Shown here: piece after piece, positions 1 through 64,000 of the stretch | Numbering within the stretch: the first letter of the stretch is position 1 | Layout: each line of letters begins with the position of its first letter | Source of the DNA: Arcobacter cloacae | GTDB lineage: Bacteria > Campylobacterota > Campylobacteria > Campylobacterales > Arcobacteraceae | Length of the DNA stretch: 64,000 nt | Direction: 5' to 3' | Assembly (NCBI RefSeq): GCF_013201935.1 | Contig: NZ_CP053833.1 | Span: 1,178,001-1,242,000 of the forward strand | The notes under the pieces: model-generated | Seen by the model: the letters and a program-made list of their open reading frames with translations, nothing else | What the model was told of the DNA's origin: nothing | Databases searched by the model: none | Translations under genes and position numbers: made by a program

Positions 1-2
1 AA

Positions 3-206
3 GATTACTTAGATGATATAAAAAATAGTTGTAAAAAAGTAAATGCTACTTATCAAGGATCTCATGGATTTAGATGGACTTTTGCTCAAAATAGAGTAAG
101 AGAATATCAAAAACATGATTATACCTATGAACAAGCCTTACAAGGTGTTAGTTGGGAGATGAAACATTATAGAGCTAGTATTACTGAACATTATTTAGGG
201 AAATAA
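3..206 (+). CDS. Tyrosine recombinase, C-terminal end (cut by window start)
   Basis: Reading frame 3 is open from the first bases to TAA at 204-206 (67 residues). It contains HGFRWTFAQNR, which fits the H-x-x-R box of tyrosine recombinases, and ends with a KHYRASITEHYL segment that fits the region around the nucleophilic tyrosine. It is the C-terminus of an integrase whose start lies outside the window. Its position at the left edge of an accessory region fits an integrase or its remnant marking a genomic island. Whether the whole gene is intact cannot be judged from here. Confidence 0.65.
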   Translation, partial: DYLDDIKNSCKKVNATYQGSHGFRWTFAQNRVREYQKHDYTYEQALQGVSWEMKHYRASITEHYLGK

Positions 207-227
207 AATTTATATAAAATAAATCTA

Positions 228-366
228 TTTAGTATTTATCATAAATATTAAGCTATATTTTATAAAATTTACCATTTTAAAAATATATTTAGTATATAAA
301 CTAAATGTAAAGTAAATATTAATTTTACTATTTATATAATTAGTCATATTTAACTTATATACTAAA
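228..366 (+). promoter_or_regulatory. Promoter and repeated TTTAGTAT boxes upstream of hipBST
   Basis: A TATAAT box lies at 335-340, about 50 nt before hipB. Around it are copies of one motif: TTTAGTAT at 228-235, an 18-bp inverted repeat TTTAGTATATAAACTAAA at 288-305, and ATACTAAA at 359-366. HipB proteins autoregulate by binding inverted repeats around their own promoter, so these are candidate HipB operators. The motif copies are seen directly; binding is inferred. Confidence 0.45.
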
Positions 367-391
367 TAAATGTATTAATAAAAGAGTAAAA

Positions 392-604
392 ATGGAACCA
401 ACGGTTAATAAAATAGGAAGAATTATAAAAAAAAGAAGAAAAGAGTTAAATCTTGAATTGAAAGATTTACAGGATTATTCAGGGATAAATTATGCTTCAA
501 TTTCTGATATTGAAAATGGAAAAGCAAATCCAACAATTAAAACTCTTGAAAAGCTTTTAGATGTATTAGGTATGCAAATAAATATTGAAGTTGTGAGTAA
601 ATAA
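392..604 (+). CDS. hipB: HipB-like XRE antitoxin/regulator
   Basis: This 70-aa protein is almost entirely one XRE-family helix-turn-helix domain (about residues 9-63, with ISDIENGKANPTIKTLEKLL). That is the typical form of HipB, the DNA-binding antitoxin of HipA-type systems. Its TAA shares one base with the ATG of the next gene (TAATG), so the two are translationally coupled, and a kinase gene follows: the order hipB-hipS-hipT. Expected role: repress the operon through the TTTAGTAT repeats upstream and help neutralise the kinase. In described HipBST systems the main antitoxin is HipS rather than HipB. Confidence 0.75.
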   Translation: MEPTVNKIGRIIKKRRKELNLELKDLQDYSGINYASISDIENGKANPTIKTLEKLLDVLGMQINIEVVSK

Positions 605-930
605 TGCAAAGAGCTAAAGTTTTTAGAAATAATATATTTGCTGGATTACTTAGTAAGTTTAGTGAAAGTGAATATAGTTTTGTTTATGATAAAGAGTATT
701 TAAAGTTACCAAATATAAAACCTATTAGTTTAACTTTGCCTTTACAAGAAAAAGAGTTTAAATCAAATCATCTATTTCCTTTTTTTTATAACTTATTAGC
801 AGAAGGTAAATTGAAAGATATCCAATGTCATGAACTTAGGATTGATAAAAATGATGATTTTTCAAGATTAATTCTTACTACAAAAGAGAATACTATTGGT
901 TCAATTACAATTTTAAAAGATGAGATATAA
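604..930 (+). CDS. hipS: HipS-like small antitoxin (HipA N-terminal subdomain)
   Basis: The 108-aa protein matches the N-terminal subdomain of HipA kinases (the 'couple_hipA' fold): an initial strand KVFRNNIFAGLL, the segment ISLTLPLQEKEF, then HLFPFFYNLLAEG, which resembles the conserved FFxNLLPEG of HipA. In ordinary HipA this domain is fused to the kinase; here it is a separate gene. That is the arrangement of the tripartite HipBST family, in which HipS neutralises HipT. It overlaps hipB by one base and ends 2 nt before hipT. The alternative, a HipA split by a recent mutation, is less likely because both parts have clean ends. Confidence 0.72.
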   Translation: MQRAKVFRNNIFAGLLSKFSESEYSFVYDKEYLKLPNIKPISLTLPLQEKEFKSNHLFPFFYNLLAEGKLKDIQCHELRIDKNDDFSRLILTTKENTIGSITILKDEI

Positions 931-932
931 AT

Positions 933-1931
933 ATGCAAAATAATACTTGTTTAGGTTGTTTAGCAACTAATAAAAAATTAACTAATAACTATTGTCCTAA
1001 ATGTATAAAAGAACTTTTTGATGGAATAACTCCAAATCCATTAAATTTTGATAGGGTTGAATTTATTAAAAAAAGAGCTGAATTATCTTCTAGAATGTCA
1101 ATCTCTGGAGTTCAAGATAAAATCTCTTTAACTTTTGAAAAAAAAGATTTAGTTCCAACAGCAAATAATGGAAAATATATTTTAAAACCAATTACAAGTG
1201 GAGATGGACATATTCAAAATGAAAAAGATATTGTTGCAAATGAACATATCTCAATGCTTATTTCAAAAAATATATTTAATATTCCAACAGCAACTTGTGG
1301 ATTAATTCAATTTAGTGATAAAGAACTTGCATATATTACTAAAAGATTTGATTATGATGAAACAGGAATAAAATATGATCAAGAAGATTTTGCAGGAGTT
1401 TTAGAAGTATCCCCATTTACTCATGGTGAGAATTATAAATATGATGCTTGTAGTTATCTTGATTGTGCAAGGATGATAAAAAAACATGTTGCAACAAGTA
1501 TGGTTTCAATTGAAGACTTTTTTAAAAGAATAATTTTAAATTATCTAATTTGTAATGGTGATGCCCACTTAAAAAACTTTTCACTGTATAGTAAACCAGA
1601 TTCAAATGAATATTTCTTAACTCCAAATTATGATTTATTAAATACTAGATTTCATGTAAATGAGAAATATGGTGATATGGCACTAGATTTATTAGATGAT
1701 TATACATCTACTTATGAAAAATATGGATATTACACTTATGATGATTTTAAAACCTTTGCAAAATATATAGATTTACCAGAAATTAGATTTAATAAAATCA
1801 TGAAATTTATAAAAGATTCATATCCTAAAGTTGAAGAACTAATCAATAAATCATTTTTAAGCCAAGAGGCAAAAGAGTTTTATATAGAAAACTATAAAGA
1901 TAGGATGAAAAGGTTAGGAATAAATAAATAG
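933..1931 (+). CDS. hipT: HipT-like serine/threonine kinase toxin
   Basis: A 332-aa HipA-family kinase lacking the N-terminal subdomain, which is the preceding gene. Visible motifs: four cysteines near the start (C6, C9, C21, C24), likely a small zinc-binding knuckle; the Gly-rich loop MSISGVQDKISL with the S56-I57-S58 pair, matching the SIS autophosphorylation motif of HipT; the catalytic loop NGDAHLKNFSLY (D-x-H-x-x-N); and the metal-binding YDLL in LTPNYDLLNT. HipA/HipT toxins phosphorylate aminoacyl-tRNA synthetases (GltX or TrpS) and arrest growth; the target here is unknown. It is the last gene of the hipB-hipS-hipT operon. Catalytic residues look intact. Confidence 0.78.
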   Translation: MQNNTCLGCLATNKKLTNNYCPKCIKELFDGITPNPLNFDRVEFIKKRAELSSRMSISGVQDKISLTFEKKDLVPTANNGKYILKPITSGDGHIQNEKDIVANEHISMLISKNIFNIPTATCGLIQFSDKELAYITKRFDYDETGIKYDQEDFAGVLEVSPFTHGENYKYDACSYLDCARMIKKHVATSMVSIEDFFKRIILNYLICNGDAHLKNFSLYSKPDSNEYFLTPNYDLLNTRFHVNEKYGDMALDLLDDYTSTYEKYGYYTYDDFKTFAKYIDLPEIRFNKIMKFIKDSYPKVEELINKSFLSQEAKEFYIENYKDRMKRLGINK

Positions 1932-2027
1932 ATTTTTCATTGACAGTTACAGCTAAAATTTTGACATTTTTTATAGGGTGTCCACATTTGCCAAATTTAT
2001 ATTAGCCAAAAAACAATATAAATTTTT

Positions 2028-2162
2028 AGGTAAATACTAAGGTAAAATATTCTTTTAATTTTGAGATATTGTTTTTATTATAGATTTATAATATATAACT
2101 ATTTTATAGTACTTTTAGTATATTTTAATAAGTAAAAGTGCAGGTAAAAAATAAGGTAAAAT
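2028..2162 (+). repeat. Pair of 21-bp direct repeats (2028-2048 and 2142-2162)
   Basis: Two 21-bp segments begin with AGGTAAA and end with TAAGGTAAAAT, differing at two positions, 114 bp apart. They lie in an otherwise gene-free, very AT-rich stretch between hipT and the Fic remnant. They could be recombination scars, regulator sites, or remnants of repeated gene ends. I see no gene between them. Confidence 0.5.
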
Positions 2163-2181
2163 TTATAAAGGATATTTATAT

Positions 2182-2471
2182 ATGTTACTTCAGTAATACC
2201 TTCAACTAATGAAATTAAATTAGATAATGAGCTGTTAAAAAAAGCTAAAATGGTTATAATTGAAAGTGCAAAATTAACTTGTGGATATAATAAATATTTT
2301 ATTGATGCAATTAAAGATTTATTAAAAATTACCAATAGTTACTACTCAAATCGGATAGAATCTGAGGGAACTCATCCAATAGACATTGAAAAAGCTATGA
2401 AAAAAGAGTTTTCAAATGATGAAAAGAAAAAAAATATCAACAATATCCTATTACAAAATCCGGGTTTATAG
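2182..2471 (+). pseudogene. Fic-family protein, N-terminal remnant
   Basis: The open part (2250-2471) contains YYSNRIESEGTHPIDIEKAM, very like the N-terminal region of Fic/DOC-family AMP-transferases, where S-x-x-I-E-G is the inhibitory-helix-like motif. The catalytic HPFxxGNGR segment is absent. Upstream, ATG at 2182 has a good ribosome site (AAAGGA) but reads MLLQ-stop. A one-base shift joins it to a coding-like sequence (VTSVIPSTNEIKLDNELLKKAK) that runs into the 2250 frame. So both an early frameshift and loss of the 3' part are visible. Confidence 0.6.
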
Positions 2472-2503
2472 TTATTTCAAATTGAGAGTGATAAATACAA
2501 TTG

Positions 2504-2614
2504 CTAGTGTTTTTTTTCAGAAAACTTAGAAAGTCCATTATCATACCGATTTTTTGCATAAACAATTATCCCAGCAATAGCTATAATAATAGCTCCAATA
2601 ATTTCGAGTATCAT
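2504..2614 (-). CDS. Single-span membrane micropeptide (36 aa)
   Basis: This micro-ORF starts at ATG 2614 and stops at TAG 2504. It has a hydrophobic N-terminal half (MILEIIGAIIIAIAGIIVYA) followed by a polar, basic tail (KNRYDNG...SEKKH), the layout of a small membrane peptide. The ribosome site AAAAGG lies 7 nt upstream. The ATG overlaps the TGA of the upstream micro-ORF (ATGA), so the two are probably co-translated. The stop codon follows a long T run on the plus strand that could allow slippage. Function unknown; small membrane toxins and regulatory membrane peptides have this shape. Confidence 0.55.
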   Translation of the reverse strand: MILEIIGAIIIAIAGIIVYAKNRYDNGLSKFSEKKH

Positions 2615-2712
2615 CTTTTAACCTTTTTAGAATTTTGATTATTTCTATAGGCTTGAAATGCAAGACCACAAGCGATAATCAGAAATACTATTTGCATTAG
2701 ATTAGTTTCCAT
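2611..2712 (-). CDS. Single-span membrane micropeptide (33 aa)
   Basis: ATG at 2712 with ribosome site AAGGA upstream; TGA at 2611 overlaps the next start by 4 nt. The product begins METNLMQ, has one predicted membrane helix (about residues 7-21, with IVFLIIACGLAF) and a basic tail (YRNNQNSKKVKR). It forms a two-gene unit with the 36-aa micropeptide. The overlap, the two separate ribosome sites and the matching topology argue against chance. No family recognised. Confidence 0.55.
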   Translation of the reverse strand: METNLMQIVFLIIACGLAFQAYRNNQNSKKVKR

Positions 2713-2760
2713 TTCTATTCCTTTTAATTTTTGCTTCTTTCTATTGTTTCATTTAATGAT

Positions 2761-2766
2761 ATTATA
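2761..2766 (-). promoter_or_regulatory. -10 box (TATAAT) for the micropeptide pair
   Basis: Read on the minus strand the sequence gives TTGTATAAT, about 50 nt upstream of the first micro-ORF. Campylobacterota sigma-70 promoters often rely on the -10 box and A/T tracts rather than a -35 box, and no clear -35 is seen. Confidence 0.4.
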
Positions 2767-2889
2767 CAATAAAAGCAAGTTATTAGTGATATATACAAAT
2801 GCATGTTTTTATGGTTTTCTAGACGCATCCATGTACAATTAAAATAGTATGGTTTGTCTAAACTATTACTAGTATATATAAAGACTTTC

Positions 2890-3138
2890 TTATATCTTCT
2901 TACTTTTTTCCAAACTCTTAGCCACTTTAAAAACTTCACCCATTAAATAGTCATATTTTTTTGATTTCTCATAATGTTCTAAAAATGGATTTACCCATTT
3001 TGGAACAGGGATTGTTTTTTCATCTTTTGTAAAACCCCAATTATTTATTGTTGAGTATGGAATATCTGCAATTTGTGAAAAATCTTTTATTGATAGATTT
3101 AACTCTTTTAGTTTACTGTTAAACTCTTCTTTTGTCAT
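2890..3138 (-). CDS. Small XRE-like DNA-binding protein
   Basis: An 82-aa protein with an N-terminal helix-turn-helix: MTKEEFNSKLKELNLSIKDF then IADIPYSTINNWG, followed by VPKWVNPFLEHYEK. Small proteins of this form are common next to mobile genes in Campylobacterota and are probably phage-type repressors. It is divergent from the YbjQ-like gene, and the 297-bp space between them holds three copies of CTATATyAG, good candidates for its operator. No enzymatic domain is present. Confidence 0.65.
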   Translation of the reverse strand: MTKEEFNSKLKELNLSIKDFSQIADIPYSTINNWGFTKDEKTIPVPKWVNPFLEHYEKSKKYDYLMGEVFKVAKSLEKSKKI

Positions 3139-3224
3139 TATTCTTCTTTAAATTTTTGCTTAGTATATCATATTTGAATTTATTAATAAATCTTTTATTA
3201 ATAAAAAAATCACCTTTTATTTAT

Positions 3225-3338
3225 CTATATTAGATTTTAATATCATAATTATAACCTATATTAGTTAATTTAACTATTGACAAATAAATCTATAATAGTG
3301 TATAATTTATTTAATATTATCTATATCAGATAGATAAA
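3225..3338. promoter_or_regulatory. Divergent control region with three CTATATyAG boxes and a sigma-70 promoter
   Basis: CTATATTAG occurs at 3225-3233 and 3256-3264 and CTATATCAG at 3321-3329. The first two are 31 bp apart, three helical turns; the last sits in a larger partly palindromic block (3317-3338). A strong plus-strand promoter lies between: TTGACA at 3277-3282, an 18-bp spacer, and TATAAT at 3301-3306 preceded by TG. A box just after the -10 is where a repressor would block initiation. The repressor is inferred to be the divergent XRE protein. Confidence 0.5.
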
Positions 3339-3435
3339 TTGTAAAAAGGATAAACATGACCGAAAAAAGAGCAAAAATATCTTAAATTAAAAAATAAAAG
3401 AAAATATAGAACTATAAATAAAAAGGAGAATTAAA

Positions 3436-3861
3436 ATGAGTGGCGAAACAATGGATTCTAGTAATTGGATACTAATACTAATAGTAGTTGGTGTTTTATA
3501 TCTTTTTTTAAAAAATAGAAAAGCTAAAAAAGCTTACTTTAAAAAAGTATCTTTTATTGAAGATGAAGTTAGAGAATTGAAAAATGAAATTATGTGTGTA
3601 ACATCTTCAAATATTTATGGAAAAAAGATTGTTCAAACACTAGGAAGTGTAAAAGGAACATCTCAATCAATTATTACAACTGATGAATCAACAAGAATAG
3701 CAGATAATGAAGCAATGTATGAAATGTTAATTGAAGCAAAAATTCTTGGAGCTAATGCAATAGTAGATATAAAAATGAATACACCAACATTTGAAGTAAG
3801 TGGTTCAAAATGGCAAACAAGTCAAATTATATATACTGGAACTGCTGTAAAAGTTGAGTAA
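3436..3861 (+). CDS. Membrane-anchored YbjQ-like protein (heavy-metal-binding/DUF74 family)
   Basis: This 141-aa protein has a short N-terminal part, one membrane helix (about residues 12-25, ILILIVVGVLYLFL), a charged linker and a C-terminal YbjQ-type domain: TSSNIYGKKIVQTLGSVKG, AKILGANAIVDIKMNT, SQIIYTGTAVKV. YbjQ proteins form small pentameric beta barrels of uncertain function, annotated as putative heavy-metal binding. The start has a clear AAGGAG site. A 58-aa membrane ORF follows 7 nt later and is probably co-transcribed. The promoter and operator-like boxes upstream suggest repression by the divergent XRE protein. Confidence 0.7.
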   Translation: MSGETMDSSNWILILIVVGVLYLFLKNRKAKKAYFKKVSFIEDEVRELKNEIMCVTSSNIYGKKIVQTLGSVKGTSQSIITTDESTRIADNEAMYEMLIEAKILGANAIVDIKMNTPTFEVSGSKWQTSQIIYTGTAVKVE

Positions 3862-3868
3862 ATAAATT

Positions 3869-4045
3869 ATGAAACAAAAAATTAAATTTACTATTGGAGC
3901 AATAATACTATCTTTAATTTTCTTTTTATTGGCAAATTATTTTAATGAATTATTCTCAAAAGTATTAATAACTATTTTATTAGTAATAGTTCTACTTTAT
4001 ATTTGGAATAAAAAGTTTGCAAATATTTTAGATAGATTTTTTTAA
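3869..4045 (+). CDS. Small two-span membrane protein (58 aa)
   Basis: ATG at 3869, 7 nt after the YbjQ-like gene; TAA at 4043-4045. The product starts MKQKIKFTIGAIILSLIFFLL and has a second hydrophobic stretch (VLITILLVIVLLYIW), so two membrane helices with basic ends. No strong ribosome site, which suggests coupling to the gene before. A strong hairpin follows directly. Function unknown. Confidence 0.5.
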   Translation: MKQKIKFTIGAIILSLIFFLLANYFNELFSKVLITILLVIVLLYIWNKKFANILDRFF

Positions 4046-4051
4046 AAATGA

Positions 4052-4095
4052 AAACCTAATAAAATACTCCAATTTATTAGGTTTGCCTAATTCTA
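4052..4095 (+). terminator. Hairpin terminator after the YbjQ-like operon
   Basis: AAACCTAATAAA (4052-4063) pairs perfectly with TTTATTAGGTTT (4073-4084) around a 9-nt loop. A second small hairpin GCCTA-ATTC-TAGGC follows directly, then a T-rich run near 4110. The first stem lacks an immediate T tract. Confidence 0.6.
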
Positions 4096-4180
4096 GGCAT
4101 ATACAGAGTTTTTTTGTTTTAAATGATTTTAAAAACATTATAAAAGCTCAATATTTATAATAAATTATAAGGTTTAAAAA

Positions 4181-4789
4181 ATGAGTAAAAAAGTTGATGA
4201 AAAAAAAGAGATAAAAAGAATCAAAGAAAATATCACTGAAGTTGAATATAAAAAACTAATGTCATTTATTAGAGGAAATGAAACATTAAGAGAGAATACA
4301 AAATTAAATCTTCTTAGAACTTTTACTATTTTATTTTTTACTGGTCTTAGACTTAATGAAGTACAAGAACTAAAAATAAAAGATATAAAAAATTTATTAC
4401 AAGATGGAAATGTAAAAATAGATATTTCAAAAACATCTACTCAAAGAAAACTATATCTAACAAACTCTTTTCAAAAAGAACTTGTAAAACTATTTGATTT
4501 TAAAAATGAAGATGATGAAAATAAAATCATCTCAAAAGGTAGTGATAAAAATAAAAGAACACCTATTAATAATATTGTATTTATACAACAAGTAAATAAA
4601 ACCATTAAAGAGATTTTAGGAGAAGGATATTCTTCTCATAGCTTTAGACAAGGATTAATTACAGAAATGGGAAGTAAATCAATAAATATAAAAATCATAT
4701 CCCAATTTGTTGGACACAAAAATGTAAGTACAACAATGGGATATATAAAGCCTACTGATGAGCAGATTAGGGAGACTTTGATTAGGTGA
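4181..4789 (+). CDS. Short tyrosine recombinase (catalytic domain only)
   Basis: A 202-aa protein with the full set of catalytic boxes: TGLRLNEVQEL (box I Arg), SSHSFRQGL (H-x-x-R), QFVGHKNVSTT (Gly-His) and MGYIKPT (nucleophilic Tyr). It lacks the usual N-terminal core-binding domain; only about 30 charged residues precede the catalytic part. Phage and ICE integrases are usually 300-400 aa, so this is either a naturally compact recombinase, as in some integron- or XerH-like small enzymes, or a trimmed one. It stands alone upstream of the defence cluster. Confidence 0.7.
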   Translation: MSKKVDEKKEIKRIKENITEVEYKKLMSFIRGNETLRENTKLNLLRTFTILFFTGLRLNEVQELKIKDIKNLLQDGNVKIDISKTSTQRKLYLTNSFQKELVKLFDFKNEDDENKIISKGSDKNKRTPINNIVFIQQVNKTIKEILGEGYSSHSFRQGLITEMGSKSINIKIISQFVGHKNVSTTMGYIKPTDEQIRETLIR

Positions 4790-5051
4790 TTTGTATTGTA
4801 AAAATAGTATTTTAAAATTACAATTAGAATACATTTAAATTATAAATATAATAGTTTTGTAGTTTGATTATATTGTTGAAATATTATATTAATAATATAT
4901 TTGTATTAAATTTAAATTACTTTAGTAGTAAATATATAGTATAAAATTATTGTAAATAAAAATTTAAGTTGAATTTAAAATAATAATTAACCAGTATTTA
5001 TAGACATTTTTTATATTATACGAATCTAAAATAATAAAGGTGCAAATAAAA

Positions 5052-5903
5052 GTGAGTAAAATTAAAACATCATTTTCTGGTCATGATAAATTTGACTGTA
5101 AAATCGATTGGATTGTAAAAGGATTAAAAGAATTTAAAAATGATTCTTTATTATTCTCTTCTTCTAACATTGAAAATTCAATTTCTAAATTGGGACTTGG
5201 AATTAATATGATTAAATCATTAAGTCATTGGTTCAAAGTTTTAGGATTAGTAAATGAAGACAAGTTATCAATGTTAGGAGAACTAATATTAGAAAAAGAT
5301 CCATATCTTGAAAATAGTGACATACTTTGGCTATTTCATTGGAATTTAGTTAAAAATAAAGAAAAAACAACTTTATATTACTTATTCTTTAATTACATAT
5401 ATCAGTATAGATTTTCAAAGGAAAATATTTCAATAGAAGTAGTTAATTGGTTGGATAAAAATGAGATTAAATTATCATCTAATACTATCAATTCAGATAT
5501 TGATGTTTTTCTTAAAATGTATAGTAATTCTGAAGGTGATGAAATAAATTTTAGCTTATTATCAGATTTAAATATATTGACAAAATTAAAAAATAGTTAT
5601 AATTTAAATATAAATTCAACTGCTCCAATTTCAGATGATGTATTTTTGTATGTTCTAAATGATTATATAAATATTTTTAAACTAAAAGAAAATGATTCTT
5701 TATCAATTAATGACATACAAAGAGGTGAATTAAGTATTCAAAAAACATTTTGTATGAGTGAAAATAAACTATTTTCTAAAATAAATCAGCTACATAACTT
5801 AACTAATGGTAAGTTGTCTTATTCTGAAGCAGCTGGCATAAGACAAATATACATAACAGAAATTTTAGACAATTATACATTATTGAAAAATATATTGAAG
5901 TAA
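5052..5903 (+). CDS. sspB: SspB-like DUF4007 protein of a DNA phosphorothioation module
   Basis: A GTG start at 5052 is preferred (283 aa) because AAAGG lies at 5036-5040; GTG at 5040 would overlap that site. The N-terminus KTSFSGHDKFDCKIDWIVKGL, then ISKLGLGINMIKSLSHWFKVLGLV and DPYLENSDILWLFHWNLV, is the DUF4007 signature. To my knowledge SspB, which nicks DNA for single-strand sulfur modification in the Ssp system, belongs to this family. The next two genes, a large P-loop ATPase and a PAPS-reductase-like protein, give the sspB-sspC-sspD order. The C-terminus (SYSEAAGIRQIYI) may be DNA-contacting. DUF4007 genes also occur in other contexts, so the role is inferred from neighbours. Confidence 0.75.
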   Translation: MSKIKTSFSGHDKFDCKIDWIVKGLKEFKNDSLLFSSSNIENSISKLGLGINMIKSLSHWFKVLGLVNEDKLSMLGELILEKDPYLENSDILWLFHWNLVKNKEKTTLYYLFFNYIYQYRFSKENISIEVVNWLDKNEIKLSSNTINSDIDVFLKMYSNSEGDEINFSLLSDLNILTKLKNSYNLNINSTAPISDDVFLYVLNDYINIFKLKENDSLSINDIQRGELSIQKTFCMSENKLFSKINQLHNLTNGKLSYSEAAGIRQIYITEILDNYTLLKNILK

Positions 5904-5912
5904 GGAAAGATA

Positions 5913-8900
5913 TTGTTCTCTTATAAAAACTACATCACTCTAAATAGTAAATTTAGTAAATCAACTAATATCATTCATGATAGTGAAAATTGTGAAAACT
6001 ATATTCTTACAACATCAGCACAAAATGTATTAAAAGTACTTTTTAAATTAGATTATCATAATTCTATTTCACTAATTGGACCATTTGGTTGTGGTAAATC
6101 AACATTACTTTTATATATAAATACATTATTATCAAATAATGAACATCAAGAAAAATGCATTAAAAAACTAAAAGATACAAATAGTGAATTATATAACTCA
6201 TATAAATCTTTTTTAGATAATAAAAGCTTTTTAAGAATTAAAATTGTTGGAGAACATATTTCTTTCAAGTCCCAACTAAAAGCAGTTTTACAAGAAAATA
6301 AAGATTTAAAATTATCAAATAAATATTTAAAAGAAGAATCTTTTTCATTAAATAAGTTATTAGAATTTCTAAATAAAGATATTGAAAAATCGTTATATAC
6401 AAATGTTCTATTTTCAATAGATGAATTTGGTAAATTTATCGAGTATGGATTAGAAGATCATAATTCTAATGATATTTTCGAATTACAAACATTATCAGAA
6501 TATGTTAATAAAAAAGATAATTTTAAATTAATTGTATCTCTACATAAGTCTTTCAATGAATATAATTTAGATTCGAGTGCTATATCTTATTCTGATTGGG
6601 ATAAAATCCAAGGTAGATTCGAAAATATAGTATTTAAAGATGATTATTATGAAATGCTAAATATCTTTAAAGAAACTATTACTCTAAAAGAATCAAATGA
6701 TTTAGTAATCAGTCAAAATATAGTTAAAGAAATATGTTCTGATAAATCTTTTAACAAAAATATAGATATCAAAGAACTTGAAAACTTATTTGAAAAGATC
6801 ATTCCTATTCATCCTTATTCCGTTTTGATTATTGCTGAAATATTTTCAAAATACTTTCAAAACCAAAGATCTATTTATTCATTTATATTTTCTTCGGAAC
6901 CAAATGGTTTTCAAGATTTTATAGAAACGGAGTTTGAAAACCAAGAATTATATGGATTATCAAATTTATATGATTATGTAGCATATTTACTTAGAGTTTA
7001 TTCAATAGTTTTACCAGATAGTGAAGCTTGGTATTTTTCTGAAGATAGATTAAAAGATAATAGAGTTGAAAATAAAGTTCAAAAAGATATTATTAAAACA
7101 ATATCTTTAATTCATACTTTCAAACTATCAAATACTGTTTTACCAAATAGTAAGCATATAGTTTTATCTCTAATTGATAAGTATAATGAAGAAATTATTT
7201 TACAAAATATTGATAATTTAGAAAAGTTAAACTTATTAATATTCCAGGAACAAACACAATCATATTCTTTATTGGCTGATTCAAATATTGATATAAATAA
7301 AGAATTGAGAAATTTAACTTCTAAGAATATTACTTTTAATTATGAACTAGAGATTAATAAGATTATTAAAAACAAAGAGATAATAGCTAAGAGATATTTT
7401 TCTGAATATGGTTCAAAAAGAGTTTTTGAAAAAATATATGTTTGTGAAAATGAAAAAGTGTTAAAAAATAAATACAAAATATTTATTATAGATGCAAATA
7501 GATTTGACCTGAAAGATTTATCTTTAAAAAATAACAAATCTTTATTTTTATCTTTAAAAAATTCTCAAAAACTAAATACATTAGTTGAAAAAGTTGAAGC
7601 TTTAAAAATCATAAAAAATGATAATAAAGAAAAAGTTAGTATTAATACTATAGATATTTTAGATAATATGATTTTAGATAGTAGTACTGCAATTGATACT
7701 ATTTTAACAGAAGGATATATTAGTAGTAATATATATCATAATGGTTTAGAACATAAATTTTCTTCAAAAACTTTACAAAAGTTAATTTCAGATATTTCAA
7801 TGGATTCTTTTCCTGATACACCAAAAATCAATAACTATACACTAAATCATACTATTGCAAATAAAGGTACTAGTACAACTTTTATAAAAGCATTGTTTGA
7901 TAATATGTTAGAAAATCCAGATCAAAAAGATCTAGGGATTGAAAAATTTCCTGCTGAAAAGGCATTGTATCTATCAATAATTAAACCTTCTGGTATACAT
8001 AGATTTGAAAATAATGCTTATGCCTTATATCCTCCAAATGATTTAAATTTTGAAAATGTTTGGAATGAAATTACTAAATCTTTAAAGAAAAGAACAAAAA
8101 TTGTAGATTTAGTCACAAAACTTGAAGAAGAACCATACGGATTAGATAGAACTAAATCATTATTTATGATTTCACTTTTTATTATTGTAAATAAAGAATC
8201 AATAAATATTTTTAGAGACAATACATATATATTTGATTTGTCACTTGATATGCTTATGAATATGTGGAAAGCAACAGATAAATTTGAACTACAAATAATC
8301 AAATTGAGTAAAGATGAAGAAAATCTTTTCAAAGTATATGTTCAATTAACTACTGATCTAACTGACAGTAATTTTACAAAAGAAAAAGTATCTTCTATAA
8401 TTAGTACTTTACATAGTAAATTTAGTTATTTACCTGAATATGCTCACAGAACAATGAATCTATCAAAAGAAGCAATTTCATTAAGAACAGAGTTGGTTAC
8501 TATGCGTGAACCTACAAAATCATTTTTTGAATCTTTTCCAAAAGCTTTAGGTTTTGAAAAAATATCAAATATTGATAATGATGAATTTATTCAAAAATTT
8601 AGAAAAGCATTTAATGAAATTGCACTTTCATATAAAGAAGAGTTATTAGATTTAGAAAAATATATTTCATCAGTATTTTTATTTAAAACTACTAATTTTC
8701 CTTATGGAAATTCACTTATTGAAATGTCAGAAAAATTATCTAAGATTGATGGTTTAGATTATAACTCAAAAGCAATAGTAAGATGTTTTACTTACTCTAA
8801 TTCAATAGTAGAATTTGTAGATGGTTTATCTATGATTCTTATTAGAAAAAAACTAGAACAATGTTATGACAATGATGTTACTCAATTCAAAGAAAAATTA

Positions 8901-9155
8901 AGTGAATATGCTGAAAAGCTTTTATCAAAGCTTGAGTTAACAGATATTGCACAAGAAAACCAAGACGTTAGAAAGATATCATTAACTTCACTAGATAAAA
9001 GTTTGAATAAAATTATATCTATAAATAAGAATGAAATTGATAGAATCGATAAAAAAGTTGCTGAAATCAAAAAGTCAATACCTAATAATTTTACAAATGA
9101 TCAAAAACTATATCTAATTTCACAACTACTAAATGAAGAGTTTAATAATGAATAA
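5913..9155 (+). CDS. sspC: SspC-like P-loop ATPase (1080 aa)
   Basis: Starts at TTG 5913 behind AAGGAAAG, 9 nt after sspB. The N-terminal NTPase domain has Walker A GPFGCGKS (residues 56-63) and Walker B LFSIDE (166-171), followed by EFGKFIEYG. The remaining ~800 residues are helical and charged, with no domain I can name; the end has a coiled-coil-like stretch. In the Ssp system SspC is the ATPase working with SspB and SspD to place sulfur in the DNA backbone. It overlaps sspD by 8 nt, so the three are one operon. The call rests on context, order and the P-loop; the length should be compared with known SspC. Confidence 0.68.
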   Translation: MFSYKNYITLNSKFSKSTNIIHDSENCENYILTTSAQNVLKVLFKLDYHNSISLIGPFGCGKSTLLLYINTLLSNNEHQEKCIKKLKDTNSELYNSYKSFLDNKSFLRIKIVGEHISFKSQLKAVLQENKDLKLSNKYLKEESFSLNKLLEFLNKDIEKSLYTNVLFSIDEFGKFIEYGLEDHNSNDIFELQTLSEYVNKKDNFKLIVSLHKSFNEYNLDSSAISYSDWDKIQGRFENIVFKDDYYEMLNIFKETITLKESNDLVISQNIVKEICSDKSFNKNIDIKELENLFEKIIPIHPYSVLIIAEIFSKYFQNQRSIYSFIFSSEPNGFQDFIETEFENQELYGLSNLYDYVAYLLRVYSIVLPDSEAWYFSEDRLKDNRVENKVQKDIIKTISLIHTFKLSNTVLPNSKHIVLSLIDKYNEEIILQNIDNLEKLNLLIFQEQTQSYSLLADSNIDINKELRNLTSKNITFNYELEINKIIKNKEIIAKRYFSEYGSKRVFEKIYVCENEKVLKNKYKIFIIDANRFDLKDLSLKNNKSLFLSLKNSQKLNTLVEKVEALKIIKNDNKEKVSINTIDILDNMILDSSTAIDTILTEGYISSNIYHNGLEHKFSSKTLQKLISDISMDSFPDTPKINNYTLNHTIANKGTSTTFIKALFDNMLENPDQKDLGIEKFPAEKALYLSIIKPSGIHRFENNAYALYPPNDLNFENVWNEITKSLKKRTKIVDLVTKLEEEPYGLDRTKSLFMISLFIIVNKESINIFRDNTYIFDLSLDMLMNMWKATDKFELQIIKLSKDEENLFKVYVQLTTDLTDSNFTKEKVSSIISTLHSKFSYLPEYAHRTMNLSKEAISLRTELVTMREPTKSFFESFPKALGFEKISNIDNDEFIQKFRKAFNEIALSYKEELLDLEKYISSVFLFKTTNFPYGNSLIEMSEKLSKIDGLDYNSKAIVRCFTYSNSIVEFVDGLSMILIRKKLEQCYDNDVTQFKEKLSEYAEKLLSKLELTDIAQENQDVRKISLTSLDKSLNKIISINKNEIDRIDKKVAEIKKSIPNNFTNDQKLYLISQLLNEEFNNE

Positions 9156-10005
9156 AAAAGATTTACATGTTATAGCAATATCTGGTGGAAAAGATAGTGC
9201 TGCATTAGCTATATACTTAAAAGACAAATATCCTGAAAGAGAATTTATGTATCTTTTCTTTGATACAGGAGAAGAGTTAGAAGAGACATATCTATATATA
9301 AATGATTTAGAATCTAGATTAGGTATAAAAGTTAGAAGAGAATTCCCTGCAAAATCTTTTAAAGAATTACTTTTAGAACATAACGATTTCTTACCTTCAC
9401 CTACACAAAGATGGTGTACTAGAAAGATGAAAGTTGAAACATTCTTAAAAGTTATGGAAGAGTTTGAAGGATATCAAGTATATAACTATGTTGGTATCAG
9501 AGCTGATGAAGATAGGGTAGGGTTAAGACCTCCAATGGATAATATCACTACAGTTATGCCTTTTCAAGAAGATGGAATAACTTTAGAAGATGTAAAAAGA
9601 ATTTTAAATGATTCAGGTTTAGGACTTCCAAGATACTATGAGCCAGTAAAAGATGAGGAATACGATATCGAATATTATAGAAGTAGGTCAGGTTGTTACT
9701 TTTGCTTCTATATGAGACAAATAGAATGGGTATGGTTATATGAAAAACACCCTGATGAATTCAAAAAGGCAATGCAATTTGAAAAACAAGGTTTTTCATG
9801 GATTCAAGATATGCCATTAAGTGATCTTATCAAACCAGAAAATATAGATAAAATCAAAAAATCATATAAAAGAACTGAAGAATTAAAAAAGAAACAGCCA
9901 CTTAAAAATGGAACAGTAATGCAACAAATGAGTAACATGTCAAAACATGATCAGGCATTAGATGATTTTGAAAAAGATAAATTCTGTTCAATGTGTATAT
10001 TATGA
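9148..10005 (+). CDS. sspD: SspD/DndC-like PAPS-reductase-family sulfurtransferase
   Basis: The start at 9148 (285 aa) has a GAAGAG site 8 nt upstream; an in-frame ATG at 9133 lacks one. The ATP-pyrophosphatase loop SGGKDS is near the N-terminus. DTGEELEETY and the cysteine-bearing RWCTRKMKVE and GCYFCFYMRQIEW segments are those of the PAPS reductase/DndC family, in which cysteines hold an iron-sulfur cluster and relay sulfur. DndC and SspD activate the DNA backbone with ATP and deliver sulfur from a cysteine desulfurase. The C-terminus ends CSMCIL, two more cysteines. No desulfurase gene is adjacent, so a chromosomal IscS/NifS-type enzyme may serve as SspA. Confidence 0.85.
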   Translation: MNKKDLHVIAISGGKDSAALAIYLKDKYPEREFMYLFFDTGEELEETYLYINDLESRLGIKVRREFPAKSFKELLLEHNDFLPSPTQRWCTRKMKVETFLKVMEEFEGYQVYNYVGIRADEDRVGLRPPMDNITTVMPFQEDGITLEDVKRILNDSGLGLPRYYEPVKDEEYDIEYYRSRSGCYFCFYMRQIEWVWLYEKHPDEFKKAMQFEKQGFSWIQDMPLSDLIKPENIDKIKKSYKRTEELKKKQPLKNGTVMQQMSNMSKHDQALDDFEKDKFCSMCIL

Positions 10006-11633
10006 TAAGTGAAATAGAAAAAAAATTATTAAAATTTATAGATGACAATAATAGTGGTATTGTTAATTATGATTCATCGGATATTTATATATCGTTAAAT
10101 GACGAAATAACAATATTAGTTAATATTAATGGCAAAGAATTTGAAGAAGAATATGAAGAATTATACGAAGTTTTAGAAATTGAGATTTCATTAGATCAAA
10201 TTTATAATAGTGAGTTATCAAAAATTATTGATGTTAATAGTATATCTTTTCATTTTTTGACTCATTCTAATACGTATTTTCAAGTTTTAAATTTTTTAAG
10301 AACTTATTATAAATATTTTTCTAAGATACCTATTATAAATATTACCACTAACGGCAGTGGATATTGCTCTTACTATGATTTACTTTATGAAATAAAAATA
10401 GATAAAGACTGTTATTCAGAAATAAGCTTTTTTAAAGAAATATATAATTTAAAACAAAATTATGAAAAATGCAGTTTTATATCAAAATACTATGATGCCA
10501 TTTCTTGGTATGGATGGCAAGACTTCTCTAAGAAATTTGAGTTAGATTTTAATAGTGTAAAAATAGTAACTACTCAAACAAAAGTTAGAAGATTGAGTTA
10601 CATCAAAATGATATTATCTATGTTTAGTAAAAGTAATTATTATCCAGATAATATATTTAATAATAAAATTGAGTTAGAAGCTAAAAGGTATAATGAATAT
10701 CTTTTAGAATATATAAATACAAAAGGGCTTATAGATATTACTAAATCAGGTAATTCTTCAAAACCATATGTTGAAACTTGTCTTTCTTTAAAATTATTAT
10801 ATTCTCAGAATAATAAATATCAATTGTCAAAATACGGAAAAATATTTAATGTTTTAAGTAATGAAATAGAAGAAGTTCCAGGTAATTATTTTTCATTATC
10901 TAAATATGAAAAATCATTTTTTTTATTTTTTATTATGCAAAGTGATAACTTATATTTATGGGCACTCTTGGATCTGATTTATATCCAAAATAATAAAACA
11001 ACAATAAAAGAAATTAAAAAAGTATTTCAAGAGTATTTAATTAATCAACTGTACTTTACTGTTAAGCATTCAAATATACCAAATAAAGAGAAATCTAAAA
11101 TAACATCTTTAATAAATAGAATTAATTCTTGGAAAAAACCACAAGTATATTTAGAACATATTATTGAACCAAGAATAAATTGGTTATTAGATTTAGATTT
11201 ACTAGACAAAGATGAATTTTTACAAAATAATATAGTATTATCAAAAGAAGGATATGTTTTTTTTAGTGGTTTAAATTCTTATTTTGATATATTTCAAGAA
11301 AAGTATACTATCTTAGACCATTTAAGATGTATGGATTTTTTTAGTTTAATAAATGAAATGTATTCTATGGATGCAACAGCTGTAGAAGAAGATGACATAG
11401 AATTAATAGAAAACTATATAAATGAAAGCTTTAATTTGTTTAAAACTATTGCACCAAATAGAGTTACTGCTTCTCAAGCAATATTATATACATGCTTTAT
11501 GATGCTCTTTAAAGCTAAAAAAGTTGTTAATTTTTGTACAATACAAAATTATCTTGCAAGTAAAAAAAACACTAAATTTATTTTTGAGTGGTATAAAACA
11601 GAAAATGATGGTTCAATTAGGAGAAAAAAATGA
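10002..11633 (+). CDS. Unknown 543-aa protein in the Ssp/Dpt cluster
   Basis: ATG at 10002 overlaps the sspD stop by four bases (ATGA), so translation is coupled. The acidic N-terminal ~65 residues (KEFEEEYEELYEVLEIE) lead into a helical protein with no recognised catalytic motif. Repeated short helix patterns such as LSKYGKIFNVLS and LSKEGYVFFSGL resemble winged-helix units, which would suggest DNA binding; this is only an impression. Its stop overlaps the start of the following ATPase by four bases. Always having partners on both sides suggests it forms a complex with the ATPase and the PIN protein. It could correspond to part of the published SspFGH module, which I cannot verify. Confidence 0.6.
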   Translation: MISEIEKKLLKFIDDNNSGIVNYDSSDIYISLNDEITILVNINGKEFEEEYEELYEVLEIEISLDQIYNSELSKIIDVNSISFHFLTHSNTYFQVLNFLRTYYKYFSKIPIINITTNGSGYCSYYDLLYEIKIDKDCYSEISFFKEIYNLKQNYEKCSFISKYYDAISWYGWQDFSKKFELDFNSVKIVTTQTKVRRLSYIKMILSMFSKSNYYPDNIFNNKIELEAKRYNEYLLEYINTKGLIDITKSGNSSKPYVETCLSLKLLYSQNNKYQLSKYGKIFNVLSNEIEEVPGNYFSLSKYEKSFFLFFIMQSDNLYLWALLDLIYIQNNKTTIKEIKKVFQEYLINQLYFTVKHSNIPNKEKSKITSLINRINSWKKPQVYLEHIIEPRINWLLDLDLLDKDEFLQNNIVLSKEGYVFFSGLNSYFDIFQEKYTILDHLRCMDFFSLINEMYSMDATAVEEDDIELIENYINESFNLFKTIAPNRVTASQAILYTCFMMLFKAKKVVNFCTIQNYLASKKNTKFIFEWYKTENDGSIRRKK

Positions 11634-12757
11634 CATATCAAAAACTAGGATTAAAAGAAAACCCGTTTAGACTTACTCCACCTCTTGATCAAAGTGAAAT
11701 AATTTGGGCAGGAATGAATGAAGTTAAAACTAGTATTGAAAATAGGATTAAAATCGCTTTATTAACTAAAGCTTCTAGAATTGTTTTAAACTGGGGAGCA
11801 TATGGTAGTGGAAAAACTCATGCTTCATTATATTATTCAAAAACAAATAGATTGGAAGAAATGGCAAAAGATAATAATGTATCACCTGCTAAAAGCATTA
11901 AAATAACATTACCTAGATCCTCAAATAACATTGTGCAAGAATTTTTTAGATCATTCTTAGGACAGTATTCATTAGAAGATATATTCTTAGATTTTAAAAA
12001 AATTAAAGCTAAGTTTGGTGAAGACAAATTGAATTTAATGATTAATGCATATTCTAATGATAAAAGTATTGAAGATGTTTTGAAGAAATTAATAGATATA
12101 GAGAGTAATACTTCAGAGGATTTTATTAAATTAAAAAATTATATCTATGGAGATAGTACAAAAGGGACATTGACTTCTTTAGGTTTGCCTCTTGGTTTAA
12201 ATAATGATGAACAAATTGCAAATTTAATGGCAGCAGTTATTAGCTGTATAACACATGATAAAGAAATATATTCAAGCTTTATTATTTGGCTAGATGAATT
12301 TGAAGATATTGATACTGTTAATAAAAATTTAGCAGATAGATTTACAACATTTCTAAGACAATTTATTGATAAAACATCAAATAATTTATTACTTTTTTTG
12401 AATTTTACTCAAAAAACTTTTATGGATATGGAAGATTTATCTGGTTACTTAGGAGAAGCTTTAACTTCAAGGGCTAAGGCTAAAATTGATTTTGCAAACC
12501 CAACTTTAGAGGAATCTATTGTTTATATAAAAGATTTATGTGAAAATGAATTATTTAAAATAGAAGGAAAAGGTTCACCCTTTGATAATGATGAAACTAT
12601 AAAATATGTGTTAGAAAATATTGGGAACCTTACTGCAAGAAAAATAAATGAAAGTTTTTCTATAATTTTTGAAATGGCATTAATAATGGATAAAGAAAAA
12701 ATAACAACTGATTTTATTGATGAAATTAAAGATGAGATTATTGCTTGGAATAATTAA
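11630..12757 (+). CDS. AAA+ ATPase, ORC/ExeA-like, in the Ssp/Dpt cluster
   Basis: A 375-aa protein starting KLGLKENPFRLTPPL, the 'GL.ENPF' opening common in ExeA/TniB/ORC-like AAA+ ATPases. Walker A is GAYGSGKTH (about residues 57-65) and Walker B FIIWLDEFED (about 220-229). SRAKAKIDFANPTLEE after it fits sensor/arginine-finger and lid regions. Start and stop abut both neighbours (4-nt overlap before, immediate junction after), so it is part of a fixed three-gene unit. Such ATPases often load or activate a partner on DNA; here the likely partner is the PIN-like nuclease encoded next. Confidence 0.7.
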   Translation: MTYQKLGLKENPFRLTPPLDQSEIIWAGMNEVKTSIENRIKIALLTKASRIVLNWGAYGSGKTHASLYYSKTNRLEEMAKDNNVSPAKSIKITLPRSSNNIVQEFFRSFLGQYSLEDIFLDFKKIKAKFGEDKLNLMINAYSNDKSIEDVLKKLIDIESNTSEDFIKLKNYIYGDSTKGTLTSLGLPLGLNNDEQIANLMAAVISCITHDKEIYSSFIIWLDEFEDIDTVNKNLADRFTTFLRQFIDKTSNNLLLFLNFTQKTFMDMEDLSGYLGEALTSRAKAKIDFANPTLEESIVYIKDLCENELFKIEGKGSPFDNDETIKYVLENIGNLTARKINESFSIIFEMALIMDKEKITTDFIDEIKDEIIAWNN

Positions 12758-13609
12758 ATGAATCTTATTTTAGATACTTGTACTATAAATAATTTATTGC
12801 AAGTTGATTTATCTTTAGAAGAAGATGAATGTTCTTTAGAATTTGATTATCTTCATAGAATTCAAAAGGAATTTGATATTAAAATACCTCCAAAAATTTA
12901 TGAAGAACTAAAAAACACATTTTCAAAAAACTTAACTACAGGTTATGAAATAAAATTTATTAAGAACTATATGAGTAGATATATTTGTAATTATGTAGAT
13001 AAGGTTGATGAAAGTGATTTTGAATCATCTTTAAATTTTATTAAAATAACACATCCTAAATATGAACAAGAAGATAATGGTGAACTACATTTAGCTGCTT
13101 ATGCTTTATATTTAAATAGGTATAAAAATACTTTAGCTTTTCAGTCTTATTTTGTAACAGATGATGATGAAGCTATAGATGACTTTAAAGATACATTTAA
13201 AATTAATTTTTTAGGGGATATTCTAACAACAATAGATTTACTATTATTAATGAGCGTACATGGAATAATATCTCTTTCAAAGGTATTAAGTTTTGCTTTA
13301 AATTTAAAAAGGCAATATAGCCAGGTATATAACAAGCTAATCAATGAAATTAAGAGTTTACAAAAAAAAGAGCTTCTAGTACAAGAAAGTGCATTACTAA
13401 CAAAGATTTATAATAATATTGAAGATTTTAATTTAGAGGCATTAGAAGAAGATATAAAACATAAAATATTTCCAAATATTAAACAAAAAAATAAAAATAT
13501 AGAAACTTTTATTAGAGAATTTTTAAATGAAGATTTTAAAAAAGTTATAATATTAGAAAAAAAAATTGATGAAATAAAATCTAAATTTTGGGATGTTTCG
13601 AAAATATAA
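12758..13609 (+). CDS. PIN-like nuclease in the Ssp/Dpt cluster
   Basis: A 283-aa protein starting directly after the ATPase stop. MNLILDTCTINNLL has the first PIN-fold aspartate (D6); a glutamate-bearing segment follows (PPKIYEELKN), then DNGELHLAAYAL and YFVTDDDEAIDDF, the conserved acidic pattern (E, D, D) of PIN/VapC-like ribonuclease folds. The C-terminal half is a charged helical extension not seen in VapC toxins (about 130 aa), so this is a larger PIN protein, probably the nuclease of the three-gene set. A run of nine A near 13556-13564 in the last codons could slip. The short gap after it holds a promoter for the Dpt-like genes. Confidence 0.62.
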   Translation: MNLILDTCTINNLLQVDLSLEEDECSLEFDYLHRIQKEFDIKIPPKIYEELKNTFSKNLTTGYEIKFIKNYMSRYICNYVDKVDESDFESSLNFIKITHPKYEQEDNGELHLAAYALYLNRYKNTLAFQSYFVTDDDEAIDDFKDTFKINFLGDILTTIDLLLLMSVHGIISLSKVLSFALNLKRQYSQVYNKLINEIKSLQKKELLVQESALLTKIYNNIEDFNLEALEEDIKHKIFPNIKQKNKNIETFIREFLNEDFKKVIILEKKIDEIKSKFWDVSKI

Positions 13610-13686
13610 AAATATTATTTATTAATAATATTTAAAAGATAATTAAAATATAATGACTTCTATTATAAAAATAATTAGGAATATAA
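13610..13686 (+). promoter_or_regulatory. Promoter region between the modification and Dpt-like modules
   Basis: This is the only non-coding gap of any size within 5052-22162. TATAAT lies at 13649-13654 and AGGA at 13677-13680, 6 nt before the dptF ATG. It suggests that the downstream restriction-type genes can be expressed separately from the modification genes. No clear -35 box or operator repeat. Confidence 0.45.
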
Positions 13687-15489
13687 ATGTTTTTTAAACT
13701 TCTTGCTGCATATGCTCCTACCTCTCAAAACAAAGCATCTTATGACGAACATGTTACAAAATATGCTAAAAAACTTGGTGTTGATGAAATCAATATTGAT
13801 AATGGCTTATTTGCTAAACTATATGGCTCTTTTATTAAAGAAGCAAAATCTATAATAATTTCAGGTTCAGCTGGTGATGGAAAAACATATTTATTAAGAA
13901 AATTATATGAAACATTAAACAAAAGTATTTCATCTTGGAATGACTATATTCCTGAATTAGATTTTGATAAATATAAGATTAAGTTTATTAAAGATTTTAC
14001 TGAAATTGAACAAGTTGACAAAGAAAATGTTTTAGATGGATTGTACAATGCAATATATGAAAATTCAAATATATTATATTTTATAGCTGCTAATGATGGA
14101 ATACTAACAGATACATTAAGAGACTATCTTGATGAGAAACCACATTTTTCTAAGTTGTTAAATAATATAGAAGAACATATAGAGCAACACACAACGAATG
14201 ATGGATTAATATTATTAGATTTAAGTCAAACTTCATCTTCTAAAAACTTTGAATTATTGCTAAATGAAATTTTAAATTATTGTGATGAGTATGAAAAGAA
14301 TTGTCCTAGTTTAACAAATGAAGAAATATTTTGTCCTATACATTCAAATATTAATTTATTAAAAGAAAAAAATATCCAACAACAATTAATAAATGTCATT
14401 AGAACATGTGATTTAAATTATAATCATATTACATTAAGAAAATTGTTTATGCTTATTGCTAATACAATTTTAGGTTATAAAGGTGACAAAAAGATTTTCA
14501 ATAGTTGTGAAGAGGCTATTGAGTATTTTAAAGTGTCAAACTTAAGGACTGATGCTTCAATATATAATAATATTTTCGGAGAGAATCTTCCTCAAAGTAA
14601 AAGAGAAAAAAGCCCATTTAAAGAGTTAAGAGAACTTAGAATTGGGTTTGAAACTACTAATAATATAGATAGTTTTTTATTATTTGGAGACATTAAGAAT
14701 GAAAATCTATACAATAAAGAATTAGATAATCCATTTATTAATCTAAATATATTTAAAAATAAAAAGATTAACTATCTTAATGGTAGTGATGATGAATCTT
14801 CAGACTCTATTAATGATATACAAGAGTTTCTAATTTTCTTTAGAAGACACCTCTTTTTTAATCTCTCTAATCAACTAAAATTAGAAGATATTGAAATAAA
14901 TCGAAATGAATTAATAGCTTATAAACATGCAGATAAGTTTTATAATGATGTTGTTTTATCTTTAAAAGATGGCAAAAGCCCACAAAAAAGTATTATAAAA
15001 GAATTAGCTTTAGGTTTAAATAGAGTTTTCTTAGGTGAGTTAATTAGTAAAGATGCTAATGACAGGTTATATATCGCAACATCTCTTACTGGTACTATGT
15101 CAAAATTATCTTCTGAAATAATAGATGAAATAGTATTTAATAAAAAAAGTTCAAATGAAGGGCTTAATTTAGAACTTATTAATGGCTTTGATGATGAATA
15201 CTGTAAAGTCAATTTAATTATTCAATATGGTGGGGAAGATATAGCTAATTTAGAACTTGACCTTCATATGTTTGAATTTTTATGCAGAATCTCTGACGGA
15301 ATACTACCTACTAGTTTTTCTGTAGAATATTATGAACGTGTTTTAACCTTTAAATCCCAAATAGTAAATCATATTCTAAGTGAAGTAGAAGTTGATGAAA
15401 CATTTAATCTATTCACTCTAAATGATAAAGAAGGTACTCTACAATTTAATGAAATAGAAATAGGAAATGGTAATGTTTACGAAAGCTAA
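13687..15489 (+). CDS. dptF: DptF-like P-loop protein of the phosphorothioation-dependent restriction module
   Basis: A 600-aa protein with Walker A GSAGDGKT at residues 60-67. The GSAGDGK form, the length and the position upstream of a DptG/DptH-like pair fit DptF (DndF). Residues 96-120 contain a YFIAANDGILTDTL segment following the NTPase core. The DndFGH complex restricts DNA lacking phosphorothioate marks and contains ATPase activity. It has its own promoter region and ribosome site, and its 3' end overlaps the next gene. Other P-loop proteins of defence islands share the GSAGDGKT loop, so the family call leans on context. Confidence 0.62.
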   Translation: MFFKLLAAYAPTSQNKASYDEHVTKYAKKLGVDEINIDNGLFAKLYGSFIKEAKSIIISGSAGDGKTYLLRKLYETLNKSISSWNDYIPELDFDKYKIKFIKDFTEIEQVDKENVLDGLYNAIYENSNILYFIAANDGILTDTLRDYLDEKPHFSKLLNNIEEHIEQHTTNDGLILLDLSQTSSSKNFELLLNEILNYCDEYEKNCPSLTNEEIFCPIHSNINLLKEKNIQQQLINVIRTCDLNYNHITLRKLFMLIANTILGYKGDKKIFNSCEEAIEYFKVSNLRTDASIYNNIFGENLPQSKREKSPFKELRELRIGFETTNNIDSFLLFGDIKNENLYNKELDNPFINLNIFKNKKINYLNGSDDESSDSINDIQEFLIFFRRHLFFNLSNQLKLEDIEINRNELIAYKHADKFYNDVVLSLKDGKSPQKSIIKELALGLNRVFLGELISKDANDRLYIATSLTGTMSKLSSEIIDEIVFNKKSSNEGLNLELINGFDDEYCKVNLIIQYGGEDIANLELDLHMFEFLCRISDGILPTSFSVEYYERVLTFKSQIVNHILSEVEVDETFNLFTLNDKEGTLQFNEIEIGNGNVYES

Positions 15490-16996
15490 TATACTAAAAG
15501 AAAAATATGGTAAAAATCTATCTACTCCATTTTTACAAGAATTGATTTGGTTTCATAGGATTAAAGAAGATCAAGATAAAGAATTATTAGCTTTAGAATT
15601 TTTAAATGTCTGTGCAAGTCATGCAAGAGTTGATAGATTATTTGATAAAGAGTTATCAACTGTATCATATAAAAAAGACATGCAAGTTAGAACTATAATA
15701 TATAATTTCCCAGAGTTAGAATCTATTGTAAAATCATCAAATGAAGAAGATGATAAATGGATAGAAATTGAAAAAACTCTCTGTGAAAAATCTGAAAATC
15801 CATATAGTTATAAACATTTAAAAGATAGATTTGAAACGGTTGATGTATTTTATCACTCGATACAATTATTAAGAAAAGCTTCTTTAGGACTAAATACATC
15901 ACGAAGGTGGACAAGTAAATTTTTATTCCCTTTTTCTTTTGATACTTTATTTGTAGATGTAGATAATAGAAAAGATGCATTTTCATTAGATAGAAGATTC
16001 TTTTCTCGTGGAGGAGAGGTTTTATATCTAATGGTTAGTCGAGGTAAAAATGCTGATAAACTAAAAGAACTAATAATTGAATCTTATAAAAAGTCTCCAC
16101 AGAATAAAAGATGGAATTCCCTATTAAATGTATTAAGAGATGATTCAAATATTTATGCAGATGATAGAGAGTTAGGGTTTTTAGGAACAGATAATCATGA
16201 ACTATTTGATCAATTAGTAGATGATTTAATAAAATTATTTGAATTAAATATTAGCCAAAATGATATTTTTGAACATCTATCTTCTATTTCTGCATATTAT
16301 ATGGTTCATTTTATAATGATTAAATCCCTTGAGATAGTTAAAACGAGTAATATCAGAACTGAAGTTACTAAAGTAGTATATCCTATTGAGTTGATGGCAC
16401 CTAAAAGTGATCATGTTAGAAAATCTTCTAGGCAAATTTATAAAATTAATGAAGATTTACCATTAGAAGCTTTATCTAAGGTGTTTAATAATTATATGGA
16501 TAATCTTGATAATACAATTGATAAAGCTACATTGTTAAAAAAATTGAAAGATGACTTAAATTATTTTTATGAAGATAATCAAGATGAGGAGAATATTAAT
16601 TTAACTGAAATAAGACAAGATATTTGGAAAGAAATTTTAAAAAAAGCTAAGTCTGATTTGACATCTATTCATAGAGTACTATTTAAAGGAGTAGGTTTAG
16701 CCAGCGTTAAAAAAACAAATAGTTACAGATATCTAGCAAATGATGAGTGGCTTAAAACATTAGTATTGATCAATGTTAATAAAAGAGTTACTTTTCAAGA
16801 ATTTATAGATCTTTTATATAAAAAATATGGATTTATTATAAGTAATAAGCATTCAATTTTATTAATAGAATCATATTCAGAAAGTGATTTTGAAAAAAAT
16901 GAACAAAGATTATTTGATAGATTACGTGCATTAGGTTTATTGGAAAATAAATCTGATGGATATGCTTATGTTATAAATAGATATGGGAGAAAATAG
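15473..16996 (+). CDS. dptG: DptG-like protein of the restriction module
   Basis: ATG at 15473 (507 aa) is favoured over ATG 15467 because AGGA (15462-15465) is then 7 nt upstream. It overlaps dptF by 17 nt. No catalytic motif is recognised: the protein is soluble and helical with a basic middle (SRRWTSKFLFPFSFDTLF). The last ~80 residues (VTFQEFIDLLYKKYGFIISNKHSI..) resemble a winged helix. The assignment is by position between a DptF-like NTPase and a DptH-like translocase, as in DndFGH. Only 3 nt separate it from dptH. Confidence 0.55.
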   Translation: MFTKANILKEKYGKNLSTPFLQELIWFHRIKEDQDKELLALEFLNVCASHARVDRLFDKELSTVSYKKDMQVRTIIYNFPELESIVKSSNEEDDKWIEIEKTLCEKSENPYSYKHLKDRFETVDVFYHSIQLLRKASLGLNTSRRWTSKFLFPFSFDTLFVDVDNRKDAFSLDRRFFSRGGEVLYLMVSRGKNADKLKELIIESYKKSPQNKRWNSLLNVLRDDSNIYADDRELGFLGTDNHELFDQLVDDLIKLFELNISQNDIFEHLSSISAYYMVHFIMIKSLEIVKTSNIRTEVTKVVYPIELMAPKSDHVRKSSRQIYKINEDLPLEALSKVFNNYMDNLDNTIDKATLLKKLKDDLNYFYEDNQDEENINLTEIRQDIWKEILKKAKSDLTSIHRVLFKGVGLASVKKTNSYRYLANDEWLKTLVLINVNKRVTFQEFIDLLYKKYGFIISNKHSILLIESYSESDFEKNEQRLFDRLRALGLLENKSDGYAYVINRYGRK

Positions 16997-16999
16997 AGT

Positions 17000-19900
17000 A
17001 TGAGTCTTATAAGTAAATACATCATAAATAAGATTATTAAAGAAAGTCAAATATCAAATTTTGATGGAACAAGTGGAAAATTTATTTTAAGAAATTATCC
17101 TCCTTTTGTATTTGAGTCTTTAATAAAATATTTTTCTTCTAATATTCAATACAATGTTATATTATTGATTGATGATAAATTAAACTTAACTACTGATAGT
17201 GATAATTGTATTAATGCTAATCATGAAATTATGGCACAGTACAGAAATGAGAATGTTAAAAATTGTTCTGTTGAATTAGATAAAATTTCATATTTAGTTT
17301 TTTTAACAAATGAAACAATTGATACCTTAAATGATATTAGTACTTTAACTCCAGATGATATTAGTATTGAATTTGAAAATATTATTGATTTAATGGAAAG
17401 CTCACTTTTAAATGGTAAATCTAAACAAAATATTAAGACTATTACAAAAGTATTATTAAAAGAAATTGAAGAATTAAGTCCATTTGAAATAGAGACTTTT
17501 ATTGAATCTATTTTGAAATATATGGAAGAAGAAGCTTATCCTTTAGAAGATGCTATGGGATTATCATTAGATAAAATAAATTCTTTTAAATGTCATAAAT
17601 GTTTTGAATCATTAAAAAAACTAGATTCTATAAAGCAAAAAGATTTTCAGAAACTTATAAAACCTATTAAAATGATTTCTGCTGCTTTATCAAAAAGAGT
17701 AGGTAATAAAACTCTTAGTATAGAAGAATTAGAAGAAAAATATTATAAAAATATTGAGACAAAAGAACTTGATGATGAATTCAAAATATTAGATAAGAGC
17801 AAACAAAATTTAATCGAAAAATTTATAAAAGCAGACGCAAGAGAAGCTTCACAGGATAAATATTTATTTAGTCAATTAGATTGGTACAATGACTCTATAT
17901 ATAGATTATTTCAAAAGACAAAAACAGATACTACTCAAAAACTTGGTGCGTGTACCATTGACTTACTATCAGAAAAAGATGCTGATATTACTGATAATGA
18001 AAAAGAAAATTTATTACATTATGATGAATTATCTGCAAAAGAAAGAGATAGTTTAAAATCTGTATTAGAACCTATCTATCTCAAATATAAACTTACAATA
18101 GAAGATAATAAATCATTAAGAAGTAAATGGGATAAGTTTTTATATCCGACTCAAACAAAATCTAATGATTTTATTTTAGGTGTGTTAGAAACAATAAAAA
18201 AACTAAAATTAGATGATGAAAATGTGGAACATATTAGTGTTTATTTAAAACAGAAACAATCAAAAGCTATAATGAGAAACTATTCTAAATATGCAATAAA
18301 TTATTTGAATAGAAGATATTCAATATTAAATTCAATTTCAGAAAATATTTACTTCGATTTTGAATTTATAAAAGAAATTGAAGAAAAAACTGAAAGTAAA
18401 TTAGAAAAAGATAGAAAAGATCAAGTAATAAAAAAATATAAGAAGGGGAGTGTATCTAAAACTGCAAATGAGTTACATTTTATAATAGAATCAAAAGATG
18501 CCGATGGTAAAAAACTTGCAGAAAGAAAATTAATATGGTCTTTTAATCCAAATAGTTTATTAAGTGGATATAAAGAGGATATTGATTCGATACAATCACA
18601 TTTAAAAAATAATAGCTTATATGGAAATATTGTATATAGAGCAACTGGTTCTGAAAAAGGTGAAAAAAAACCATTAAGTTTATATGATTTTAGTTCTTTA
18701 GAAAGTAGAGGTAGTAATTCAGGGTATATTTTATTTCCTAAAAAATGCCAAGATAATGCACCTTCAAGTAAAAGTATTATTAAGGTTGCAAAAGAAATAT
18801 TAGATATAGAAAAATTTAAAGAATTTGAAGAACTAATAAAAAAATATATGAATGAATATCTATGGATATTAGAGCATTTAGATGTAAAAAGAAATATTGA
18901 AAAAAATATTTTTAATTTTATAAAGATAGAGGAATTTAGTAATAGTTATATAAAATTAAGTAATTTTCTTTATGAAAATAGTGATAATGATAGATTTAAA
19001 AAAGAAGTTATTGAAGAATTTCTTTCTTTATTAACAGTTAGAGTAGGGAAAGAAGATTCAGTTATTATTCCTTCTTATCATCCTTTAAGATTAATATCAT
19101 ACTTTGTTAAATTAAAGCATGCTTTTGGTTTCATTGATTCTTATATAAAATCAGATGATATTTGTATGATAAAAGAAGATCTGTTTTTTAGTGATCTTGA
19201 ACAAAGTTTTTATACTCCTTATTATCCAGAGGTATTTAGATTATTTAATGCTAATACAAAGGAAGAAAGTTTACTTCATATTTCTGAAGTATGTGATGAT
19301 TACACAGTACTTGATCCAATAAAGAACTATCTTGAAAGTGGACAAAGTACTGATCCATCTGTTCAAACAACGATACTTACAAAGGTTATAGAAAACTATT
19401 TATCATTAAATAATCATAAGCAAAGTAGTTTAAAAATATTACTTCATGCCGTAAATAACTATGATTTTCCAGTGAAATTTATGAAGAAATTAATGTCACT
19501 AGATTTTGTAAATGAAAATAATAGTTTTGAGATTTATTTAAATGATGTAGATGCATCTCACATAAGAAAAATGTACAGATCTTTTTTAGTTGATCAAAAC
19601 TCTAAAGATTCAGAAGAAGCTTTTGAATATAATGAAGTTTCATTCTTATCGAATATAAGATTAAATGCTTTTGATCAAAGTTTTAAACAACTTGATAGTG
19701 TAAATGATCAGCTAAATATTGCTTTTTTAAATGATTTTGTGTCTTCAAAAGCAAAACTTGAATTTAGGAATCAAATATTAGATATATCTTATGATTTATT
19801 TGATTATCATCCTAATATGTGGACAAAAAGAAAGTATATGACAGAAAAAGAACTAACTGTTGGTAAGTATTTAGTGTCACCTGCAAAAACAGAATTAACT

Positions 19901-22162
19901 AGCTCTTTTTATGATTTATTATATTCAACAATGAGTTCAAATAGAGATGATTATAAAAATAAAATACCAACATTAAATATTGATAGAGGACATCAAAATT
20001 TATCTTCAGATTTAGCAGCAATTCATAAAAGAACAGATTGGGTTGTTAATTTAGATTCTCTCTTAGATAAGAAAATTTTAGAAGAATTTGGAGCAAATGT
20101 AATAAAGTACCGTAAAGCTCGACATATAAATAGAAATTTAGTTATATCATCTAAAGCTAATACTATACTTTTAGAAAATCATTTAATTAAAAAATTTGAA
20201 GAATTTAATGTAAATACTCAATTGATTAGATCTTCTGTAGATAAAATAATTAAATCTGCAAATGAACTTTCTGGAGATGTTTTATTAAAAGCTATAGGTA
20301 GAGGAAGATTTGCAAATGAGATGTTAGGGTTAGTACTTACAAAGACTATTCTAGAAAATTGTACAAATAAAAAAAATGTAATGATTTATATTGATGATTA
20401 TGCTGATTGGTTTTTATCTAGTATTAATTCAGAAGAAAAGTTATTAATGAATCAAAATAATGTATTAGCAGATATTTTATCTATCACACCTATTTTTGAA
20501 GATAATGATTTGTCTACTATTTATGTTGATATTGTTGAAGTCAAATTTTGTAATGAGGCTGGAAGAGCTAATTTAGCTAAAAAATCATTACAACAGACTA
20601 AAGATTCATATAATCATATAAAAAAAGTTTTTGAAAATAGTAATTTTTATGACAAAGAGTATTGGTTAGCCAAAATTTCTGATTTAATAGTAGAAACTCA
20701 TCATAAAAGTTTTGAAAATAGTTTAACATCAGAAGATATTAGAAATAAAATTAGACTTGATAAGACAATTAAATATAAAGTTAGAGGTATGTCATACATA
20801 TTTGTATATGACCATGAGGATGATTATCAAGAGATTAAAGATGATATTACGCAGTATGTAATTGGTTTGAAGTCTATTGTTTCAATGATTGAATCAATGC
20901 CTAGTATTAATATAAATTTTAATGAATTAAGTTTACCTACTTATGAAAAAATAGGAAAAGATAAATTTGATTTATCATTAATTATTGAAAACGTAGAAAC
21001 TGATGAAAAATATTCTGATGAGGAAGTTGTTTTAGATGATAATATAATTGATAATGATGTATCTGAAATCAAAAAAATAAAAGATTTAAATATAAAAAAT
21101 GATGAGATAGAGGGAAAACAAATTTCAGATGCAGTCAGAAAAATAGTTTTACATCATAAATATAGAGCTAAAATAATTAAATATTTATTTACTCCGAATG
21201 CAATTCGTATTTCACTAGAACCAGAATTAGGATGGAATGAATCAATATTTTATAAAATGGCAAATGATTTTTTATCTGTTGAAAGATTAAAACTATTGAG
21301 GGTTGAAGTTGTTCCAGGTTCTTATGATTTAATTTTTGAAAGAAAAGAAAGACAAGTAATATATTATGAAGATTGTTTAGATAATAGAGAATTAAGTGAA
21401 GGTTTTGGGAATACAAAAATACTTCTAGGTAGAAATGAAGAAAATAATGAAGTTGTATATTATAACTTAAATAGTATAGATCCTCATGCCTTAATAGGTG
21501 GTCAAACAAATAGTGGAAAAAGTGTATTAATAAATACAATAATTGTAGATTTAATTAGAACTAATACTCCAGAAGAGTTAAAATTAATATTATTGGATCC
21601 AAAACAAGTTGAATTTAGTAGATATGCAAATATACCTTATTTAGATGAAGATGGAATAATTGTAAGTAAAGATATAGCTATAAAAAAATTAGACCAAGTT
21701 GTGCAAGAAATGGAAATTAGATATTCATTATTTAAGGAATTAGGTGTAAATAATATAATTAAATTTAATGAGAAATCAAATAAAAAATTAAATAGAATAG
21801 TTGTAGTATTTGATGAATTTGCAGATTGGATGCTAGATGATGAATTTAAACGAACTGTAAGTGATTCAATACAAAGACTTGCAGGAAAAGCAAGAGCTGC
21901 TGGAATTCACTTAGTAATTGCAACTCAAAGACCAGATAATACAGTAGTACCTCCTATTTTAAGGGCTAATTTAGGTGCTAAATTTGCATTGAAAGTTGAT
22001 GCAGAAAAAAATTCAAATATTATTTTGGATGAAACAGGAGCAGAAAAGCTTTTAGGTAATGGCCATATGATAACCAAATTTGCAGGTAAAAAACTATTTG
22101 TTCAGTCGACATTTATGAGTGATGAGTATATTGAGAATATTATAGAAACATTAAAAAGATAA
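17000..22162 (+). CDS. dptH: DptH-like large protein with C-terminal FtsK/HerA ATPase
   Basis: A 1720-aa protein. The first ~1450 residues have no motif I can name. The C-terminal domain is a HerA/FtsK-type motor: Walker A GGQTNSGKS (about 1500-1508), LILLDPKQVEFSRYANIPYL, Walker B VVVFDEFADW (about 1602-1611) and ATQRPD. DptH/DndH proteins are about this long with a C-terminal HerA-like ATPase and act with DptF and DptG to restrict unmodified DNA. GGAGA lies 9 nt before the ATG. It is the last gene of the cluster; intergenic DNA and the oppositely oriented core gene pepD follow. Confidence 0.75.
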   Translation: MSLISKYIINKIIKESQISNFDGTSGKFILRNYPPFVFESLIKYFSSNIQYNVILLIDDKLNLTTDSDNCINANHEIMAQYRNENVKNCSVELDKISYLVFLTNETIDTLNDISTLTPDDISIEFENIIDLMESSLLNGKSKQNIKTITKVLLKEIEELSPFEIETFIESILKYMEEEAYPLEDAMGLSLDKINSFKCHKCFESLKKLDSIKQKDFQKLIKPIKMISAALSKRVGNKTLSIEELEEKYYKNIETKELDDEFKILDKSKQNLIEKFIKADAREASQDKYLFSQLDWYNDSIYRLFQKTKTDTTQKLGACTIDLLSEKDADITDNEKENLLHYDELSAKERDSLKSVLEPIYLKYKLTIEDNKSLRSKWDKFLYPTQTKSNDFILGVLETIKKLKLDDENVEHISVYLKQKQSKAIMRNYSKYAINYLNRRYSILNSISENIYFDFEFIKEIEEKTESKLEKDRKDQVIKKYKKGSVSKTANELHFIIESKDADGKKLAERKLIWSFNPNSLLSGYKEDIDSIQSHLKNNSLYGNIVYRATGSEKGEKKPLSLYDFSSLESRGSNSGYILFPKKCQDNAPSSKSIIKVAKEILDIEKFKEFEELIKKYMNEYLWILEHLDVKRNIEKNIFNFIKIEEFSNSYIKLSNFLYENSDNDRFKKEVIEEFLSLLTVRVGKEDSVIIPSYHPLRLISYFVKLKHAFGFIDSYIKSDDICMIKEDLFFSDLEQSFYTPYYPEVFRLFNANTKEESLLHISEVCDDYTVLDPIKNYLESGQSTDPSVQTTILTKVIENYLSLNNHKQSSLKILLHAVNNYDFPVKFMKKLMSLDFVNENNSFEIYLNDVDASHIRKMYRSFLVDQNSKDSEEAFEYNEVSFLSNIRLNAFDQSFKQLDSVNDQLNIAFLNDFVSSKAKLEFRNQILDISYDLFDYHPNMWTKRKYMTEKELTVGKYLVSPAKTELTSSFYDLLYSTMSSNRDDYKNKIPTLNIDRGHQNLSSDLAAIHKRTDWVVNLDSLLDKKILEEFGANVIKYRKARHINRNLVISSKANTILLENHLIKKFEEFNVNTQLIRSSVDKIIKSANELSGDVLLKAIGRGRFANEMLGLVLTKTILENCTNKKNVMIYIDDYADWFLSSINSEEKLLMNQNNVLADILSITPIFEDNDLSTIYVDIVEVKFCNEAGRANLAKKSLQQTKDSYNHIKKVFENSNFYDKEYWLAKISDLIVETHHKSFENSLTSEDIRNKIRLDKTIKYKVRGMSYIFVYDHEDDYQEIKDDITQYVIGLKSIVSMIESMPSININFNELSLPTYEKIGKDKFDLSLIIENVETDEKYSDEEVVLDDNIIDNDVSEIKKIKDLNIKNDEIEGKQISDAVRKIVLHHKYRAKIIKYLFTPNAIRISLEPELGWNESIFYKMANDFLSVERLKLLRVEVVPGSYDLIFERKERQVIYYEDCLDNRELSEGFGNTKILLGRNEENNEVVYYNLNSIDPHALIGGQTNSGKSVLINTIIVDLIRTNTPEELKLILLDPKQVEFSRYANIPYLDEDGIIVSKDIAIKKLDQVVQEMEIRYSLFKELGVNNIIKFNEKSNKKLNRIVVVFDEFADWMLDDEFKRTVSDSIQRLAGKARAAGIHLVIATQRPDNTVVPPILRANLGAKFALKVDAEKNSNIILDETGAEKLLGNGHMITKFAGKKLFVQSTFMSDEYIENIIETLKR

Positions 22163-22450
22163 GTCAGATAGCTATGATAATCTTATTTTATAGAAAAAAC
22201 AAAGAATATCATTAATAAGATAAATAAAGATAGGTATAAAATTTAATGAATTAAAAGATCAATTTTTCTTTTTATTTTGATTGAAAAATTGATTTAAAAC
22301 AGAGACAGAATAGGGGACAAGAAATTAAATTTTAGATATAAAAATTAAAGGAAATTCGAAAAAGTTACTTTATAAAGTTGGCTTTTTAAGGGATTTTATA
22401 TAAAATAATAATATATGGTATATAAATATTCTTATGATATTGAAAAGGCT
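22163..22450. other. Right edge of the defence island, no gene
   Basis: About 290 bp without a credible ORF. A segment near 22302-22330 reads GACAGAATAGGGGACAAG followed by an AATT-rich run. It resembles the GGGGACA...AATT ends I associate with REP-associated tyrosine transposase elements, but no transposase gene and no matching second end is visible. The rest is A/T-rich with no clear promoter. Confidence 0.3.
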
Positions 22451-22472
22451 AAAGAGAGATAAAACTCTCTTT
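22451..22472 (-). terminator. Terminator of pepD
   Basis: AAAGAGAG (22451-22458) and CTCTCTTT (22465-22472) form an 8-bp stem around a 6-nt loop at the end of pepD, overlapping its stop codon. Confidence 0.6.
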
Positions 22473-23761
22473 TACTTCATCTGTGAAGCTATTTTTTTCA
22501 CTATTTTATAAACATTTTCTACTGATTTTATAGAAACTTGTTCTTTTTTAGAGTGAGGGAAGTTTATAGTAGGTCCAATTGATGCTACTTTTATGTGTTG
22601 ATATTTGTCTTTAAATATTGCACATTCAAGTCCTGCGTGGATTGCTTCTAGTGAGGCATTTTCATTAAACTCTTTATAGATTTCCAAAACTTTTGAGGTA
22701 AATTCATTTATATCTGGTTTCCATGCTGGATATTTTCCATTTGTTGTAACTTCAAAATTGTAGTTTTTTAGCATTTCTATTGTTTCATTTTTTAGATTTT
22801 TTAAATCATCATTATCCATAGAACGACCACTTAATTCTATTGTTATTCCATCAATTCCTGTTTTTATGATTGCTAGATTTATTGAAGTTTGAACTACATT
22901 TAATTCATTATTCATAGCTCTTACGCCATTTTGAAAGTCATAGATAAAATCGATTATTTTATCATCGTAGATATTTAAGTGTTCAGATTTTGTATTTATT
23001 TTATTTATTATCATATTTTCATGGCTAGAAATAGGGTAAGTTGAACTTGCAATTATTGCTTTTACATTTACTGGAATTGAGTTGATTCTCTCACCTCCAT
23101 TTATATCTAAAAGTTTTCCATTGCATTCTTTTATGGTTTTTGCAATTAGTTTTATACCATTTGGAATATTTTTATCTATATCAACACCACTGTGTCCACC
23201 TTGAAGTTTTCCTATTGTTATTTCATATAAATCAAGATTCTGCGTATTTGGAACTATTTTTTTATTATAATTTGTTCCAAAAATATCAACTCCACCTGCG
23301 CAACCTATACAAATTTCACCTTCTTCTTCACTATCAAGATTTAACATATAAGAGGCATTTAGTGGTAAACTTAAATTATTTGCTCCAATTAGACCAATCT
23401 CTTCATCACTTGTAAATAAAAATTCACCATCATAATCTTCATACATTAAAGCAATCATATAAGCACAACCAATTCCATTATCACTTCCAAGTGTTGAATC
23501 AATAGCTTTTAATAAATCTCCATCTTGAATTATTTGTGGAACACAATTATCACTTAAACAAACAATATCATAGTGAGATTGAAAAGCTAGTTTTGCTTTT
23601 GAGTTCTCTTTTTTACATAAAATATTATTAGTTTCATCAATTAAACACAAATATCCTAACTCTTTTGATAACTCTTGCATATATTTTATAAATGGTGTGT
23701 GAGTTCCTGAGCATCTTGGAATTTTTGTTATTGTTTTAAAAATTTCTATTATATCTTTCAA
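22472..23761 (-). CDS. pepD: Cytosol non-specific dipeptidase (aminoacyl-histidine dipeptidase), M20 family
   Basis: A 429-aa M20 metallopeptidase. Metal-ligand segments are visible: QSHYDIVCL (His-x-Asp), DSTLGSDNGIG (bridging Asp), SDEEIGLIGA (catalytic and ligand Glu), LNLDSEEEGEICIGCAGG, and a late ligand in NFPHSKKE. LQGGHSGVDIDK is the PepD signature around the dimerisation domain. It hydrolyses cytosolic dipeptides such as Xaa-His, which suits an organism living largely on amino acids. Starts at TTG with AAGGA just upstream. It lies 11 nt after the sensor kinase gene, so may be read from the same transcript. Confidence 0.9.
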   Translation of the reverse strand: MKDIIEIFKTITKIPRCSGTHTPFIKYMQELSKELGYLCLIDETNNILCKKENSKAKLAFQSHYDIVCLSDNCVPQIIQDGDLLKAIDSTLGSDNGIGCAYMIALMYEDYDGEFLFTSDEEIGLIGANNLSLPLNASYMLNLDSEEEGEICIGCAGGVDIFGTNYNKKIVPNTQNLDLYEITIGKLQGGHSGVDIDKNIPNGIKLIAKTIKECNGKLLDINGGERINSIPVNVKAIIASSTYPISSHENMIINKINTKSEHLNIYDDKIIDFIYDFQNGVRAMNNELNVVQTSINLAIIKTGIDGITIELSGRSMDNDDLKNLKNETIEMLKNYNFEVTTNGKYPAWKPDINEFTSKVLEIYKEFNENASLEAIHAGLECAIFKDKYQHIKVASIGPTINFPHSKKEQVSIKSVENVYKIVKKIASQMK

Positions 23762-23772
23762 ATAAATCCTTT

Positions 23773-26589
23773 TTATATATTTAATGGTAATTTTATCTTA
23801 AAAATTGCTCCAAATTTACTATTTTTAACACTTAGATTTCCACTACAATGTTCATCAATTATAATTTTACTCATATAAAGTCCTATTCCTGTTCCTTCTT
23901 TTTCTTTTTTTGTTGAAAAATATGGGTCAAAAATTTTCTCTATAATATCGTTAGGAATACCTTTTGCATTGTCTTCAACTTCAATTATTACAAAATCATT
24001 CTCTTTGTAAGTAGAGATTTTTATATTTTTATTTTCTATCTCTTTTTCTATTAGTGCATCTTCTGCATTTTTCAATAAAATCAAAATAACTTGTTGTAAT
24101 TCTGTAGAATAAGATAAAATTTTTTCATTAAATTTATAATCTTTTTCTACTTTTATCTCTTTTGTTTCAAACTGTATTTTAATTATATTTATTGTTTTGT
24201 CTATCAATTCTTCTAATGAAATTTCACTTTTTATTTTATCTGTTTTGAAAAAATTTCTAAAATCATCTATTGTTAAAGAAAGATGTTGCGAATAATCTGT
24301 TATTAAATTTAACTCTTTAGTCAACTCTTCTTTAGAAATTTTTTCATCTAACATTGTTTTTAAAAGTATACTATTTGTTGTAGCACTAATAGCAGCTAAT
24401 GGTTGTCTCCATTGATGAGCAATCATACTTATCATTTCACCCATTTGAGCTAATCTTGATTGTTGAATTAATTGTTTTGTTTTTTCTTCATTTTTTTTAA
24501 TCTCTTCAACAATCCTATCTTCTAATTTATTAGTTAAAGATTCAAGCTCTTTTTCCATCTCTTTTCTTTTATTTATATTTCTAATTACTGTATGAATTAC
24601 AGCTTTATTATCTATTTCTATAGCTGTTAGAACTATTTCTACCCAAATATATATAGAATTTTTACTTAGTAGTGTCCATTCAAAATTACAAACACCATTT
24701 TCCAAAGTTTCATCAATTTTTTTGCTTGAAATAATAGTTGAATCATCATTATTTAGTTGAAATTTCGGTGAAATTTCATCTATTGATTTATTTAAAAGTT
24801 CATCTTTTGAATACTCTAAAAGTTTTAATATAGCTTCATTACAATCTATGATTTTTTTATTTTTTATAAGTAAAACTCCATCTGAAGATTTACTATATAG
24901 TTTTTCAAAAAGCTCTTTTTGCTTTGCTATTAGTTTTGTTTTCTCTTCAATTTCATTATTTGCTATTTTTAAAGCTTTATTATGTCTATTTAAAATTATT
25001 TGTCTATAAGTTAAAATTGATAATAAAATGAAAATAACAGTTAAAATTTTCCACAAAACCGAATAGTCAAAAGGCTCTTTTATGAAAGAGTTGGTCCATT
25101 TATTAAAAATGTTTGTTTTTTCATACTCTGTTATTTCATCAATTGTTTTATTTAAAATTTCATACAAAACAAAATTTTCTTTTAAAACAGCAATATTCGA
25201 AGATAAGTACATATCTGTATATCTTGAAATAAACAAGTCATTAAAGGCATATTTAGAAGAATAATAAGCAATTACAGGTAAAGGCTCAATCGCATAATAT
25301 ACTTTATTGTTATTTACAGCCTCTAATGTTTCAAATTCACTTGAAGTTTCATAAATATCAATATTTGGATATTTCGATTTTAAATAATTGATATTTTCCC
25401 AATTTGATTTTTTAGCCATAGTTTTATCTAAAATTTCTTCTATATTTTCAACAACTGGTTTATTTTTTTGTGTAACAATAGCTAATTTATAACTAGAAAT
25501 AGCATTTGTAAATAAAGCAATATTTTTTAGACTTTTAGTTTGATTAGTTGTAGGAAATATATCACAAATCCTATTTTCTAAGGAATTTTCTGCTATTTTT
25601 GAATTATCAAATTTAATATAATCAAATTTAATATCAAGTTTTTTTGATATTAAATTTAATAAATCAATATTTATTCCTTGATATTGATTTTCTTCATAAA
25701 ATTCAATAGGTTTTAAATCACTAAGAGTACAAACTTTTATTACTCTTTTATTATTGATGTACTCTTTTTCATCAATTGTTAAAAAACTTTTTTTATCTTT
25801 TATATCAGCCGTTCCAAACCATTTTCTTTTTAAATCTAATAATTCAGTTTCAGTTATACTATTTTGAGCTTTATTTAAAATAGAGTTCAATAAAGGTTTG
25901 TTTTTTGATGTTCCAATACTTATTAAACTTATTAGTTTTTCTTCTTCAACATAGTTCGATGGTACAACTTCTGAAATATTTTTTGTTGAAATAATAAAAT
26001 CTAAAACATTTTTTTTATCAATGGTTGCATCAGCTTTTCCTAAAGATAGAAGCTTCAAAGCTTCATAGGAATCTCTAACTAAAATTTGATTAATTTTTGG
26101 GTAGTTTTTTTCTAAATATTGCTGTGCCAAAAAACCTTTTGGCATTACAATAGTTTTTCCTTCTAATTTTTCTAAAGAATCTAAATATTCATTTCCTTTT
26201 TTTACATAAATTGCATTTGATGCAGAATGAAAAGGTGTAGTAAAATTAAAATATTCTTCTCTTTCTTTATTTCTTGAGATATTTAAGATAGCATCAATTT
26301 CATCATCTTTTAACATCTCCATAAATTCATTCCATGAAGGACCTGAAATATACTCTATTTTTATATTTAACTTTTTTGCAAGTAAGTTTGCATAATCAAT
26401 AATAAAACCCTTTGGAGTATTGTTTTCATTGAAATTATATGGAGGCCAGTATTGTTCATTGTGAAATCTTAGAGGTTGATTTTCAAGAAGAAAAATTTTT
26501 TCTTCTTGAGTTAATTTTATCTCTTCATCATCAGCTATTAAAAATAGATTTGAAATGGTAAAAAATAAAAAGATGAATAAAATTTTCAT
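23773..26589 (-). CDS. Sensor histidine kinase with two periplasmic solute-binding (SBP_bac_3) domains
   Basis: 938 aa. An N-terminal signal (KILFIFLFFTISNLFLIADD) leads into two tandem SBP_bac_3 domains (about 30-260 and 280-505; RFHNEQYWPPYNFNENNTPKGFIIDYANLLAKKL opens the first), so the ligand is probably a small amino-acid-like molecule. One membrane helix follows (about 518-536), then a coiled coil, a PAS domain (about 570-690), HisKA with MIAHQWRQPLAAI, and HATPase with EDNAKGIPNDIIEKIFDPYFSTK and GTGIGLYMSK. The H-box matches that of the kinase at 46973. Its ATG shares one base with the stop of the response regulator (TAATG): one operon, regulator first. Confidence 0.88.
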   Translation of the reverse strand: MKILFIFLFFTISNLFLIADDEEIKLTQEEKIFLLENQPLRFHNEQYWPPYNFNENNTPKGFIIDYANLLAKKLNIKIEYISGPSWNEFMEMLKDDEIDAILNISRNKEREEYFNFTTPFHSASNAIYVKKGNEYLDSLEKLEGKTIVMPKGFLAQQYLEKNYPKINQILVRDSYEALKLLSLGKADATIDKKNVLDFIISTKNISEVVPSNYVEEEKLISLISIGTSKNKPLLNSILNKAQNSITETELLDLKRKWFGTADIKDKKSFLTIDEKEYINNKRVIKVCTLSDLKPIEFYEENQYQGINIDLLNLISKKLDIKFDYIKFDNSKIAENSLENRICDIFPTTNQTKSLKNIALFTNAISSYKLAIVTQKNKPVVENIEEILDKTMAKKSNWENINYLKSKYPNIDIYETSSEFETLEAVNNNKVYYAIEPLPVIAYYSSKYAFNDLFISRYTDMYLSSNIAVLKENFVLYEILNKTIDEITEYEKTNIFNKWTNSFIKEPFDYSVLWKILTVIFILLSILTYRQIILNRHNKALKIANNEIEEKTKLIAKQKELFEKLYSKSSDGVLLIKNKKIIDCNEAILKLLEYSKDELLNKSIDEISPKFQLNNDDSTIISSKKIDETLENGVCNFEWTLLSKNSIYIWVEIVLTAIEIDNKAVIHTVIRNINKRKEMEKELESLTNKLEDRIVEEIKKNEEKTKQLIQQSRLAQMGEMISMIAHQWRQPLAAISATTNSILLKTMLDEKISKEELTKELNLITDYSQHLSLTIDDFRNFFKTDKIKSEISLEELIDKTINIIKIQFETKEIKVEKDYKFNEKILSYSTELQQVILILLKNAEDALIEKEIENKNIKISTYKENDFVIIEVEDNAKGIPNDIIEKIFDPYFSTKKEKEGTGIGLYMSKIIIDEHCSGNLSVKNSKFGAIFKIKLPLNI

Positions 26590-27308
26590 TATTCATCTTC
26601 ATATTTTAAAGTGTAACCATAAGAATAAACAGTTTCAAATAAATCAAAATCTAATTTTAATCTTAATCTGTTTATTAAATTCCTTAATTTTTTTGTATTG
26701 TCTTCATAATTATCAAACATATGATATTCAATTTCACTATAAGATTTAGAGGCAGATTGAGGAGAAGAGATGAAAAAATCAAAAATCTTTTGTTCTAATT
26801 TTGATAATTTTATAATATTATTATTTTTTGAAAGTTGTTTAGAATTTTTATCCCAAATAAATCCATTTTTCAATTTTATTTTATTTTTTATTTTTACAGT
26901 AAAATCATATTTTTCAACAATATTAGCTAATGTTTGAATTATTTGTTCAAGTGTATATGGTTTTAAAATATAACCATCTATTCCAGCATTTATACTTTTT
27001 AAAAAATAATCTTTATCGTCATGTGCTGAAAGAACGATTATAGGAATTTTTTTATCTAAATTTCTAATTATTTCTATAAAACCTATACCATCAAGAAGTG
27101 GCATTTTTATATCTGTTATAATTAAATCAAAATCCTGTTTTTCAAATATTTCTAACGCAACTTTTCCATTATTAGCAACCTCTATATTTTTAAAAAAAGA
27201 AGAGAGCATTTTCATTGTTTGTTGTTGAACGGAAAAACTATCTTCAACATAAAGTACATTAAGATTTTTTGTATAAATGATAATATCTTTTATTTTATCT
27301 ACTTGCAT
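26589..27308 (-). CDS. Response regulator, receiver plus winged-helix output (OmpR-like)
   Basis: 239 aa. The receiver domain shows VLYVEDSF (acidic pocket), DLIITDIKMPLLDG (phospho-acceptor Asp), VLSAHDDKDY (Thr/Ser switch replaced by Ser) and ILKPYTLEQ (Lys). The C-terminal part, from LKNGFIWDKNSKQLSK onwards with LRNLINRLRLKLDFDLFETVYSYGYTL, is a trans_reg_C winged helix, ending with the typical V.GYGY-like turn. Partner of the kinase at 23773, with which it overlaps by one base. Target genes unknown. Start ATG at 27308 behind AGGGAAA. Confidence 0.88.
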   Translation of the reverse strand: MQVDKIKDIIIYTKNLNVLYVEDSFSVQQQTMKMLSSFFKNIEVANNGKVALEIFEKQDFDLIITDIKMPLLDGIGFIEIIRNLDKKIPIIVLSAHDDKDYFLKSINAGIDGYILKPYTLEQIIQTLANIVEKYDFTVKIKNKIKLKNGFIWDKNSKQLSKNNNIIKLSKLEQKIFDFFISSPQSASKSYSEIEYHMFDNYEDNTKKLRNLINRLRLKLDFDLFETVYSYGYTLKYEDE

Positions 27309-27398
27309 AATTTCCCTAAAGTCTATTTATTAGACAATTATATGAAAAGATTGTTATTAAGAAGGTTAAAAATTATATTTTAAAAATAAATAATATTT

Positions 27399-27423
27399 AA
27401 AGGAGCTAATTATTAGCTCCTTT
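27399..27423. terminator. Hairpin after ccsBA
   Basis: AAAGGAGCTA (27399-27408) pairs with TAGCTCCTTT (27414-27423), a perfect 10-bp stem with a 5-nt loop, a few bases past the ccsBA stop codon. Confidence 0.7.
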
Positions 27424-27428
27424 TGGTT

Positions 27429-30170
27429 TTATATAGACTCTTTTAAATCTCTATTTTTTATTGCAAGTAAAATAGTAATAATTACAATACTTACAGTTAC
27501 ATAAGCCCATGTAGGAATTGGAACAGGGTCACCTGTTGCATAAGAGTGCATTCCTGATAGGTAGAAGTTTACTCCTAAATAAGTCATTAAAATTGAAGCA
27601 AAAGCTAATAATGAAGCTGTTGCAAATACAAATGGAGTATTAAGTGCTTTTACAAATCTTAAGTGAATTACTAGTACATAAACTACAATTGATACATAAG
27701 CCCAAGTCTCTTTTGGATCCCATCCCCAGTATCTTCCCCAAGATTCATTTGCCCAAACACCACCAAGGAAGTTTCCAATTGTAAGTGCTGCTAATCCAAT
27801 AATTAAAGATATTTCATTAATTGCAGTTACATGTTTAATAATATCATCTAAATGAGGTCTATTTTTTCTAAATATAAACATAATTAGAGTTAAGAATCCT
27901 AAAATGGCACTAAGTCCAAAGAATCCATAAGACGCTGTCAAAATAGAAACGTGGATTGTTAACCAATATGATTTTAAAACAGGTACTAATGTTGTAATTT
28001 GTGGGTCAACATCTGTTAAGTGTGCAGTAAACATAAAAATTCCAGCAATAATAACAGCAGCACTTAAAGCTAAAAGTGATTTTCTAAAGAAAATAACTCC
28101 TGCAAAAATACCTGACCATGAAATATAAACCAAAGTTTCATATATATTTGACCATGGAGCATGACCTGATAACACCCATCTATATCCCATACCAAAAGTA
28201 TGTAATGAGAATAATACAGCCAATATTATAAAGAAAATAGTAGTTGTTTTTTTAGGTTCAAATGAAGGTTTAAATATTACAACAAATGCAACTGCTAACA
28301 TAATAAGACCTAACAATACATAAGCAAGAGTTAATTTAAAGAAAATATCTAACTTATTAAACCAAATTTCTGCATCAATTTTTGATTTTGGAAGAATTAC
28401 ATCAGCTCCTACTTTTTCTTGATACAATGCCATCATATTAATGAAATTATCAACATCTTCCCATTTATTTTCAACAATTGCATTTATAAATCCTCTTGTT
28501 ATACTTTCAATTGCTGCTTGATTTTGACCTGTGAAAATTTGCATTGCTTCAAGTGGTGAATACCATTTATAATTATCATCTTCTGATGATCCATCTTTTA
28601 CTTTTGGATAGATATTTAGTAATGAACCATTAAATACAGAATACATAATATTTAATCTTTCATCAAGCTTTATAATATCCCTTTCGTAAGTTCCTCTATC
28701 TATTGGTTTTGTAAGAAGTGCTTTTTCAGCTTCTGATGCTAATAAATATTCACCATTTCTAAATACTTCAGAAAAGGCAATATATCTATCTTTTTCATCT
28801 ACACCTAAAAATTTTTTTAATTTAGGAGTTTCGATTTTTATCATTTTTACATCTTTCCAAACATCAGGTTTAGATAGCATTCCTAAAATTAATTGATCAG
28901 GAGTCATTCCTAAAAAAGTTGCTTTTCCACTTAATTTTTGAATAATTTCTCTATTTAAAGTAGAAAGTGGTTTCATTCTTCCAGCATTACTTTGTACAAC
29001 AAGTTTTCCAAATTTTTCTGCTGTTTGTAAAGAATCATCTTTTAATTTATTTAAATAATCAACAGTTTGAGCTGTTGTATCAACTTCTTGTTGAGTCTCA
29101 TTTGCTTGTAATGAAGTAGATGCAAATGTACATGCGAAAATAATAGCAATAGAAGCTAAATTTTTACCGCTAACAAATTTTGTTAACTTCCAAAATCTTG
29201 ATTTTTTATCAAAGAAGTTCAAAAATAATCCTAAAGTTAATAAAAAATATCCAAAATATGTTGGCCATTTTCCTGGATCGTTATTTACTGATAAAACCGT
29301 TCCTGTTTCATCAGGGAAATATGAACTTTGGAAGAATAAGAAGTTTCCTTCATTTAAAGTTCTATTCATAAAAATTCTATAATCATAAGATTTTCCATCT
29401 TCTTTTATAACTGTAACTTCAGAGGCATAAGATGAAGGAGACATACTTCCTGGATATCTATCAAGTTGGAAATCATTTAATCTAATAGCAAAAGGTAAAT
29501 CAATAATTTTAGAACCATATTCTAATGTAACTACAATATTATCAAAAGTTAAATCTCTTGGAACTCCTTGTTGTCCTCTTAAACCAGGAAGTCTTATATC
29601 TTGAGTTTTCCCATCAAGGCTTACTTGAACAGTTAAAAGCCCCATACTAGCTTGCTCTTTTTTTGCAAACATAAAATCTTTATAATTAATTTCTAAAGAT
29701 TTATTTTCAAAAATAACTTTGTGAGAAAATTTATTTAATTCAGGGAATAAAGAGGTAAATTCTTCTTGAAAATCTTGGTAATAAACTTTATCACCATCTT
29801 TTATAGTAACTTGTAAATAAGGTTCTAAAGAATGCATTTTATTTACAGTTTGCCCTTCAGGTATTTGCATAATACCTTCATATCCAAAATATCTAGTTAT
29901 ACCAGCACCTATCAAGATAACTACAAATGAAGCATGAAAAATAAATCTAGCTTTATTTTTCCACATTTTATATTTAAAAATTATTCCAGCTAAATTTATA
30001 GTTGTTAATACAAGAACAGTTTCATACCAAAGGTTATTATAAACCAGAACTCTTGCTGAAGATGTACCAAAATCATTTTCAATAAAAGTGGCATATCCAG
30101 CACCAATTGCCAAAATGACAAGTAAAATTAGTGTAGTCTTAAATGAAAATAAGACATCGTAAAGCTTCAA
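27429..30170 (-). CDS. ccsBA: Cytochrome c synthase CcsBA (fused ResB-CcsA)
   Basis: 913 aa, the fused system II cytochrome c biogenesis protein typical of Campylobacterota. The N-terminal ResB part has membrane helices at about 12-30, 45-62 and 78-92, then a large periplasmic region and a further helix near FGYFLLTLGLFLNFF. The C-terminal CcsA part has many helices and the haem-handling WWD-type motif, here GVWANESWGRYWGWDPKETWAYVS. It exports haem and attaches it to CXXCH motifs of periplasmic c-type cytochromes. Starts at TTG 30170 with AAAGGA upstream; terminates at a strong hairpin. It is the core gene at the left side of the second mobile element. Confidence 0.95.
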   Translation of the reverse strand: MKLYDVLFSFKTTLILLVILAIGAGYATFIENDFGTSSARVLVYNNLWYETVLVLTTINLAGIIFKYKMWKNKARFIFHASFVVILIGAGITRYFGYEGIMQIPEGQTVNKMHSLEPYLQVTIKDGDKVYYQDFQEEFTSLFPELNKFSHKVIFENKSLEINYKDFMFAKKEQASMGLLTVQVSLDGKTQDIRLPGLRGQQGVPRDLTFDNIVVTLEYGSKIIDLPFAIRLNDFQLDRYPGSMSPSSYASEVTVIKEDGKSYDYRIFMNRTLNEGNFLFFQSSYFPDETGTVLSVNNDPGKWPTYFGYFLLTLGLFLNFFDKKSRFWKLTKFVSGKNLASIAIIFACTFASTSLQANETQQEVDTTAQTVDYLNKLKDDSLQTAEKFGKLVVQSNAGRMKPLSTLNREIIQKLSGKATFLGMTPDQLILGMLSKPDVWKDVKMIKIETPKLKKFLGVDEKDRYIAFSEVFRNGEYLLASEAEKALLTKPIDRGTYERDIIKLDERLNIMYSVFNGSLLNIYPKVKDGSSEDDNYKWYSPLEAMQIFTGQNQAAIESITRGFINAIVENKWEDVDNFINMMALYQEKVGADVILPKSKIDAEIWFNKLDIFFKLTLAYVLLGLIMLAVAFVVIFKPSFEPKKTTTIFFIILAVLFSLHTFGMGYRWVLSGHAPWSNIYETLVYISWSGIFAGVIFFRKSLLALSAAVIIAGIFMFTAHLTDVDPQITTLVPVLKSYWLTIHVSILTASYGFFGLSAILGFLTLIMFIFRKNRPHLDDIIKHVTAINEISLIIGLAALTIGNFLGGVWANESWGRYWGWDPKETWAYVSIVVYVLVIHLRFVKALNTPFVFATASLLAFASILMTYLGVNFYLSGMHSYATGDPVPIPTWAYVTVSIVIITILLAIKNRDLKESI

Positions 30171-30547
30171 AAAATATCCTTTTTATTTTAATTTTTATGG
30201 TCGATTATATTAATAAGAGGCTAAGCCCGTTATTAATTTTAATGTATCAATAAGATAATAAAATCCCAATAAATCGCACTTTCTATAATTTATTTGATTT
30301 TTTAATATCGCGAATACTTTTCTACTATATTAAAAAATTAGCACGAAATTAACACATTTTTTATCCAATTAACAAAATAGTACTAATAAATAGTAAATCT
30401 TTCATTAACAGCACTAATAAATAGTGTATTTTAATTAATTAAAATTGTAATAAAGTCGGCATTCTATCTTAATGCATCTTTGAATAGCTTGACATAAACT
30501 TGACATAATTCGGACATTTGTATTTTATAGTAAATTAAAATATTTTT
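30171..30547. other. Left end of mobile element: candidate att site and short repeats, no gene
   Basis: 377 bp without an ORF. TTAATAAGAGG at 30210-30220 recurs at 38087-38097 on the far side of the integrase (candidate att). ACTAATAAATAGT occurs twice (30382-30394, 30413-30425), 31 bp apart. TTGACATAA occurs twice with an 11-bp period (30489-30497, 30500-30508), and a similar pair (TTGACACAG, TTGGCACAG, also 11 bp apart) lies at the right end. Such short spaced repeats suit integrase or excisionase arm sites. Confidence 0.45.
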
Positions 30548-33500
30548 TTAATTAATTTTAAAATCATTAAATATTTTATTAAATAAATAATTATATGTAT
30601 GGTCCTGTTTTACTTCCAAATGATAATAATTACTTAATTTATTTATAAAGGTTTTATTTTTATCTAATTCTAATAGCCTATCAAAAACTTTATATTGTTT
30701 TAAAGCATGAATATATATGTTAATGTAAGGTTGAAATGATTTTGTATTTAATATACTATTACTTAGTGCAACTAAATTTTTTAATTGATAACCAATTAAT
30801 ATATATTTATTATAATAACCAAAATAAATAATCGTAAAAATTGAATTAATTAAATTGATTAATAATTGATTTGTAAAAATTTTTTCTATTTCTTCAGAAT
30901 TATTTATTTTTAATGCTGCATATATCAAGAAATAAAACTCATTAACATTTGCACTATTTTTTTGTAATTCTTTTGAGTTTAAAATTCTTATAATATAATT
31001 TAAATCTGTATCTTTAATATTAATTTTATTATTAAAAACAATAATTAACATTCTGTAAAATATTGTTGGATTTTCTGTTAAATAATCCATATTTTTGATT
31101 AAATCAATAATTGTAAAGTTTAATTGAATTTTTGTTTCTACAATTACATTAATAATTCTATTATTTTTAGATAGATTAATTAAATTTTTACTTAGATATT
31201 TTTTTAACTGTATATTAAATTTATTTTCTCGTATGTACTTCATTACAAAATCTAAATCGAAAACATTTATTTTATCCATATCTAAAATTTTTATTATTTT
31301 AGAATATTCTTCAGATTTTTCAAAAAATAATTCTTCTAATTCTTCATCTATATCTATTTTTTCAAGATGTAGATTATCCAATTCAGGTAAATCTATTTCA
31401 AGAGATAGATTATCTAAATCAGGTATATTCATTTCAAGATGTAGATTCCCCAAGTCAGGTATATCTATTTCTTCAAGAGCTATATTATTTAAATCAGGTA
31501 AATTTATTTCAAGAGATAGATTATCTAAAGCAGGTATATCTATTTCTTCAAGTGATATATCATCTAATTCTATATTAAAATTTGCTATATTGGTGTCATT
31601 ATTTGGTATTTCAATTTCTTCTAATTCAAGTAAATTTATAATTTCTTGAATCCAATTAGGTATATATGTAGAATTATATGTTAATGTATATTCTCTACAT
31701 ATTTTTTGTTTAATATTTTTTTCTTCAAGTTGCAATATAAAATTTTCAAACATATTTACATGTTTAGATTTTCCTTTTACATCATCAAATTTTAATAATT
31801 TTTTCCCTCTATGTTCTTTAATTCTTGAAATATTACAGTCTTGATTAAGAATATAAGAATCTAGTACTTCTTCATACAAATCATTTTTAAAAATCTCTTT
31901 TATACTATTAAAGAACTTTTTTGATTCCAAGCAATCTTCAACTTCTGTTTGATAATAATTTGGACTATTTCCTATTTTTTCTAAAGTTGTAGAATTACTT
32001 TCTAACTGTAATCTTCTTAAAAAAATAATTTTATCTTTATCTGAACTAATATTATTGTCTAAACCAGTAATATTTAAATCAGTATCAACTAAACATAAAA
32101 TTTTTCCTTTTACTTTTATTTTATCTTTTTCAGATAAAGAAGCATATAATAAATTATAAATTTTTCTTACATTACCACAGCCACTAACTGGCAAAACTAT
32201 TAATTTTTGATTTTTTGAATTATATTTTAAATAATATTCTAAATATTTTTTATCATCACTTCCTTCACAAATTATCCATTTATTATACTCACTAGATTTT
32301 ATAGAAGTTAAAATTGATGTAATTAATTCAAAAAAACTTTTCATTTCTATATCATCAGGGAAATTGTCATTTCTTTCAAATAAATTGAAAAAATCAAAAT
32401 TTCTTATTTCAAATAAATTTTCTTCTTTATAAATATGGTTAAGATTTCCATAATCTGTTATAGGTAAAAATCCATACCAATGGGTTGTTCCTAAAAATTG
32501 CACATCATGATTTATTGTTAAACTTTCTAATTGTTTAAATTGATTAAATATTTTTTTCATATGCATTGAAGTTTCTGGTTCATCAATTGCTAAAATTACA
32601 TTTTTTTCTCTAATTTTTTCTTGCTTTAAAAATGCTGTTGCTATATCTATTAATGCTTTCCTTTTTTCTCCTGAACTTAACTGCACAATATTTTTTTTAT
32701 TTTTATTTAAACTTCTAATAGAAAAGAATGCTCTAAAAATTTGTTCTCTAATATCTGCTGCCGTTAAGCTTTTTTTACTTTTACCCTCTGCTGAATAAGA
32801 GTAAGTGTCATCAATTTTTTTAATTGTATAATTTATATCAACCATAAATTCTTCTAATTTGTTATTTATTTTATCAACAATATTTATATTTTTTTTTCCA
32901 TCAATTATATTCTTTTCATTTAAAACACTTTCTGTATATTTTAAGATATCTTCTTTTACTAATAGTTGCATTTCAGGGGTTTCCATTCGTAAAATTTCAT
33001 CTACAGGTGTTTCAACTGGAATATAAATATAAGAATAATGATTTCTAATTGAATCTATCAAATTTTTTAAAATATCTTCATTATAATCTTCTATTGAATC
33101 TTTTATTAATTTATCAAAAGAAAATAATAACTTAGCAGTTTTTTTTTCATAATGTAATGGTGAAATGAATAAATAATAATTATCTAAATCATTTAATTCT
33201 TTTATAAAATGATAGAAAGATTTAGTCCATTCATTACTTTTCATATGATTTGTATTATCTATGTCCCAATTTAATAATGTGTAATTAATTGATTCTAAAT
33301 AATTTAATTCTTTTTCTTTTAATTTTAAATTATCTTTTTTTAATAAATGAACAGGTGCAATAAAAACTTCATCTTTATTCTTATTATTTTTATTAATATT
33401 CCAATCTCTTCTTTTGTTAAAATAAATATCGAGTGCTTCCAAAATAGAACTTTTTCCAACTCCATTTTCTCCAATAAAAAAAGAATATGGTTTATTGTTT

Positions 33501-33568
33501 TTTACAATAGGTACAAAACAAGTTCTTTCATAGCTTTTTATATTTCTTAAAAAAATTCCTATTACCAT
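30548..33568 (-). CDS. OLD-like AAA ATPase with TOPRIM-type nuclease domain and a 12-13-residue repeat tract
   Basis: 1006 aa. The N-terminal SMC/ABC-type ATPase has Walker A GENGVGKS (33-40), signature LSSGEKRKALIDIA and Walker B VILAIDEPETSMH, then FLGTTHWYGF (H-loop-like). A TOPRIM-like region follows: WIICEGSDDKKYLEYYL (about 430-447) and CLVDTDLN (about 490). Residues about 668-742 hold six imperfect repeats of the form LDNLSLEI(D/N)LP(D/E). The last ~250 residues are helical. ATPase-TOPRIM proteins of the OLD family, and fused ATPase-DUF4435 proteins of PARIS type, are anti-phage nucleases, so this is probably the element's defence cargo. It is divergent from an unknown gene at 33634 that may be a partner. 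Confidence 0.72.
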   Translation of the reverse strand: MVIGIFLRNIKSYERTCFVPIVKNNKPYSFFIGENGVGKSSILEALDIYFNKRRDWNINKNNKNKDEVFIAPVHLLKKDNLKLKEKELNYLESINYTLLNWDIDNTNHMKSNEWTKSFYHFIKELNDLDNYYLFISPLHYEKKTAKLLFSFDKLIKDSIEDYNEDILKNLIDSIRNHYSYIYIPVETPVDEILRMETPEMQLLVKEDILKYTESVLNEKNIIDGKKNINIVDKINNKLEEFMVDINYTIKKIDDTYSYSAEGKSKKSLTAADIREQIFRAFFSIRSLNKNKKNIVQLSSGEKRKALIDIATAFLKQEKIREKNVILAIDEPETSMHMKKIFNQFKQLESLTINHDVQFLGTTHWYGFLPITDYGNLNHIYKEENLFEIRNFDFFNLFERNDNFPDDIEMKSFFELITSILTSIKSSEYNKWIICEGSDDKKYLEYYLKYNSKNQKLIVLPVSGCGNVRKIYNLLYASLSEKDKIKVKGKILCLVDTDLNITGLDNNISSDKDKIIFLRRLQLESNSTTLEKIGNSPNYYQTEVEDCLESKKFFNSIKEIFKNDLYEEVLDSYILNQDCNISRIKEHRGKKLLKFDDVKGKSKHVNMFENFILQLEEKNIKQKICREYTLTYNSTYIPNWIQEIINLLELEEIEIPNNDTNIANFNIELDDISLEEIDIPALDNLSLEINLPDLNNIALEEIDIPDLGNLHLEMNIPDLDNLSLEIDLPELDNLHLEKIDIDEELEELFFEKSEEYSKIIKILDMDKINVFDLDFVMKYIRENKFNIQLKKYLSKNLINLSKNNRIINVIVETKIQLNFTIIDLIKNMDYLTENPTIFYRMLIIVFNNKINIKDTDLNYIIRILNSKELQKNSANVNEFYFLIYAALKINNSEEIEKIFTNQLLINLINSIFTIIYFGYYNKYILIGYQLKNLVALSNSILNTKSFQPYINIYIHALKQYKVFDRLLELDKNKTFINKLSNYYHLEVKQDHTYNYLFNKIFNDFKIN

Positions 33569-33633
33569 TTTATTTATCCAATAAATTATTATATATGTAG
33601 TTATTATATAATATTTTTTTTAAAGGAAATTAA

Positions 33634-34731
33634 ATGTACGAACTTCAAAATATAAACCAAAACTTATTAAATGATTTAATTGTAAATGTTGTAAGACTTT
33701 TAAAAGAAAAAAAATATATTTATCTAATTAAAGCAATAGAATATGCAATGAAAAAAGAATTACCTCATGCACCTAAACAAGTTATTGAGCCTTTAATAAG
33801 AAAAGTTCAAAAAATTTTAGATCTAATCAAAGAAAGAACAATTATTACATTTGATTCAGAAGAGGATGCACAACAACAATTTAAAAAAGAATTTGGACAT
33901 CTTCTTGATTTAGCAGATAAAAATGTATTTACTGATAATTGGAGTAAATTAATTTATGATTCATATGATTTATGTAAATATGATAAAAAAATAATATACC
34001 AGGGAAATGAATTTCTCTACAATACAAATTATTTAATATTTACTCATCATCAACATTTTAAAACTTATAGAAAATGGGAATTTGAAAATAAAATAAAACC
34101 TGACGAATTCAATATAAATATTTCACATAATACAAATAGAGATTTAGAAAGTCAAACAAAATTTTTAAAAAGTACATATGAACTTTATAATAGTAATCCT
34201 TATGCACAAAATCCTGAAAAAGATTTAGAACAACATTTAATTGATGTTTATGAAGAAGATAGAAATATTACTGCAAGAAGTATACAAGAAATAGCAAATA
34301 TAAAATATGATGTTGATACTTTTAAAAATAAACAATATGCAACTATAATTAAAACTTTTGGAAATTTAAAACCTTATTTGAATAGTGATAGAGTAATTGA
34401 AAAAACTGATATTATTTTTAGTTGGCTTACTTATGTTGCTATGATATATACAAAATTAAATCCTCAAAAAATACCTGCAACAACTTTAGGAAAATATATT
34501 ACAACTGTTGCAAAAGCAACAACAATTTTTAAAGATTTTGATAAAGATTATATTATCTCTTTAGATAAAATTAGAGAAGCAAATTTTAGAGAAATTGCAA
34601 TTTATAATAATCTTAGAATTATGCAATGTACAGATAAAAGATTAAAACTAACATATAATGAAAAGACTACTTTAGAAATAGAAAACTATATAAAAAACAT
34701 TATCTTTTATATTAAGAAATTTAAAATTTAA
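33634..34731 (+). CDS. Unknown 365-aa protein, divergent from the OLD-like ATPase
   Basis: ATG at 33634 with AAAGGAAAT upstream. The protein is helical, rich in Lys, Asn and Tyr, without a membrane helix or catalytic motif I recognise. It begins LQNINQNLLNDLIVNVVRLLKEKKYIYLIKAIEYAMKKE, likely a helical bundle. The middle holds FLYNTNYLIFTHHQHFKTYRKWEFENK. Only 65 bp of divergent promoter DNA separate it from the ATPase gene, so co-regulation is plausible. It could be an antitoxin-like or accessory defence protein, or an element maintenance protein. Confidence 0.5.
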   Translation: MYELQNINQNLLNDLIVNVVRLLKEKKYIYLIKAIEYAMKKELPHAPKQVIEPLIRKVQKILDLIKERTIITFDSEEDAQQQFKKEFGHLLDLADKNVFTDNWSKLIYDSYDLCKYDKKIIYQGNEFLYNTNYLIFTHHQHFKTYRKWEFENKIKPDEFNINISHNTNRDLESQTKFLKSTYELYNSNPYAQNPEKDLEQHLIDVYEEDRNITARSIQEIANIKYDVDTFKNKQYATIIKTFGNLKPYLNSDRVIEKTDIIFSWLTYVAMIYTKLNPQKIPATTLGKYITTVAKATTIFKDFDKDYIISLDKIREANFREIAIYNNLRIMQCTDKRLKLTYNEKTTLEIENYIKNIIFYIKKFKI

Positions 34732-34828
34732 GTAAAAATAAAACTATCAAGACTTCCATACTTTATTACTTTTTTTACTGACAACAGTTATCTCTTATTA
34801 GTATCATCACAATACGAATTCGCATAAA

Positions 34829-34862
34829 ACAAAGAGCTCTTTGTAAATTTAAACTTACAAAG
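34829..34862 (+). promoter_or_regulatory. Overlapping alternative hairpins before the 86-aa gene
   Basis: ACAAAGAGCTCTTTGT (34829-34844) is a perfect 16-bp palindrome. Its right half overlaps a second inverted repeat, CTTTGTAA (34839-34846) with TTACAAAG (34855-34862). The second stem covers the start of the AAAGGA ribosome site. The two folds exclude each other, as in attenuator-type or translational switches; this is inference from sequence pairing. Confidence 0.45.
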
Positions 34863-34870
34863 GAAAAAGA

Positions 34871-35131
34871 ATGTTAAAACTAACTGGAACTCTATTAAAC
34901 ATAATAGATAAATCAGAATATAAAAAAGAGGGAGAATCATTAGCAACTCCAGTAAAAGCTAAATTACAAATTCTAGTTGATGAAAAAAGAGCAAATGGCT
35001 CTATTACAAAAGTATTACATACTATTAGTATTCCTGATTCAAAAATAGATTTGTATAAAGACAAAATTTCAAAAGAAGTTTCAGTTGATGTTGGAATTAT
35101 TTCTAAACAATTTAGTTTCTATGGTGTCTAA
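34871..35131 (+). CDS. Small protein upstream of the rolling-circle initiator, possible ssDNA-binding protein
   Basis: 86 aa: MLKLTGTLLNIIDKSEYKKEGE, then KAKLQILVDEKRANGSITKVLHTISIPD and SVDVGIISKQFSFYGV. It is rich in predicted beta strand, acidic/basic balanced and lacks cysteine. A small beta-rich protein directly before a rolling-circle initiator is the usual place for a single-strand-DNA-binding protein of inovirus gene V type, which supports but does not prove that role. A ribosome site AAAGGA is present, partly covered by a hairpin. A long hairpin follows the stop. Confidence 0.5.
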   Translation: MLKLTGTLLNIIDKSEYKKEGESLATPVKAKLQILVDEKRANGSITKVLHTISIPDSKIDLYKDKISKEVSVDVGIISKQFSFYGV

Positions 35132-35175
35132 GAAGAGAAAAAAAGCACAGAGCTCTTCTGTGTATTTTTCTCTTC
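35132..35175 (+). repeat. Long two-part hairpin upstream of rep
   Basis: GAAGAGAAAAA (35132-35142) pairs with TTTTTCTCTTC (35165-35175). Inside, CACAGA (35146-35151) pairs with TCTGTG (35157-35162) around a 5-nt loop. It starts next to the 86-aa gene's stop codon, so it may be that gene's terminator. Its size and place before a rolling-circle initiator also make it a candidate origin hairpin. Confidence 0.55.
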
Positions 35176-35208
35176 ATGACACTTTTAAAAGAAAAAAATA
35201 ATTAGTTG

Positions 35209-35234
35209 AAAGGGGTTTATAGTAACACCCCTTT
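35209..35234 (+). repeat. Second hairpin directly upstream of rep
   Basis: AAAGGGG (35209-35215) pairs with CCCCTTT (35228-35234), with one extra T-A pair and a loop of about 10 nt. It ends 24 nt before the rep start codon. Candidate double-strand origin or regulatory hairpin. Confidence 0.5.
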
Positions 35235-35258
35235 CTTAAACACTTTTAAGAGGTAAAA

Positions 35259-36209
35259 ATGAATAACGTAAAAAAAATATATGGTATTGATACTCTTTAT
35301 TTCTTTTTTGAAACTAATGAAAATTATGATGATTTGTTCCTAGAAATTCTAGACCAATTAGAAGATATAAAAGGAAAGTTTTTAAAAAAAGATATTGAGT
35401 TTGAAAATAAAGATTTATATATAAACCTAAAAGATATGCAATTAAACTTTTTAGGTAAACAAGAGGGATTTTATTGGTTTAAAGATTCTAATGATTTTTT
35501 TAGAATTGGATTTAAAGATAAATATAAAAATAGAGGATTAAATGATATTAGAGTACAGCTTCAAGGAAATGGTATTTATACTTTTGGGATTAGTTCTATT
35601 ATTGAATTACTCAAAGATTCCCTAAAAGAGTTTATAAGTGATTATATACCAATAACAAGAGCAGATTTAAACTGCTTTATTCAATATGATTTTTCATTTG
35701 TAAAAAAAGATATGTTTAGCACTAGAAAAAGAAAATATTCCACTATTAATGAAATTGGAGATGCAAATACAACTCAAACTTTATATGTTGGAAAAGAGCC
35801 TTTTAAATTAAGACTTTATAATAAATCACTAGAACTAAAAAAATCTAAAAAGTTTGAAATTATGAATGAATACTTTTTAAATAATGGCTTTGATTTAGAA
35901 CAAACAATTTTTAATATTGAGTTTCAAATGAATAGAGGTCATTTAAAACAATATAACATAAATACAATAGATGATTTATTTGCTAATGCAAAAAATCTTT
36001 TTCAAATTGCAATGGATGATATTAGATTACTAGATATTGATTCAGTATCAAATGAAAGATTGATAAATAATAAGTATCAAGCAGAAACTCATCCTTTATG
36101 GGAAGAAATAAAAAGTGAATATGATTTAAAAGATTTCTTGCAAATTGATTTTCCACTTGAAAGATTAAAAAGAAAAATATCTGTTTATGATGAAAATAAA
36201 TTTGAATAA
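35259..36209 (+). CDS. Rep_trans-type rolling-circle replication initiator
   Basis: 316 aa. PITRADLNCFIQYDF and the later TQTLYVGKEPFKLRLYNKSLELKKS match the Rep_trans (pT181 Rep/phage RstA-like) family, in which the R-x-Y-[DN]-K segment carries the nicking tyrosine and partner residues. These enzymes nick the origin to start rolling-circle replication of plasmids, inoviruses and integrative elements. The TAA at 36207-36209 is followed in the same frame by a further open stretch of ~130 codons with no ribosome site, so the protein may have been longer. AAGAGG lies 5 nt upstream of the start. Hairpins at 35132-35234 are candidate origin structures. Confidence 0.7.
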   Translation: MNNVKKIYGIDTLYFFFETNENYDDLFLEILDQLEDIKGKFLKKDIEFENKDLYINLKDMQLNFLGKQEGFYWFKDSNDFFRIGFKDKYKNRGLNDIRVQLQGNGIYTFGISSIIELLKDSLKEFISDYIPITRADLNCFIQYDFSFVKKDMFSTRKRKYSTINEIGDANTTQTLYVGKEPFKLRLYNKSLELKKSKKFEIMNEYFLNNGFDLEQTIFNIEFQMNRGHLKQYNINTIDDLFANAKNLFQIAMDDIRLLDIDSVSNERLINNKYQAETHPLWEEIKSEYDLKDFLQIDFPLERLKRKISVYDENKFE

Positions 36210-36605
36210 GAATTTATATCACTAATTAGAAAAGCATATATAAATAATCTAACTTTGGATAGTGAAAATTTAAATGAATTGTATTTTAAAGCAAAAGAAT
36301 CTTTGAAAAAAACAACCACTCAAAAAGAGCTAAAAAAAGATTATATTGAAGTTGATGTAATACATGAAGATTCAAATGAAAAAGAGAACTTTAGACTTTT
36401 CCCTGATGGAAGTCTAATAAAACCTCTTAGAACTGAAACAGTAGCAAATTTAAGTGATTATGAATTGTTAGTTTACTTAGATAAAACAAGTGAGAAACAA
36501 CATCTTACAACAAGAGATAATCATATTTATCAAGTTGCATATAAAGAAGCTCAAAAGAGAAATTTACTTTTAAATATTTCAAATAAAGAAGCTATGCAGT
36601 TTTAG
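36210..36605 (+). pseudogene. In-frame continuation of rep after a stop codon
   Basis: Immediately after the rep TAA the same frame reads EFISLIRKAYINNLTLDSENLNELYFKAKE and stays open to 36603-36605 (about 131 codons). The only start candidates are a TTG at 36255 or later codons, and no ribosome site is present. This is what a rep gene of about 448 codons with a single nonsense change would look like. Alternatively a separate ~116-aa protein starts at TTG 36255 by coupling. The C-terminal part (LSDYELLVYLDKTSEKQHLTTRDNHIYQVAYKEAQKRN) is helical and unrecognised. Confidence 0.5.
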
Positions 36606-36668
36606 AAAAACAAATTAAATCTAAAACAAGATTTTTGATACTTTTTTAAAAAGTATAGACAGATTTAT

Positions 36669-36687
36669 AAGGGAATTTATTTCCCTT
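36669..36687 (+). terminator. Hairpin after the rep region
   Basis: AAGGGAA (36669-36675) pairs with TTCCCTT (36681-36687), loop TTTAT, between the rep continuation and the excisionase-like gene. No long T tract follows; it may be a terminator or a structural element. Confidence 0.45.
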
Positions 36688-36720
36688 GCCTAAGCAGATA
36701 ATGAAAGGAGAGTTAAAACA

Positions 36721-37011
36721 ATGGAAATATCATTTGAGAATCTAAATAAAATTGTTGATATATTAGAAAAATTAGATTCATTAAATTCAAAAATATTAAA
36801 TATTGAAAATAGACTTGCTCCAAAACTTGATTTAACAAAAAGAGATGGAGTAAAAAAGTATTTAGATATAAGCGATAGTACACTTTATCAAATGATGAAT
36901 GATGGAAGATTAAAACAAAATATTCATTATAAAAAAACTATTAATGGAAAACGTGTTAATATAATTTTTGTAGAAAGTGCGATTGTTGGTTTCAAGGAGA
37001 ATCAAAAATGA
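36721..37011 (+). CDS. Excisionase-like helix-turn-helix protein
   Basis: 96 aa. The N-terminal half is a short coiled coil (NKIVDILEKLDSLNSKILNIENRL). The C-terminal half, KRDGVKKYLDISDSTLYQMMNDGRLKQNIHYKKTINGKRVNIIFVESAI, is an HTH_17/MerR-like DNA-binding motif as in excisionases (Xis/AlpA). Strong ribosome site AAAGGAGAG. It overlaps the integrase by four bases (ATGA), the usual xis-int arrangement. Likely role: control of direction of recombination and of integrase expression. Confidence 0.75.
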   Translation: MEISFENLNKIVDILEKLDSLNSKILNIENRLAPKLDLTKRDGVKKYLDISDSTLYQMMNDGRLKQNIHYKKTINGKRVNIIFVESAIVGFKENQK

Positions 37012-38054
37012 AATTTTACAATCGAAATGGAATTCTTTACGTTAGAAAAAATGGAATGAGAATTTCAACAAAATTAAAAGACACAAAAGAAAACAGAAAG
37101 TTATTTGAAAGCTATGCTAAAAATGACGAGTTCTTTGAAAAATTTGATGTTAAATATAAAAATGTTCCAACAATAGTTGAACTTTGTGAAGAAGTTTTAC
37201 TTGAAAAAGAGAAACTATTAAAATCAACTTCATATAGAGCATACGAAAGTATTTTTAAAAGTAGAATAAAAAACTATTTTAAAAATATGCTTGTAAATGA
37301 GTTAAAACCTTTACATATTGATAAATGGTATAAAACATTTACGGATAGAAGTACTTTAACAACTGCTCAATCAATTTTAAAACCTGCAATGGAAAAAGCA
37401 GTATTAAGAGAGTTTATAAAACAAACTCCTTTAATACTTACAAAACCAAGATTTGTAACTAGTTACAGTTTAAATCCTTTTACTTATGAAGAAGTTTTAA
37501 AATTAATAAATACTTGCAAAACTAAATGGTTTAAAAACTTTATTGGAATCAATTTTTTTACTGGAATGAGAACTGGTGAATTAATTGGTTTAAAATGGAG
37601 TGATGTTAATTTTAATGATTATACTATTGAAATTAATAGAACAATAACAACTGGTTTTATTCAAACTCCAAAAACAAAAAGTTCTCAAAGAGTAATTGAT
37701 ATGCTTCCTCAATGTGAAGAATTTTTAAAAGAACAAAGAAAAATAACTGGTCTTTGTGAATATGTTTTTATAGCTCCAAATTTGAATAAACATTTTAATA
37801 CTGCAATGTCTTTTTATCCAATGTGGAAAAGACTTTTAGTTGAATGTGGTTTAAAATATAGAGGTATATATCAATTAAGACACTCTTTTGCAAGTAATAT
37901 GTTATCTAGTGGAGAAGATTTACTTTGGGTGTCATCAATGCTAGGTCATAAGTCTGGAAATATAACTTTGGAAAAATATACAAAGTATATGAGAAGAAAG
38001 AGAGAAAGAAAAACTATTGTGTTAAATTCACTTGACACAGAGTTGGCACAGTAA
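37008..38054 (+). CDS. Tyrosine integrase of the second mobile element
   Basis: 348 aa, full length. Residues 1-55 form an arm/N-terminal region and 56-150 a SAM-like core-binding domain (VPTIVELCEEVLLEKEKLLKSTSYRAYESIFK). The catalytic domain has TGMRTGELIGLKW (Arg I), QLRHSFASNML (H-x-x-R region), MLGHKSGNITLEKYTKYM (Gly-His and nucleophilic Tyr). It ends 130 bp before cmoB. An 11-bp sequence shared with the ccsBA side (TTAATAAGAGG) lies 33 bp after its stop, and paired TTG(A/G)CACAG repeats overlap its last codons. All catalytic boxes look intact, so mobility is possible. Confidence 0.88.
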   Translation: MKFYNRNGILYVRKNGMRISTKLKDTKENRKLFESYAKNDEFFEKFDVKYKNVPTIVELCEEVLLEKEKLLKSTSYRAYESIFKSRIKNYFKNMLVNELKPLHIDKWYKTFTDRSTLTTAQSILKPAMEKAVLREFIKQTPLILTKPRFVTSYSLNPFTYEEVLKLINTCKTKWFKNFIGINFFTGMRTGELIGLKWSDVNFNDYTIEINRTITTGFIQTPKTKSSQRVIDMLPQCEEFLKEQRKITGLCEYVFIAPNLNKHFNTAMSFYPMWKRLLVECGLKYRGIYQLRHSFASNMLSSGEDLLWVSSMLGHKSGNITLEKYTKYMRRKRERKTIVLNSLDTELAQ

Positions 38055-38086
38055 CTACCTAAAGCCGAATAGGGCGAAGAATAGTG

Positions 38087-38097
38087 TTAATAAGAGG
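38087..38097 (+). repeat. Candidate right att core (TTAATAAGAGG)
   Basis: Identical to 30210-30220, with the next four bases CTAA versus TTAA. It lies between the integrase stop and cmoB, where an attachment site would be expected. An 11-bp match in such AT-rich DNA can occur by chance, so this is a candidate only. Confidence 0.4.
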
Positions 38098-38183
38098 TTA
38101 ACTTAGCGTTAATGAAGTGTCAATTTTTTGTCATTCTTATTAATTTAAGATGGAATTTTATCTTAAAAATTTATAATTACACC

Positions 38184-39098
38184 ATGAATTTAGAAATATT
38201 ACAAAATAAAAAACAAGAATGTCGTACTTGGAAAAACGTTGAGCCTTGGTATTTACAGCTTCAAGAGGCTTGTAAAATAGAAAAATCAGATTTAGAAATA
38301 GATTATGGTGATTGGTTTAGTGTAGGGGAAAAAGAGGATTTAACAAATGATGAGTATGAAGTTATACTTAAAACTGCTAAAAAGTTAATACCTTGGAGAA
38401 AAGGTCCTTTTAAAATTTTTGGTTTAGAAATAGATAGTGAATGGCAAAGTAATATCAAATATAATCTAATTCGTCCATATTTTAATCTAAAAGATAAAGT
38501 AGTGGCAGATATTGGATGTAACAATGGTTATTATATGTTTAGAATGCTTGAGGATAAACCTAAAAGATTGATTGGATTTGACCCATCACCATTGACTTTA
38601 CATCAATTTGAGTTTATAAATCATTTTGTAAAATCAGATATTGTTTATGAAATGTTAGGGGTTGAACATTTAGAGTTTTATAATCATAAATTTGACTTTA
38701 TTTTTATGTTAGGTGTTTTATATCATAGACCAGACCCAGTTGGAACATTAAAATCACTAGCAAGGGGATTAAATAGTAAAGGTGAGATTTTAATTGATAC
38801 TTTTATGATTGATGGAGAAAATGAGATTTGTTTAACTCCAAATAAAAGATATTCAAAAATTCCAAATATCTATTTTATTCCAACGATTCCTGCTTTAAAA
38901 AATTGGTTAGAGCGAGCAGGGTTTGAAAATATAGAAGTAATAGCTACTACAGTTACTACAAGTGAAGAACAAAGAAAAACAGAATGGTCGTTTGATCAAA
39001 GTTTGGAAGATTTTTTAGATGAAAATGATAAAACAAAAACAGTTGAAGGTTATCCAGCTCCAAAAAGAGTTTATGTAAAAGCTAGAAAAATTTTATAA
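38184..39098 (+). CDS. cmoB: tRNA U34 carboxymethyltransferase CmoB
   Basis: The ATG at 38184 gives 304 aa; the open frame extends upstream but the protein homology starts here (MNLEILQNKKQECRTWKNVEPWYLQLQEACK). WFSVGEKEDL and LIPWRKGPFKIFGLEIDSEWQS are CmoB signatures. ADIGCNNGYYMFRML is the SAM-type binding loop that takes carboxy-SAM, and MLGVLYHRPDPVGTLKSL completes the fold. It converts 5-hydroxyuridine to cmo5U at tRNA wobble position 34, widening codon reading. TATAAT at 38172-38177 is only 6 nt before the ATG, so the transcript is probably leaderless. The mobile element is inserted just upstream. Confidence 0.93.
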   Translation: MNLEILQNKKQECRTWKNVEPWYLQLQEACKIEKSDLEIDYGDWFSVGEKEDLTNDEYEVILKTAKKLIPWRKGPFKIFGLEIDSEWQSNIKYNLIRPYFNLKDKVVADIGCNNGYYMFRMLEDKPKRLIGFDPSPLTLHQFEFINHFVKSDIVYEMLGVEHLEFYNHKFDFIFMLGVLYHRPDPVGTLKSLARGLNSKGEILIDTFMIDGENEICLTPNKRYSKIPNIYFIPTIPALKNWLERAGFENIEVIATTVTTSEEQRKTEWSFDQSLEDFLDENDKTKTVEGYPAPKRVYVKARKIL

Positions 39099-39107
39099 AA
39101 AATAGAA

Positions 39108-39143
39108 AAGATACTATTTATTAGAATAAATCAATAGTATCTT
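39108..39143. terminator. Convergent terminator between cmoB and the GGDEF gene
   Basis: AAGATACTATT (39108-39118) pairs with AATAGTATCTT (39133-39143), an 11-bp perfect stem with a 14-nt loop, overlapping the end of the minus-strand gene. Confidence 0.6.
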
Positions 39144-40095
39144 CAGCGCTTAGTTCACTAAATTTAAAAAGTTCACTTCTGCCTTTATTTTTTGCTTCAT
39201 AAAGTGCAATATCTGCATTTTTTATACATTCTGTTATTGTAATATCAGAGTTTAATTTATAAACTTCAAATCCAACACAAATTGTTTTCTTAAGATACTG
39301 TTTCCTCTCTTCATTTACTAAAATAGCAACTTCAGCGAAATCAGAGATTATCTTTTTAGCAAGCTGTTCCACTTGATATTCACTTGTATGATTTAAAATT
39401 GAAACTAAAAATTCATCACCATTTAGTCTTCCAACCATATCAAACTCATTAATATTAGAGTGGATTACTTTTGCGAGTTCTATTAAAACTTTATCAGCTA
39501 TATCATAATCAAATTCATCAATTACAGCTTTAAAATGGTCAATTCCAATCATTAAAAAATAGATTTCATTTTGTTTATTGTTAGAAAGCCTTAAATGAGT
39601 TGTAAGATTTTCTATCAAATAATTTCTATTATAAACATTAGTAACAGAGTCTAATGATGAAGATTCAATATAATTTTTCTTTAAAATAGCACTTTGAACT
39701 ATAGGTGAAACTTGAAAAAAAGCTGCTTCAATCATGGGATATTTGTCTTCAATTATTTTATGATGAACTTTAGAACTTACGCTAAAAGATAGAGTTGCAT
39801 TAAGGCTTGTATGAGTATTTATTATGAAAAAATGTGAAAAATCATCATCTAAATAGAACTCTTCACCTTTTGTTAAAATCTCTTCTTTTGTATTTTTATT
39901 TATATCAAATAATGAAAAAACCATATTATCAATTTTGAATTCTTTATTTAACCAAGTAAAAATATCATCAGCTACTTGCTTGATATTTGTTGCATATTGT
40001 AATTGCTCATGAAGAGTAAAAATACTCTCTAAAGATTTATAAGCACTATCGTTAGTAGCAGATAATTTTATTAGTTCTAGAATTCTATTTTTCAT
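39121..40095 (-). CDS. GGDEF-domain protein with altered active site (NGDEF)
   Basis: 324 aa. The N-terminal ~150 residues form a GAF-like sensory part; from SVTNVYNRNYLIENL on is a GGDEF domain: FKAVIDEFDYDIADKVL, MVGRLNGDEFLVSIL (active-site loop NGDEF in place of GGDEF), and SDITITECIKNADIALYEAKNKGRSEL. Diguanylate cyclases make c-di-GMP; with N in the first position activity may be reduced or lost. It is an evident paralogue of the gene at 40103, separated by 7 nt, with shared phrases such as FKAVIDEFDY. No membrane helix, so cytoplasmic. Confidence 0.82.
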   Translation of the reverse strand: MKNRILELIKLSATNDSAYKSLESIFTLHEQLQYATNIKQVADDIFTWLNKEFKIDNMVFSLFDINKNTKEEILTKGEEFYLDDDFSHFFIINTHTSLNATLSFSVSSKVHHKIIEDKYPMIEAAFFQVSPIVQSAILKKNYIESSSLDSVTNVYNRNYLIENLTTHLRLSNNKQNEIYFLMIGIDHFKAVIDEFDYDIADKVLIELAKVIHSNINEFDMVGRLNGDEFLVSILNHTSEYQVEQLAKKIISDFAEVAILVNEERKQYLKKTICVGFEVYKLNSDITITECIKNADIALYEAKNKGRSELFKFSELSAEDTIDLF

Positions 40096-40102
40096 TTTTT
40101 TC

Positions 40103-41005
40103 CTAAAAAAAATCTATTTTATTTGTATCTTCTTCATTAAATAAGAAGAACTGACTTCTACCTCTATTTCTAGCTTCATATAGAGCGATATCAGATTTTT
40201 TTATAATCTCTTCTATTGTTGTAGCATTGTCAGGATATATTGAAATACCCCCACAAATAGTTTTCATCAAAGTTTGTTTACTATTATCATCAATTATAAC
40301 TTTTTCTTGACTAAAGTTGTTAATAAGCTTTTGTGTTATTAGTATAGCATTGTTTTCATTAATAACATTTAATAAAATAACTAAAAATTCATCATTAGAA
40401 ATTTTAATAACAATATCAGATTCTCTTATACTATTTTTTAAACTTTTAGCCAGAGATTTTAAAACTTTATCACCTATTTCATAATCAAATTCATCAATAA
40501 CTGCTTTAAACTGATCAATTCCAATTTTTACAAAAGCTATCTTTTTTTGTTCTCTATTTGATAAACTTAATAGATTTCCAACATAATTATTTAAATAACA
40601 TCTATTATAAGAACCTGTTACAGAATCAACTAAAGAGAGTTCATTTAAAGTTTTTTCCATATATTTGTTATATAAAGATTGAGAAAAAATTTGTAGAGAT
40701 AATTTTATAAAATTCAGATTTTCTTTAATACTTTCATATTCTTCTAAACTTTCAGATAAAAATTCAAAAATCATTTCAGTATCACAGTTTTGTTTAAATT
40801 CCAAACTATTTATGTGATAATTTACATCTGATTCACAACAACTAAACAAGTTTTCAAAAGAATCATTTTTTTTAATATTTATTCTTAATAACTTTATATT
40901 ATGATGTAAATTTAAATAATCAAAAATATTTAAACAGCTTTTTTCCAAATCAGAAAGTTTTAATTTTTCATTCTCATTTATAATTGTTTCACAAGATAGA
41001 TTCAT
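40103..41005 (-). CDS. GGDEF-domain paralogue with degenerate site (SNDEF)
   Basis: 300 aa. A helical N-terminal part, then SLVDSVTGSYNRCYLNNYV opening a GGDEF domain with FKAVIDEFDYEIGDKVL and VIKISNDEFLVILL, where the catalytic loop is SNDEF. Loss of both leading glycines makes cyclase activity unlikely, so it may bind c-di-GMP or GTP or act as a scaffold. A tandem copy of the next gene (39121). Located 17 nt downstream of the hydrolase gene, so all three minus-strand genes may be co-transcribed. Confidence 0.8.
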   Translation of the reverse strand: MNLSCETIINENEKLKLSDLEKSCLNIFDYLNLHHNIKLLRINIKKNDSFENLFSCCESDVNYHINSLEFKQNCDTEMIFEFLSESLEEYESIKENLNFIKLSLQIFSQSLYNKYMEKTLNELSLVDSVTGSYNRCYLNNYVGNLLSLSNREQKKIAFVKIGIDQFKAVIDEFDYEIGDKVLKSLAKSLKNSIRESDIVIKISNDEFLVILLNVINENNAILITQKLINNFSQEKVIIDDNSKQTLMKTICGGISIYPDNATTIEEIIKKSDIALYEARNRGRSQFFLFNEEDTNKIDFF

Positions 41006-41021
41006 TTTTATTTAGCCTTTT

Positions 41022-41615
41022 TTAAATATATTTTTCCCACTGTTTTAAAGATTCTATTTCATTTTTAAGTGTTGTTTTTTCTCCATGACCTGGATAAATA
41101 TGAAAATCTTCATTCCATTTTAGTATTTTATTTAAACTTCGTTTCATTAGTGTAGCATCAGAGTTAGGAAAATCAAATCTTCCAATAGTTCCTTTAAAAA
41201 TAAAATCTCCAGTGAATAAATGTTTGTCTATTTGTAAAGCGCTACAGCCTGGTGTATGACCTGGAAAGTGATGAAATTTTATTTTTATTCCTTCAAGTTC
41301 TATTTCTTCATCAGGATTAACTAAAACATCAGCATAAGAAGGAGGCATTCCTAGTCCATAAGGGTCTAAAGTTAACATAAACTCATCATCTCTTGGAGTA
41401 TATAATTTTACATTATAAGTCTCTTTTACTATTTGATTTGACCATATATGATCAAAGTGTCCATGTGTATTTAATACAGCTATTGGATTTTTTACATTAT
41501 TTTTTATCCAAGAAAGAGCGTTTACTCCTGGGTCGATAATTATATCTTTTTCATTAATTGTTACAATATAACAATTTGTTTGATAATCACCCATTGGTTG
41601 TACTTTTATATCCAT
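41022..41615 (-). CDS. Metallo-beta-lactamase-fold hydrolase (glyoxalase II-like)
   Basis: A start at 41615 (MDIKVQPMGDYQTNCYIV, 197 aa) is preferred because AAGG lies just upstream; the longer ATG at 41642 has no ribosome site. Motifs: THGHFDH (zinc ligands), FPGHTPGCSAL, FTGDFIFKGTIGR, and YPGHGEKTT. This is the small single-domain glyoxalase II-like family (YcbL/GloC type), probably hydrolysing S-lactoylglutathione-like thioesters. It lacks the C-terminal substrate domain of classical GloB, so substrate is uncertain. Confidence 0.85.
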   Translation of the reverse strand: MDIKVQPMGDYQTNCYIVTINEKDIIIDPGVNALSWIKNNVKNPIAVLNTHGHFDHIWSNQIVKETYNVKLYTPRDDEFMLTLDPYGLGMPPSYADVLVNPDEEIELEGIKIKFHHFPGHTPGCSALQIDKHLFTGDFIFKGTIGRFDFPNSDATLMKRSLNKILKWNEDFHIYPGHGEKTTLKNEIESLKQWEKYI

Positions 41616-41668
41616 TTTAAACCTTACTTTGCTAAAATTCATCGATTATATCAAAAAAGAGGTTATTT

Positions 41669-42487
41669 ATGGATTATTTTAATACACTTGAAGAAGTTTT
41701 ATTGACAAGTGAACCTAAAAGTAAGATTGAAAAGTTTAAATTTTTTTATGAAAAGTTTTTAAATAATGAAACTTTTTTTGACAATTCATACGAACCTTAT
41801 GTTTTTGATAAGCCATCTTATGCCACTTTTTTAGAAATAGTTAAACCAACAGAACTTCCACCTATTAAAAACTTCAAATCAATTGAAGGAAAAAAATATC
41901 TAGTTCACACAATTTTACATATTGAATATTCAGCAATTGACTTAGCTTTAGATGCAGCTTTGAGATTCAAAAACATGCCAATACAATATTATAAAGATTG
42001 GTTAGAAGTTGCAGATGATGAAATAAGACACTTTTTAATGCTTGAAAATTTGCTTAGTGAATTAGAAGGAGTTTATGGGGATTTTCCTGTGCACAAAAAT
42101 CTTTTTGAAGCTATGGAAGCTACACCTGAATTTTTACGAAGAATGGCAGCAGTTCCTAGATATCTTGAAGCAAATGGACTTGACCAAAATCCAAAGATTA
42201 TGGAAAAACTAAATTCAAATAGGGATGAATTTAATATAAAATTTTTAGAAGCCTTAAAAGTTATATTAAGAGAAGAAGTTGATCATGTAAGAAAAGGTGA
42301 TATTTGGTTTAAATATGAGTGTGAAAGATTGAATTTAGAGCCAGAAACAACATATATGCAAATAATAGAAGAGGTTTTTCCTGGAAGCACAAAAAGAAAA
42401 ATGGATTTAAACTTTGATGCTAGAAAAAAAGCTGGTTTTTCTTGTAATGAATTAAAAAAATTATCAAAAAAAGAGGACTGTAATTAG
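41669..42487 (+). CDS. Ferritin-like DUF455 family protein
   Basis: 272 aa. LVHTILHIEYSAIDLALDAALRF, then EVADDEIRHFLMLENLL and LREEVDHVRKGDIWF supply the E...ExxH pairs of a ferritin-like di-iron four-helix bundle; the spacing and the EATPEFLRRMAAVPRYLEANGLDQNP segment are those of DUF455 proteins, related to the tRNA hydroxylase MiaE. The reaction is unknown. AAGAGG ribosome site. The next gene starts directly after the stop. Confidence 0.82.
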   Translation: MDYFNTLEEVLLTSEPKSKIEKFKFFYEKFLNNETFFDNSYEPYVFDKPSYATFLEIVKPTELPPIKNFKSIEGKKYLVHTILHIEYSAIDLALDAALRFKNMPIQYYKDWLEVADDEIRHFLMLENLLSELEGVYGDFPVHKNLFEAMEATPEFLRRMAAVPRYLEANGLDQNPKIMEKLNSNRDEFNIKFLEALKVILREEVDHVRKGDIWFKYECERLNLEPETTYMQIIEEVFPGSTKRKMDLNFDARKKAGFSCNELKKLSKKEDCN

Positions 42488-43150
42488 ATGATAAATTCAA
42501 ATTATGATTTATTACTTTCAAATTCATTAAAATCTGATGCTACCATAAAACAAGAAGTAGATACTTTTTTAAATAATTTAGTTGATACAAGAGTTGAAAA
42601 TAAAACTTCTAAAACAAATAGTTTAACTTATGAGAATATAAAAGGTATTAGTTTAGAAGAGATAGAGACTTTGTTTGTTAGTGAAGATGAAAAAAATATG
42701 GCAAAAAATCTTAGACTTGCTACTTTGTTTTCAAATGATGAAATTTTAGGAAAAGCTTTATTCAATACAGTTTTAGGACAACCTTTTAATTTAGGTTATT
42801 CTTATTTAAGTGATAGATATAATGATAAAAGTATATTTTTTAGCTCAAAAAATAGCAATAATCTATTTGATTTATTAGAAGAATCAATTTCTCAAAAGCT
42901 TAATAATTCAACAAAATCTTCAACAGATGTAATATCTCAAGATAAAATAGATGAAATATTAACAAAAGTTAACTCTTTTAATTTTATAAGTGCTTTATCA
43001 AATAGTTCAAAGAAAGGTTACGATAAATATAAAAATGAGAAAAATAATTACTCATTTTTATATAATGATTACAATTTAAAATATCAAGAATTAATGTATA
43101 AATACAAAGAGTTAGAAAATTTTAATAAAAATATAATCAAACAATTTTAA
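42488..43150 (+). CDS. Hypothetical protein (220 aa), flagellin-associated-looking composition
   Basis: The ATG follows the DUF455 stop with no gap. It is rich in Asn, Ser, Lys and Leu, with no cysteine, membrane helix or known motif. The N-terminal region looks disordered (YDLLLSNSLKSDATIKQEVDTFLNN) and the C-terminal ~50 residues form a Tyr/Lys-rich helix. The resemblance to flagellar export substrates is only compositional. The 3' end overlaps the convergent gene by four bases (stop codons overlap). Confidence 0.55.
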   Translation: MINSNYDLLLSNSLKSDATIKQEVDTFLNNLVDTRVENKTSKTNSLTYENIKGISLEEIETLFVSEDEKNMAKNLRLATLFSNDEILGKALFNTVLGQPFNLGYSYLSDRYNDKSIFFSSKNSNNLFDLLEESISQKLNNSTKSSTDVISQDKIDEILTKVNSFNFISALSNSSKKGYDKYKNEKNNYSFLYNDYNLKYQELMYKYKELENFNKNIIKQF

Positions 43151-43743
43151 TAAATATTTGTAGTTAGCTTAATCAATAAAATATTATCTTTTTCTTGTGT
43201 TGAAATATTTGAAGTAATTTTCTCAAGTGCTAATTTACCTTGAATTGTTTTTAAAACGTGCCAAAATTTTTCATTAAATGGTAATTCAATCTTTTTTATT
43301 TTATTTATTTTAATTATTTCTACAATAGCTTTTGTACAATAAAAATAAAAAATCTTATTTTTTGCTCTTTGTGTTTTATAATTTCTCATTAATTTTAAGT
43401 TTGAAATATAAACATCTTTTTCAAAATCAGATAAATAAACTCTATTTGACACTTCTTGTTCTTCTTCATCTAAATGCTTTAAATAATTATTTAATCTCTC
43501 TTCTATTTCATTATTTATATTTGGATTGACAGATATTAGATATAAATAGAGTTTTTCATATGCTAAATTATCAATTTTAATTTGATATGAGTGTTTTTTA
43601 TTATGTTCATAGCTACTATTTATTGAATTTAAAATCTCATAAACATAAGGTAAATAGATAAATTTATCTTCTTTACCTTGTTTAAAAGAGATTCCATGTT
43701 GACTTATCATAGCCTTTGAGCCTGCATATTCTAAATGTATCAT
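43147..43743 (-). CDS. Conserved-looking hypothetical protein (198 aa)
   Basis: Starts MIHLEYAGSKAMISQHGISFKQGKEDKFIYLPYVYEIL, an N-terminal beta-rich part with a 'GISF..GKEDKFIYLP' core; a charged helical middle (EERLNNYLKHLDEEEQEVSN) follows. No motif recognised. It lies 9 nt downstream of trpB and is probably in its transcript. I do not recognise the family. Confidence 0.6.
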   Translation of the reverse strand: MIHLEYAGSKAMISQHGISFKQGKEDKFIYLPYVYEILNSINSSYEHNKKHSYQIKIDNLAYEKLYLYLISVNPNINNEIEERLNNYLKHLDEEEQEVSNRVYLSDFEKDVYISNLKLMRNYKTQRAKNKIFYFYCTKAIVEIIKINKIKKIELPFNEKFWHVLKTIQGKLALEKITSNISTQEKDNILLIKLTTNIY

Positions 43744-43752
43744 TACTTAACC

Positions 43753-44970
43753 TTAAAATTTTGAGTTTGGAATAGGGTAGTTATTAATAACAAAATCAAT
43801 ATCTTTATCCCCACGACCACTTAAACTTACTAAAATAGTTTTGTCTTTTGACAAACTAGGTGCTAATTTCATAGCAAATCCAACAGCATGAGCTGATTCA
43901 AGGGCAGGAATGATTCCTTCAAGTTGAGATAATTTATAAAATGCATCAACTGCCTCATCATCATTACAAAGTCCTACTTTACTTCTTCCTGATTCTTTTA
44001 AATAAGCATGTTCTGGACCAACGCTAGGATAATCAATTCCACTTCCAATAGAGTAAACAGGAGCTGGATTTCCATCAATATCCTTTAACATAATAGAGTT
44101 AAATCCATGCATGACTCCTTCTTCTCCATAAGTTAAACTTGCACTATGTTCTCCAATTTTATTACCTTTACCCATTGGTTCAACGCCATATAGTTCAACT
44201 TCTTTATCGTCAATAAATCCAGAAAAAATCCCCATAGCATTGCTTCCACCACCAACACAAGCAGCAACAACGTCAGGAAGTTTTGCTTCATGTTCAAAAA
44301 ATTGTTCCCTTGCTTCAAATCCAATTATACTTTGAAAATCTCTTACCATCATTGGAAATGGATGAGGACCAACAACTGAACCAATACAATAAATAGCATT
44401 TTGCGTATTTGCTAAATATGCTTCAAATGCTGAATCAACAGCTTCTTTTAAAGTTTTAAGACCATGAGTTGCAGGAACTACTTTTGCTCCTAGAATTCTC
44501 ATTCTAACCACATTTGGATGCTCTTTTTTTATATCAACTTCGCCCATGTGAATCTCACACTCTAATCCAAAATATGCAGCTGCAGTTGCTAATGCAACAC
44601 CATGTTGTCCTGCACCTGTTTCGGCAATTACTTTTTTCTTTCCAAGATGTTTTGCTAAAATAACTTCAGCCATACAGTGATTTAATTTGTGAGCACCTGT
44701 GTGATTTAAATCTTCTCTTTTTAGATAAATTTTTGCTCCACCACAAAAATTTGTAAGATTTTTAGCAAAAGATATAGGAGTAGGTCTTCCTTGATAATGT
44801 TTTCTTACATATTTTAAATCTTCAATAAATTTACTTGAATTTTTTAATTCTTCGTAAGCTTGTTTTATCTCTTCAAAAGGTTTTTCTAATGCAGGAGGAA
44901 TAAATGAACCTCCAAATTTACCAAAAAAACCATTAATATCTGGCATAGTTTCTAAATATGATTTGTTCAT
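43753..44970 (-). CDS. trpB: Tryptophan synthase beta chain
   Basis: 405 aa, the usual TrpB length. [13 protein letters not shown], then [16 protein letters not shown] with the PLP lysine (HKLN), [39 protein letters not shown] (phosphate-binding Gly loop), and [11 protein letters not shown]. It joins indole and serine to make tryptophan. The trpA partner is not adjacent, so the trp genes are dispersed; trpD at 55344 is also separate. AAAGGA site before ATG. Confidence 0.96.
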
Positions 44971-44998
44971 TTATTTCCTTTTTTATAATTTTAATTTA

Positions 44999-46117
44999 TT
45001 ATGAAAACCATTTTTTTACTTTATCAAACATTGATTCAAATGTTGATTCGTGCGGTTTACTCTCTATTCCAAAACTCTCTTGAAGTTTTTCTAAAAGCTC
45101 TTTTTGTTCATCATTTAATGATTTAGGATATTCTATTTTAATTTGAACAATTAAATTACCTTTTCCATAACCTTGAACAGATTTAACACCTTCACCTTTA
45201 AATGTGAATTGCTGTTTATCTTTTGCACCTTTTGGAATTTCAAGTTCAAGTTCACCTCTTAAACTTGGAACTTTTATTTTTCCTCCTAATACAATTTGAG
45301 TAAAAAATATAGGTGCTTCATAATAAATATCATCATCATGTCTAACAAAATGGGCATCTTCTTTAACTTTTACTTGTAAATATAAATCACCACGTGAGCC
45401 ATCAGGTGCTATATTTCCTTTATGAGAGACTCTTATTCTCATTCCATCATTTACACCTTCAGGAATATCAACTTTAAAAGTATCTTTTATCTCATCATAA
45501 CCACTTCCTCCACATGATTTACAAGAATCACTTGAAGCTTGACCACTTCCTCCACATTTTGGACAAGTTTGTGCAAATGTCATAAAACCTTGTCTTGAAT
45601 GAATTTGTCCATGACCATTACACATAGAACAAGTAGACATTTTACCATCTTTTGCACCTGTACCATTACAAGATTTACAAGCTGTTTTGTATTTATAGTT
45701 TATCTCTTTTTTACAACCAAATACAGCTTCGTTGAAATCTAATTTAACTTCAATTGTAACATCTAAATTATAGTTATATGATTTTCTTTGTTTTCTTCCT
45801 CTTGAACTTGAACCAAATCCAAACATCTCTTCAAAAACAGAACTTAAATCGTCAAATCCGCCAGAGAATCCACCACCTCTTTGACCATGCCCTTCAAGTC
45901 CAGCTTTTCCATATCTATCATAAATAGCTCTTTTTTCTTCATCACTTAATACTTGATAAGCTTCATTTATAGCTTTGAATTTTTCTTCAGCTTCATTATC
46001 CCCTGGATTTTTGTCAGGATGATATTTCATAGCCATTTGTCTATAGGCTTTTTTGATTGTACTTTTATCTGAATTCTTACTAATTTCTAGTAATTCATAA
46101 TAATCTATTTCAGTCAA
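44999..46117 (-). CDS. dnaJ: Chaperone DnaJ
   Basis: 372 aa, full type I DnaJ: J domain with YHPDKNPGD (HPD), Gly/Phe linker (GQRGGGFSGGFDD), four CxxCxGxG zinc repeats (CKSCNGTGAKDG, CSMCNGHGQ, CPKCGGSGQ, CKSCGGSGY), and the C-terminal substrate-binding domain (GRGDLYLQVKV appears as SRGDLYLQV). It stimulates DnaK. Starts at TTG 46117 with GGGAGA upstream. It is not next to dnaK or grpE. Divergent from recR. Confidence 0.97.
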   Translation of the reverse strand: MTEIDYYELLEISKNSDKSTIKKAYRQMAMKYHPDKNPGDNEAEEKFKAINEAYQVLSDEEKRAIYDRYGKAGLEGHGQRGGGFSGGFDDLSSVFEEMFGFGSSSRGRKQRKSYNYNLDVTIEVKLDFNEAVFGCKKEINYKYKTACKSCNGTGAKDGKMSTCSMCNGHGQIHSRQGFMTFAQTCPKCGGSGQASSDSCKSCGGSGYDEIKDTFKVDIPEGVNDGMRIRVSHKGNIAPDGSRGDLYLQVKVKEDAHFVRHDDDIYYEAPIFFTQIVLGGKIKVPSLRGELELEIPKGAKDKQQFTFKGEGVKSVQGYGKGNLIVQIKIEYPKSLNDEQKELLEKLQESFGIESKPHESTFESMFDKVKKWFS

Positions 46118-46189
46118 TTTCTATCTCCCTTAAAAAATAATTATATTTATGCAAACCGCGATTTTATCTAAATTATTATAAATCTTAGA

Positions 46190-46195
46190 TATAAT
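46190..46195 (+). promoter_or_regulatory. -10 box of recR, leaderless spacing
   Basis: TTAGATATAATT: TATAAT ends 7 nt before the recR ATG at 46203, so transcription would start at or next to the start codon. The same 12 bases precede the S4-domain gene at 55094 with the same spacing. Confidence 0.55.
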
Positions 46196-46202
46196 TCTTT
46201 TT

Positions 46203-46775
46203 ATGAATAAAGGATTAGAAAAATTTTACGAGCTTGTTGAAGCTTTTGAATCTTTACCTACAATTGGTAAAAAATCAGCTTTACGTTTGGCTTATCATAT
46301 TGTTATGAATGATAATTATTGTGGGATTAAAATAGCTCATAGTATAGAGAATGCCCTGAAAAATATCACAAAATGTTCAAGATGTGGCTCTATGAGTGAA
46401 CATGAAATTTGTGAAGTTTGTCTTGATGAAAGTAGAGATAATGAAAAATTATGTATTGTTCAAAGTGCAAAAGATATATTTGTGATTGAAGATTCCAATC
46501 AATTTGATGGAAAATATTTTGTAATTGAAGAGTTAGATCAAGATGTGATATTATCTTTACAAAAATTTATAATAAATAATGAAGTTAAAAGTATACTTTT
46601 TGCAATAACTCCATCAATTGCAAATGATGCATTTATTCTATTTATAGAAGATAAACTCAAAGATTTTGATATTAAGTTTACAAAAATAGCTCAAGGTGTT
46701 CCAACAGGTGTTAGTTTAGAAAATGTTGATATATTATCATTATCAAAAGCAATACAAAGTAAAGTAGAGATATAA
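46203..46775 (+). CDS. recR: Recombination protein RecR
   Basis: 190 aa. Helix-hairpin-helix LPTIGKKSALRLAYHI, zinc finger CSRCGSMSEHEICEVC, then a TOPRIM domain (LCIVQSAKDIFVIEDS). RecR joins RecO (and RecF) to load RecA at gaps. In Campylobacterota, RecR proteins have a shorter C-terminus, and this one is typical. Promoter 7 nt upstream, no ribosome site, so probably translated from a leaderless mRNA. Confidence 0.94.
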   Translation: MNKGLEKFYELVEAFESLPTIGKKSALRLAYHIVMNDNYCGIKIAHSIENALKNITKCSRCGSMSEHEICEVCLDESRDNEKLCIVQSAKDIFVIEDSNQFDGKYFVIEELDQDVILSLQKFIINNEVKSILFAITPSIANDAFILFIEDKLKDFDIKFTKIAQGVPTGVSLENVDILSLSKAIQSKVEI

Positions 46776-46786
46776 AATAGTCAAAA

Positions 46787-46963
46787 ATGGAAAAAAAAGT
46801 AGTTTGTCAAAAATGTATATATTATTTTGTAACTTGGGAAGCGTCAAGACCTCATGGTTGTAATGCTTATGGATTTAAATCTCCTGTACTTCCTTCAATC
46901 ACTGTAAAAAATTCAAGTGGAGAACCTTGTAAGTTTTTTAGTTTAAAAAATCATAATAAGTAG
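46787..46963 (+). CDS. Small cysteine-rich protein (58 aa)
   Basis: ATG at 46787, 11 nt after recR; TAG at 46961-46963. Sequence opens MEKKVVCQKCIYYFVTWEAS, then PHGCNAYGFKSP and GEPCKFFSLKN. The four cysteines (7, 10, 25, 48) look like a zinc site. I believe small proteins of this type are widespread and sometimes labelled uracil-DNA-glycosylase-related, but no glycosylase motif is present. Ribosome site is weak. It ends 9 nt before the histidine kinase gene, so is part of this run of genes. Confidence 0.65.
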   Translation: MEKKVVCQKCIYYFVTWEASRPHGCNAYGFKSPVLPSITVKNSSGEPCKFFSLKNHNK

Positions 46964-46972
46964 TCAAAAACA

Positions 46973-48466
46973 ATGAATATAATCCAATTTGTTGAACAAA
47001 TAGAGAAAAATAAAATCACTATTATTAGAACTTGGATTAAAATACCAGTAGTTTTAGATTTAATAAAACTCTATTCTATTGATGAAAATTTGTTTATAAA
47101 AAGATACTCATTTTCACTGATTGAGCATTTTATATTGGTTGTAAGAAAAGATGAAGAGTATGGTAAAAACTCTTCAATTATTGATTTTTTAAGATATTTA
47201 AAAAAGAAAAATATGAAAATAAATGAGCTTTTTTTACTTTTTTCAGCATTTAAAGACTCTTTAATTAATTTTGCTTTTGAAAATAAAATGGAATCTTTTG
47301 AATTGATTGAAAAAATAAATTTTTATTTCCAAAAAATATTTTCAGTTTTATTAGATATTTATTCAAAATCTATTGAACAAATTCAAAGTGCTTTAAATAA
47401 ATCTATTGATATTGTAGATAAATATGTAATTATGTCAAGATGTGATTTAAATGGAATAATTATAAGTGTTTCTAGTGCTTTTTGCAAAATTTCAGGTTAT
47501 GAACCTTTTGAACTTATTGGTAAATCCTATAATATTTTAAATCATCCAGATATGAAAAAAGATTTTTTTGAAAATTTATGGAATACTATAAAAGCAGGTG
47601 AAATGTGGCAAGGAGAGATAAAAAATCTTAAAAAAAACAAAGATTATTATTGGCTTAAAACAACAATTCATCCAAATTTTGATGATGATGGAAAAATTAT
47701 AAGTTATGATGCTATAAATGAAGATATAACTTTTCAAAAAGAGCTTAAAAATCAACAAAATCTTTTGGTAGAGCAATCAAAATCAGCAGCATTAGGTGAA
47801 ATGATAAGTATGATAGCTCATCAATGGAGACAGCCTTTACAAGCTGTTTCTATTTTAATTCAAAAGTTACCTTTGTTAAAAGAGATTCAAGGTGAAATAA
47901 CAGATGAAATTTTAAATGATGTTGTTTTACAAGTTACAAAACAACTTGATTATATGTCAAAAACAATTGATGATTTTAAAGATTATTTTAAACCAAATAA
48001 GAAAAAAGAAGAAGTTTATATAGAAAATGTTATAAACAAATCTATGGATTTTTTATCCTATTTATTTAAAATAAACTCTATAAAAGTGGAATATAAAAAT
48101 GAATCTACTTCTTTGATAGAGATTTTTTTAAATGAAATGGTACAAGTTTTTATAAATCTTGCTAAAAACTCTTGCGATGCAATGATTGAAAAAAATATTG
48201 AAAAAAGAGTCATAAAAATTTATAGTTATGAAAAAGATAATAATTTATATGTTGAGTTAGAAGATAATGCAGGTGGAATAAATCCAAAAGTTATTGATAA
48301 GATATTTGACCCATATTTTTCAACAAAAACAAATAAAAATGGTACAGGATTAGGATTGTATATGAGCAAAACTATAATTGAACAGCATAGTTTGGGTAAA
48401 ATATCCGTTTGCAATAGTGATGTTGGAGCAAAATTTATTATAGAATTACCACTAAATAGGAGTTAA
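46973..48466 (+). CDS. Soluble PAS-containing histidine kinase
   Basis: 497 aa with no membrane helix. The helical N-terminal ~140 residues (NKITIIRTWIKIPVVLDLIKLY) resemble RsbR/protoglobin-type sensor helices; a PAS domain follows (about 150-255, FCKISGYEPFELIGKSYNILNHPDM), then HisKA (AALGEMISMIAHQWRQPLQAVS) and HATPase (VELEDNAGGINPKVIDKIFDPYFSTK, GTGLGLYMSK). PAS of the Aer/redox type (W-x-G-E..KN.K.G/D-Y-Y-W) suggests redox sensing. No response regulator is adjacent. H-box nearly identical to the 23773 kinase. Confidence 0.85.
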   Translation: MNIIQFVEQIEKNKITIIRTWIKIPVVLDLIKLYSIDENLFIKRYSFSLIEHFILVVRKDEEYGKNSSIIDFLRYLKKKNMKINELFLLFSAFKDSLINFAFENKMESFELIEKINFYFQKIFSVLLDIYSKSIEQIQSALNKSIDIVDKYVIMSRCDLNGIIISVSSAFCKISGYEPFELIGKSYNILNHPDMKKDFFENLWNTIKAGEMWQGEIKNLKKNKDYYWLKTTIHPNFDDDGKIISYDAINEDITFQKELKNQQNLLVEQSKSAALGEMISMIAHQWRQPLQAVSILIQKLPLLKEIQGEITDEILNDVVLQVTKQLDYMSKTIDDFKDYFKPNKKKEEVYIENVINKSMDFLSYLFKINSIKVEYKNESTSLIEIFLNEMVQVFINLAKNSCDAMIEKNIEKRVIKIYSYEKDNNLYVELEDNAGGINPKVIDKIFDPYFSTKTNKNGTGLGLYMSKTIIEQHSLGKISVCNSDVGAKFIIELPLNRS

Positions 48467-48468
48467 AT

Positions 48469-49395
48469 TTGTTATATAAAGATTTTAAAGAGAGTATAAA
48501 AACACTTGGTTTTTTAACAATTGAAGATTTTATGCAATACACAGGTGTTTCATCTGATGATGTTTTATCTTGGGAAGAGAAAAATGAAGTACCTTATTTG
48601 GTATCTTTAATTCTACATCTTTTAAAAGGCGAAAAAGAGTTATTACCAACAAATAGTACTTTAGATAAAGTTATAGAAGAGTGTTTACCACTTGCAACTT
48701 TACTTGAAGAGGTTTCATCATTTCCCCATAAGCTTGAAGAGATGTTTTTATTACAAAAAAAATTAAATGACTCTACAAATGGAAAAAATTGGGAATTAGG
48801 TGTAAATAAATTTGCAAAAGAGATAAATTGGCTTAGATGTATTCATATGGAAGTTTCAGAGTTAATCGAATCAACACCATGGAAACATTGGAAAAATATA
48901 AATTCTGATCCTGATATGAATAATATTCATGTGGAACTTGTAGATATTTGGCATTTTTTAATGTCTTATATTTTACAAGAGACAAATGTTCCAAAAGCAG
49001 TCTCTTTAGTAAATACACATTGTATTTATGAAGCAGCTCAAGATATAGATGTAAAACTTATGGTAAAAGAAGCGGAAAAATTATCTTATATAGCTTTAGC
49101 AATTGATACTGGAAATATGCCATCTTTTAGTGGAATAGAAAGATTCATCGACCAATTTTTTAGATGTTGTAAAATTTCTGGATTGTCTTTTATGTGGTTA
49201 CAAAAACTTTATATTGGAAAAAATTGCTTAAATCAATTTAGACAAGATAATGGTTATAAAGAGGGGCATTATATAAAGGTTTGGAATGGAAACGAAGATA
49301 ATGTTGTAATGGTTTCTTTACTAGAAAAAATGGATGATGTAAGTTTTGATGATTTATATAATAAGTTAGAAGAAGAGTATTCTAAATGTAAATAA
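48469..49395 (+). CDS. dut: Dimeric dUTPase with N-terminal HTH-like extension
   Basis: TTG start with AGGAG 6 nt upstream, 2 nt after the kinase gene. Residues about 80-300 are an all-alpha dimeric dUTPase (dUTPase_2): EINWLRCIHMEVSELIESTPWKHWK and NIHVELVDIWHFLMS give the Mg-binding E..E and E..D pairs; GHYIKVWNGNEDNVVM near the end is also conserved. It hydrolyses dUTP (and dUDP), keeping uracil out of DNA. The first ~75 residues (FLTIEDFMQYTGVSSDDVLSWEEKNEVPYLVSLILHLL) look like a small XRE-type helix-turn-helix, not present in the ~230-aa Campylobacter enzyme. Confidence 0.85.
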   Translation: MLYKDFKESIKTLGFLTIEDFMQYTGVSSDDVLSWEEKNEVPYLVSLILHLLKGEKELLPTNSTLDKVIEECLPLATLLEEVSSFPHKLEEMFLLQKKLNDSTNGKNWELGVNKFAKEINWLRCIHMEVSELIESTPWKHWKNINSDPDMNNIHVELVDIWHFLMSYILQETNVPKAVSLVNTHCIYEAAQDIDVKLMVKEAEKLSYIALAIDTGNMPSFSGIERFIDQFFRCCKISGLSFMWLQKLYIGKNCLNQFRQDNGYKEGHYIKVWNGNEDNVVMVSLLEKMDDVSFDDLYNKLEEEYSKCK

Positions 49396-49415
49396 TAGGT
49401 TTTAAAACCTATTAT
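49392..49415. terminator. Perfect 24-bp palindromic terminator
   Basis: Centred on TTTTAAAA, flanked by AATAGG and CCTATT, with T-rich DNA beyond. It overlaps the dut stop codon and ends just before the convergent transferase gene, so serves both directions. Confidence 0.7.
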
Positions 49416-49417
49416 TT

Positions 49418-49918
49418 TTATCTATAATCGTTTTTGTATTCCACATAATGAGCTGCATGAGCTATTAGTTTATCCACATCTTCTTGAGACAATTCTTTTA
49501 CAACTTTTGCAGGACTTCCCATAATCATACTTCTTGGAGGAAATACTTTTCCAGCAGTTACAAGTGAATTTGCTCCAACGATACTTCCTTCACCAATAAC
49601 AGCACCATCTAAAATAGTTGCACTCATTCCTATTAGACAATTATTTTCAATTTTACAGCCATGAAGCATAACTTTATGACCGATTGTTACATTATCACCA
49701 ATAATTGTTTTTGTGTTTGTATCAGTATGAATACATGATAAATCTTGAATATTTGTATTTTTACCAATTTTAACTTCATTTACATCAGAACGAATTACAC
49801 ATCCAAACCAAACAGATGAATCCTCACCAATTTCAATATTTCCTATTAAATCAGCACTTGGTGCAATCCAAGCAGTTGGGTGAATATTTGGGTAAAACTC
49901 TTTAAATTTTAAAATCAC
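49418..49918 (-). CDS. Gamma-carbonic-anhydrase-like hexapeptide-repeat protein (YrdA family)
   Basis: 166 aa of left-handed beta-helix repeats (IGNIEIGEDSSVWFGCVIRSDVNEVKIGKNTNIQDLSCIHTD, then VTIGHKVMLHGCKIENNCLIGM). The zinc histidines of gamma-carbonic anhydrases fit SCIHTD, GHKVMLHGC. This family (YrdA/CaiE/PaaY) forms trimers with zinc; carbonic anhydrase activity is often weak or redox-dependent. The terminal helix HAAHYVEYKNDYR is typical. It is a single gene behind argG, after a bidirectional terminator. Confidence 0.85.
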   Translation of the reverse strand: MILKFKEFYPNIHPTAWIAPSADLIGNIEIGEDSSVWFGCVIRSDVNEVKIGKNTNIQDLSCIHTDTNTKTIIGDNVTIGHKVMLHGCKIENNCLIGMSATILDGAVIGEGSIVGANSLVTAGKVFPPRSMIMGSPAKVVKELSQEDVDKLIAHAAHYVEYKNDYR

Positions 49919-49975
49919 AGCTTTTCTCCTTAGCTTTATTTTTAGAAAAAAATTATATCAATAAAAAGTAGCAAT

Positions 49976-50008
49976 AAAAAAAGGTGGCTTAAAAAAACCA
50001 CCTTTTTT
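49976..50008. terminator. Bidirectional terminator between argG and the YrdA-like gene
   Basis: GGTGG (49983-49987) pairs with CCACC (49998-50002), flanked by A7 and T6 tracts that extend the stem, so each strand has a T run after the hairpin. It terminates argG. Confidence 0.85.
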
Positions 50009-50026
50009 AACTAAAATAAAAGAAAA

Positions 50027-51268
50027 TTATTCTCTATTTGGATTTTTACCAGCAATGATAAATCTTAAAGCATTTAATCTAATAAATCCTTCTGCATCTT
50101 TTTGGTTATAAACTTCATCTTTTTCAAATGTTGAGTAAGCATCATTATAAAGTGATCTTTTTGAATCTCTTCCAACAACAGTTACATTTCCTTTGTAAAG
50201 TTTGATTTTTACAGTTCCTTCTACATTTTTTTGAGTTGCATCAATAGCTGCTTGAAGCATTTCTCGCTCAGGTGAGAACCAGTATCCTTGATAAATTAAC
50301 TTAGCATATCTTGGCATTAACTCATCTTTTAAGTGTGCAGCTTCTCTATCTAAACAAATAGATTCAATTGCTCTGTGAGCTTTTAACATAATAGTTCCAC
50401 CTGGAGTTTCATAACAACCACGTGCCTTCATACCAACATATCTATTTTCAACGATATCAACTCTTCCAATACCGTGTTTATTACCTAATTCATTTAATTT
50501 AGCAAGTAGTGTTGCTGGTGACATTTCAACACCATCAATAGCAACAGGGTCACCATTTTTATATGTTAAAGTTAAATATTCAGCCTCATCTGGAGCTTTT
50601 TCAGGTGCTGTTGTCCATAACCACATAGACTCTTCTGGCTCATTATTTGGATTTTCTAAATGTAAACCTTCATAAGAGATATGTAATAAGTTAGCATCCA
50701 TAGAATAAGGGCTTACTTTTGGATTTCCATTTTCATCAACGTGTTTTTGAGAAATTTCAATTCCATTTTTTCTTGCATATTCAAGCAAACTCTCTCTTGA
50801 GTTTAAATCCCACTCTCTCCAAGGAGCAATAACTTTGATATCAGGTCTTAATGCTAAAGCACCAATTTCAAATCTAACTTGGTCATTTCCTTTTCCAGTT
50901 GCTCCGTGTGAAACTGCATCTGCTCCAGTTTCATTTGCGATATCAATTAATTTTTTTGCAATTAGTGGTCTTGCTATTGAAGTTCCTAATAAATATTCAC
51001 CTTCATAAATTGCATTTGCTCTAAACATAGGGAAAACATAATCTTTTACAAACTCTTCTTTAATATCTAAAATATATACATTTTCAGGTTTGATACCACA
51101 AGCAATTGCTTTAACTCTTGCAGGCTCAACTTCTTCACCTTGACCTAAATCAGCTGTAAAAGTGATAACTTCAGCTTTATATTCATCTTGAAGCCATTTT
51201 AAAATAATAGAAGTATCAAGACCTCCACTATACGCTAAAACTACTTTTTTAACATCTTTTTTACTCAT
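50027..51268 (-). CDS. argG: Argininosuccinate synthase
   Basis: 413 aa. [19 protein letters not shown] is the ATP-pyrophosphatase loop; [37 protein letters not shown] and [16 protein letters not shown] are all conserved ArgG segments. It joins citrulline and aspartate to argininosuccinate in arginine synthesis. AGGA lies 8 nt before the ATG. Single-gene unit. Confidence 0.97.
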
Positions 51269-51333
51269 AAATTTATCCTATGGTTACATTATTTTAAGGG
51301 TATTATTTTAACTAAAACAAGTTATAAATAAAG

Positions 51334-52881
51334 TTAAGCAAATTCAACTTTATTTCTTCCACTATTTTTTGCTTTATAAAGGGCATTATCTGCAAGTTTT
51401 AATAAATCTTCTTGATTAAGATTTTCATTAAAAGTTGAAACTCCTACACTAACTGTTATTTTTTCTTTTGTTGTGAAATCTGTGTTTTCAATAATTTGTT
51501 TTAAATTATTAGCAAGAGTTAGTGCTCCTTCTAAATTACTATTTGGAATTAAAATTAAGAACTCTTCTCCTCCCCATCTAGCACTAATATCTGTATCTCT
51601 AGTATTTTGTTGCATTAAAGTTGATATTTTTTTTATTACAAAATCACCTTTATCATGACCGTAAGTATCATTTATTTTTTTGAAAAAATCAACATCTAGT
51701 AAAAGTATAGAAAAAGGAGTTTTGTATCTTTTATATTTTAAAATTTCCTCTTCTAATTTTTTATTCATAAATCTTCTGTTGTATAACCCACTTAATGTAT
51801 CTGTTTGTGATAAGTTTTTTAAAAGTCTGTTTTGTCTTATACCATTTAAGCCTAAAAAGATAATTATTACAGACAATAGTGCCATAATAGTAATAATATT
51901 TTTTTGATTAGAAATAACATCTTCTTTAAGTAATAAGTTTTTCTTTTGTTCTTGAATTTGTAAGTTTAAAAATTCTAAATCTTTTTTTGCTCTTTCAAAC
52001 TCTTGTTGTTTTTCTTTTTGTAAATCAATCAGTGATTCTACAACTTTTTCTTTCTCATTTACATCTAAAACAGCATTCGAAAGTTTCTCTTTTTGAAATT
52101 CTATATTTTTATAAATTTCTTCTAATTGGGCTTTTTGTTCTTCTAGTAATTTTGTTTGTTTTTCTAAAAGTTTTTCTTGTATAGATAATTTTTGTTCATA
52201 GTTTTTAATATTTTTAGTTTGAGTGTCAATCACAGATTTTTGATCATTTATAGCTTTTACTTTGCTTGTTAATTCTAAATTTTTATTTTCAATTTTTTGA
52301 TTTAATGTGTTAATAGTCTCTTTTTGTTCTTTTAAGGCATCTTGAGAACTTTTATAAAGTTTTGCTACATCAATTTGTGTTCCACCTAAAAGTATAAGAT
52401 TTGGAGAAATTTCTAAAGAACGATTTAATATATTTGCTTTATTTATTTCAAAAGTAATTTTTGTTTCCTCTTTTAACAAATTTATCATAACTTGTTTTTT
52501 ATCTTCAAAGTTATCACTTATAAATAGTGTATTTTCTTTTTCATATTTAAAAAAAAGTTTTTCATAAATTTCTAAAAAACTTTCGTCAATATAAATTGCA
52601 TGAATATTTTTATAATCTTTTTTTTCATCATAAACTAAAACTTCTAAGTTTTTATCTTTTAATTGTTTTCTTGCAGCTAACATTAAAAACATATTTTCTA
52701 AAGTTTTATTTTTTGAAACTATTAATAAACGATATTTGTCTATTTTTGTTTCATTTTGCCAAGTTATATTTTTCATAAAATTGTAGGTATAAGCAACTTT
52801 TATTTGTTCTTCTTTCATATCTTTTGAATAAAGAGTATTAAAAAGAAAAAATATACTAACAATATAAATAAATAATTTCAT
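51334..52881 (-). CDS. YfiR-like domain plus coiled coil, membrane helix and GGDEF cyclase
   Basis: 515 aa. Signal peptide (FIYIVSIFFLFNTLYSK), a periplasmic YfiR/DUF4154 domain (about 20-170; KVAYTYNFMKNITWQNE, LLIVSKNKTLENMFLMLAARK), a long coiled coil (about 180-325), one membrane helix (about 332-345, IITIMALLSVIIIFLGL), and a GGDEF domain with RWGGEEFLILIPNSN (active GGEEF). In Pseudomonas YfiR is a periplasmic repressor of a separate cyclase; here both are one polypeptide, so the periplasmic domain probably gates the cytoplasmic cyclase directly. Follows a TonB receptor by 7 nt, suggesting control of c-di-GMP by that receptor. Confidence 0.85.
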   Translation of the reverse strand: MKLFIYIVSIFFLFNTLYSKDMKEEQIKVAYTYNFMKNITWQNETKIDKYRLLIVSKNKTLENMFLMLAARKQLKDKNLEVLVYDEKKDYKNIHAIYIDESFLEIYEKLFFKYEKENTLFISDNFEDKKQVMINLLKEETKITFEINKANILNRSLEISPNLILLGGTQIDVAKLYKSSQDALKEQKETINTLNQKIENKNLELTSKVKAINDQKSVIDTQTKNIKNYEQKLSIQEKLLEKQTKLLEEQKAQLEEIYKNIEFQKEKLSNAVLDVNEKEKVVESLIDLQKEKQQEFERAKKDLEFLNLQIQEQKKNLLLKEDVISNQKNIITIMALLSVIIIFLGLNGIRQNRLLKNLSQTDTLSGLYNRRFMNKKLEEEILKYKRYKTPFSILLLDVDFFKKINDTYGHDKGDFVIKKISTLMQQNTRDTDISARWGGEEFLILIPNSNLEGALTLANNLKQIIENTDFTTKEKITVSVGVSTFNENLNQEDLLKLADNALYKAKNSGRNKVEFA

Positions 52882-52888
52882 AATTTTC

Positions 52889-54997
52889 CTAAAAATTGAT
52901 TGTATAAGCTAAAGAAATCATTCTTGTGTTTTGAGGAGAAAGATATCTTCTTGATGTGTTATATCTAACACCATAATAGTGTTTATCAAATAAATTATCA
53001 ATTTTAAATGATAATTTTTGCATTTTATCTAAAGAGTAACTACTGTAAATATCTGTTATAAAATAACCATCTACTCTTGATAATTTTCCATCATCATAAT
53101 GAGAAGCACTCACAGGTCCAATCCATCTAATAGTTGGTGAAATTGTAAAATCTTTATATCTAAAAGTACTTCCTGCTTTGAATATATGAGATGTAAAAAA
53201 AGGTAATTCATAGTCATAGTCATAATCTATTTTACCATTTACATAACTATAATTTAACCAATAATTTATATCATACCCAGAAAAATATGAGTGACCATTA
53301 TATAAAATATCTCCACCATAAATATAAGAGTTTGCAGCATTTTTCGCACCTCTTGGATCAAGAATTGTAGTATTTGGAAGAAAGTATGTTTGTTCAGGTA
53401 TTTTTTCTTCAATTAAAACTAAATCTTTTATAGTTGTATAATATGTTGAAAATGAAATTAGATGATTTTTATTAAATAAATAGTCAAAATTATATTCGTA
53501 ACTTTTACTTTTCTCTGGTTTTAAATCTGGATTTGGAACTCTAAAAGTAGCTGTTTCATATTTGTTTCCATCAGCTAAGGAGTTTGGTTTTAGAGGTGTT
53601 CCATAAATTTTATATTTATTATAATTTGAAGGAGCTAAAAAAGCTTGTGAATATATCAATTTTTGAGTTAATGAGTCTTTTGAATGTATAAGTGCAACTC
53701 TTGGATTAAAAGTTGATTCATAAGAAGAATTTTTATCATAACGCGTTGCAAGTGATAATTGAAAATTTTCATTTAATGTTATTTGGTCTTGTAAATAAAA
53801 AGCAATATTGTTCCATCTTTCTTCAAATATAGGAGCTTTTATTTCATTATCAGAGCCAACAACATAAACATTTGATAAAGATTGTGTTGGTAAATCATAA
53901 GTCATAGGAATTGATTTAAACCACTCTATTGAACTTCCAAAAGTAAAATTATGATTTTCATAATTTTTATTAAAAGTCTCTTCAAAAGCATATCTTTGAG
54001 ATTTTGAATATTTATATCCTGGTTTATAAGAAGTGTATTGATTTTTAAAATAGCTATTTTTTAATAGTTCAGTGGATTCATAACTTAATGTAGTCGTTGA
54101 TTCTATATCATTAAATAAAGTAGTTTTATATCTAGCAAAAGTACTAAATAATTCACTATTTAAATTTGCATTTTTATCAAATACATTTCTATTTGCATTA
54201 TCATTATTCATTCCAATTAGAGTTGATTCTGAGAAATATCTATAGTTAATTCCAGTATCAAATCCATCTTTTTCATATTTTAAACTAGCAGATTTTGTTT
54301 CTTGTGGTTGAAATTTATAACTTGAATTTAAAGTACCATGGTAATTATTTGGATACTCTTTATCTAAATTATAATCTTGGTCTGTATGAAAATGAGCTTT
54401 ATAAGAGAATAATCCTTCATTTACTTTTAAAGCTTGAGTTGCATAAAAATATTTGTAACCTCGCTCTCCTGCCCAAACTCCAGCTTGACCATTTTCTTTT
54501 GATGAACTAATAAGATTTATAACACCACTCATAGCATCAGCTCCATATAAAACAGAAGCAGCACCATAAAGTATCTCTACTCTTTCGATACCAAAAAGTG
54601 GATATTGCATAGAAATACTCATAATCTCACCATCAGTTTGATTAATTTCTATACCATCTTGAAGAACTTTAAAATAATTATTTCCCATCATACCACGAAT
54701 ACCAATTTGATTCATTATTCCACTATCAGCATGATTTAGTATTTGAATAGATGGCAAATCATTTAATAATTCATTAAGGCTTCTATATCCTCTTTGTTCA
54801 ATTTGCTCTTTTGTAATAACTATCATTTTTGCAGGAGTTGTATTTAGATTTTGAGAAGTTTTTGATGCAGAAATAACTTTTATATGTTGTAGTTGTTCTA
54901 AGTCTAAATCAAATACATCATTTAATAAATCAAAGTTATATTCATCAGCTTTTATCAATGAAGCTAAAAGTGATAAAATTAAAAGTTTTCTGTACAT
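52889..54997 (-). CDS. TonB-dependent receptor
   Basis: A start at 54997 (MYRKLLILSLLASLIKADEY, 702 aa) is chosen because GGGGA lies 5 nt upstream; the longer frame starts at 55009 without a site. Signal peptide, plug domain (NTTPAKMIVITKEQIEQRGYRSLNELLNDLPSIQ, RVEILYGAASVLYGADAMSGVINLI), then a 22-strand barrel ending in RMISLAYTINF with terminal aromatic Phe. It takes up a siderophore, haem or similar ligand; the substrate is not evident. No TonB genes nearby. The co-transcribed YfiR-GGDEF protein suggests a signalling role. Confidence 0.88.
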   Translation of the reverse strand: MYRKLLILSLLASLIKADEYNFDLLNDVFDLDLEQLQHIKVISASKTSQNLNTTPAKMIVITKEQIEQRGYRSLNELLNDLPSIQILNHADSGIMNQIGIRGMMGNNYFKVLQDGIEINQTDGEIMSISMQYPLFGIERVEILYGAASVLYGADAMSGVINLISSSKENGQAGVWAGERGYKYFYATQALKVNEGLFSYKAHFHTDQDYNLDKEYPNNYHGTLNSSYKFQPQETKSASLKYEKDGFDTGINYRYFSESTLIGMNNDNANRNVFDKNANLNSELFSTFARYKTTLFNDIESTTTLSYESTELLKNSYFKNQYTSYKPGYKYSKSQRYAFEETFNKNYENHNFTFGSSIEWFKSIPMTYDLPTQSLSNVYVVGSDNEIKAPIFEERWNNIAFYLQDQITLNENFQLSLATRYDKNSSYESTFNPRVALIHSKDSLTQKLIYSQAFLAPSNYNKYKIYGTPLKPNSLADGNKYETATFRVPNPDLKPEKSKSYEYNFDYLFNKNHLISFSTYYTTIKDLVLIEEKIPEQTYFLPNTTILDPRGAKNAANSYIYGGDILYNGHSYFSGYDINYWLNYSYVNGKIDYDYDYELPFFTSHIFKAGSTFRYKDFTISPTIRWIGPVSASHYDDGKLSRVDGYFITDIYSSYSLDKMQKLSFKIDNLFDKHYYGVRYNTSRRYLSPQNTRMISLAYTINF

Positions 54998-55080
54998 CAA
55001 TCCCCACAAAGAAAAAAGTTATCAAGTAATTAATTATCTTATCTAAAAAATCTTGAAAGTATCATTTAATAAAAATTAGA

Positions 55081-55086
55081 TATAAT
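55081..55086 (+). promoter_or_regulatory. -10 box of the S4-trpD-tsaE-lptB unit, leaderless spacing
   Basis: TTAGATATAATT again, with TATAAT ending 7 nt before the ATG at 55094, as for recR. Confidence 0.55.
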
Positions 55087-55093
55087 TTATCCT

Positions 55094-55342
55094 ATGAGAA
55101 TAGATAAATTTTTAAATGCCGTTAATATTACAAAACGAAGAGCAGTAGCTGAAGATATGCTTGAACATAAGGTTGTTTTTTTAAATGATCAAGCTGTAAA
55201 AAAAGCAAAAGAGGTAAAAGTTGGAGATATTATAGAGATTAGGTATCTTGAAAAAATAGAGAAGTTTAAAATTTTACAAATACCAACTACAAAATCAACC
55301 CCTAAATCAAAAATTGATGAATATGTACAAAGGATAATCTAA
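55094..55342 (+). CDS. S4-domain RNA-binding protein (RqcP/HslR-like)
   Basis: 82 aa: MRIDKFLNAVNITKRRAVAEDMLEHKVVFLNDQAVKKAKEVKVGDIIEIRY is a complete S4 fold. Small stand-alone S4 proteins (HslR/RqcP) bind 23S rRNA and tRNA on stalled 50S subunits and serve in ribosome rescue. First gene of a close-packed unit (S4, trpD, tsaE, lptB); 1 nt separates it from trpD. Confidence 0.88.
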   Translation: MRIDKFLNAVNITKRRAVAEDMLEHKVVFLNDQAVKKAKEVKVGDIIEIRYLEKIEKFKILQIPTTKSTPKSKIDEYVQRII

Positions 55343-55343
55343 T

Positions 55344-56327
55344 ATGTTTAATACGACAAAATTGAAATTTGATGATATTTTTGAAGATAGATTAAGTCAA
55401 GAAGAGATACGAGAGTATCTACTTGAACTTTATGAAAGAGGTGAAACAGCAGCAGAAATAGCTGGAGCTGCTAGTGCTATGAGAGATCATCTTATCCCTT
55501 TACCTATTCATGAAGATTTAAGAGAAAAAGCTATTGATATTGTAGGAACAGGTGGAGATAAAAGTTATAGTTTCAATATTTCAAGTACAGTTTCAATTTT
55601 ACTTGCAGCTTGTGGTTGTTATGTGGCAAAACATGGTAATAGAAGTGTTACAAGTAAAAGTGGAAGTGCTGATATGCTTGAAGCTATGGGAATAAACTTA
55701 AATTTGAGTTTAGAAGCAACAGCAAAAATGCTTGAAGATACTGGTTTTGGGTTTATGTTTGCAGCAAATCACCATCCTGCTATGAAATTTATAACTCCTG
55801 TTAGAAAAACAATTCCTCACAGAACAATTATGAATATTTTAGGACCTTTATGTAATCCAGCTGGAGTTTCAAAGCAAGTAATTGGAGTATTTGATAAAAA
55901 TTATATAAATAGAATTGCAACAGCTCTTGATTTACTTGATAGCAAAAGAGCAATGATATTAGCTTCAAATGATGGAATGGATGAAATTTCTGTATCAGAT
56001 GTTACTTATGCAACTTTATTGATAAATGGAAAAATAGAAGATATTGAAATTAATCCAGAGGATTATGGAATACCAATGGCATCAAAAGAGGATATTATAG
56101 GTGAAGGTCCAGAATTTAATGCAAAATTAACAAGAGATATTTTGTCTAAAAAAATTGTTGGTGCTAAACTTGATATTGTGTTGATAAATGCTGCTGCTGC
56201 TTTGATTGTTGACGAAAAAGCAAGGGATTTCAAAGATGGTATTGATATTGCAAAAGCTGCAATTATAAGTGGTGCAGCTCAAGCAAAATTAGAACAAATT
56301 ATAAAAGTATCACAACAATTAAGTTAA
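55344..56327 (+). CDS. trpD: Anthranilate phosphoribosyltransferase
   Basis: 327 aa. DIVGTGGDKSYSFNIS (PRPP-binding GTGGD), KHGNRSVTSKSGSADMLEAMG, HHPAMKFITPVRKTIPHRTIMNILGPLCNP: all TrpD signatures. It attaches phosphoribose to anthranilate. In the middle of a mixed unit rather than a trp operon; trpB is elsewhere in the window. Confidence 0.96.
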   Translation: MFNTTKLKFDDIFEDRLSQEEIREYLLELYERGETAAEIAGAASAMRDHLIPLPIHEDLREKAIDIVGTGGDKSYSFNISSTVSILLAACGCYVAKHGNRSVTSKSGSADMLEAMGINLNLSLEATAKMLEDTGFGFMFAANHHPAMKFITPVRKTIPHRTIMNILGPLCNPAGVSKQVIGVFDKNYINRIATALDLLDSKRAMILASNDGMDEISVSDVTYATLLINGKIEDIEINPEDYGIPMASKEDIIGEGPEFNAKLTRDILSKKIVGAKLDIVLINAAAALIVDEKARDFKDGIDIAKAAIISGAAQAKLEQIIKVSQQLS

Positions 56328-56335
56328 GGTTTAAA

Positions 56336-56752
56336 TTGAAAAAAGAGTTTGAATTAGAGCTTAATAATTTAACTATTTTAATTGATGAATTAAAAAAAGT
56401 TATTGATAATGAAAATAGTGTTGTAATCCTAAGAGGTGATTTAGCAAGTGGAAAAACAACACTTGTAAAAAATTATGTAAAATCTTTGGGCTTAAGTGAT
56501 TTAGTTACTTCTCCTACATTTTCATTACAAGCAATTTACTCAGATACTATCTTTCATTATGATGTTTATAATAAAACATTAAATGAGTTTATATCTCTTG
56601 GAATGCTTGAAGAGTTTGAAAAAGATGGGCTTCATTTTGTAGAGTGGGGCGATGAAAAACTGCAAATGCTACTTAATGATTATGGATATAGAGTAATTTT
56701 AATTGAAATAGAAAAAAAAGATAATAAAAGGCTATATAAAATAGATGCATAA
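56336..56752 (+). CDS. tsaE: tRNA threonylcarbamoyladenosine protein TsaE
   Basis: 138 aa, TTG start with AAGG 6 nt upstream. LRGDLASGKTTLVKNYVKSLG (P-loop), TSPTFSLQAIY (conserved threonine/serine loop), FHYDVYNKT and FVEWGDE are TsaE motifs. It is the ATPase that drives the TsaBD complex making t6A37 in tRNAs. Overlaps lptB by 8 nt. Confidence 0.93.
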   Translation: MKKEFELELNNLTILIDELKKVIDNENSVVILRGDLASGKTTLVKNYVKSLGLSDLVTSPTFSLQAIYSDTIFHYDVYNKTLNEFISLGMLEEFEKDGLHFVEWGDEKLQMLLNDYGYRVILIEIEKKDNKRLYKIDA

Positions 56753-57467
56753 GTTACATATAAAAGATATAACAAAAACTATTAAAAAAACACAGATTTT
56801 ACATGGTATTTCCCTTGAAGTTAAATCAGGAGAAATTGTTGGATTATTAGGACCTAATGGAGCAGGGAAAACAACAACATTTTACACAGTTTGTGGATTA
56901 GTTAAACCAACAAGTGGAAATGTGTATTTTGATGATAAAGATATAACAGCTTTACCTTTACATAAAAGAGCTTTAAAAGGAATAGGTTATTTACCTCAAG
57001 AATCTTCGATATTTAAAGATTTATCGGTTGAAGATAATCTAATGTTAGCTGCTGAAGTTATAACAAAAGATAAAGAAGAACAACATAAAAGAGTAGAAGA
57101 GTTACTTGAACTTTTTAATATTGAACCAATTCGTCAAAGGAAAGGAGTCTCTCTTTCAGGAGGTGAAAGAAGAAGAACAGAAATTGCAAGAGCGCTAGTT
57201 TCTCAACCTAAATTTTTACTTTTAGATGAACCTTTTGCAGGTGTTGATCCAATTGCAGTTAAAGATATTCAAGAAATAATACATCAATTAACTAAAATAA
57301 ATATTGGTGTTTTAATTACAGATCATAACGTAAGAGAAACCTTACAAATATGTGATAGAGCCTATGTTATGAAATCAGGAGCTTTACTTTCAAGTGGAAC
57401 AAGTGAAGAGATAAAAAATGATTCAAAAGTTAGAGAGCATTACTTGGGAGAAGATTTTAATTTCTAA
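56745..57467 (+). CDS. lptB: LPS export ABC transporter ATP-binding protein LptB
   Basis: 240 aa. GPNGAGKTTTFYTVCGLV (Walker A), GYLPQESSIFKDLSVEDNLM (Q-loop and LptB-type sequence), LSGGERRRTEIARALVSQP (signature), FLLLDEPFAGVDPIAV (Walker B), LITDHNVRETL (H-loop). It powers the LptFG transporter moving LPS from the inner membrane. Last gene of the S4-trpD-tsaE-lptB unit, ended by a hairpin. Confidence 0.96.
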   Translation: MHKLHIKDITKTIKKTQILHGISLEVKSGEIVGLLGPNGAGKTTTFYTVCGLVKPTSGNVYFDDKDITALPLHKRALKGIGYLPQESSIFKDLSVEDNLMLAAEVITKDKEEQHKRVEELLELFNIEPIRQRKGVSLSGGERRRTEIARALVSQPKFLLLDEPFAGVDPIAVKDIQEIIHQLTKINIGVLITDHNVRETLQICDRAYVMKSGALLSSGTSEEIKNDSKVREHYLGEDFNF

Positions 57468-57472
57468 GATTA

Positions 57473-57500
57473 TAGTAGCAGTTTACTTACTCTGCTACTA
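57473..57500. terminator. Convergent terminator after lptB
   Basis: TAGTAGCAG (57473-57481) pairs with CTGCTACTA (57492-57500), 9 bp, 10-nt loop, with a T run just beyond. It overlaps the end of the convergent GGDEF gene. Confidence 0.7.
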
Positions 57501-58806
57501 CTATATTTTTACCACTATTTTTAGCTTTATAAAGAAGCTTATCACACCTTGAAACCAATATATTTTCATCATCTGTTTCATTCATTTGAGTAACTCCAAA
57601 ACTAGCCGTTATATTTAGTTGTTTTTGAGTAATCACTTCATTTTTTATATTTATTCTTAACTTTTCGGCAACAGCTTGAGCACCAAATAAATCAGTTTGA
57701 GGAAGAAGTATTAAAAACTCTTCTCCTCCCCATCTTACAGAAATATCAGTTTCTCTAATACTATTTGAGACTAATCTTGATATCTCTTTTAAAACTTCAT
57801 CACCTATTTGATGTCCAAATGTATCATTTACATATTTAAAATTATCAATATCAAATAAAATCATTGAAAGATTATTTTTATATCTTTTAGCTCTTTTTAA
57901 TTCTTTAGTATAAATTTCATCAAATTTATTTCTATTAAATAAGCCTGTTAATTTATCATGACTTGCTTGATATTCTAACAAATTAGATTTCTCCTTTAAC
58001 TTTGTTATATCAGTTAAAGAAAATACGTAATAATCATCTTTATTTTCATAATAATCAACATTTATAGCAAAAATCTTTTCTTCATTTAAACTATTTTTTA
58101 TTTTGACAATTCTATCTATTTCATGTAAATCTTTTATATATTTAACCCAACAATCATGTTTTTTTATTTGCTCTTTAGTTATAAAACCAAACTCTTCTTC
58201 AAAAAAATCAAAAATATTTTTTTTATTTGAAATAAAATTATCAAAACTATCTATATTAAAAAAATCTAAAAATTTTTTATTAACATTAGTGATTTCTTCT
58301 TTATTTGTAACTATTATTATATTGTCTTGAGCATCTAAAATAGACTTTATTTTACTTATTTCTTGTTCAATTTTACTCTCCAAAGAAAGATTTAATTCAA
58401 TTAATTTTCTTTTTAATAAGATAGGCTCCATAGCTTTTATTATACTTTCGATTAACTGATATAAATCAATAGGTTTCATAGCATAAGTATTAACGCCGAC
58501 ATCAATAGCTTTTTTTAAAAAATTTGTATCATTATGAGCACTTGTAATTACTAACGGAACTTCATTATTTATTTTTCTAATATTTTCACACATTTCTAAA
58601 CCATTCATTTTTGGCATATTAATATCTGAAATTACTAAATCTATATCTTCTTTATTTTCTTTAAAGGTTTCAAGACCTTCAAGACCATTTTGCGCTGTAT
58701 AAACTTTTTTTAGTAAAGAACTTAATAATTTAGAGGTAAATTCTCTAACATCGTTTTCATCTTCAACATATAAAACAGAAATATCTTTTAAAACTTCTTT
58801 ATTCAT
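57487..58806 (-). CDS. Response regulator diguanylate cyclase (REC-PAS-GGDEF)
   Basis: 439 aa. Receiver (VLYVEDENDVREF acidic pocket, DLVISDINMPKMNG Asp, VITSAHND, AMKPIDLYQL Lys), a linker, a PAS-like region (about 170-265) and a GGDEF domain with the full active RWGGEEFLILLPQTD and inhibitory-site-free LTGLFNRNKFDEIY. It makes c-di-GMP on phosphorylation by an unknown kinase. Its 5' end overlaps the 3' end of the upstream GGDEF-EAL gene by 8 nt, so they are co-expressed. Confidence 0.9.
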   Translation of the reverse strand: MNKEVLKDISVLYVEDENDVREFTSKLLSSLLKKVYTAQNGLEGLETFKENKEDIDLVISDINMPKMNGLEMCENIRKINNEVPLVITSAHNDTNFLKKAIDVGVNTYAMKPIDLYQLIESIIKAMEPILLKRKLIELNLSLESKIEQEISKIKSILDAQDNIIIVTNKEEITNVNKKFLDFFNIDSFDNFISNKKNIFDFFEEEFGFITKEQIKKHDCWVKYIKDLHEIDRIVKIKNSLNEEKIFAINVDYYENKDDYYVFSLTDITKLKEKSNLLEYQASHDKLTGLFNRNKFDEIYTKELKRAKRYKNNLSMILFDIDNFKYVNDTFGHQIGDEVLKEISRLVSNSIRETDISVRWGGEEFLILLPQTDLFGAQAVAEKLRINIKNEVITQKQLNITASFGVTQMNETDDENILVSRCDKLLYKAKNSGKNIVVAE

Positions 58807-60781
58807 TGTTTATCTTTTTCTTAAATTCATAAATATTAGGTTCAGAAATTGGTGCTGAAAAATAGTACCCTTGAGAATATGTAGCACCTAATTCTTTGAT
58901 TATATTGAATATTTCTTCATTTTCAACATATTCAGCAATAGTTTTTAGATTTAAATTTTTAGCAAATTCAATAATAGTTTTTGCAATTTTATATGAATTT
59001 TCATTTTTTGCAATATTTTTTATTAAAGATGAATCTATTTTTAAATAATCCACATTCATTTTTAATAAATGCTCAAAATTTGAATAACCACTTCCAAAAT
59101 CATCAATAGCAACTTTACATCCTAAAGTTTTAATTTCATCAATAAACGAAGTTAAAAGATTATAATTTTTAATATTTTCATCTTCTAATATTTCAAATAC
59201 AACTCTGTTTTTTACATTATATTTTTTTAACATCTCTTTTATAAAATCTAAAAAATCACTATTTTCTATATCTTCATAAGAAATATTAACAGAAAATTCA
59301 AAAGGTAGATTTTCAAACTTTTTAAACGATTTCTCTATCACAATTTTTGTAAGTTTTGTATATTGATTTGATTTTTTTGAAATATCTAAGAAGAAAAATG
59401 GTGCTACAACTTTTCCATCTTCATCGATTAATCTTACCAAACACTCATATTTATCAACATTTAAAGTTTCATTATTTACTAAAGGTTGGAAATATACTTC
59501 AATATTATCATTTATAAAAGCAGATTTTAGTTTTTTTGTCCAGAACATATTGTTTTCATACTCTTGAAACTTATCTAATTCATCATAAAAAACTAAATAA
59601 TCTTTATGATCTTTTTTTGCAGTTTGTAATGCAATATCAGCTGTAATTAATTTATTATTTTTATCTGAAAAAGATATTCCAGCACTCATTCTAATATCAA
59701 TTTCATAGTGTTCAAAAGTAAAAACTTTTTTATAAATAGATTCAATGATTTTTTTAATTAATTCTATAAAGTCATCTTTTGAATCAATTGTACTAACAAT
59801 ACAATAGTTATCAGATGGAAATTTATATAGTTTTAAATAGTCGTAATTTTTAATATTATTTGAAAGTAGTTTTGCAACATCTATTAAGATTGAGTCACCA
59901 ACTTTATGACCAAAAAAATCATTTACTTCTTTAAAAGAGTTTATATTTAATAACGCTACAGCTTTTAAATTAATATTATTATTTTGTAAATCTTCTATTA
60001 GTTTTGCACGATTAGGAAATTTTGTTAAATTATCAGTATAAAGTAATTTGTATAATTCATGTTTATGTTCTACTTCATGACTTATATCATTTAAAACTAT
60101 TATACTCGTGTCATTATGCGAAAGATAAATTTTTTGAATTGAAAAAAATCTTTTTTTATTTTGAGCATCTTTTAAACAAACTTTCAAATTTTTATCTTTT
60201 GAATTATTTAATAATTCATTATTTAAATTAGTGATACATCCTTCTTCTTTTTCAAATATATTTTTATGACTTTTATATTTTTCATTTAACTCTTCTGTTG
60301 AATAACAGTTTGTAAGTTCATAAAAATGATCATTCGCAAAAATTATTTGTTCAGTATCAATAGAAAAAATAGGATAATTAATATTATTAATAATTGAGTT
60401 GGAGAACTCTTCTTCTTTTTTTAGTTGTAAATGATTATTTATATTATCGGTGTAATGTTTAATTTTATATATTAATTTATCAAAATCTAAAGGGTTATAT
60501 AAAATATCATATTTTTTAGAATTAGGAATATTTTTTAAATCTGAATTATCATTTATAATAAAAATAGTATAGGGTTCTGTTTTTAAATATTTTTCAATAA
60601 TATTAAAATATTCCATAGAGTCTATATGAACAATTAAAATATCTACAAATTCTATTTGTTCTATTAAATCTTGAAAATGGAAAAATAAAGAAATATTTAC
60701 ATTTTTTATTTTATCTTTAGAATACTCTTTAAAATCATTAAATTTTACAAGATTATCTATGATGTAAACATCATAATGCAT
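58799..60781 (-). CDS. PAS-GGDEF-EAL protein with degenerate GGDEF
   Basis: 660 aa. The N-terminal ~110 residues look like a receiver-like fold without the phospho-Asp pattern; a PAS domain follows (about 125-235), then a GGDEF-like domain whose active loop is KFPSDNYCIV (no GGDEF), and a C-terminal EAL phosphodiesterase: EVYFQPLVNNE, YECLVRLID (EAL variant ECL), FSVNISYED, VAIDDFGSGYSNFEHLLKMNVDYLKIDSSLI, KTIAEYVE. EAL catalytic residues (the E, DDFGSG, K and E) appear present, so it likely degrades c-di-GMP, with the GGDEF-like part as a regulator. It and the cyclase downstream form an opposing pair. Confidence 0.85.
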   Translation of the reverse strand: MHYDVYIIDNLVKFNDFKEYSKDKIKNVNISLFFHFQDLIEQIEFVDILIVHIDSMEYFNIIEKYLKTEPYTIFIINDNSDLKNIPNSKKYDILYNPLDFDKLIYKIKHYTDNINNHLQLKKEEEFSNSIINNINYPIFSIDTEQIIFANDHFYELTNCYSTEELNEKYKSHKNIFEKEEGCITNLNNELLNNSKDKNLKVCLKDAQNKKRFFSIQKIYLSHNDTSIIVLNDISHEVEHKHELYKLLYTDNLTKFPNRAKLIEDLQNNNINLKAVALLNINSFKEVNDFFGHKVGDSILIDVAKLLSNNIKNYDYLKLYKFPSDNYCIVSTIDSKDDFIELIKKIIESIYKKVFTFEHYEIDIRMSAGISFSDKNNKLITADIALQTAKKDHKDYLVFYDELDKFQEYENNMFWTKKLKSAFINDNIEVYFQPLVNNETLNVDKYECLVRLIDEDGKVVAPFFFLDISKKSNQYTKLTKIVIEKSFKKFENLPFEFSVNISYEDIENSDFLDFIKEMLKKYNVKNRVVFEILEDENIKNYNLLTSFIDEIKTLGCKVAIDDFGSGYSNFEHLLKMNVDYLKIDSSLIKNIAKNENSYKIAKTIIEFAKNLNLKTIAEYVENEEIFNIIKELGATYSQGYYFSAPISEPNIYEFKKKINNE

Positions 60782-60876
60782 AACTCCACCTTCTTTTAAA
60801 TTGAACTTAGTTTTACATAAAACTGCTTTAAAAAAACTTTATTTTAAAGAAAATGGATTATTAAGACATAAATTTA

Positions 60877-61602
60877 TTATTTCCCAAATATTTTTATAGC
60901 ATTATTTAAATCTTCTTGAGTATCAATTCCAAAAGATTTAGAGCTAACTTTTACCATAGCAATCTTAAATCCATTATCTATTGCTCTTAATTGTTCTAGT
61001 TTTTCTATATTTTCAAGTTTAGAAGGATTTAATTTACAAAAATTATTTAATGATTTTTTAGTAAAACCATAAATCCCTAAATGACCATTATAGTTTGATG
61101 TTTCATAGTGGTCTCTATGATATGGAATTTTAGCTCTTGAGAAATATATTGCGTTTGAGTGCTCATCTAAAATTACTTTTACATGATTTGGATCATCTGC
61201 TAATTCTGAACTAATCTCTTTAAAACAAGAAGTTATCATAATATCTTCGTTATTTTCTTTTATCTTTTTTACTCTATTTATTACAGCTTGTACAACTTCT
61301 GGCTCTATAAATGGCTCATCTGCTTGAACATTAATGATAATTTCATCTTCACTTAAATTCAAAATATTAACAGCTTCATTTATTCTATCTGTTCCACTAT
61401 TGTGTAAAGTTGAAGTAAGAACAGCATCAAATCCATATTGTGCAGCTAAATCCATAACTTCTTGGCTATCTGTTGCAATTACTACTTTATCTAAACTACT
61501 AACTTGACGAGCAGTTCTAATTACCATTGGTAATCCTAAAATATCAACCATTATTTTATTTGCAAATCTACTTGAATTTAATCTAGCTGGTATAATTATC
61601 AT
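60877..61602 (-). CDS. kdsB: 3-deoxy-manno-octulosonate cytidylyltransferase
   Basis: 241 aa. IIPARLNSSRFANKIM (nucleotide loop), VIATDSQEVMDLA, INVQADEPFIEP, HLGIYGFTKKSL and LENIEKLEQLRAIDNGFKI are KdsB signatures. It activates KDO as CMP-KDO for the LPS inner core. AAAGGA before the ATG. Divergent from polA. Confidence 0.95.
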   Translation of the reverse strand: MIIIPARLNSSRFANKIMVDILGLPMVIRTARQVSSLDKVVIATDSQEVMDLAAQYGFDAVLTSTLHNSGTDRINEAVNILNLSEDEIIINVQADEPFIEPEVVQAVINRVKKIKENNEDIMITSCFKEISSELADDPNHVKVILDEHSNAIYFSRAKIPYHRDHYETSNYNGHLGIYGFTKKSLNNFCKLNPSKLENIEKLEQLRAIDNGFKIAMVKVSSKSFGIDTQEDLNNAIKIFGK

Positions 61603-61657
61603 TTATGTTCCTTTTAAAACTTTATAATTTCCAAAACCTTATTTTTAGTGACATTAT

Positions 61658-61663
61658 TATAAT
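61658..61663 (+). promoter_or_regulatory. -10 box of polA
   Basis: TATAAT, about 35 nt upstream of the polA ATG, so unlike recR this transcript should have a leader with the AGAGAAG ribosome site. Confidence 0.5.
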
Positions 61664-61698
61664 ATAAAAAGACTAAACACAAGCAAAGAGAAGAATTT

Positions 61699-64000
61699 AT
61701 GAAAAAGACAATCACAGTAATAGACACATTTGGATTTTTATTTAGAAGTTATTTTGCACTTCCACCATTACGTTCAAGAGAAGGTTTCCCAACAGGACTT
61801 TTAACAGGTTTTATTAATTTTATATCAAATATTGGAAAAGATTTTCAGACTGATTATATTGTTTTTGCACTTGATGCAAAAGGAAATACTTTTAGAAATG
61901 AGCTTTATGATGGATATAAAGCTCATAGACCTGATGTTCCAGAAGATTTATTAAAACAACTTCCAATTGCAATCTCTTGGATTGAACAAATGGGATTTAA
62001 AACAGCAATTAGAACTGGTTTTGAAGCTGATGATATTGTAGCATCAATTGCCCATGATGCAAAACTAAAAGGTTTAGAAGTTCGAATTGTATCTCATGAT
62101 AAAGATTTATATCAATTAATAGATGATGATACAATTTATTTATTTGACCCAACTAAAAAAGTTATTATAAATGAAGAAAAATGTTTTGAAAAATATGGAG
62201 TTCATCCCTCACAATTTACAGATTATCAATCACTTTTAGGTGATAGTGCTGATAATATTCCTGGAGTTAAAGGAATTGGAGCAAAAACTGCTGAAGCACT
62301 TATAAAAGAGTTTGGAACTTTAGAAAATATCTATGCAAATATTGAAAATATAACTAAAAAAAGAACTAAAGAGTTATTACTTGAAGGTAAAGAGATGGCA
62401 TTTATCTCTAAAAAACTTGTAACTTTATCAAAAGATTGCCATGTGATTGATAATCTTGAAGAGTTTGTTTTACCCCTTGAAAATCCTATATTGAAAATTA
62501 GTGATATATTAAACAAATATGATATGCATAAAATCTTAGAAAAAGTAAGTAAAAATGGAATGTCCTATAAAACAGAAATTCCAAGAGAAATAGAAAAAAA
62601 AGATGACAAATTAGAATATATTTTACTTGATAATGAACATAGTTTATCATTAGTTATAAATACAATTCCAAGAGATTCTATTATCTCTTTTGACACAGAA
62701 ACTACTGATATTGATGTAACAAAAGCTAAAATAGTTGGATTTTCTTTTGCCTATGAAGAAAATAAAGCCTATTACGTTCCAATTGCACATTCATATCTAG
62801 GAGTTGGAAATCAAATATCAATGGAAGCGGCACGTCAAGCTATTGTTCAATTAAATAGATTTAAATTAGTATTACAAAATTTTAAATATGATTATCAAAT
62901 AATAAAATATAATTTTGATATTGAATTAAAACTTTATGCAGATACTATGATTTTATCTTGGCTTTTAAACACAAATGAAAAAGTAGGGCTTGATTATCAA
63001 ATTGATAAACATTTTAGGCATAAAATGATTAGTTTTTCAGATGTTGTAAAAAAAGGTGAAAATTTCTCAAATGTAGAAATATCAAAAGCTTGTGAATATG
63101 CTGCTGAAGATGCTTTAATGACTTTGAAATTATTTCAAAAACAATTAGAAATATTTAAAGAAAAAAATGAAGAAGAGATTTTGAAACTTGCGTTTGATGT
63201 GGAATTTGAGTTTATTTATGTATTAGCAGAAATGGAAAATAATGGAATAAAAATTGATGTAAATCTTTTGAAAGAGTATAAAGAAAAAAGCAATAAATAT
63301 ATTAGTGAATTAACTTCACAAATTCATCAAGTAAGTGGAGTTGAGTTTAATATCAATTCAACAAAACAATTAGGTGTAGTTTTATTTGAAACTTTAGGTC
63401 TAGCAACATCTAAAAAAACAAAAACAGGTTATAGTACAGATGAAGCTGTTTTAAGTGGTCTTGTTGATGAACATCCTGTAATTCCTTTACTTTTAAAATA
63501 TAGAGAAGCTTATAAATTACAATCAACTTATATAGAACCATTGTTAGAACTTGGATTAAAAAATAGTGATAATCGAGTTCATACTTCATTTTTACATACA
63601 GGAACAGCAACAGGAAGATTAAGTTCAAAAAACCCAAATTTACAAAATATTCCAGTTGGAAGTGATTCAATATTACAAATAAGACAAGCCTTTATTCCAA
63701 AAGAAGGATATAAGCTAGTTGGAGTTGATTATTCTCAAATAGAGCTAAGATTATTGGCTCATTTTAGTTGTGATGATGCTTTAGTAGAAGCATTTGAAAA
63801 TAATTTAGATATTCATTACCAAACTGCTGTTAAAATTTTTGGAGCAGAATTAGCAAAAGAAAAAAGAAATATTGCAAAATCAATAAATTTTGGATTATTG
63901 TATGGAATGGGAAGTAAAAAATTAGGAGATACTTTAGGAATTCCATCAAAAGAGGCTAAACTTTATATTGATTCATATTTTGAAGCATTTAAAAGTGTAA
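61699..64000 (+). CDS. polA: DNA polymerase I, 5' part (cut by window end)
   Basis: Open from ATG at 61699 to the last base (about 767 codons). The N-terminal 5'-3' exonuclease/flap region (VIDTFGFLFRSYFALPPLRS, FEADDIVASIA, SHDKDLYQLI, GDSADNIPGVKGIGAKTA) is followed by a 3'-5' exonuclease domain that still carries SFDTETTDID (Exo I) and YAAEDALMTLK (Exo III), then the polymerase domain (GRLSSKNPNLQNIPV, VDYSQIELRLLAHF). The C-terminal motif lies beyond the window. Proofreading residues appear retained. Confidence 0.94.
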   Translation, partial: MKKTITVIDTFGFLFRSYFALPPLRSREGFPTGLLTGFINFISNIGKDFQTDYIVFALDAKGNTFRNELYDGYKAHRPDVPEDLLKQLPIAISWIEQMGFKTAIRTGFEADDIVASIAHDAKLKGLEVRIVSHDKDLYQLIDDDTIYLFDPTKKVIINEEKCFEKYGVHPSQFTDYQSLLGDSADNIPGVKGIGAKTAEALIKEFGTLENIYANIENITKKRTKELLLEGKEMAFISKKLVTLSKDCHVIDNLEEFVLPLENPILKISDILNKYDMHKILEKVSKNGMSYKTEIPREIEKKDDKLEYILLDNEHSLSLVINTIPRDSIISFDTETTDIDVTKAKIVGFSFAYEENKAYYVPIAHSYLGVGNQISMEAARQAIVQLNRFKLVLQNFKYDYQIIKYNFDIELKLYADTMILSWLLNTNEKVGLDYQIDKHFRHKMISFSDVVKKGENFSNVEISKACEYAAEDALMTLKLFQKQLEIFKEKNEEEILKLAFDVEFEFIYVLAEMENNGIKIDVNLLKEYKEKSNKYISELTSQIHQVSGVEFNINSTKQLGVVLFETLGLATSKKTKTGYSTDEAVLSGLVDEHPVIPLLLKYREAYKLQSTYIEPLLELGLKNSDNRVHTSFLHTGTATGRLSSKNPNLQNIPVGSDSILQIRQAFIPKEGYKLVGVDYSQIELRLLAHFSCDDALVEAFENNLDIHYQTAVKIFGAELAKEKRNIAKSINFGLLYGMGSKKLGDTLGIPSKEAKLYIDSYFEAFKSV

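Follow-up and report, generated by a model that had tools for sequence, protein, structure and literature searches.

A candidate ATPase–PIN nuclease cassette between SspBCD and SspFGH in a phosphorothioate defence locus of Arcobacter cloacae

The window analysed here is a stretch of 64,000 nucleotides of the Arcobacter cloacae genome. An ORF check of the window confirmed the nine open reading frames of the cluster, all on the + strand, spanning positions 5040 (5052 with the preferred first start codon) to 22162. In gene order, they are sspB, sspC, sspD, three genes termed g4, g5, and g6 (the trio), sspF, sspG, and sspH. The products have lengths of 283–287, 1080, 290, 543, 375, 283, 600, 509, and 1720 residues, and the successive junctions measure +9, −23, −4, −4, 0, +77, −23, and +3 nt. 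The co-directional order with overlaps and tiny gaps, proposed in an earlier sequence-only reading, was borne out. The 77-nt gap between g6 and sspF is the largest in the cluster, and the only one roomy enough for a separate promoter. A promoter scan in this high A+T sequence returned fewer sites than in shuffled controls and was uninformative. Integrases and an OLD-like ATPase are encoded near the cluster in the window.

According to the family models, the first three genes are sspB, sspC, and sspD, a single-strand phosphorothioate (PT) writer in one operon, as the sequence-only reading had supposed. The sspB gene (5052..5903, +) encodes a DUF4007 protein, the DNA-nicking/DNA-binding subunit of the writer (Pfam DUF4007, E = 5.6e-59; PADLOC SspB, E = 8.7e-107). 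Its start at 5052, likewise favored earlier, was picked by comparison with homologues, which it fitted better than the longest open reading frame; a GTG at 5040 is the alternative. The sspC product (5913..9155, +) is the BrxC-like ORC/Cdc6-clade ATPase of the writer (PADLOC SspC, E = 2.6e-143), and sspD (9133..10005, +) encodes a PAPS-reductase/PP-loop sulfur transferase (Pfam PAPS_reduct, E = 7e-13; PADLOC SspD, E = 1.2e-91). By analogy with the family, SspBCD, together with a cysteine desulfurase encoded elsewhere, would place sulfur on one DNA strand. No desulfurase gene was found in the nine-gene cluster. Elsewhere in the genome there were strong class-V aminotransferase/desulfurase matches (best E = 3e-118), among which IscS, NifS, and SufS were not told apart. 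Judging from these matches, a desulfurase to serve the writer (in the role of SspA or IscS) is available from outside the cluster, an arrangement that the family permits.

The last three genes were assigned to the published SspFGH restriction module. The sspF gene (13687..15489, +) encodes a P-loop protein with the motif GSAGDGKT (PADLOC SspF, E = 8.7e-115), and it is followed by sspG (15467..16996, +; PADLOC SspG, E = 1.4e-99) and sspH (17000..22162, +). SspH carries a C-terminal FtsK/SpoIIIE translocase domain (PADLOC SspH, E = 1.2e-263; Pfam FtsK_SpoIIIE, E = 1.8e-38). A DptFGH or DndFGH identity was rejected, as the Dnd/Dpt FGH models gave no match to genes 7–9 at E ≤ 0.1. These systems do resemble SspFGH in combining a P-loop protein with a large FtsK/HerA protein and, according to the literature, in damaging unmodified DNA. 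The sequence-only reading had called the last three genes Dpt-type and the cluster an Ssp writer joined to a Dpt restriction module. That description falls, because the genes are assigned to SspFGH, and SspBCD–SspFGH is already described as a PT defence in the accessible text of PMC8092258. In that system, SspFGH damages DNA that lacks PT, with protection provided by SspBCD together with IscS. The damage to non-PT DNA and the toxicity in the absence of SspBCD are data from Vibrio anguillarum FF-93 only. As far as the same text goes, the FF-93 SspABCD–SspFGH system shares with the window a writer, a three-gene restriction module, the lack of SspE, and a desulfurase encoded elsewhere, whereas the window has three extra genes between sspD and sspF, and the sequences are divergent. 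The SspBCD–SspFGH core is already known, and the trio is the addition. Since the published SspFGH corresponds to the last three genes, the middle genes are extra, in line with the earlier proposal that one set would be an additional effector if SspFGH accounted for only the other.

For g4, g5, and g6, no match above cut-off was obtained in Pfam, NCBIfam, PADLOC, or PHROGs, and the trio profiles gave no usable match among the sequences of solved structures. The most likely start codon of the g4 gene (10002..11633, +) is the ATG at 10002, which overlaps the sspD stop codon in an ATGA (10002–10005) and gives a product of 543 residues (546 if the upstream GTG is used). Its homologues in four other genomes are 30–54% identical. 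The second half of the g4 protein is largely helical in a weak model that has fair confidence in that half only, and comparison of this model with PDB folds returned only noise, with no solved fold matched. The g5 product (11630..12757, +) is a putative ORC/BrxD-like AAA+ ATPase. It is weakly similar to BrxD of BREX type 2, below the cut-offs of the BrxD and BrxC_BrxD models, and two motifs are invariant in five sequences, a Walker A of the GxxGSGKTHA type and the Walker B W[LI]DEFE. The g5 profile also matched a BrxD-annotated archaeal ATPase (Haloarcula) in a Dpd-like island. This ATPase is a distant relative of g5, but the protein encoded upstream of it shows no relationship to g4, and a module shared between Ssp and Dpd was therefore not supported.

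The g6 product (12758..13609, +) did not match Pfam PIN. Its AlphaFold (AF2) model, with a pLDDT of 86.6 and a C-terminal helical tail, had the PIN proteins VapC, Nmd4, and FitB as top Foldseek matches (probability 1.00, with a modest best E of 0.017). Residues D6, E50, E109, D135, and D136 are invariant across five sequences. This modelled PIN fold and the conserved acidic residues mark g6 as a predicted PIN nuclease. The domains recognized beforehand from sequence (DUF4007, P-loop in SspC, PAPS reductase, AAA, PIN, the GSAGDGKT P-loop, and FtsK/SpoIIIE) all held, and so did the reading of the three middle genes as an additional set that includes an AAA and a PIN-like protein.

A g5 query over 397 Campylobacterota genomes gave two positives, the window's own genome and G110, and a scan of GTDB species genomes added three further carriers (a Sulfurovum MAG, Desulfococcaceae HSG9, and UASB270). 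The window and these four genomes represent several lineages, and the g4–g5–g6 order is kept in all five. Homologues of sspB, sspC, and sspD adjoin the trio at 5/5 loci (sspD only on the Sulfurovum MAG contig), and sspF is present at 2/5 (the window and the Sulfurovum MAG). G110, which is Campylobacteraceae-type and belongs to another family than the window, has SspB–SspC–SspD–g4–g5–g6 in a tight six-gene run, whose products are 60, 54, 72, 53, 63, and 43% identical, respectively, to those of the window. In the two complete Campylobacterota loci, those of the window and G110, sspD and the trio overlap in coding sequence. The Sulfurovum MAG shows sspD–g4–g5–g6–sspF on a short contig with both ends cut, and its g4 lacks the N-terminal ~190 residues. 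The sequence-only reading was to be refuted if no relative showed the nine-gene order. That refutation does not apply, since the order recurs in part, with the sspD–trio–sspF portion on this truncated contig.

In UASB270, SspBCD is followed by a transposase and then the trio, with PglZ and BrxL further on. SspB and SspC are 29 and 23% identical to those of the window, as compared with about 51–54% for g5. HSG9 has the trio intact; next to it are sspB, an sspC that is fragmentary, and a remnant of sspD on the other strand. A gene for a DndC-like protein is also present in the HSG9 genome. Searches for sspF in the genomes of G110, HSG9, and UASB270 found none, and the gene content of G110 leaves the trio as its sole candidate effector. 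No further carrier came from a sample of the Desulfobacterota-type phylum or from searches of the Sulfurovum family, the phylum of UASB270, and the family of G110. The trio is rare. G509 was rejected as a carrier, as it holds a distant ORC-like ATPase paired with HerA. Neither plasmids nor phages yielded the trio. Among plasmid records, 35 had sspF and none matched g4 or g6. In the 15 plasmid sspFGH loci viewed, sspFGH lay directly after sspD, convergent to it, or apart, and the trio was found in none. Single-sequence scans of viral contigs with g6 and g5 and of genome contigs with g4, as well as alignment scans of viral contigs, gave nothing useful. From the gene contents compared, the trio is separable from SspFGH.

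DUF4007 was found in 8 of the 397 Campylobacterota genomes: one BREX type-4-like locus, one broken gene, one cut by a contig end, and five Ssp loci. All five Ssp loci carry a cassette immediately 3′ of sspD, beginning at or near its stop codon. This cassette is the trio in the window and G110. G264 and G407 have a two-gene set with DzbA matches in PADLOC (E = 9e-31 and 4e-28) and a DzbB-like partner, which was matched at E = 9e-5 in one genome and is a homologue of that protein in the second, and G294 has a 499-residue protein with an Mrr catalytic domain. Three of these loci (the window, G407, and G294) continue with SspFGH after the cassette, and the other two (G110 and G264) do not. SspF, SspG, and SspH of the window are 65, 66, and 66% identical to those of G407, whereas SspB and SspC are 39 and 37% identical. 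For G264, with its Dazbog-like cassette and no adjacent SspFGH, the SspB, SspC, and SspD values are 58, 55, and 69%. Since the two sets of identities rank the relatives differently, the sequences indicate that SspBCD, the cassette, and SspFGH reassort. A single sulfur-marking core thus seems to work with effectors that can be exchanged for one another. The DUF262 domain of SspE is tied to PT sensing. That of Dazbog is reported in the accessible text of PMC10952713 as likely to recognise modified DNA. Taken together, the two domains suggest that the position after sspD hosts modification-linked effectors. Dazbog itself has no homology to the trio, and descriptions of it present a defence system of two genes that stands alone.

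SspB, SspC, and SspD are homologous to parts of BREX type 4 (BrxP/BrxC/PglZ/BrxL), and PglZ and BrxL also occur at the UASB270 trio locus. Neither was found among the nine genes or the scanned flanking genes of the window, which sets the locus apart from BREX type 4; a methyltransferase, too, is absent from the cluster. PIN RNases paired with ATPases are described as back-up effectors near BREX in the accessible text of PMC12839542. The trio resembles these OLD-ABC/PIN systems and the ORC/HerA capture systems of PMC10853773, as far as their accessible texts describe them, in combining an ATPase with a PIN RNase or nuclease as an auxiliary unit beside a modification system. It differs from OLD-ABC/PIN in its ORC/BrxD-like ATPase and in its third protein, g4. 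Pairing with SspBCD is not described for either system in these texts.

We consider it likely that the cluster is an SspBCD–SspFGH PT defence locus of the known type, which carries the trio as an interchangeable effector cassette directly after sspD, with g5 as switch, g4 as adaptor, and g6 as nuclease. Among effectors coupled to SspBCD, the trio is a candidate for a third class, and it is probably an ATPase-gated PIN nuclease. SspBCD and the desulfurase encoded elsewhere would put sulfur on one strand, and SspFGH, by family and by the data from another strain, would damage DNA without the PT mark. The ATPase g5 would act as the switch, g4 may connect it to DNA, to PT, or to the SspBCD complex, and both would license g6. 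At loci without SspFGH, the trio would be the sole effector; beside SspFGH, it would form a second or back-up layer. The intact trio of HSG9 next to decayed sspC and sspD suggests that the trio is perhaps not lethal without PT. This weakly favors a PT-activated or infection-activated mode over a restrained mode like that of SspFGH, a hint drawn from one draft genome, in which the DndC-like protein is encoded as well.

A broader proposal is that an exchange slot starts at the sspD stop codon, that unrelated cassettes (Dazbog-type, Mrr-type, and the trio) are swapped there, and that the trio is a new PT-coupled effector class, an ATPase-gated PIN nuclease. We advance it tentatively, and lean slightly against it in this full form. 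Neither the trio nor the slot was found in the accessible main texts of PMC8092258, PMC10853773, PMC12839542, and PMC10952713, and a prior mention is possible. The accessible text of PMC8092258 counts 2,211 of 2,678 sspBCD loci with neither SspE nor SspFGH, which leaves the question of whether these are orphans or have other effectors. The trio with SspBCD alone, and the other cassettes at the same position, are concrete candidate partners for such loci, and inspecting the region directly downstream of sspD offers a search rule for more. If true, the exchange slot would account for part of this count, and the trio would be an example of a PT mark whose partner is a nuclease of the PIN type instead of a DNA nickase.

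The trio could instead be an independent anti-phage or toxin–antitoxin-like unit of the same defence island, neither sensing nor needing PT. Because clustering in islands is usual for defence genes, nearness by itself is weak evidence for coupling; integrases and the OLD-like ATPase lie nearby in the window, PIN nucleases are common as stand-alone toxins, and the decayed sspC and sspD of HSG9 suggest that SspBCD is perhaps not strictly needed there. The case for coupling draws on the ATGA overlap, the fixed order, and the repeated linkage to divergent SspBCD at five trio loci. The trio stands beside sspB, sspC, or sspD homologues at every one, although DUF4007 is rare, it overlaps sspD in both complete Campylobacterota loci, and the linkage recurs in UASB270 with a strongly diverged writer. 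On balance, independence seems unlikely.

Much less probable is a role in assisting the writer, through target choice or regulation of SspBCD. The translational overlap with sspD, the SspBCD homologues beside every trio, and the membership of g5 in the broad ATPase group of SspC and BrxC–BrxD would fit such a role. However, SspBCD sets without the trio exist in published systems and plasmid loci, the slot is filled elsewhere by nuclease or Dazbog-type defence genes, and g6 has kept all PIN catalytic acids. Least probable of all is an accessory part in SspFGH restriction within a nine-gene machine. The trio does separate sspD from sspF both in the window and in the Sulfurovum MAG, but G110 and UASB270 combine SspBCD and the trio in genomes where no sspF was found. 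Conversely, G407 and G294 have SspFGH closely related to that of the window (62–66% identity), and both lack the trio.

Tyrosine-recombinase (phage integrase family) genes flank the region on both sides (window 4181–4789 and 37008–38054), which suggests that the DNA between them is a mobile island. We looked for long direct repeats linking these two genes, and none were found. The minus-strand gene at window 30548–33568 encodes an OLD/AriA-like ATPase of 1006 aa (AAA_15; PADLOC AriA, 3e-17), and is possibly a further defence gene close to the cluster. A tandem repeat tract was observed inside it (approximately 31344–31546). Upstream of the cluster lies a HipA-like gene pair (604–1931), comprising an apparent HipA N-terminal piece (604–930) and a HipA_C gene (933–1931).

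In UASB270 and G264, SspBCD is adjoined by GHKL-type ATPases of 736–835 aa (L015:12675–14885 and L032:10918–13425, respectively). The two proteins are homologous (53% identical), and this ATPase is a recurring SspBCD neighbour without a name. Downstream of its SspBCD–trio locus, UASB270 carries PglZ and BrxL genes (L015:17069–20277), forming an Ssp/BREX type-4 hybrid arrangement.

Sulfurovum g4, the first trio protein (L013:849–1958), lacks the N-terminal ~190 residues and keeps the remainder, which suggests either that its N-terminal domain is dispensable or that the shortening is an artefact of the MAG. A distant relative of g5, the trio ATPase, is the BrxD-like ATPase encoded with QueE and TGT in a Dpd-like (7-deazaguanine) island on the Haloarcula plasmid pHsi139 (L003:4630–13122).

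Follow-up and report, generated by a model that had tools for sequence, protein, structure and literature searches.

A candidate further effector module of phosphorothioate defence encoded directly behind sspBCD in Arcobacter cloacae

The closest described counterparts of the locus reported here are effectors attached to the phosphorothioate (PT) writer genes sspBCD, namely SspE, a PT-sensing nickase of the GmrSD type, and SspFGH, the restriction module of the SspABCD system of V. anguillarum FF-93, which consists of three genes beside sspBCD with one ATPase among the products (PMC8092258). In the accessible part of that paper, 2,211 of 2,678 sspBCD loci are counted as having neither sspE nor sspFGH, and the question of other restriction partners is raised. 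Related components occur elsewhere: the accessible sections of PMC10853773 describe HerA/FtsK capture systems that pair an ORC/Cdc6-type ATPase with a multi-wHTH protein, and those of PMC10853773 and PMC12839542 present the PIN and HEPN RNases encoded near Dnd and BREX genes as backup suicide effectors, the PIN type being the less common RNase and some of these proteins occurring with OLD-ABC ATPases.

Here we analyse a window of 64,000 nt from Arcobacter cloacae, to which all coordinates below refer, in which three plus-strand genes lie directly behind sspBCD. They encode a protein without a known family (X), an AAA+ ATPase and a PIN-domain protein. This trio shares with SspFGH the three-gene format with one ATPase and with SspE the attachment to the writer, but it encodes a PIN protein and no FtsK-like protein, has no PADLOC match to SspF or SspG, and lacks a GmrSD_N domain; moreover, the trio and sspFGH stand side by side here. 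Like the PIN RNases near Dnd and BREX it places a PIN nuclease in a modification locus, but combined with a BrxD-like AAA+ protein and X in an ssp operon. It differs from the HerA/FtsK capture systems in having no HerA, in having PIN as the nuclease where those systems have a PLD or REase protein, and in being tied to a PT writer. The main texts of PMC8092258, PMC10853773, PMC12839542 and PMC10952713, as far as accessible, describe neither the trio nor a swapped position after sspD, which is no proof of absence from preprints, supplements and subscription papers. We propose the trio as a candidate further effector of PT defence, and judge it slightly more probable than not that the three proteins act as a single exchangeable effector module in SspBCD-based defence, co-expressed with the writer.

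Coupling of the trio to the writer genes

The writer genes sspB (5040-5903; PADLOC SspB, 8.7e-107), sspC (5913-9155; PADLOC SspC, 2.6e-143) and sspD (9133-10005; PADLOC SspD, 1.2e-91) span 5040-10005 and share a coupled run with the trio, the open reading frames of which were confirmed at 10002-13609: X (10002-11633), AAA+ (11630-12757) and PIN (12758-13609). The restriction genes sspF (13687-15489; PADLOC, 8.7e-115), sspG (15467-16996; PADLOC SspG, 1.4e-99) and sspH (17000-22162; FtsK-like at its C-terminus) follow on the same strand at 13687-22162. A first-pass annotation, made from the sequence without database searches, had described the trio as joined by 4-nt overlaps or direct junctions and as lying between writer and restriction genes. 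Both descriptions held: sspD/X and X/AAA each overlap by 4 nt (ATGA), AAA and PIN abut with zero bases between them, and the PADLOC matches place sspBCD on the 5' side and sspF and sspG on the 3' side. Since X overlaps sspD while a gap of 77 nt separates PIN from sspF, coupling links the three genes to sspBCD and not to sspFGH. Promoter-like sites were rarer than in shuffled sequences and are uninformative about separate transcription of sspF. An artefact of ORF calling was judged unlikely.

Conservation of the trio and the place after sspD

The trio was studied in a set of five genomes, three of which were found by searching with the AAA protein. In every genome with a full-length AAA match (5/5) X lies directly upstream and PIN directly downstream of the ATPase gene, in identical order and on the same strand, so that the three genes form a contiguous, conserved unit; the arrangement is more than chance. 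Neither of the results that would have counted against the first-pass annotation, a missing PIN fold or a failure of the three genes to be conserved together, was obtained. The trio recurs in distant bacteria. Between UASB270 and the window, SspC is 21% identical and AAA 54% identical; in UASB270, X is set apart from sspD by a transposase gene, and PIN overlaps at its end with a gene for RNA ligase (PF09414, E 1.6e-38), a single case. Three of the five trios adjoin an intact sspBCD, one lies at a contig edge after sspD and one adjoins a broken writer. The last, in HSG9 (L007), is intact and stands in convergent orientation relative to sspB and the broken sspC; SspD was not found in this genome at E 1e-30, and the trio may therefore persist without a working writer.

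Within the sampled phylum, the trio AAA was present in 2/397 genomes, both of them among the five with a strong SspD match (E at most 1e-85), and in none of the 392 others (hypergeometric p 1.3e-4; counting all 87 genomes with an SspD match of any strength raises it to 0.048). We treated the weaker SspD matches in 82 of the 87 (E 1.6e-27 and up) as other PAPS-reductase-like proteins; the neighbourhoods of five of these 82, read over 8-14 kb, contained no SspB or SspC. Only two of the 24 ssp loci sampled without regard to the trio carried it. Weaker AAA matches in G437 (three places, best 1.8e-18) and in G506, G562, G613, G751, G846 and G152 (E 9e-4 to 3e-6) were left out of the trio count; the neighbourhoods read, those in G437 (two stretches), G562 and G613, contained no PIN match.

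Which module comes after sspD varies among the relatives, an observation that goes beyond the first-pass annotation, and behind sspBCD the trio either takes the place of other effectors or occurs together with them. In G195, whose SspB, SspC and SspD are 57, 55 and 69% identical to those of the window and as similar as any, DzbA, a DzbB-like protein and a GHKL ATPase follow sspD, Dazbog-type genes where the window has the trio. The interval between sspD and sspFGH holds DzbA and DzbB in G365 and an Mrr-type nuclease in G229. Dazbog thus shares its place with the trio in G365 and G195, but neither X nor AAA matches it in sequence. Its DUF262 NTPase domain is, according to the accessible part of PMC10952713, common to Dazbog and SspE, and so other occupants of the place resemble a known PT reader.

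These exchanges bear on two other readings. The place might be a landing spot for any defence genes and the trio a stand-alone passenger that makes no use of PT, as the listing of Dazbog as a separate system (PMC10952713, accessible part) and its presence at the same spot in two genomes would suggest, along with the survival of the HSG9 trio beside a broken writer. We think this unlikely, however, since no copy of the trio away from ssp genes was found in the five genomes, AAA was confined to genomes with strong SspD in the phylum sample, and X can start within the stop codon of sspD in both the window and G023. A role as writer accessory, with X and AAA+ helping SspBCD to choose or scan sites and PIN acting as regulator instead of effector, would fit the coupling to the writer genes and the winged-helix-like stretch of X, but is very improbable, because G195 has so similar a writer without the trio, G229 and G365 likewise lack it, and PIN keeps a complete set of acidic residues.

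SspF was present in G000 and G397 but not found in G023, G398 or G399, and the trio is therefore not simply an appendix of SspFGH. A GmrSD_N (SspE-type) domain was looked for in G000 and G023 and found in neither. The ssp locus of G023 showed no nuclease-bearing module other than the trio, which makes this genome a concrete case of sspBCD followed by the trio only. The first-pass view of an arm is accordingly changed: the trio does not always stand beside a separate DNA cutter, since neither SspF nor a GmrSD/SspE-type domain was found in the G023 genome.

The same distribution weighs on the idea of a guard or backup arm, in which the trio would stay silent while Ssp works and PIN would cut RNA once a phage protein blocks restriction. 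PrrC, an anticodon nuclease whose gene lies between hsdS and hsdR in a type I locus, acts as such a guard. In the window and in Sulfurovum the trio is flanked by writer genes on one side and restriction genes on the other, which would suit a guard, as would the RNA ligase gene adjoining PIN in UASB270 and the published view of backup suicide RNases at Dnd and BREX loci (PMC10853773, PMC12839542, both accessible in part). With no SspF found in three of the five genomes, which leaves no such restriction module to guard there, we consider such an arm rather unlikely, even though the writer alone could be what is guarded.

If the trio works as an exchangeable effector module, it would add to the types of effector that serve PT marking, perhaps as one that attacks RNA, and the exchange of modules behind sspD would offer an easy route to others, namely reading the genes that come next.

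The PIN protein and its possible target

The PIN-domain protein has 283 aa, and its AlphaFold2 model (pLDDT 86.6) bears out the fold and the long helical extension proposed from sequence. Residues 1-175 aligned to PIN structures with VIA-align Z scores of up to 12.7 (141 residues, rmsd 3.9), the top Foldseek matches were PIN proteins (best E 5e-3), and the extension forms the C-terminal residues 173-277. Five acids are invariant in 5/5 genomes: D6 (12773-12775), just past strand 1 (residues 2-5); E50 (12905-12907), in helix 45-58 after strand 40-43; E109 (13082-13084), in an invariant N107-G108-E109 at the start of helix 108-123; and D135 and D136 (13160-13165), just past strand 130-133. The catalytic acids of PIN domains usually sit at the ends of secondary-structure elements, and this cluster, as judged from sequence and predicted secondary structure, occupies such ends. 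The fold is shared with VapC and other PIN ribonucleases (VapC4, 5h4h, Z 12.4), but the trio protein is longer, with its helical extension, has an ATPase partner and adjoins no antitoxin-size gene. A VapBC toxin-antitoxin pair was judged unlikely, the upstream neighbour being the 375-aa ATPase and the downstream one sspF.

Pfam returned 0 families at E 10 for the window copy and PIN_6 for one of the five relatives (E 0.084 only), no family in PADLOC, NCBIfam or Pfam covers it, and tblastn against the plasmid collection gave no match. A weak BLAST match to a DzbA in a set of 15 proteins (E 0.003, 26% over 167 residues) was not taken as homology.

Under our preferred reading of an exchangeable effector module, the BrxD/ORC-like ATPase and X would assemble on DNA and together read its PT state or an infection signal; this step would release or position the PIN nuclease, which might then, a weaker part of the proposal, cut RNA of the host and/or phage and arrest growth of the infected cell. 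The predicted fold alone does not fix the substrate; because the RNA ligase gene overlaps PIN in UASB270, RNA seems slightly likelier than phage DNA as the target of this predicted nuclease. A narrower version, in which the plug-in place after sspD swaps writer-coupled effectors and the trio is the RNA-cutting one, reversed by RNA ligase in UASB270 at least, is rather unlikely; it would have an analogue in PrrC and its repair.

The AAA+ protein, X and their relatives

The 375-aa ATPase carries GxxGSGKT at residues 56-63 (11795-11818; G56, G59, S60, G61, K62 and T63 invariant in 5/5) and W[LI]DEFE at residues 220-225 (12287-12304; W220, D222, E223, F224 and E225 invariant in 5/5), the Walker A and Walker B motifs. 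Together with weak matches to BrxC/BrxD and AAA_22 they confirm the AAA+ assignment made at first pass. The scores fall below the family cut-offs (BrxC_BrxD, 15 bits against 22.2; NCBIfam BrxD, 14.1 against 350), and on these matches we file the protein as a distant relative only of BrxD and ORC/Cdc6 ATPases. Tblastn with AAA against plasmid and phage collections gave no match, four scans of viral contigs turned up no relative, and the best PHROGs match had an E of only 0.019.

X has 543 aa from its ATG, or 546 aa from an alternative GTG 9 bases upstream. No family in Pfam, PADLOC or NCBIfam covers it; its first ~190 residues are poorly conserved and absent from the Sulfurovum copy, and its C-terminal part is conserved. 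Residues 315-434 (10944-11303) form a winged-helix-like region, for which VIA-align matched CggR and a MarR-like regulator at Z 9.2 (rmsd 1.7-2.0, 74-78 residues), with model confidence mostly 69-87 there and poor for the whole model (55). This is one such region, against several in the triple wHTH of the DndG/SspB type, the rest of X being poorly modelled. Profiles of X did not match SspB, SspG (hhalign E 0.3) or a 416-aa protein of L022, these three comparisons giving only E 0.05-0.3, and Foldseek found no match to X in the PDB; nor did profiles of AAA, X and PIN meaningfully match PDB sequences.

Relatives of AAA were detected by profile in L018 and L022. The L018 operon, which holds a DrmC-like PLD protein, has a HerA-like ATPase in common with the HerA/FtsK capture systems and shows no PIN match (PIN did not match the PLD protein either), contains profile matches to both AAA (E 1e-15) and X (3e-7), the latter a remote one to a 356-aa protein. 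By these matches, the AAA-X pair appears to be a modular core, present here in combination with a PLD protein.

A conserved trio between writer and restriction genes

The window contains the phosphorothioate (PT) writer genes sspB, sspC and sspD (5040-10005) and the restriction genes sspF, sspG and sspH (13687-22162), which were called by PADLOC except for sspH, a gene outside the PADLOC run whose product has an FtsK-like C-terminus. Between these two sets lie the genes for protein X of 543 aa (10002-11633), an AAA+ ATPase of 375 aa (11630-12757) and a PIN-like protein of 283 aa (12758-13609), so that the position given in the first-pass annotation was confirmed. The tight junctions that it described were also recovered: sspD and X, as well as X and AAA, overlap by ATGA, and the AAA and PIN genes abut. 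Because genes are overlapping or abutting from sspD to PIN, as against a gap of 77 bases before sspF, the trio is coupled to the writer genes. No cysteine desulfurase gene (sspA) was found among the scanned genes upstream of sspB in the window, which are of the integrase and HipA types instead, and the likely source of sulfur is a housekeeping IscS. The HipA-type gene, split into a pair (Couple_hipA, HipA_C), and the tyrosine recombinase in this segment (604-1931 and 4181-4789) may be the mark of a mobile island; the 64-kb window contains no tRNA gene.

The AAA gene was present in 2 of 397 genomes of the phylum, the window genome and G023 from another family. Scanning genome contigs for two peptide patterns added three carriers, a Sulfurovum contig, Desulfococcaceae HSG9 and Bacterium UASB270, and searches of related groups, comprising 104, 175, 153, 297 and 4 genomes, yielded no additional full-length copy. 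Each of the five genomes has X, AAA and PIN as a contiguous run, with order and strand unchanged. The trio is thus a real conserved unit, as had been proposed, and a candidate among the PT-linked effector modules, an otherwise known kind; we found no description of it in the accessible literature text.

The surroundings of the trio differ. It is located between sspBCD and sspFGH in the window and between sspD and sspF in Sulfurovum, where the remainder is lost at the contig ends. In G023, sspBCD and the trio are followed by genes on the opposite strand, including one for a TPS-type secreted protein. The order in UASB270 is sspBCD, a transposase gene, the trio, an RNA ligase gene (PF09414, E = 1.6e-38; L008:12015-12671) that overlaps the PIN stop codon, and a GHKL ATPase gene on the opposite strand. 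In HSG9, for which no SspD was found, the trio faces a damaged sspC and sspB. SspF was present in two of the five genomes (the window and Sulfurovum), and genome searches yielded none in G023, HSG9 or UASB270; nor was SspG or SspH matched within 19 kb downstream at the G023 locus. The GmrSD_N domain, which is carried by the PT-sensing nickase SspE, was found in the Sulfurovum, HSG9 and UASB270 genomes, where it was counted as a domain and not as SspE, but in neither the window genome nor G023.

Predicted folds of the three proteins

The AlphaFold2 model of the PIN protein, inferred from five relatives, had a pLDDT of 86.6. The first Foldseek matches included the PIN domains of VapC, Nmd4 and EST1A, with modest E-values (best 0.005), and VIA-align matched residues 1-175 to a Pyrococcus protein (Z = 12.7, rmsd 3.9, 141 aligned) and, among the matches listed, to the PIN domains of VapC, protein-only RNase P (HARP), SMG6 and Rrp44. 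Residues D6, E50, N107-G108-E109, D135 and D136 are invariant in all five relatives, and in the model the acids sit at the places of the catalytic acids of PIN folds, as judged by secondary structure. At the third of these acids D is commoner than E, the residue seen here. No Pfam PIN family scored for the window protein. The PIN fold with aligned acids is thereby upheld in the predicted structure, as is the long helical extension, residues 173-277 being mostly helical.

The Walker A (GSGKT) and Walker B (DEFE) motifs are identical in all five AAA+ members. Pfam BrxC_BrxD matched three of them (best 0.0011), with the window protein scoring under the family cut-off, and AAA_22 matched four (best 0.0081). 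X belongs to no known family in our searches. Its first ~190 residues have low conservation and are missing in the Sulfurovum copy, for which the ORF begins directly behind sspD. The model of X is weak overall (55), and residues 315-434 resemble the winged helices of CggR and MarR-like proteins (Z = 9.2, 74-78 residues, rmsd 1.7-2.0), an indication of DNA binding.

Related operons and a possible mode of action

An operon in G437 (L018) encodes proteins that matched the AAA profile at E = 1e-15 and the X profile at E = 3e-7 with hhalign; for three other compared proteins the X profile gave E-values of 0.05-0.3. Other products of this operon are a DrmC-like PLD protein, an additional AAA and a HerA-like ATPase, and none matched PIN. 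The combination of AAA and X matches with a PLD protein and without PIN suggests that AAA-X is a core combined with differing nucleases. According to two studies, BrxD falls into the ORC/Cdc6 group with a suggested loader role (PMC12839542), and ORC/Cdc6 ATPases, multi-wHTH proteins and nucleases form anti-invader systems (PMC10853773). Given these precedents and the AAA-X core, AAA and X might assemble on DNA and license PIN. RNA is slightly favoured as the PIN target by the PIN folds with which this one groups and by an RNA ligase seen once, in UASB270; DNA is almost as likely. According to PMC8092258, SspFGH acts against DNA without PT and SspE requires PT for action. The intact trio beside the broken writer in HSG9, a draft genome, fits better with a PT-requiring (SspE-like) or silent trio than with an SspFGH-like one.

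The L018 operon (L018:9444-15122) and a second one (L022:8096-15418), both with AAA relatives and HerA-like ATPases, had mad8 as best PADLOC match; the former contains the PLD protein and the latter a large type IIG-like methyltransferase. Both resemble defence loci, either MADS-like or of an undescribed kind.

Variable content of the place after sspD

SspD was matched at E = 1e-85 or better in 5 of the 397 genomes (the window, G023, G195, G229 and G365) and more weakly in 82 more, of which the five inspected lacked SspB and SspC. The window and G023 have the trio at the place after sspD. In G365 this place holds genes for the Dazbog defence proteins DzbA (4e-28) and DzbB (9e-5), followed by sspFGH; in G195, DzbA (9e-31), a 442-aa protein 30% identical to G365 DzbB and an 835-aa GHKL ATPase; and in G229, a 499-aa protein that matches an Mrr nuclease domain (4e-5), followed by sspFGH. 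As judged from sequence identities, the insert is not predicted by the writer, since SspB/C/D of G195 are about as close to those of the window (57/55/69%) as are those of G023 (60/54/72%), yet G195 has Dazbog-type genes, while UASB270 is 21% identical to the window in SspC and 54% in AAA. The closest writer to UASB270 among those compared, from G460 (SspC 50%), is accompanied by a GHKL ATPase and no trio.

Outside the 397-genome sample, we inspected 12 loci from the HSG9 phylum and, out of 58 plasmid records retrieved, 7 loci; none of these 19 contained the trio; it was thus present in 2 of 24 ssp loci taken independently of it. The sspF gene follows sspD directly in L090, L102 and L104, and also in L106 but with two genes between sspC and sspD. 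An insert separates sspD from a recognisable sspF in four of eight loci, three from the phylum sample and the fourth from Sulfurovum, a count in which the window and Sulfurovum loci were included because of the trio. Four of the HSG9-phylum loci (L092, L093, L096, L097) are perhaps of a divergent FGH type: they have a gene of 1368-1542 aa (770 aa in L097) at the place of sspF, together with a gene of 1752-1809 aa; SspG was matched weakly in three of them, and a second SspB-like match occurs in three.

Members of one GHKL-type ATPase family are found at several ssp loci: behind the Dazbog-type genes in G195 (L066:9918-12425), beside the trio in UASB270 (L008:12675-14885), behind sspD in G460 (as two ORFs of a split gene; L099:7185-9586) and, in a Devosia plasmid, upstream of sspB (L107:3-1625). 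A different pair, consisting of a protein with two GHKL-type domains and an unknown protein of 637-714 aa, is located after sspD on the opposite strand in Acinetobacter baumannii (L105:9834-14088) and separates sspC from sspD in Candidatus Chlorohelix (L106:4420-8993). On a Pseudanabaena plasmid, a PemK/MazF toxin gene and a small partner lie between sspC and sspD (L103:7980-8575).
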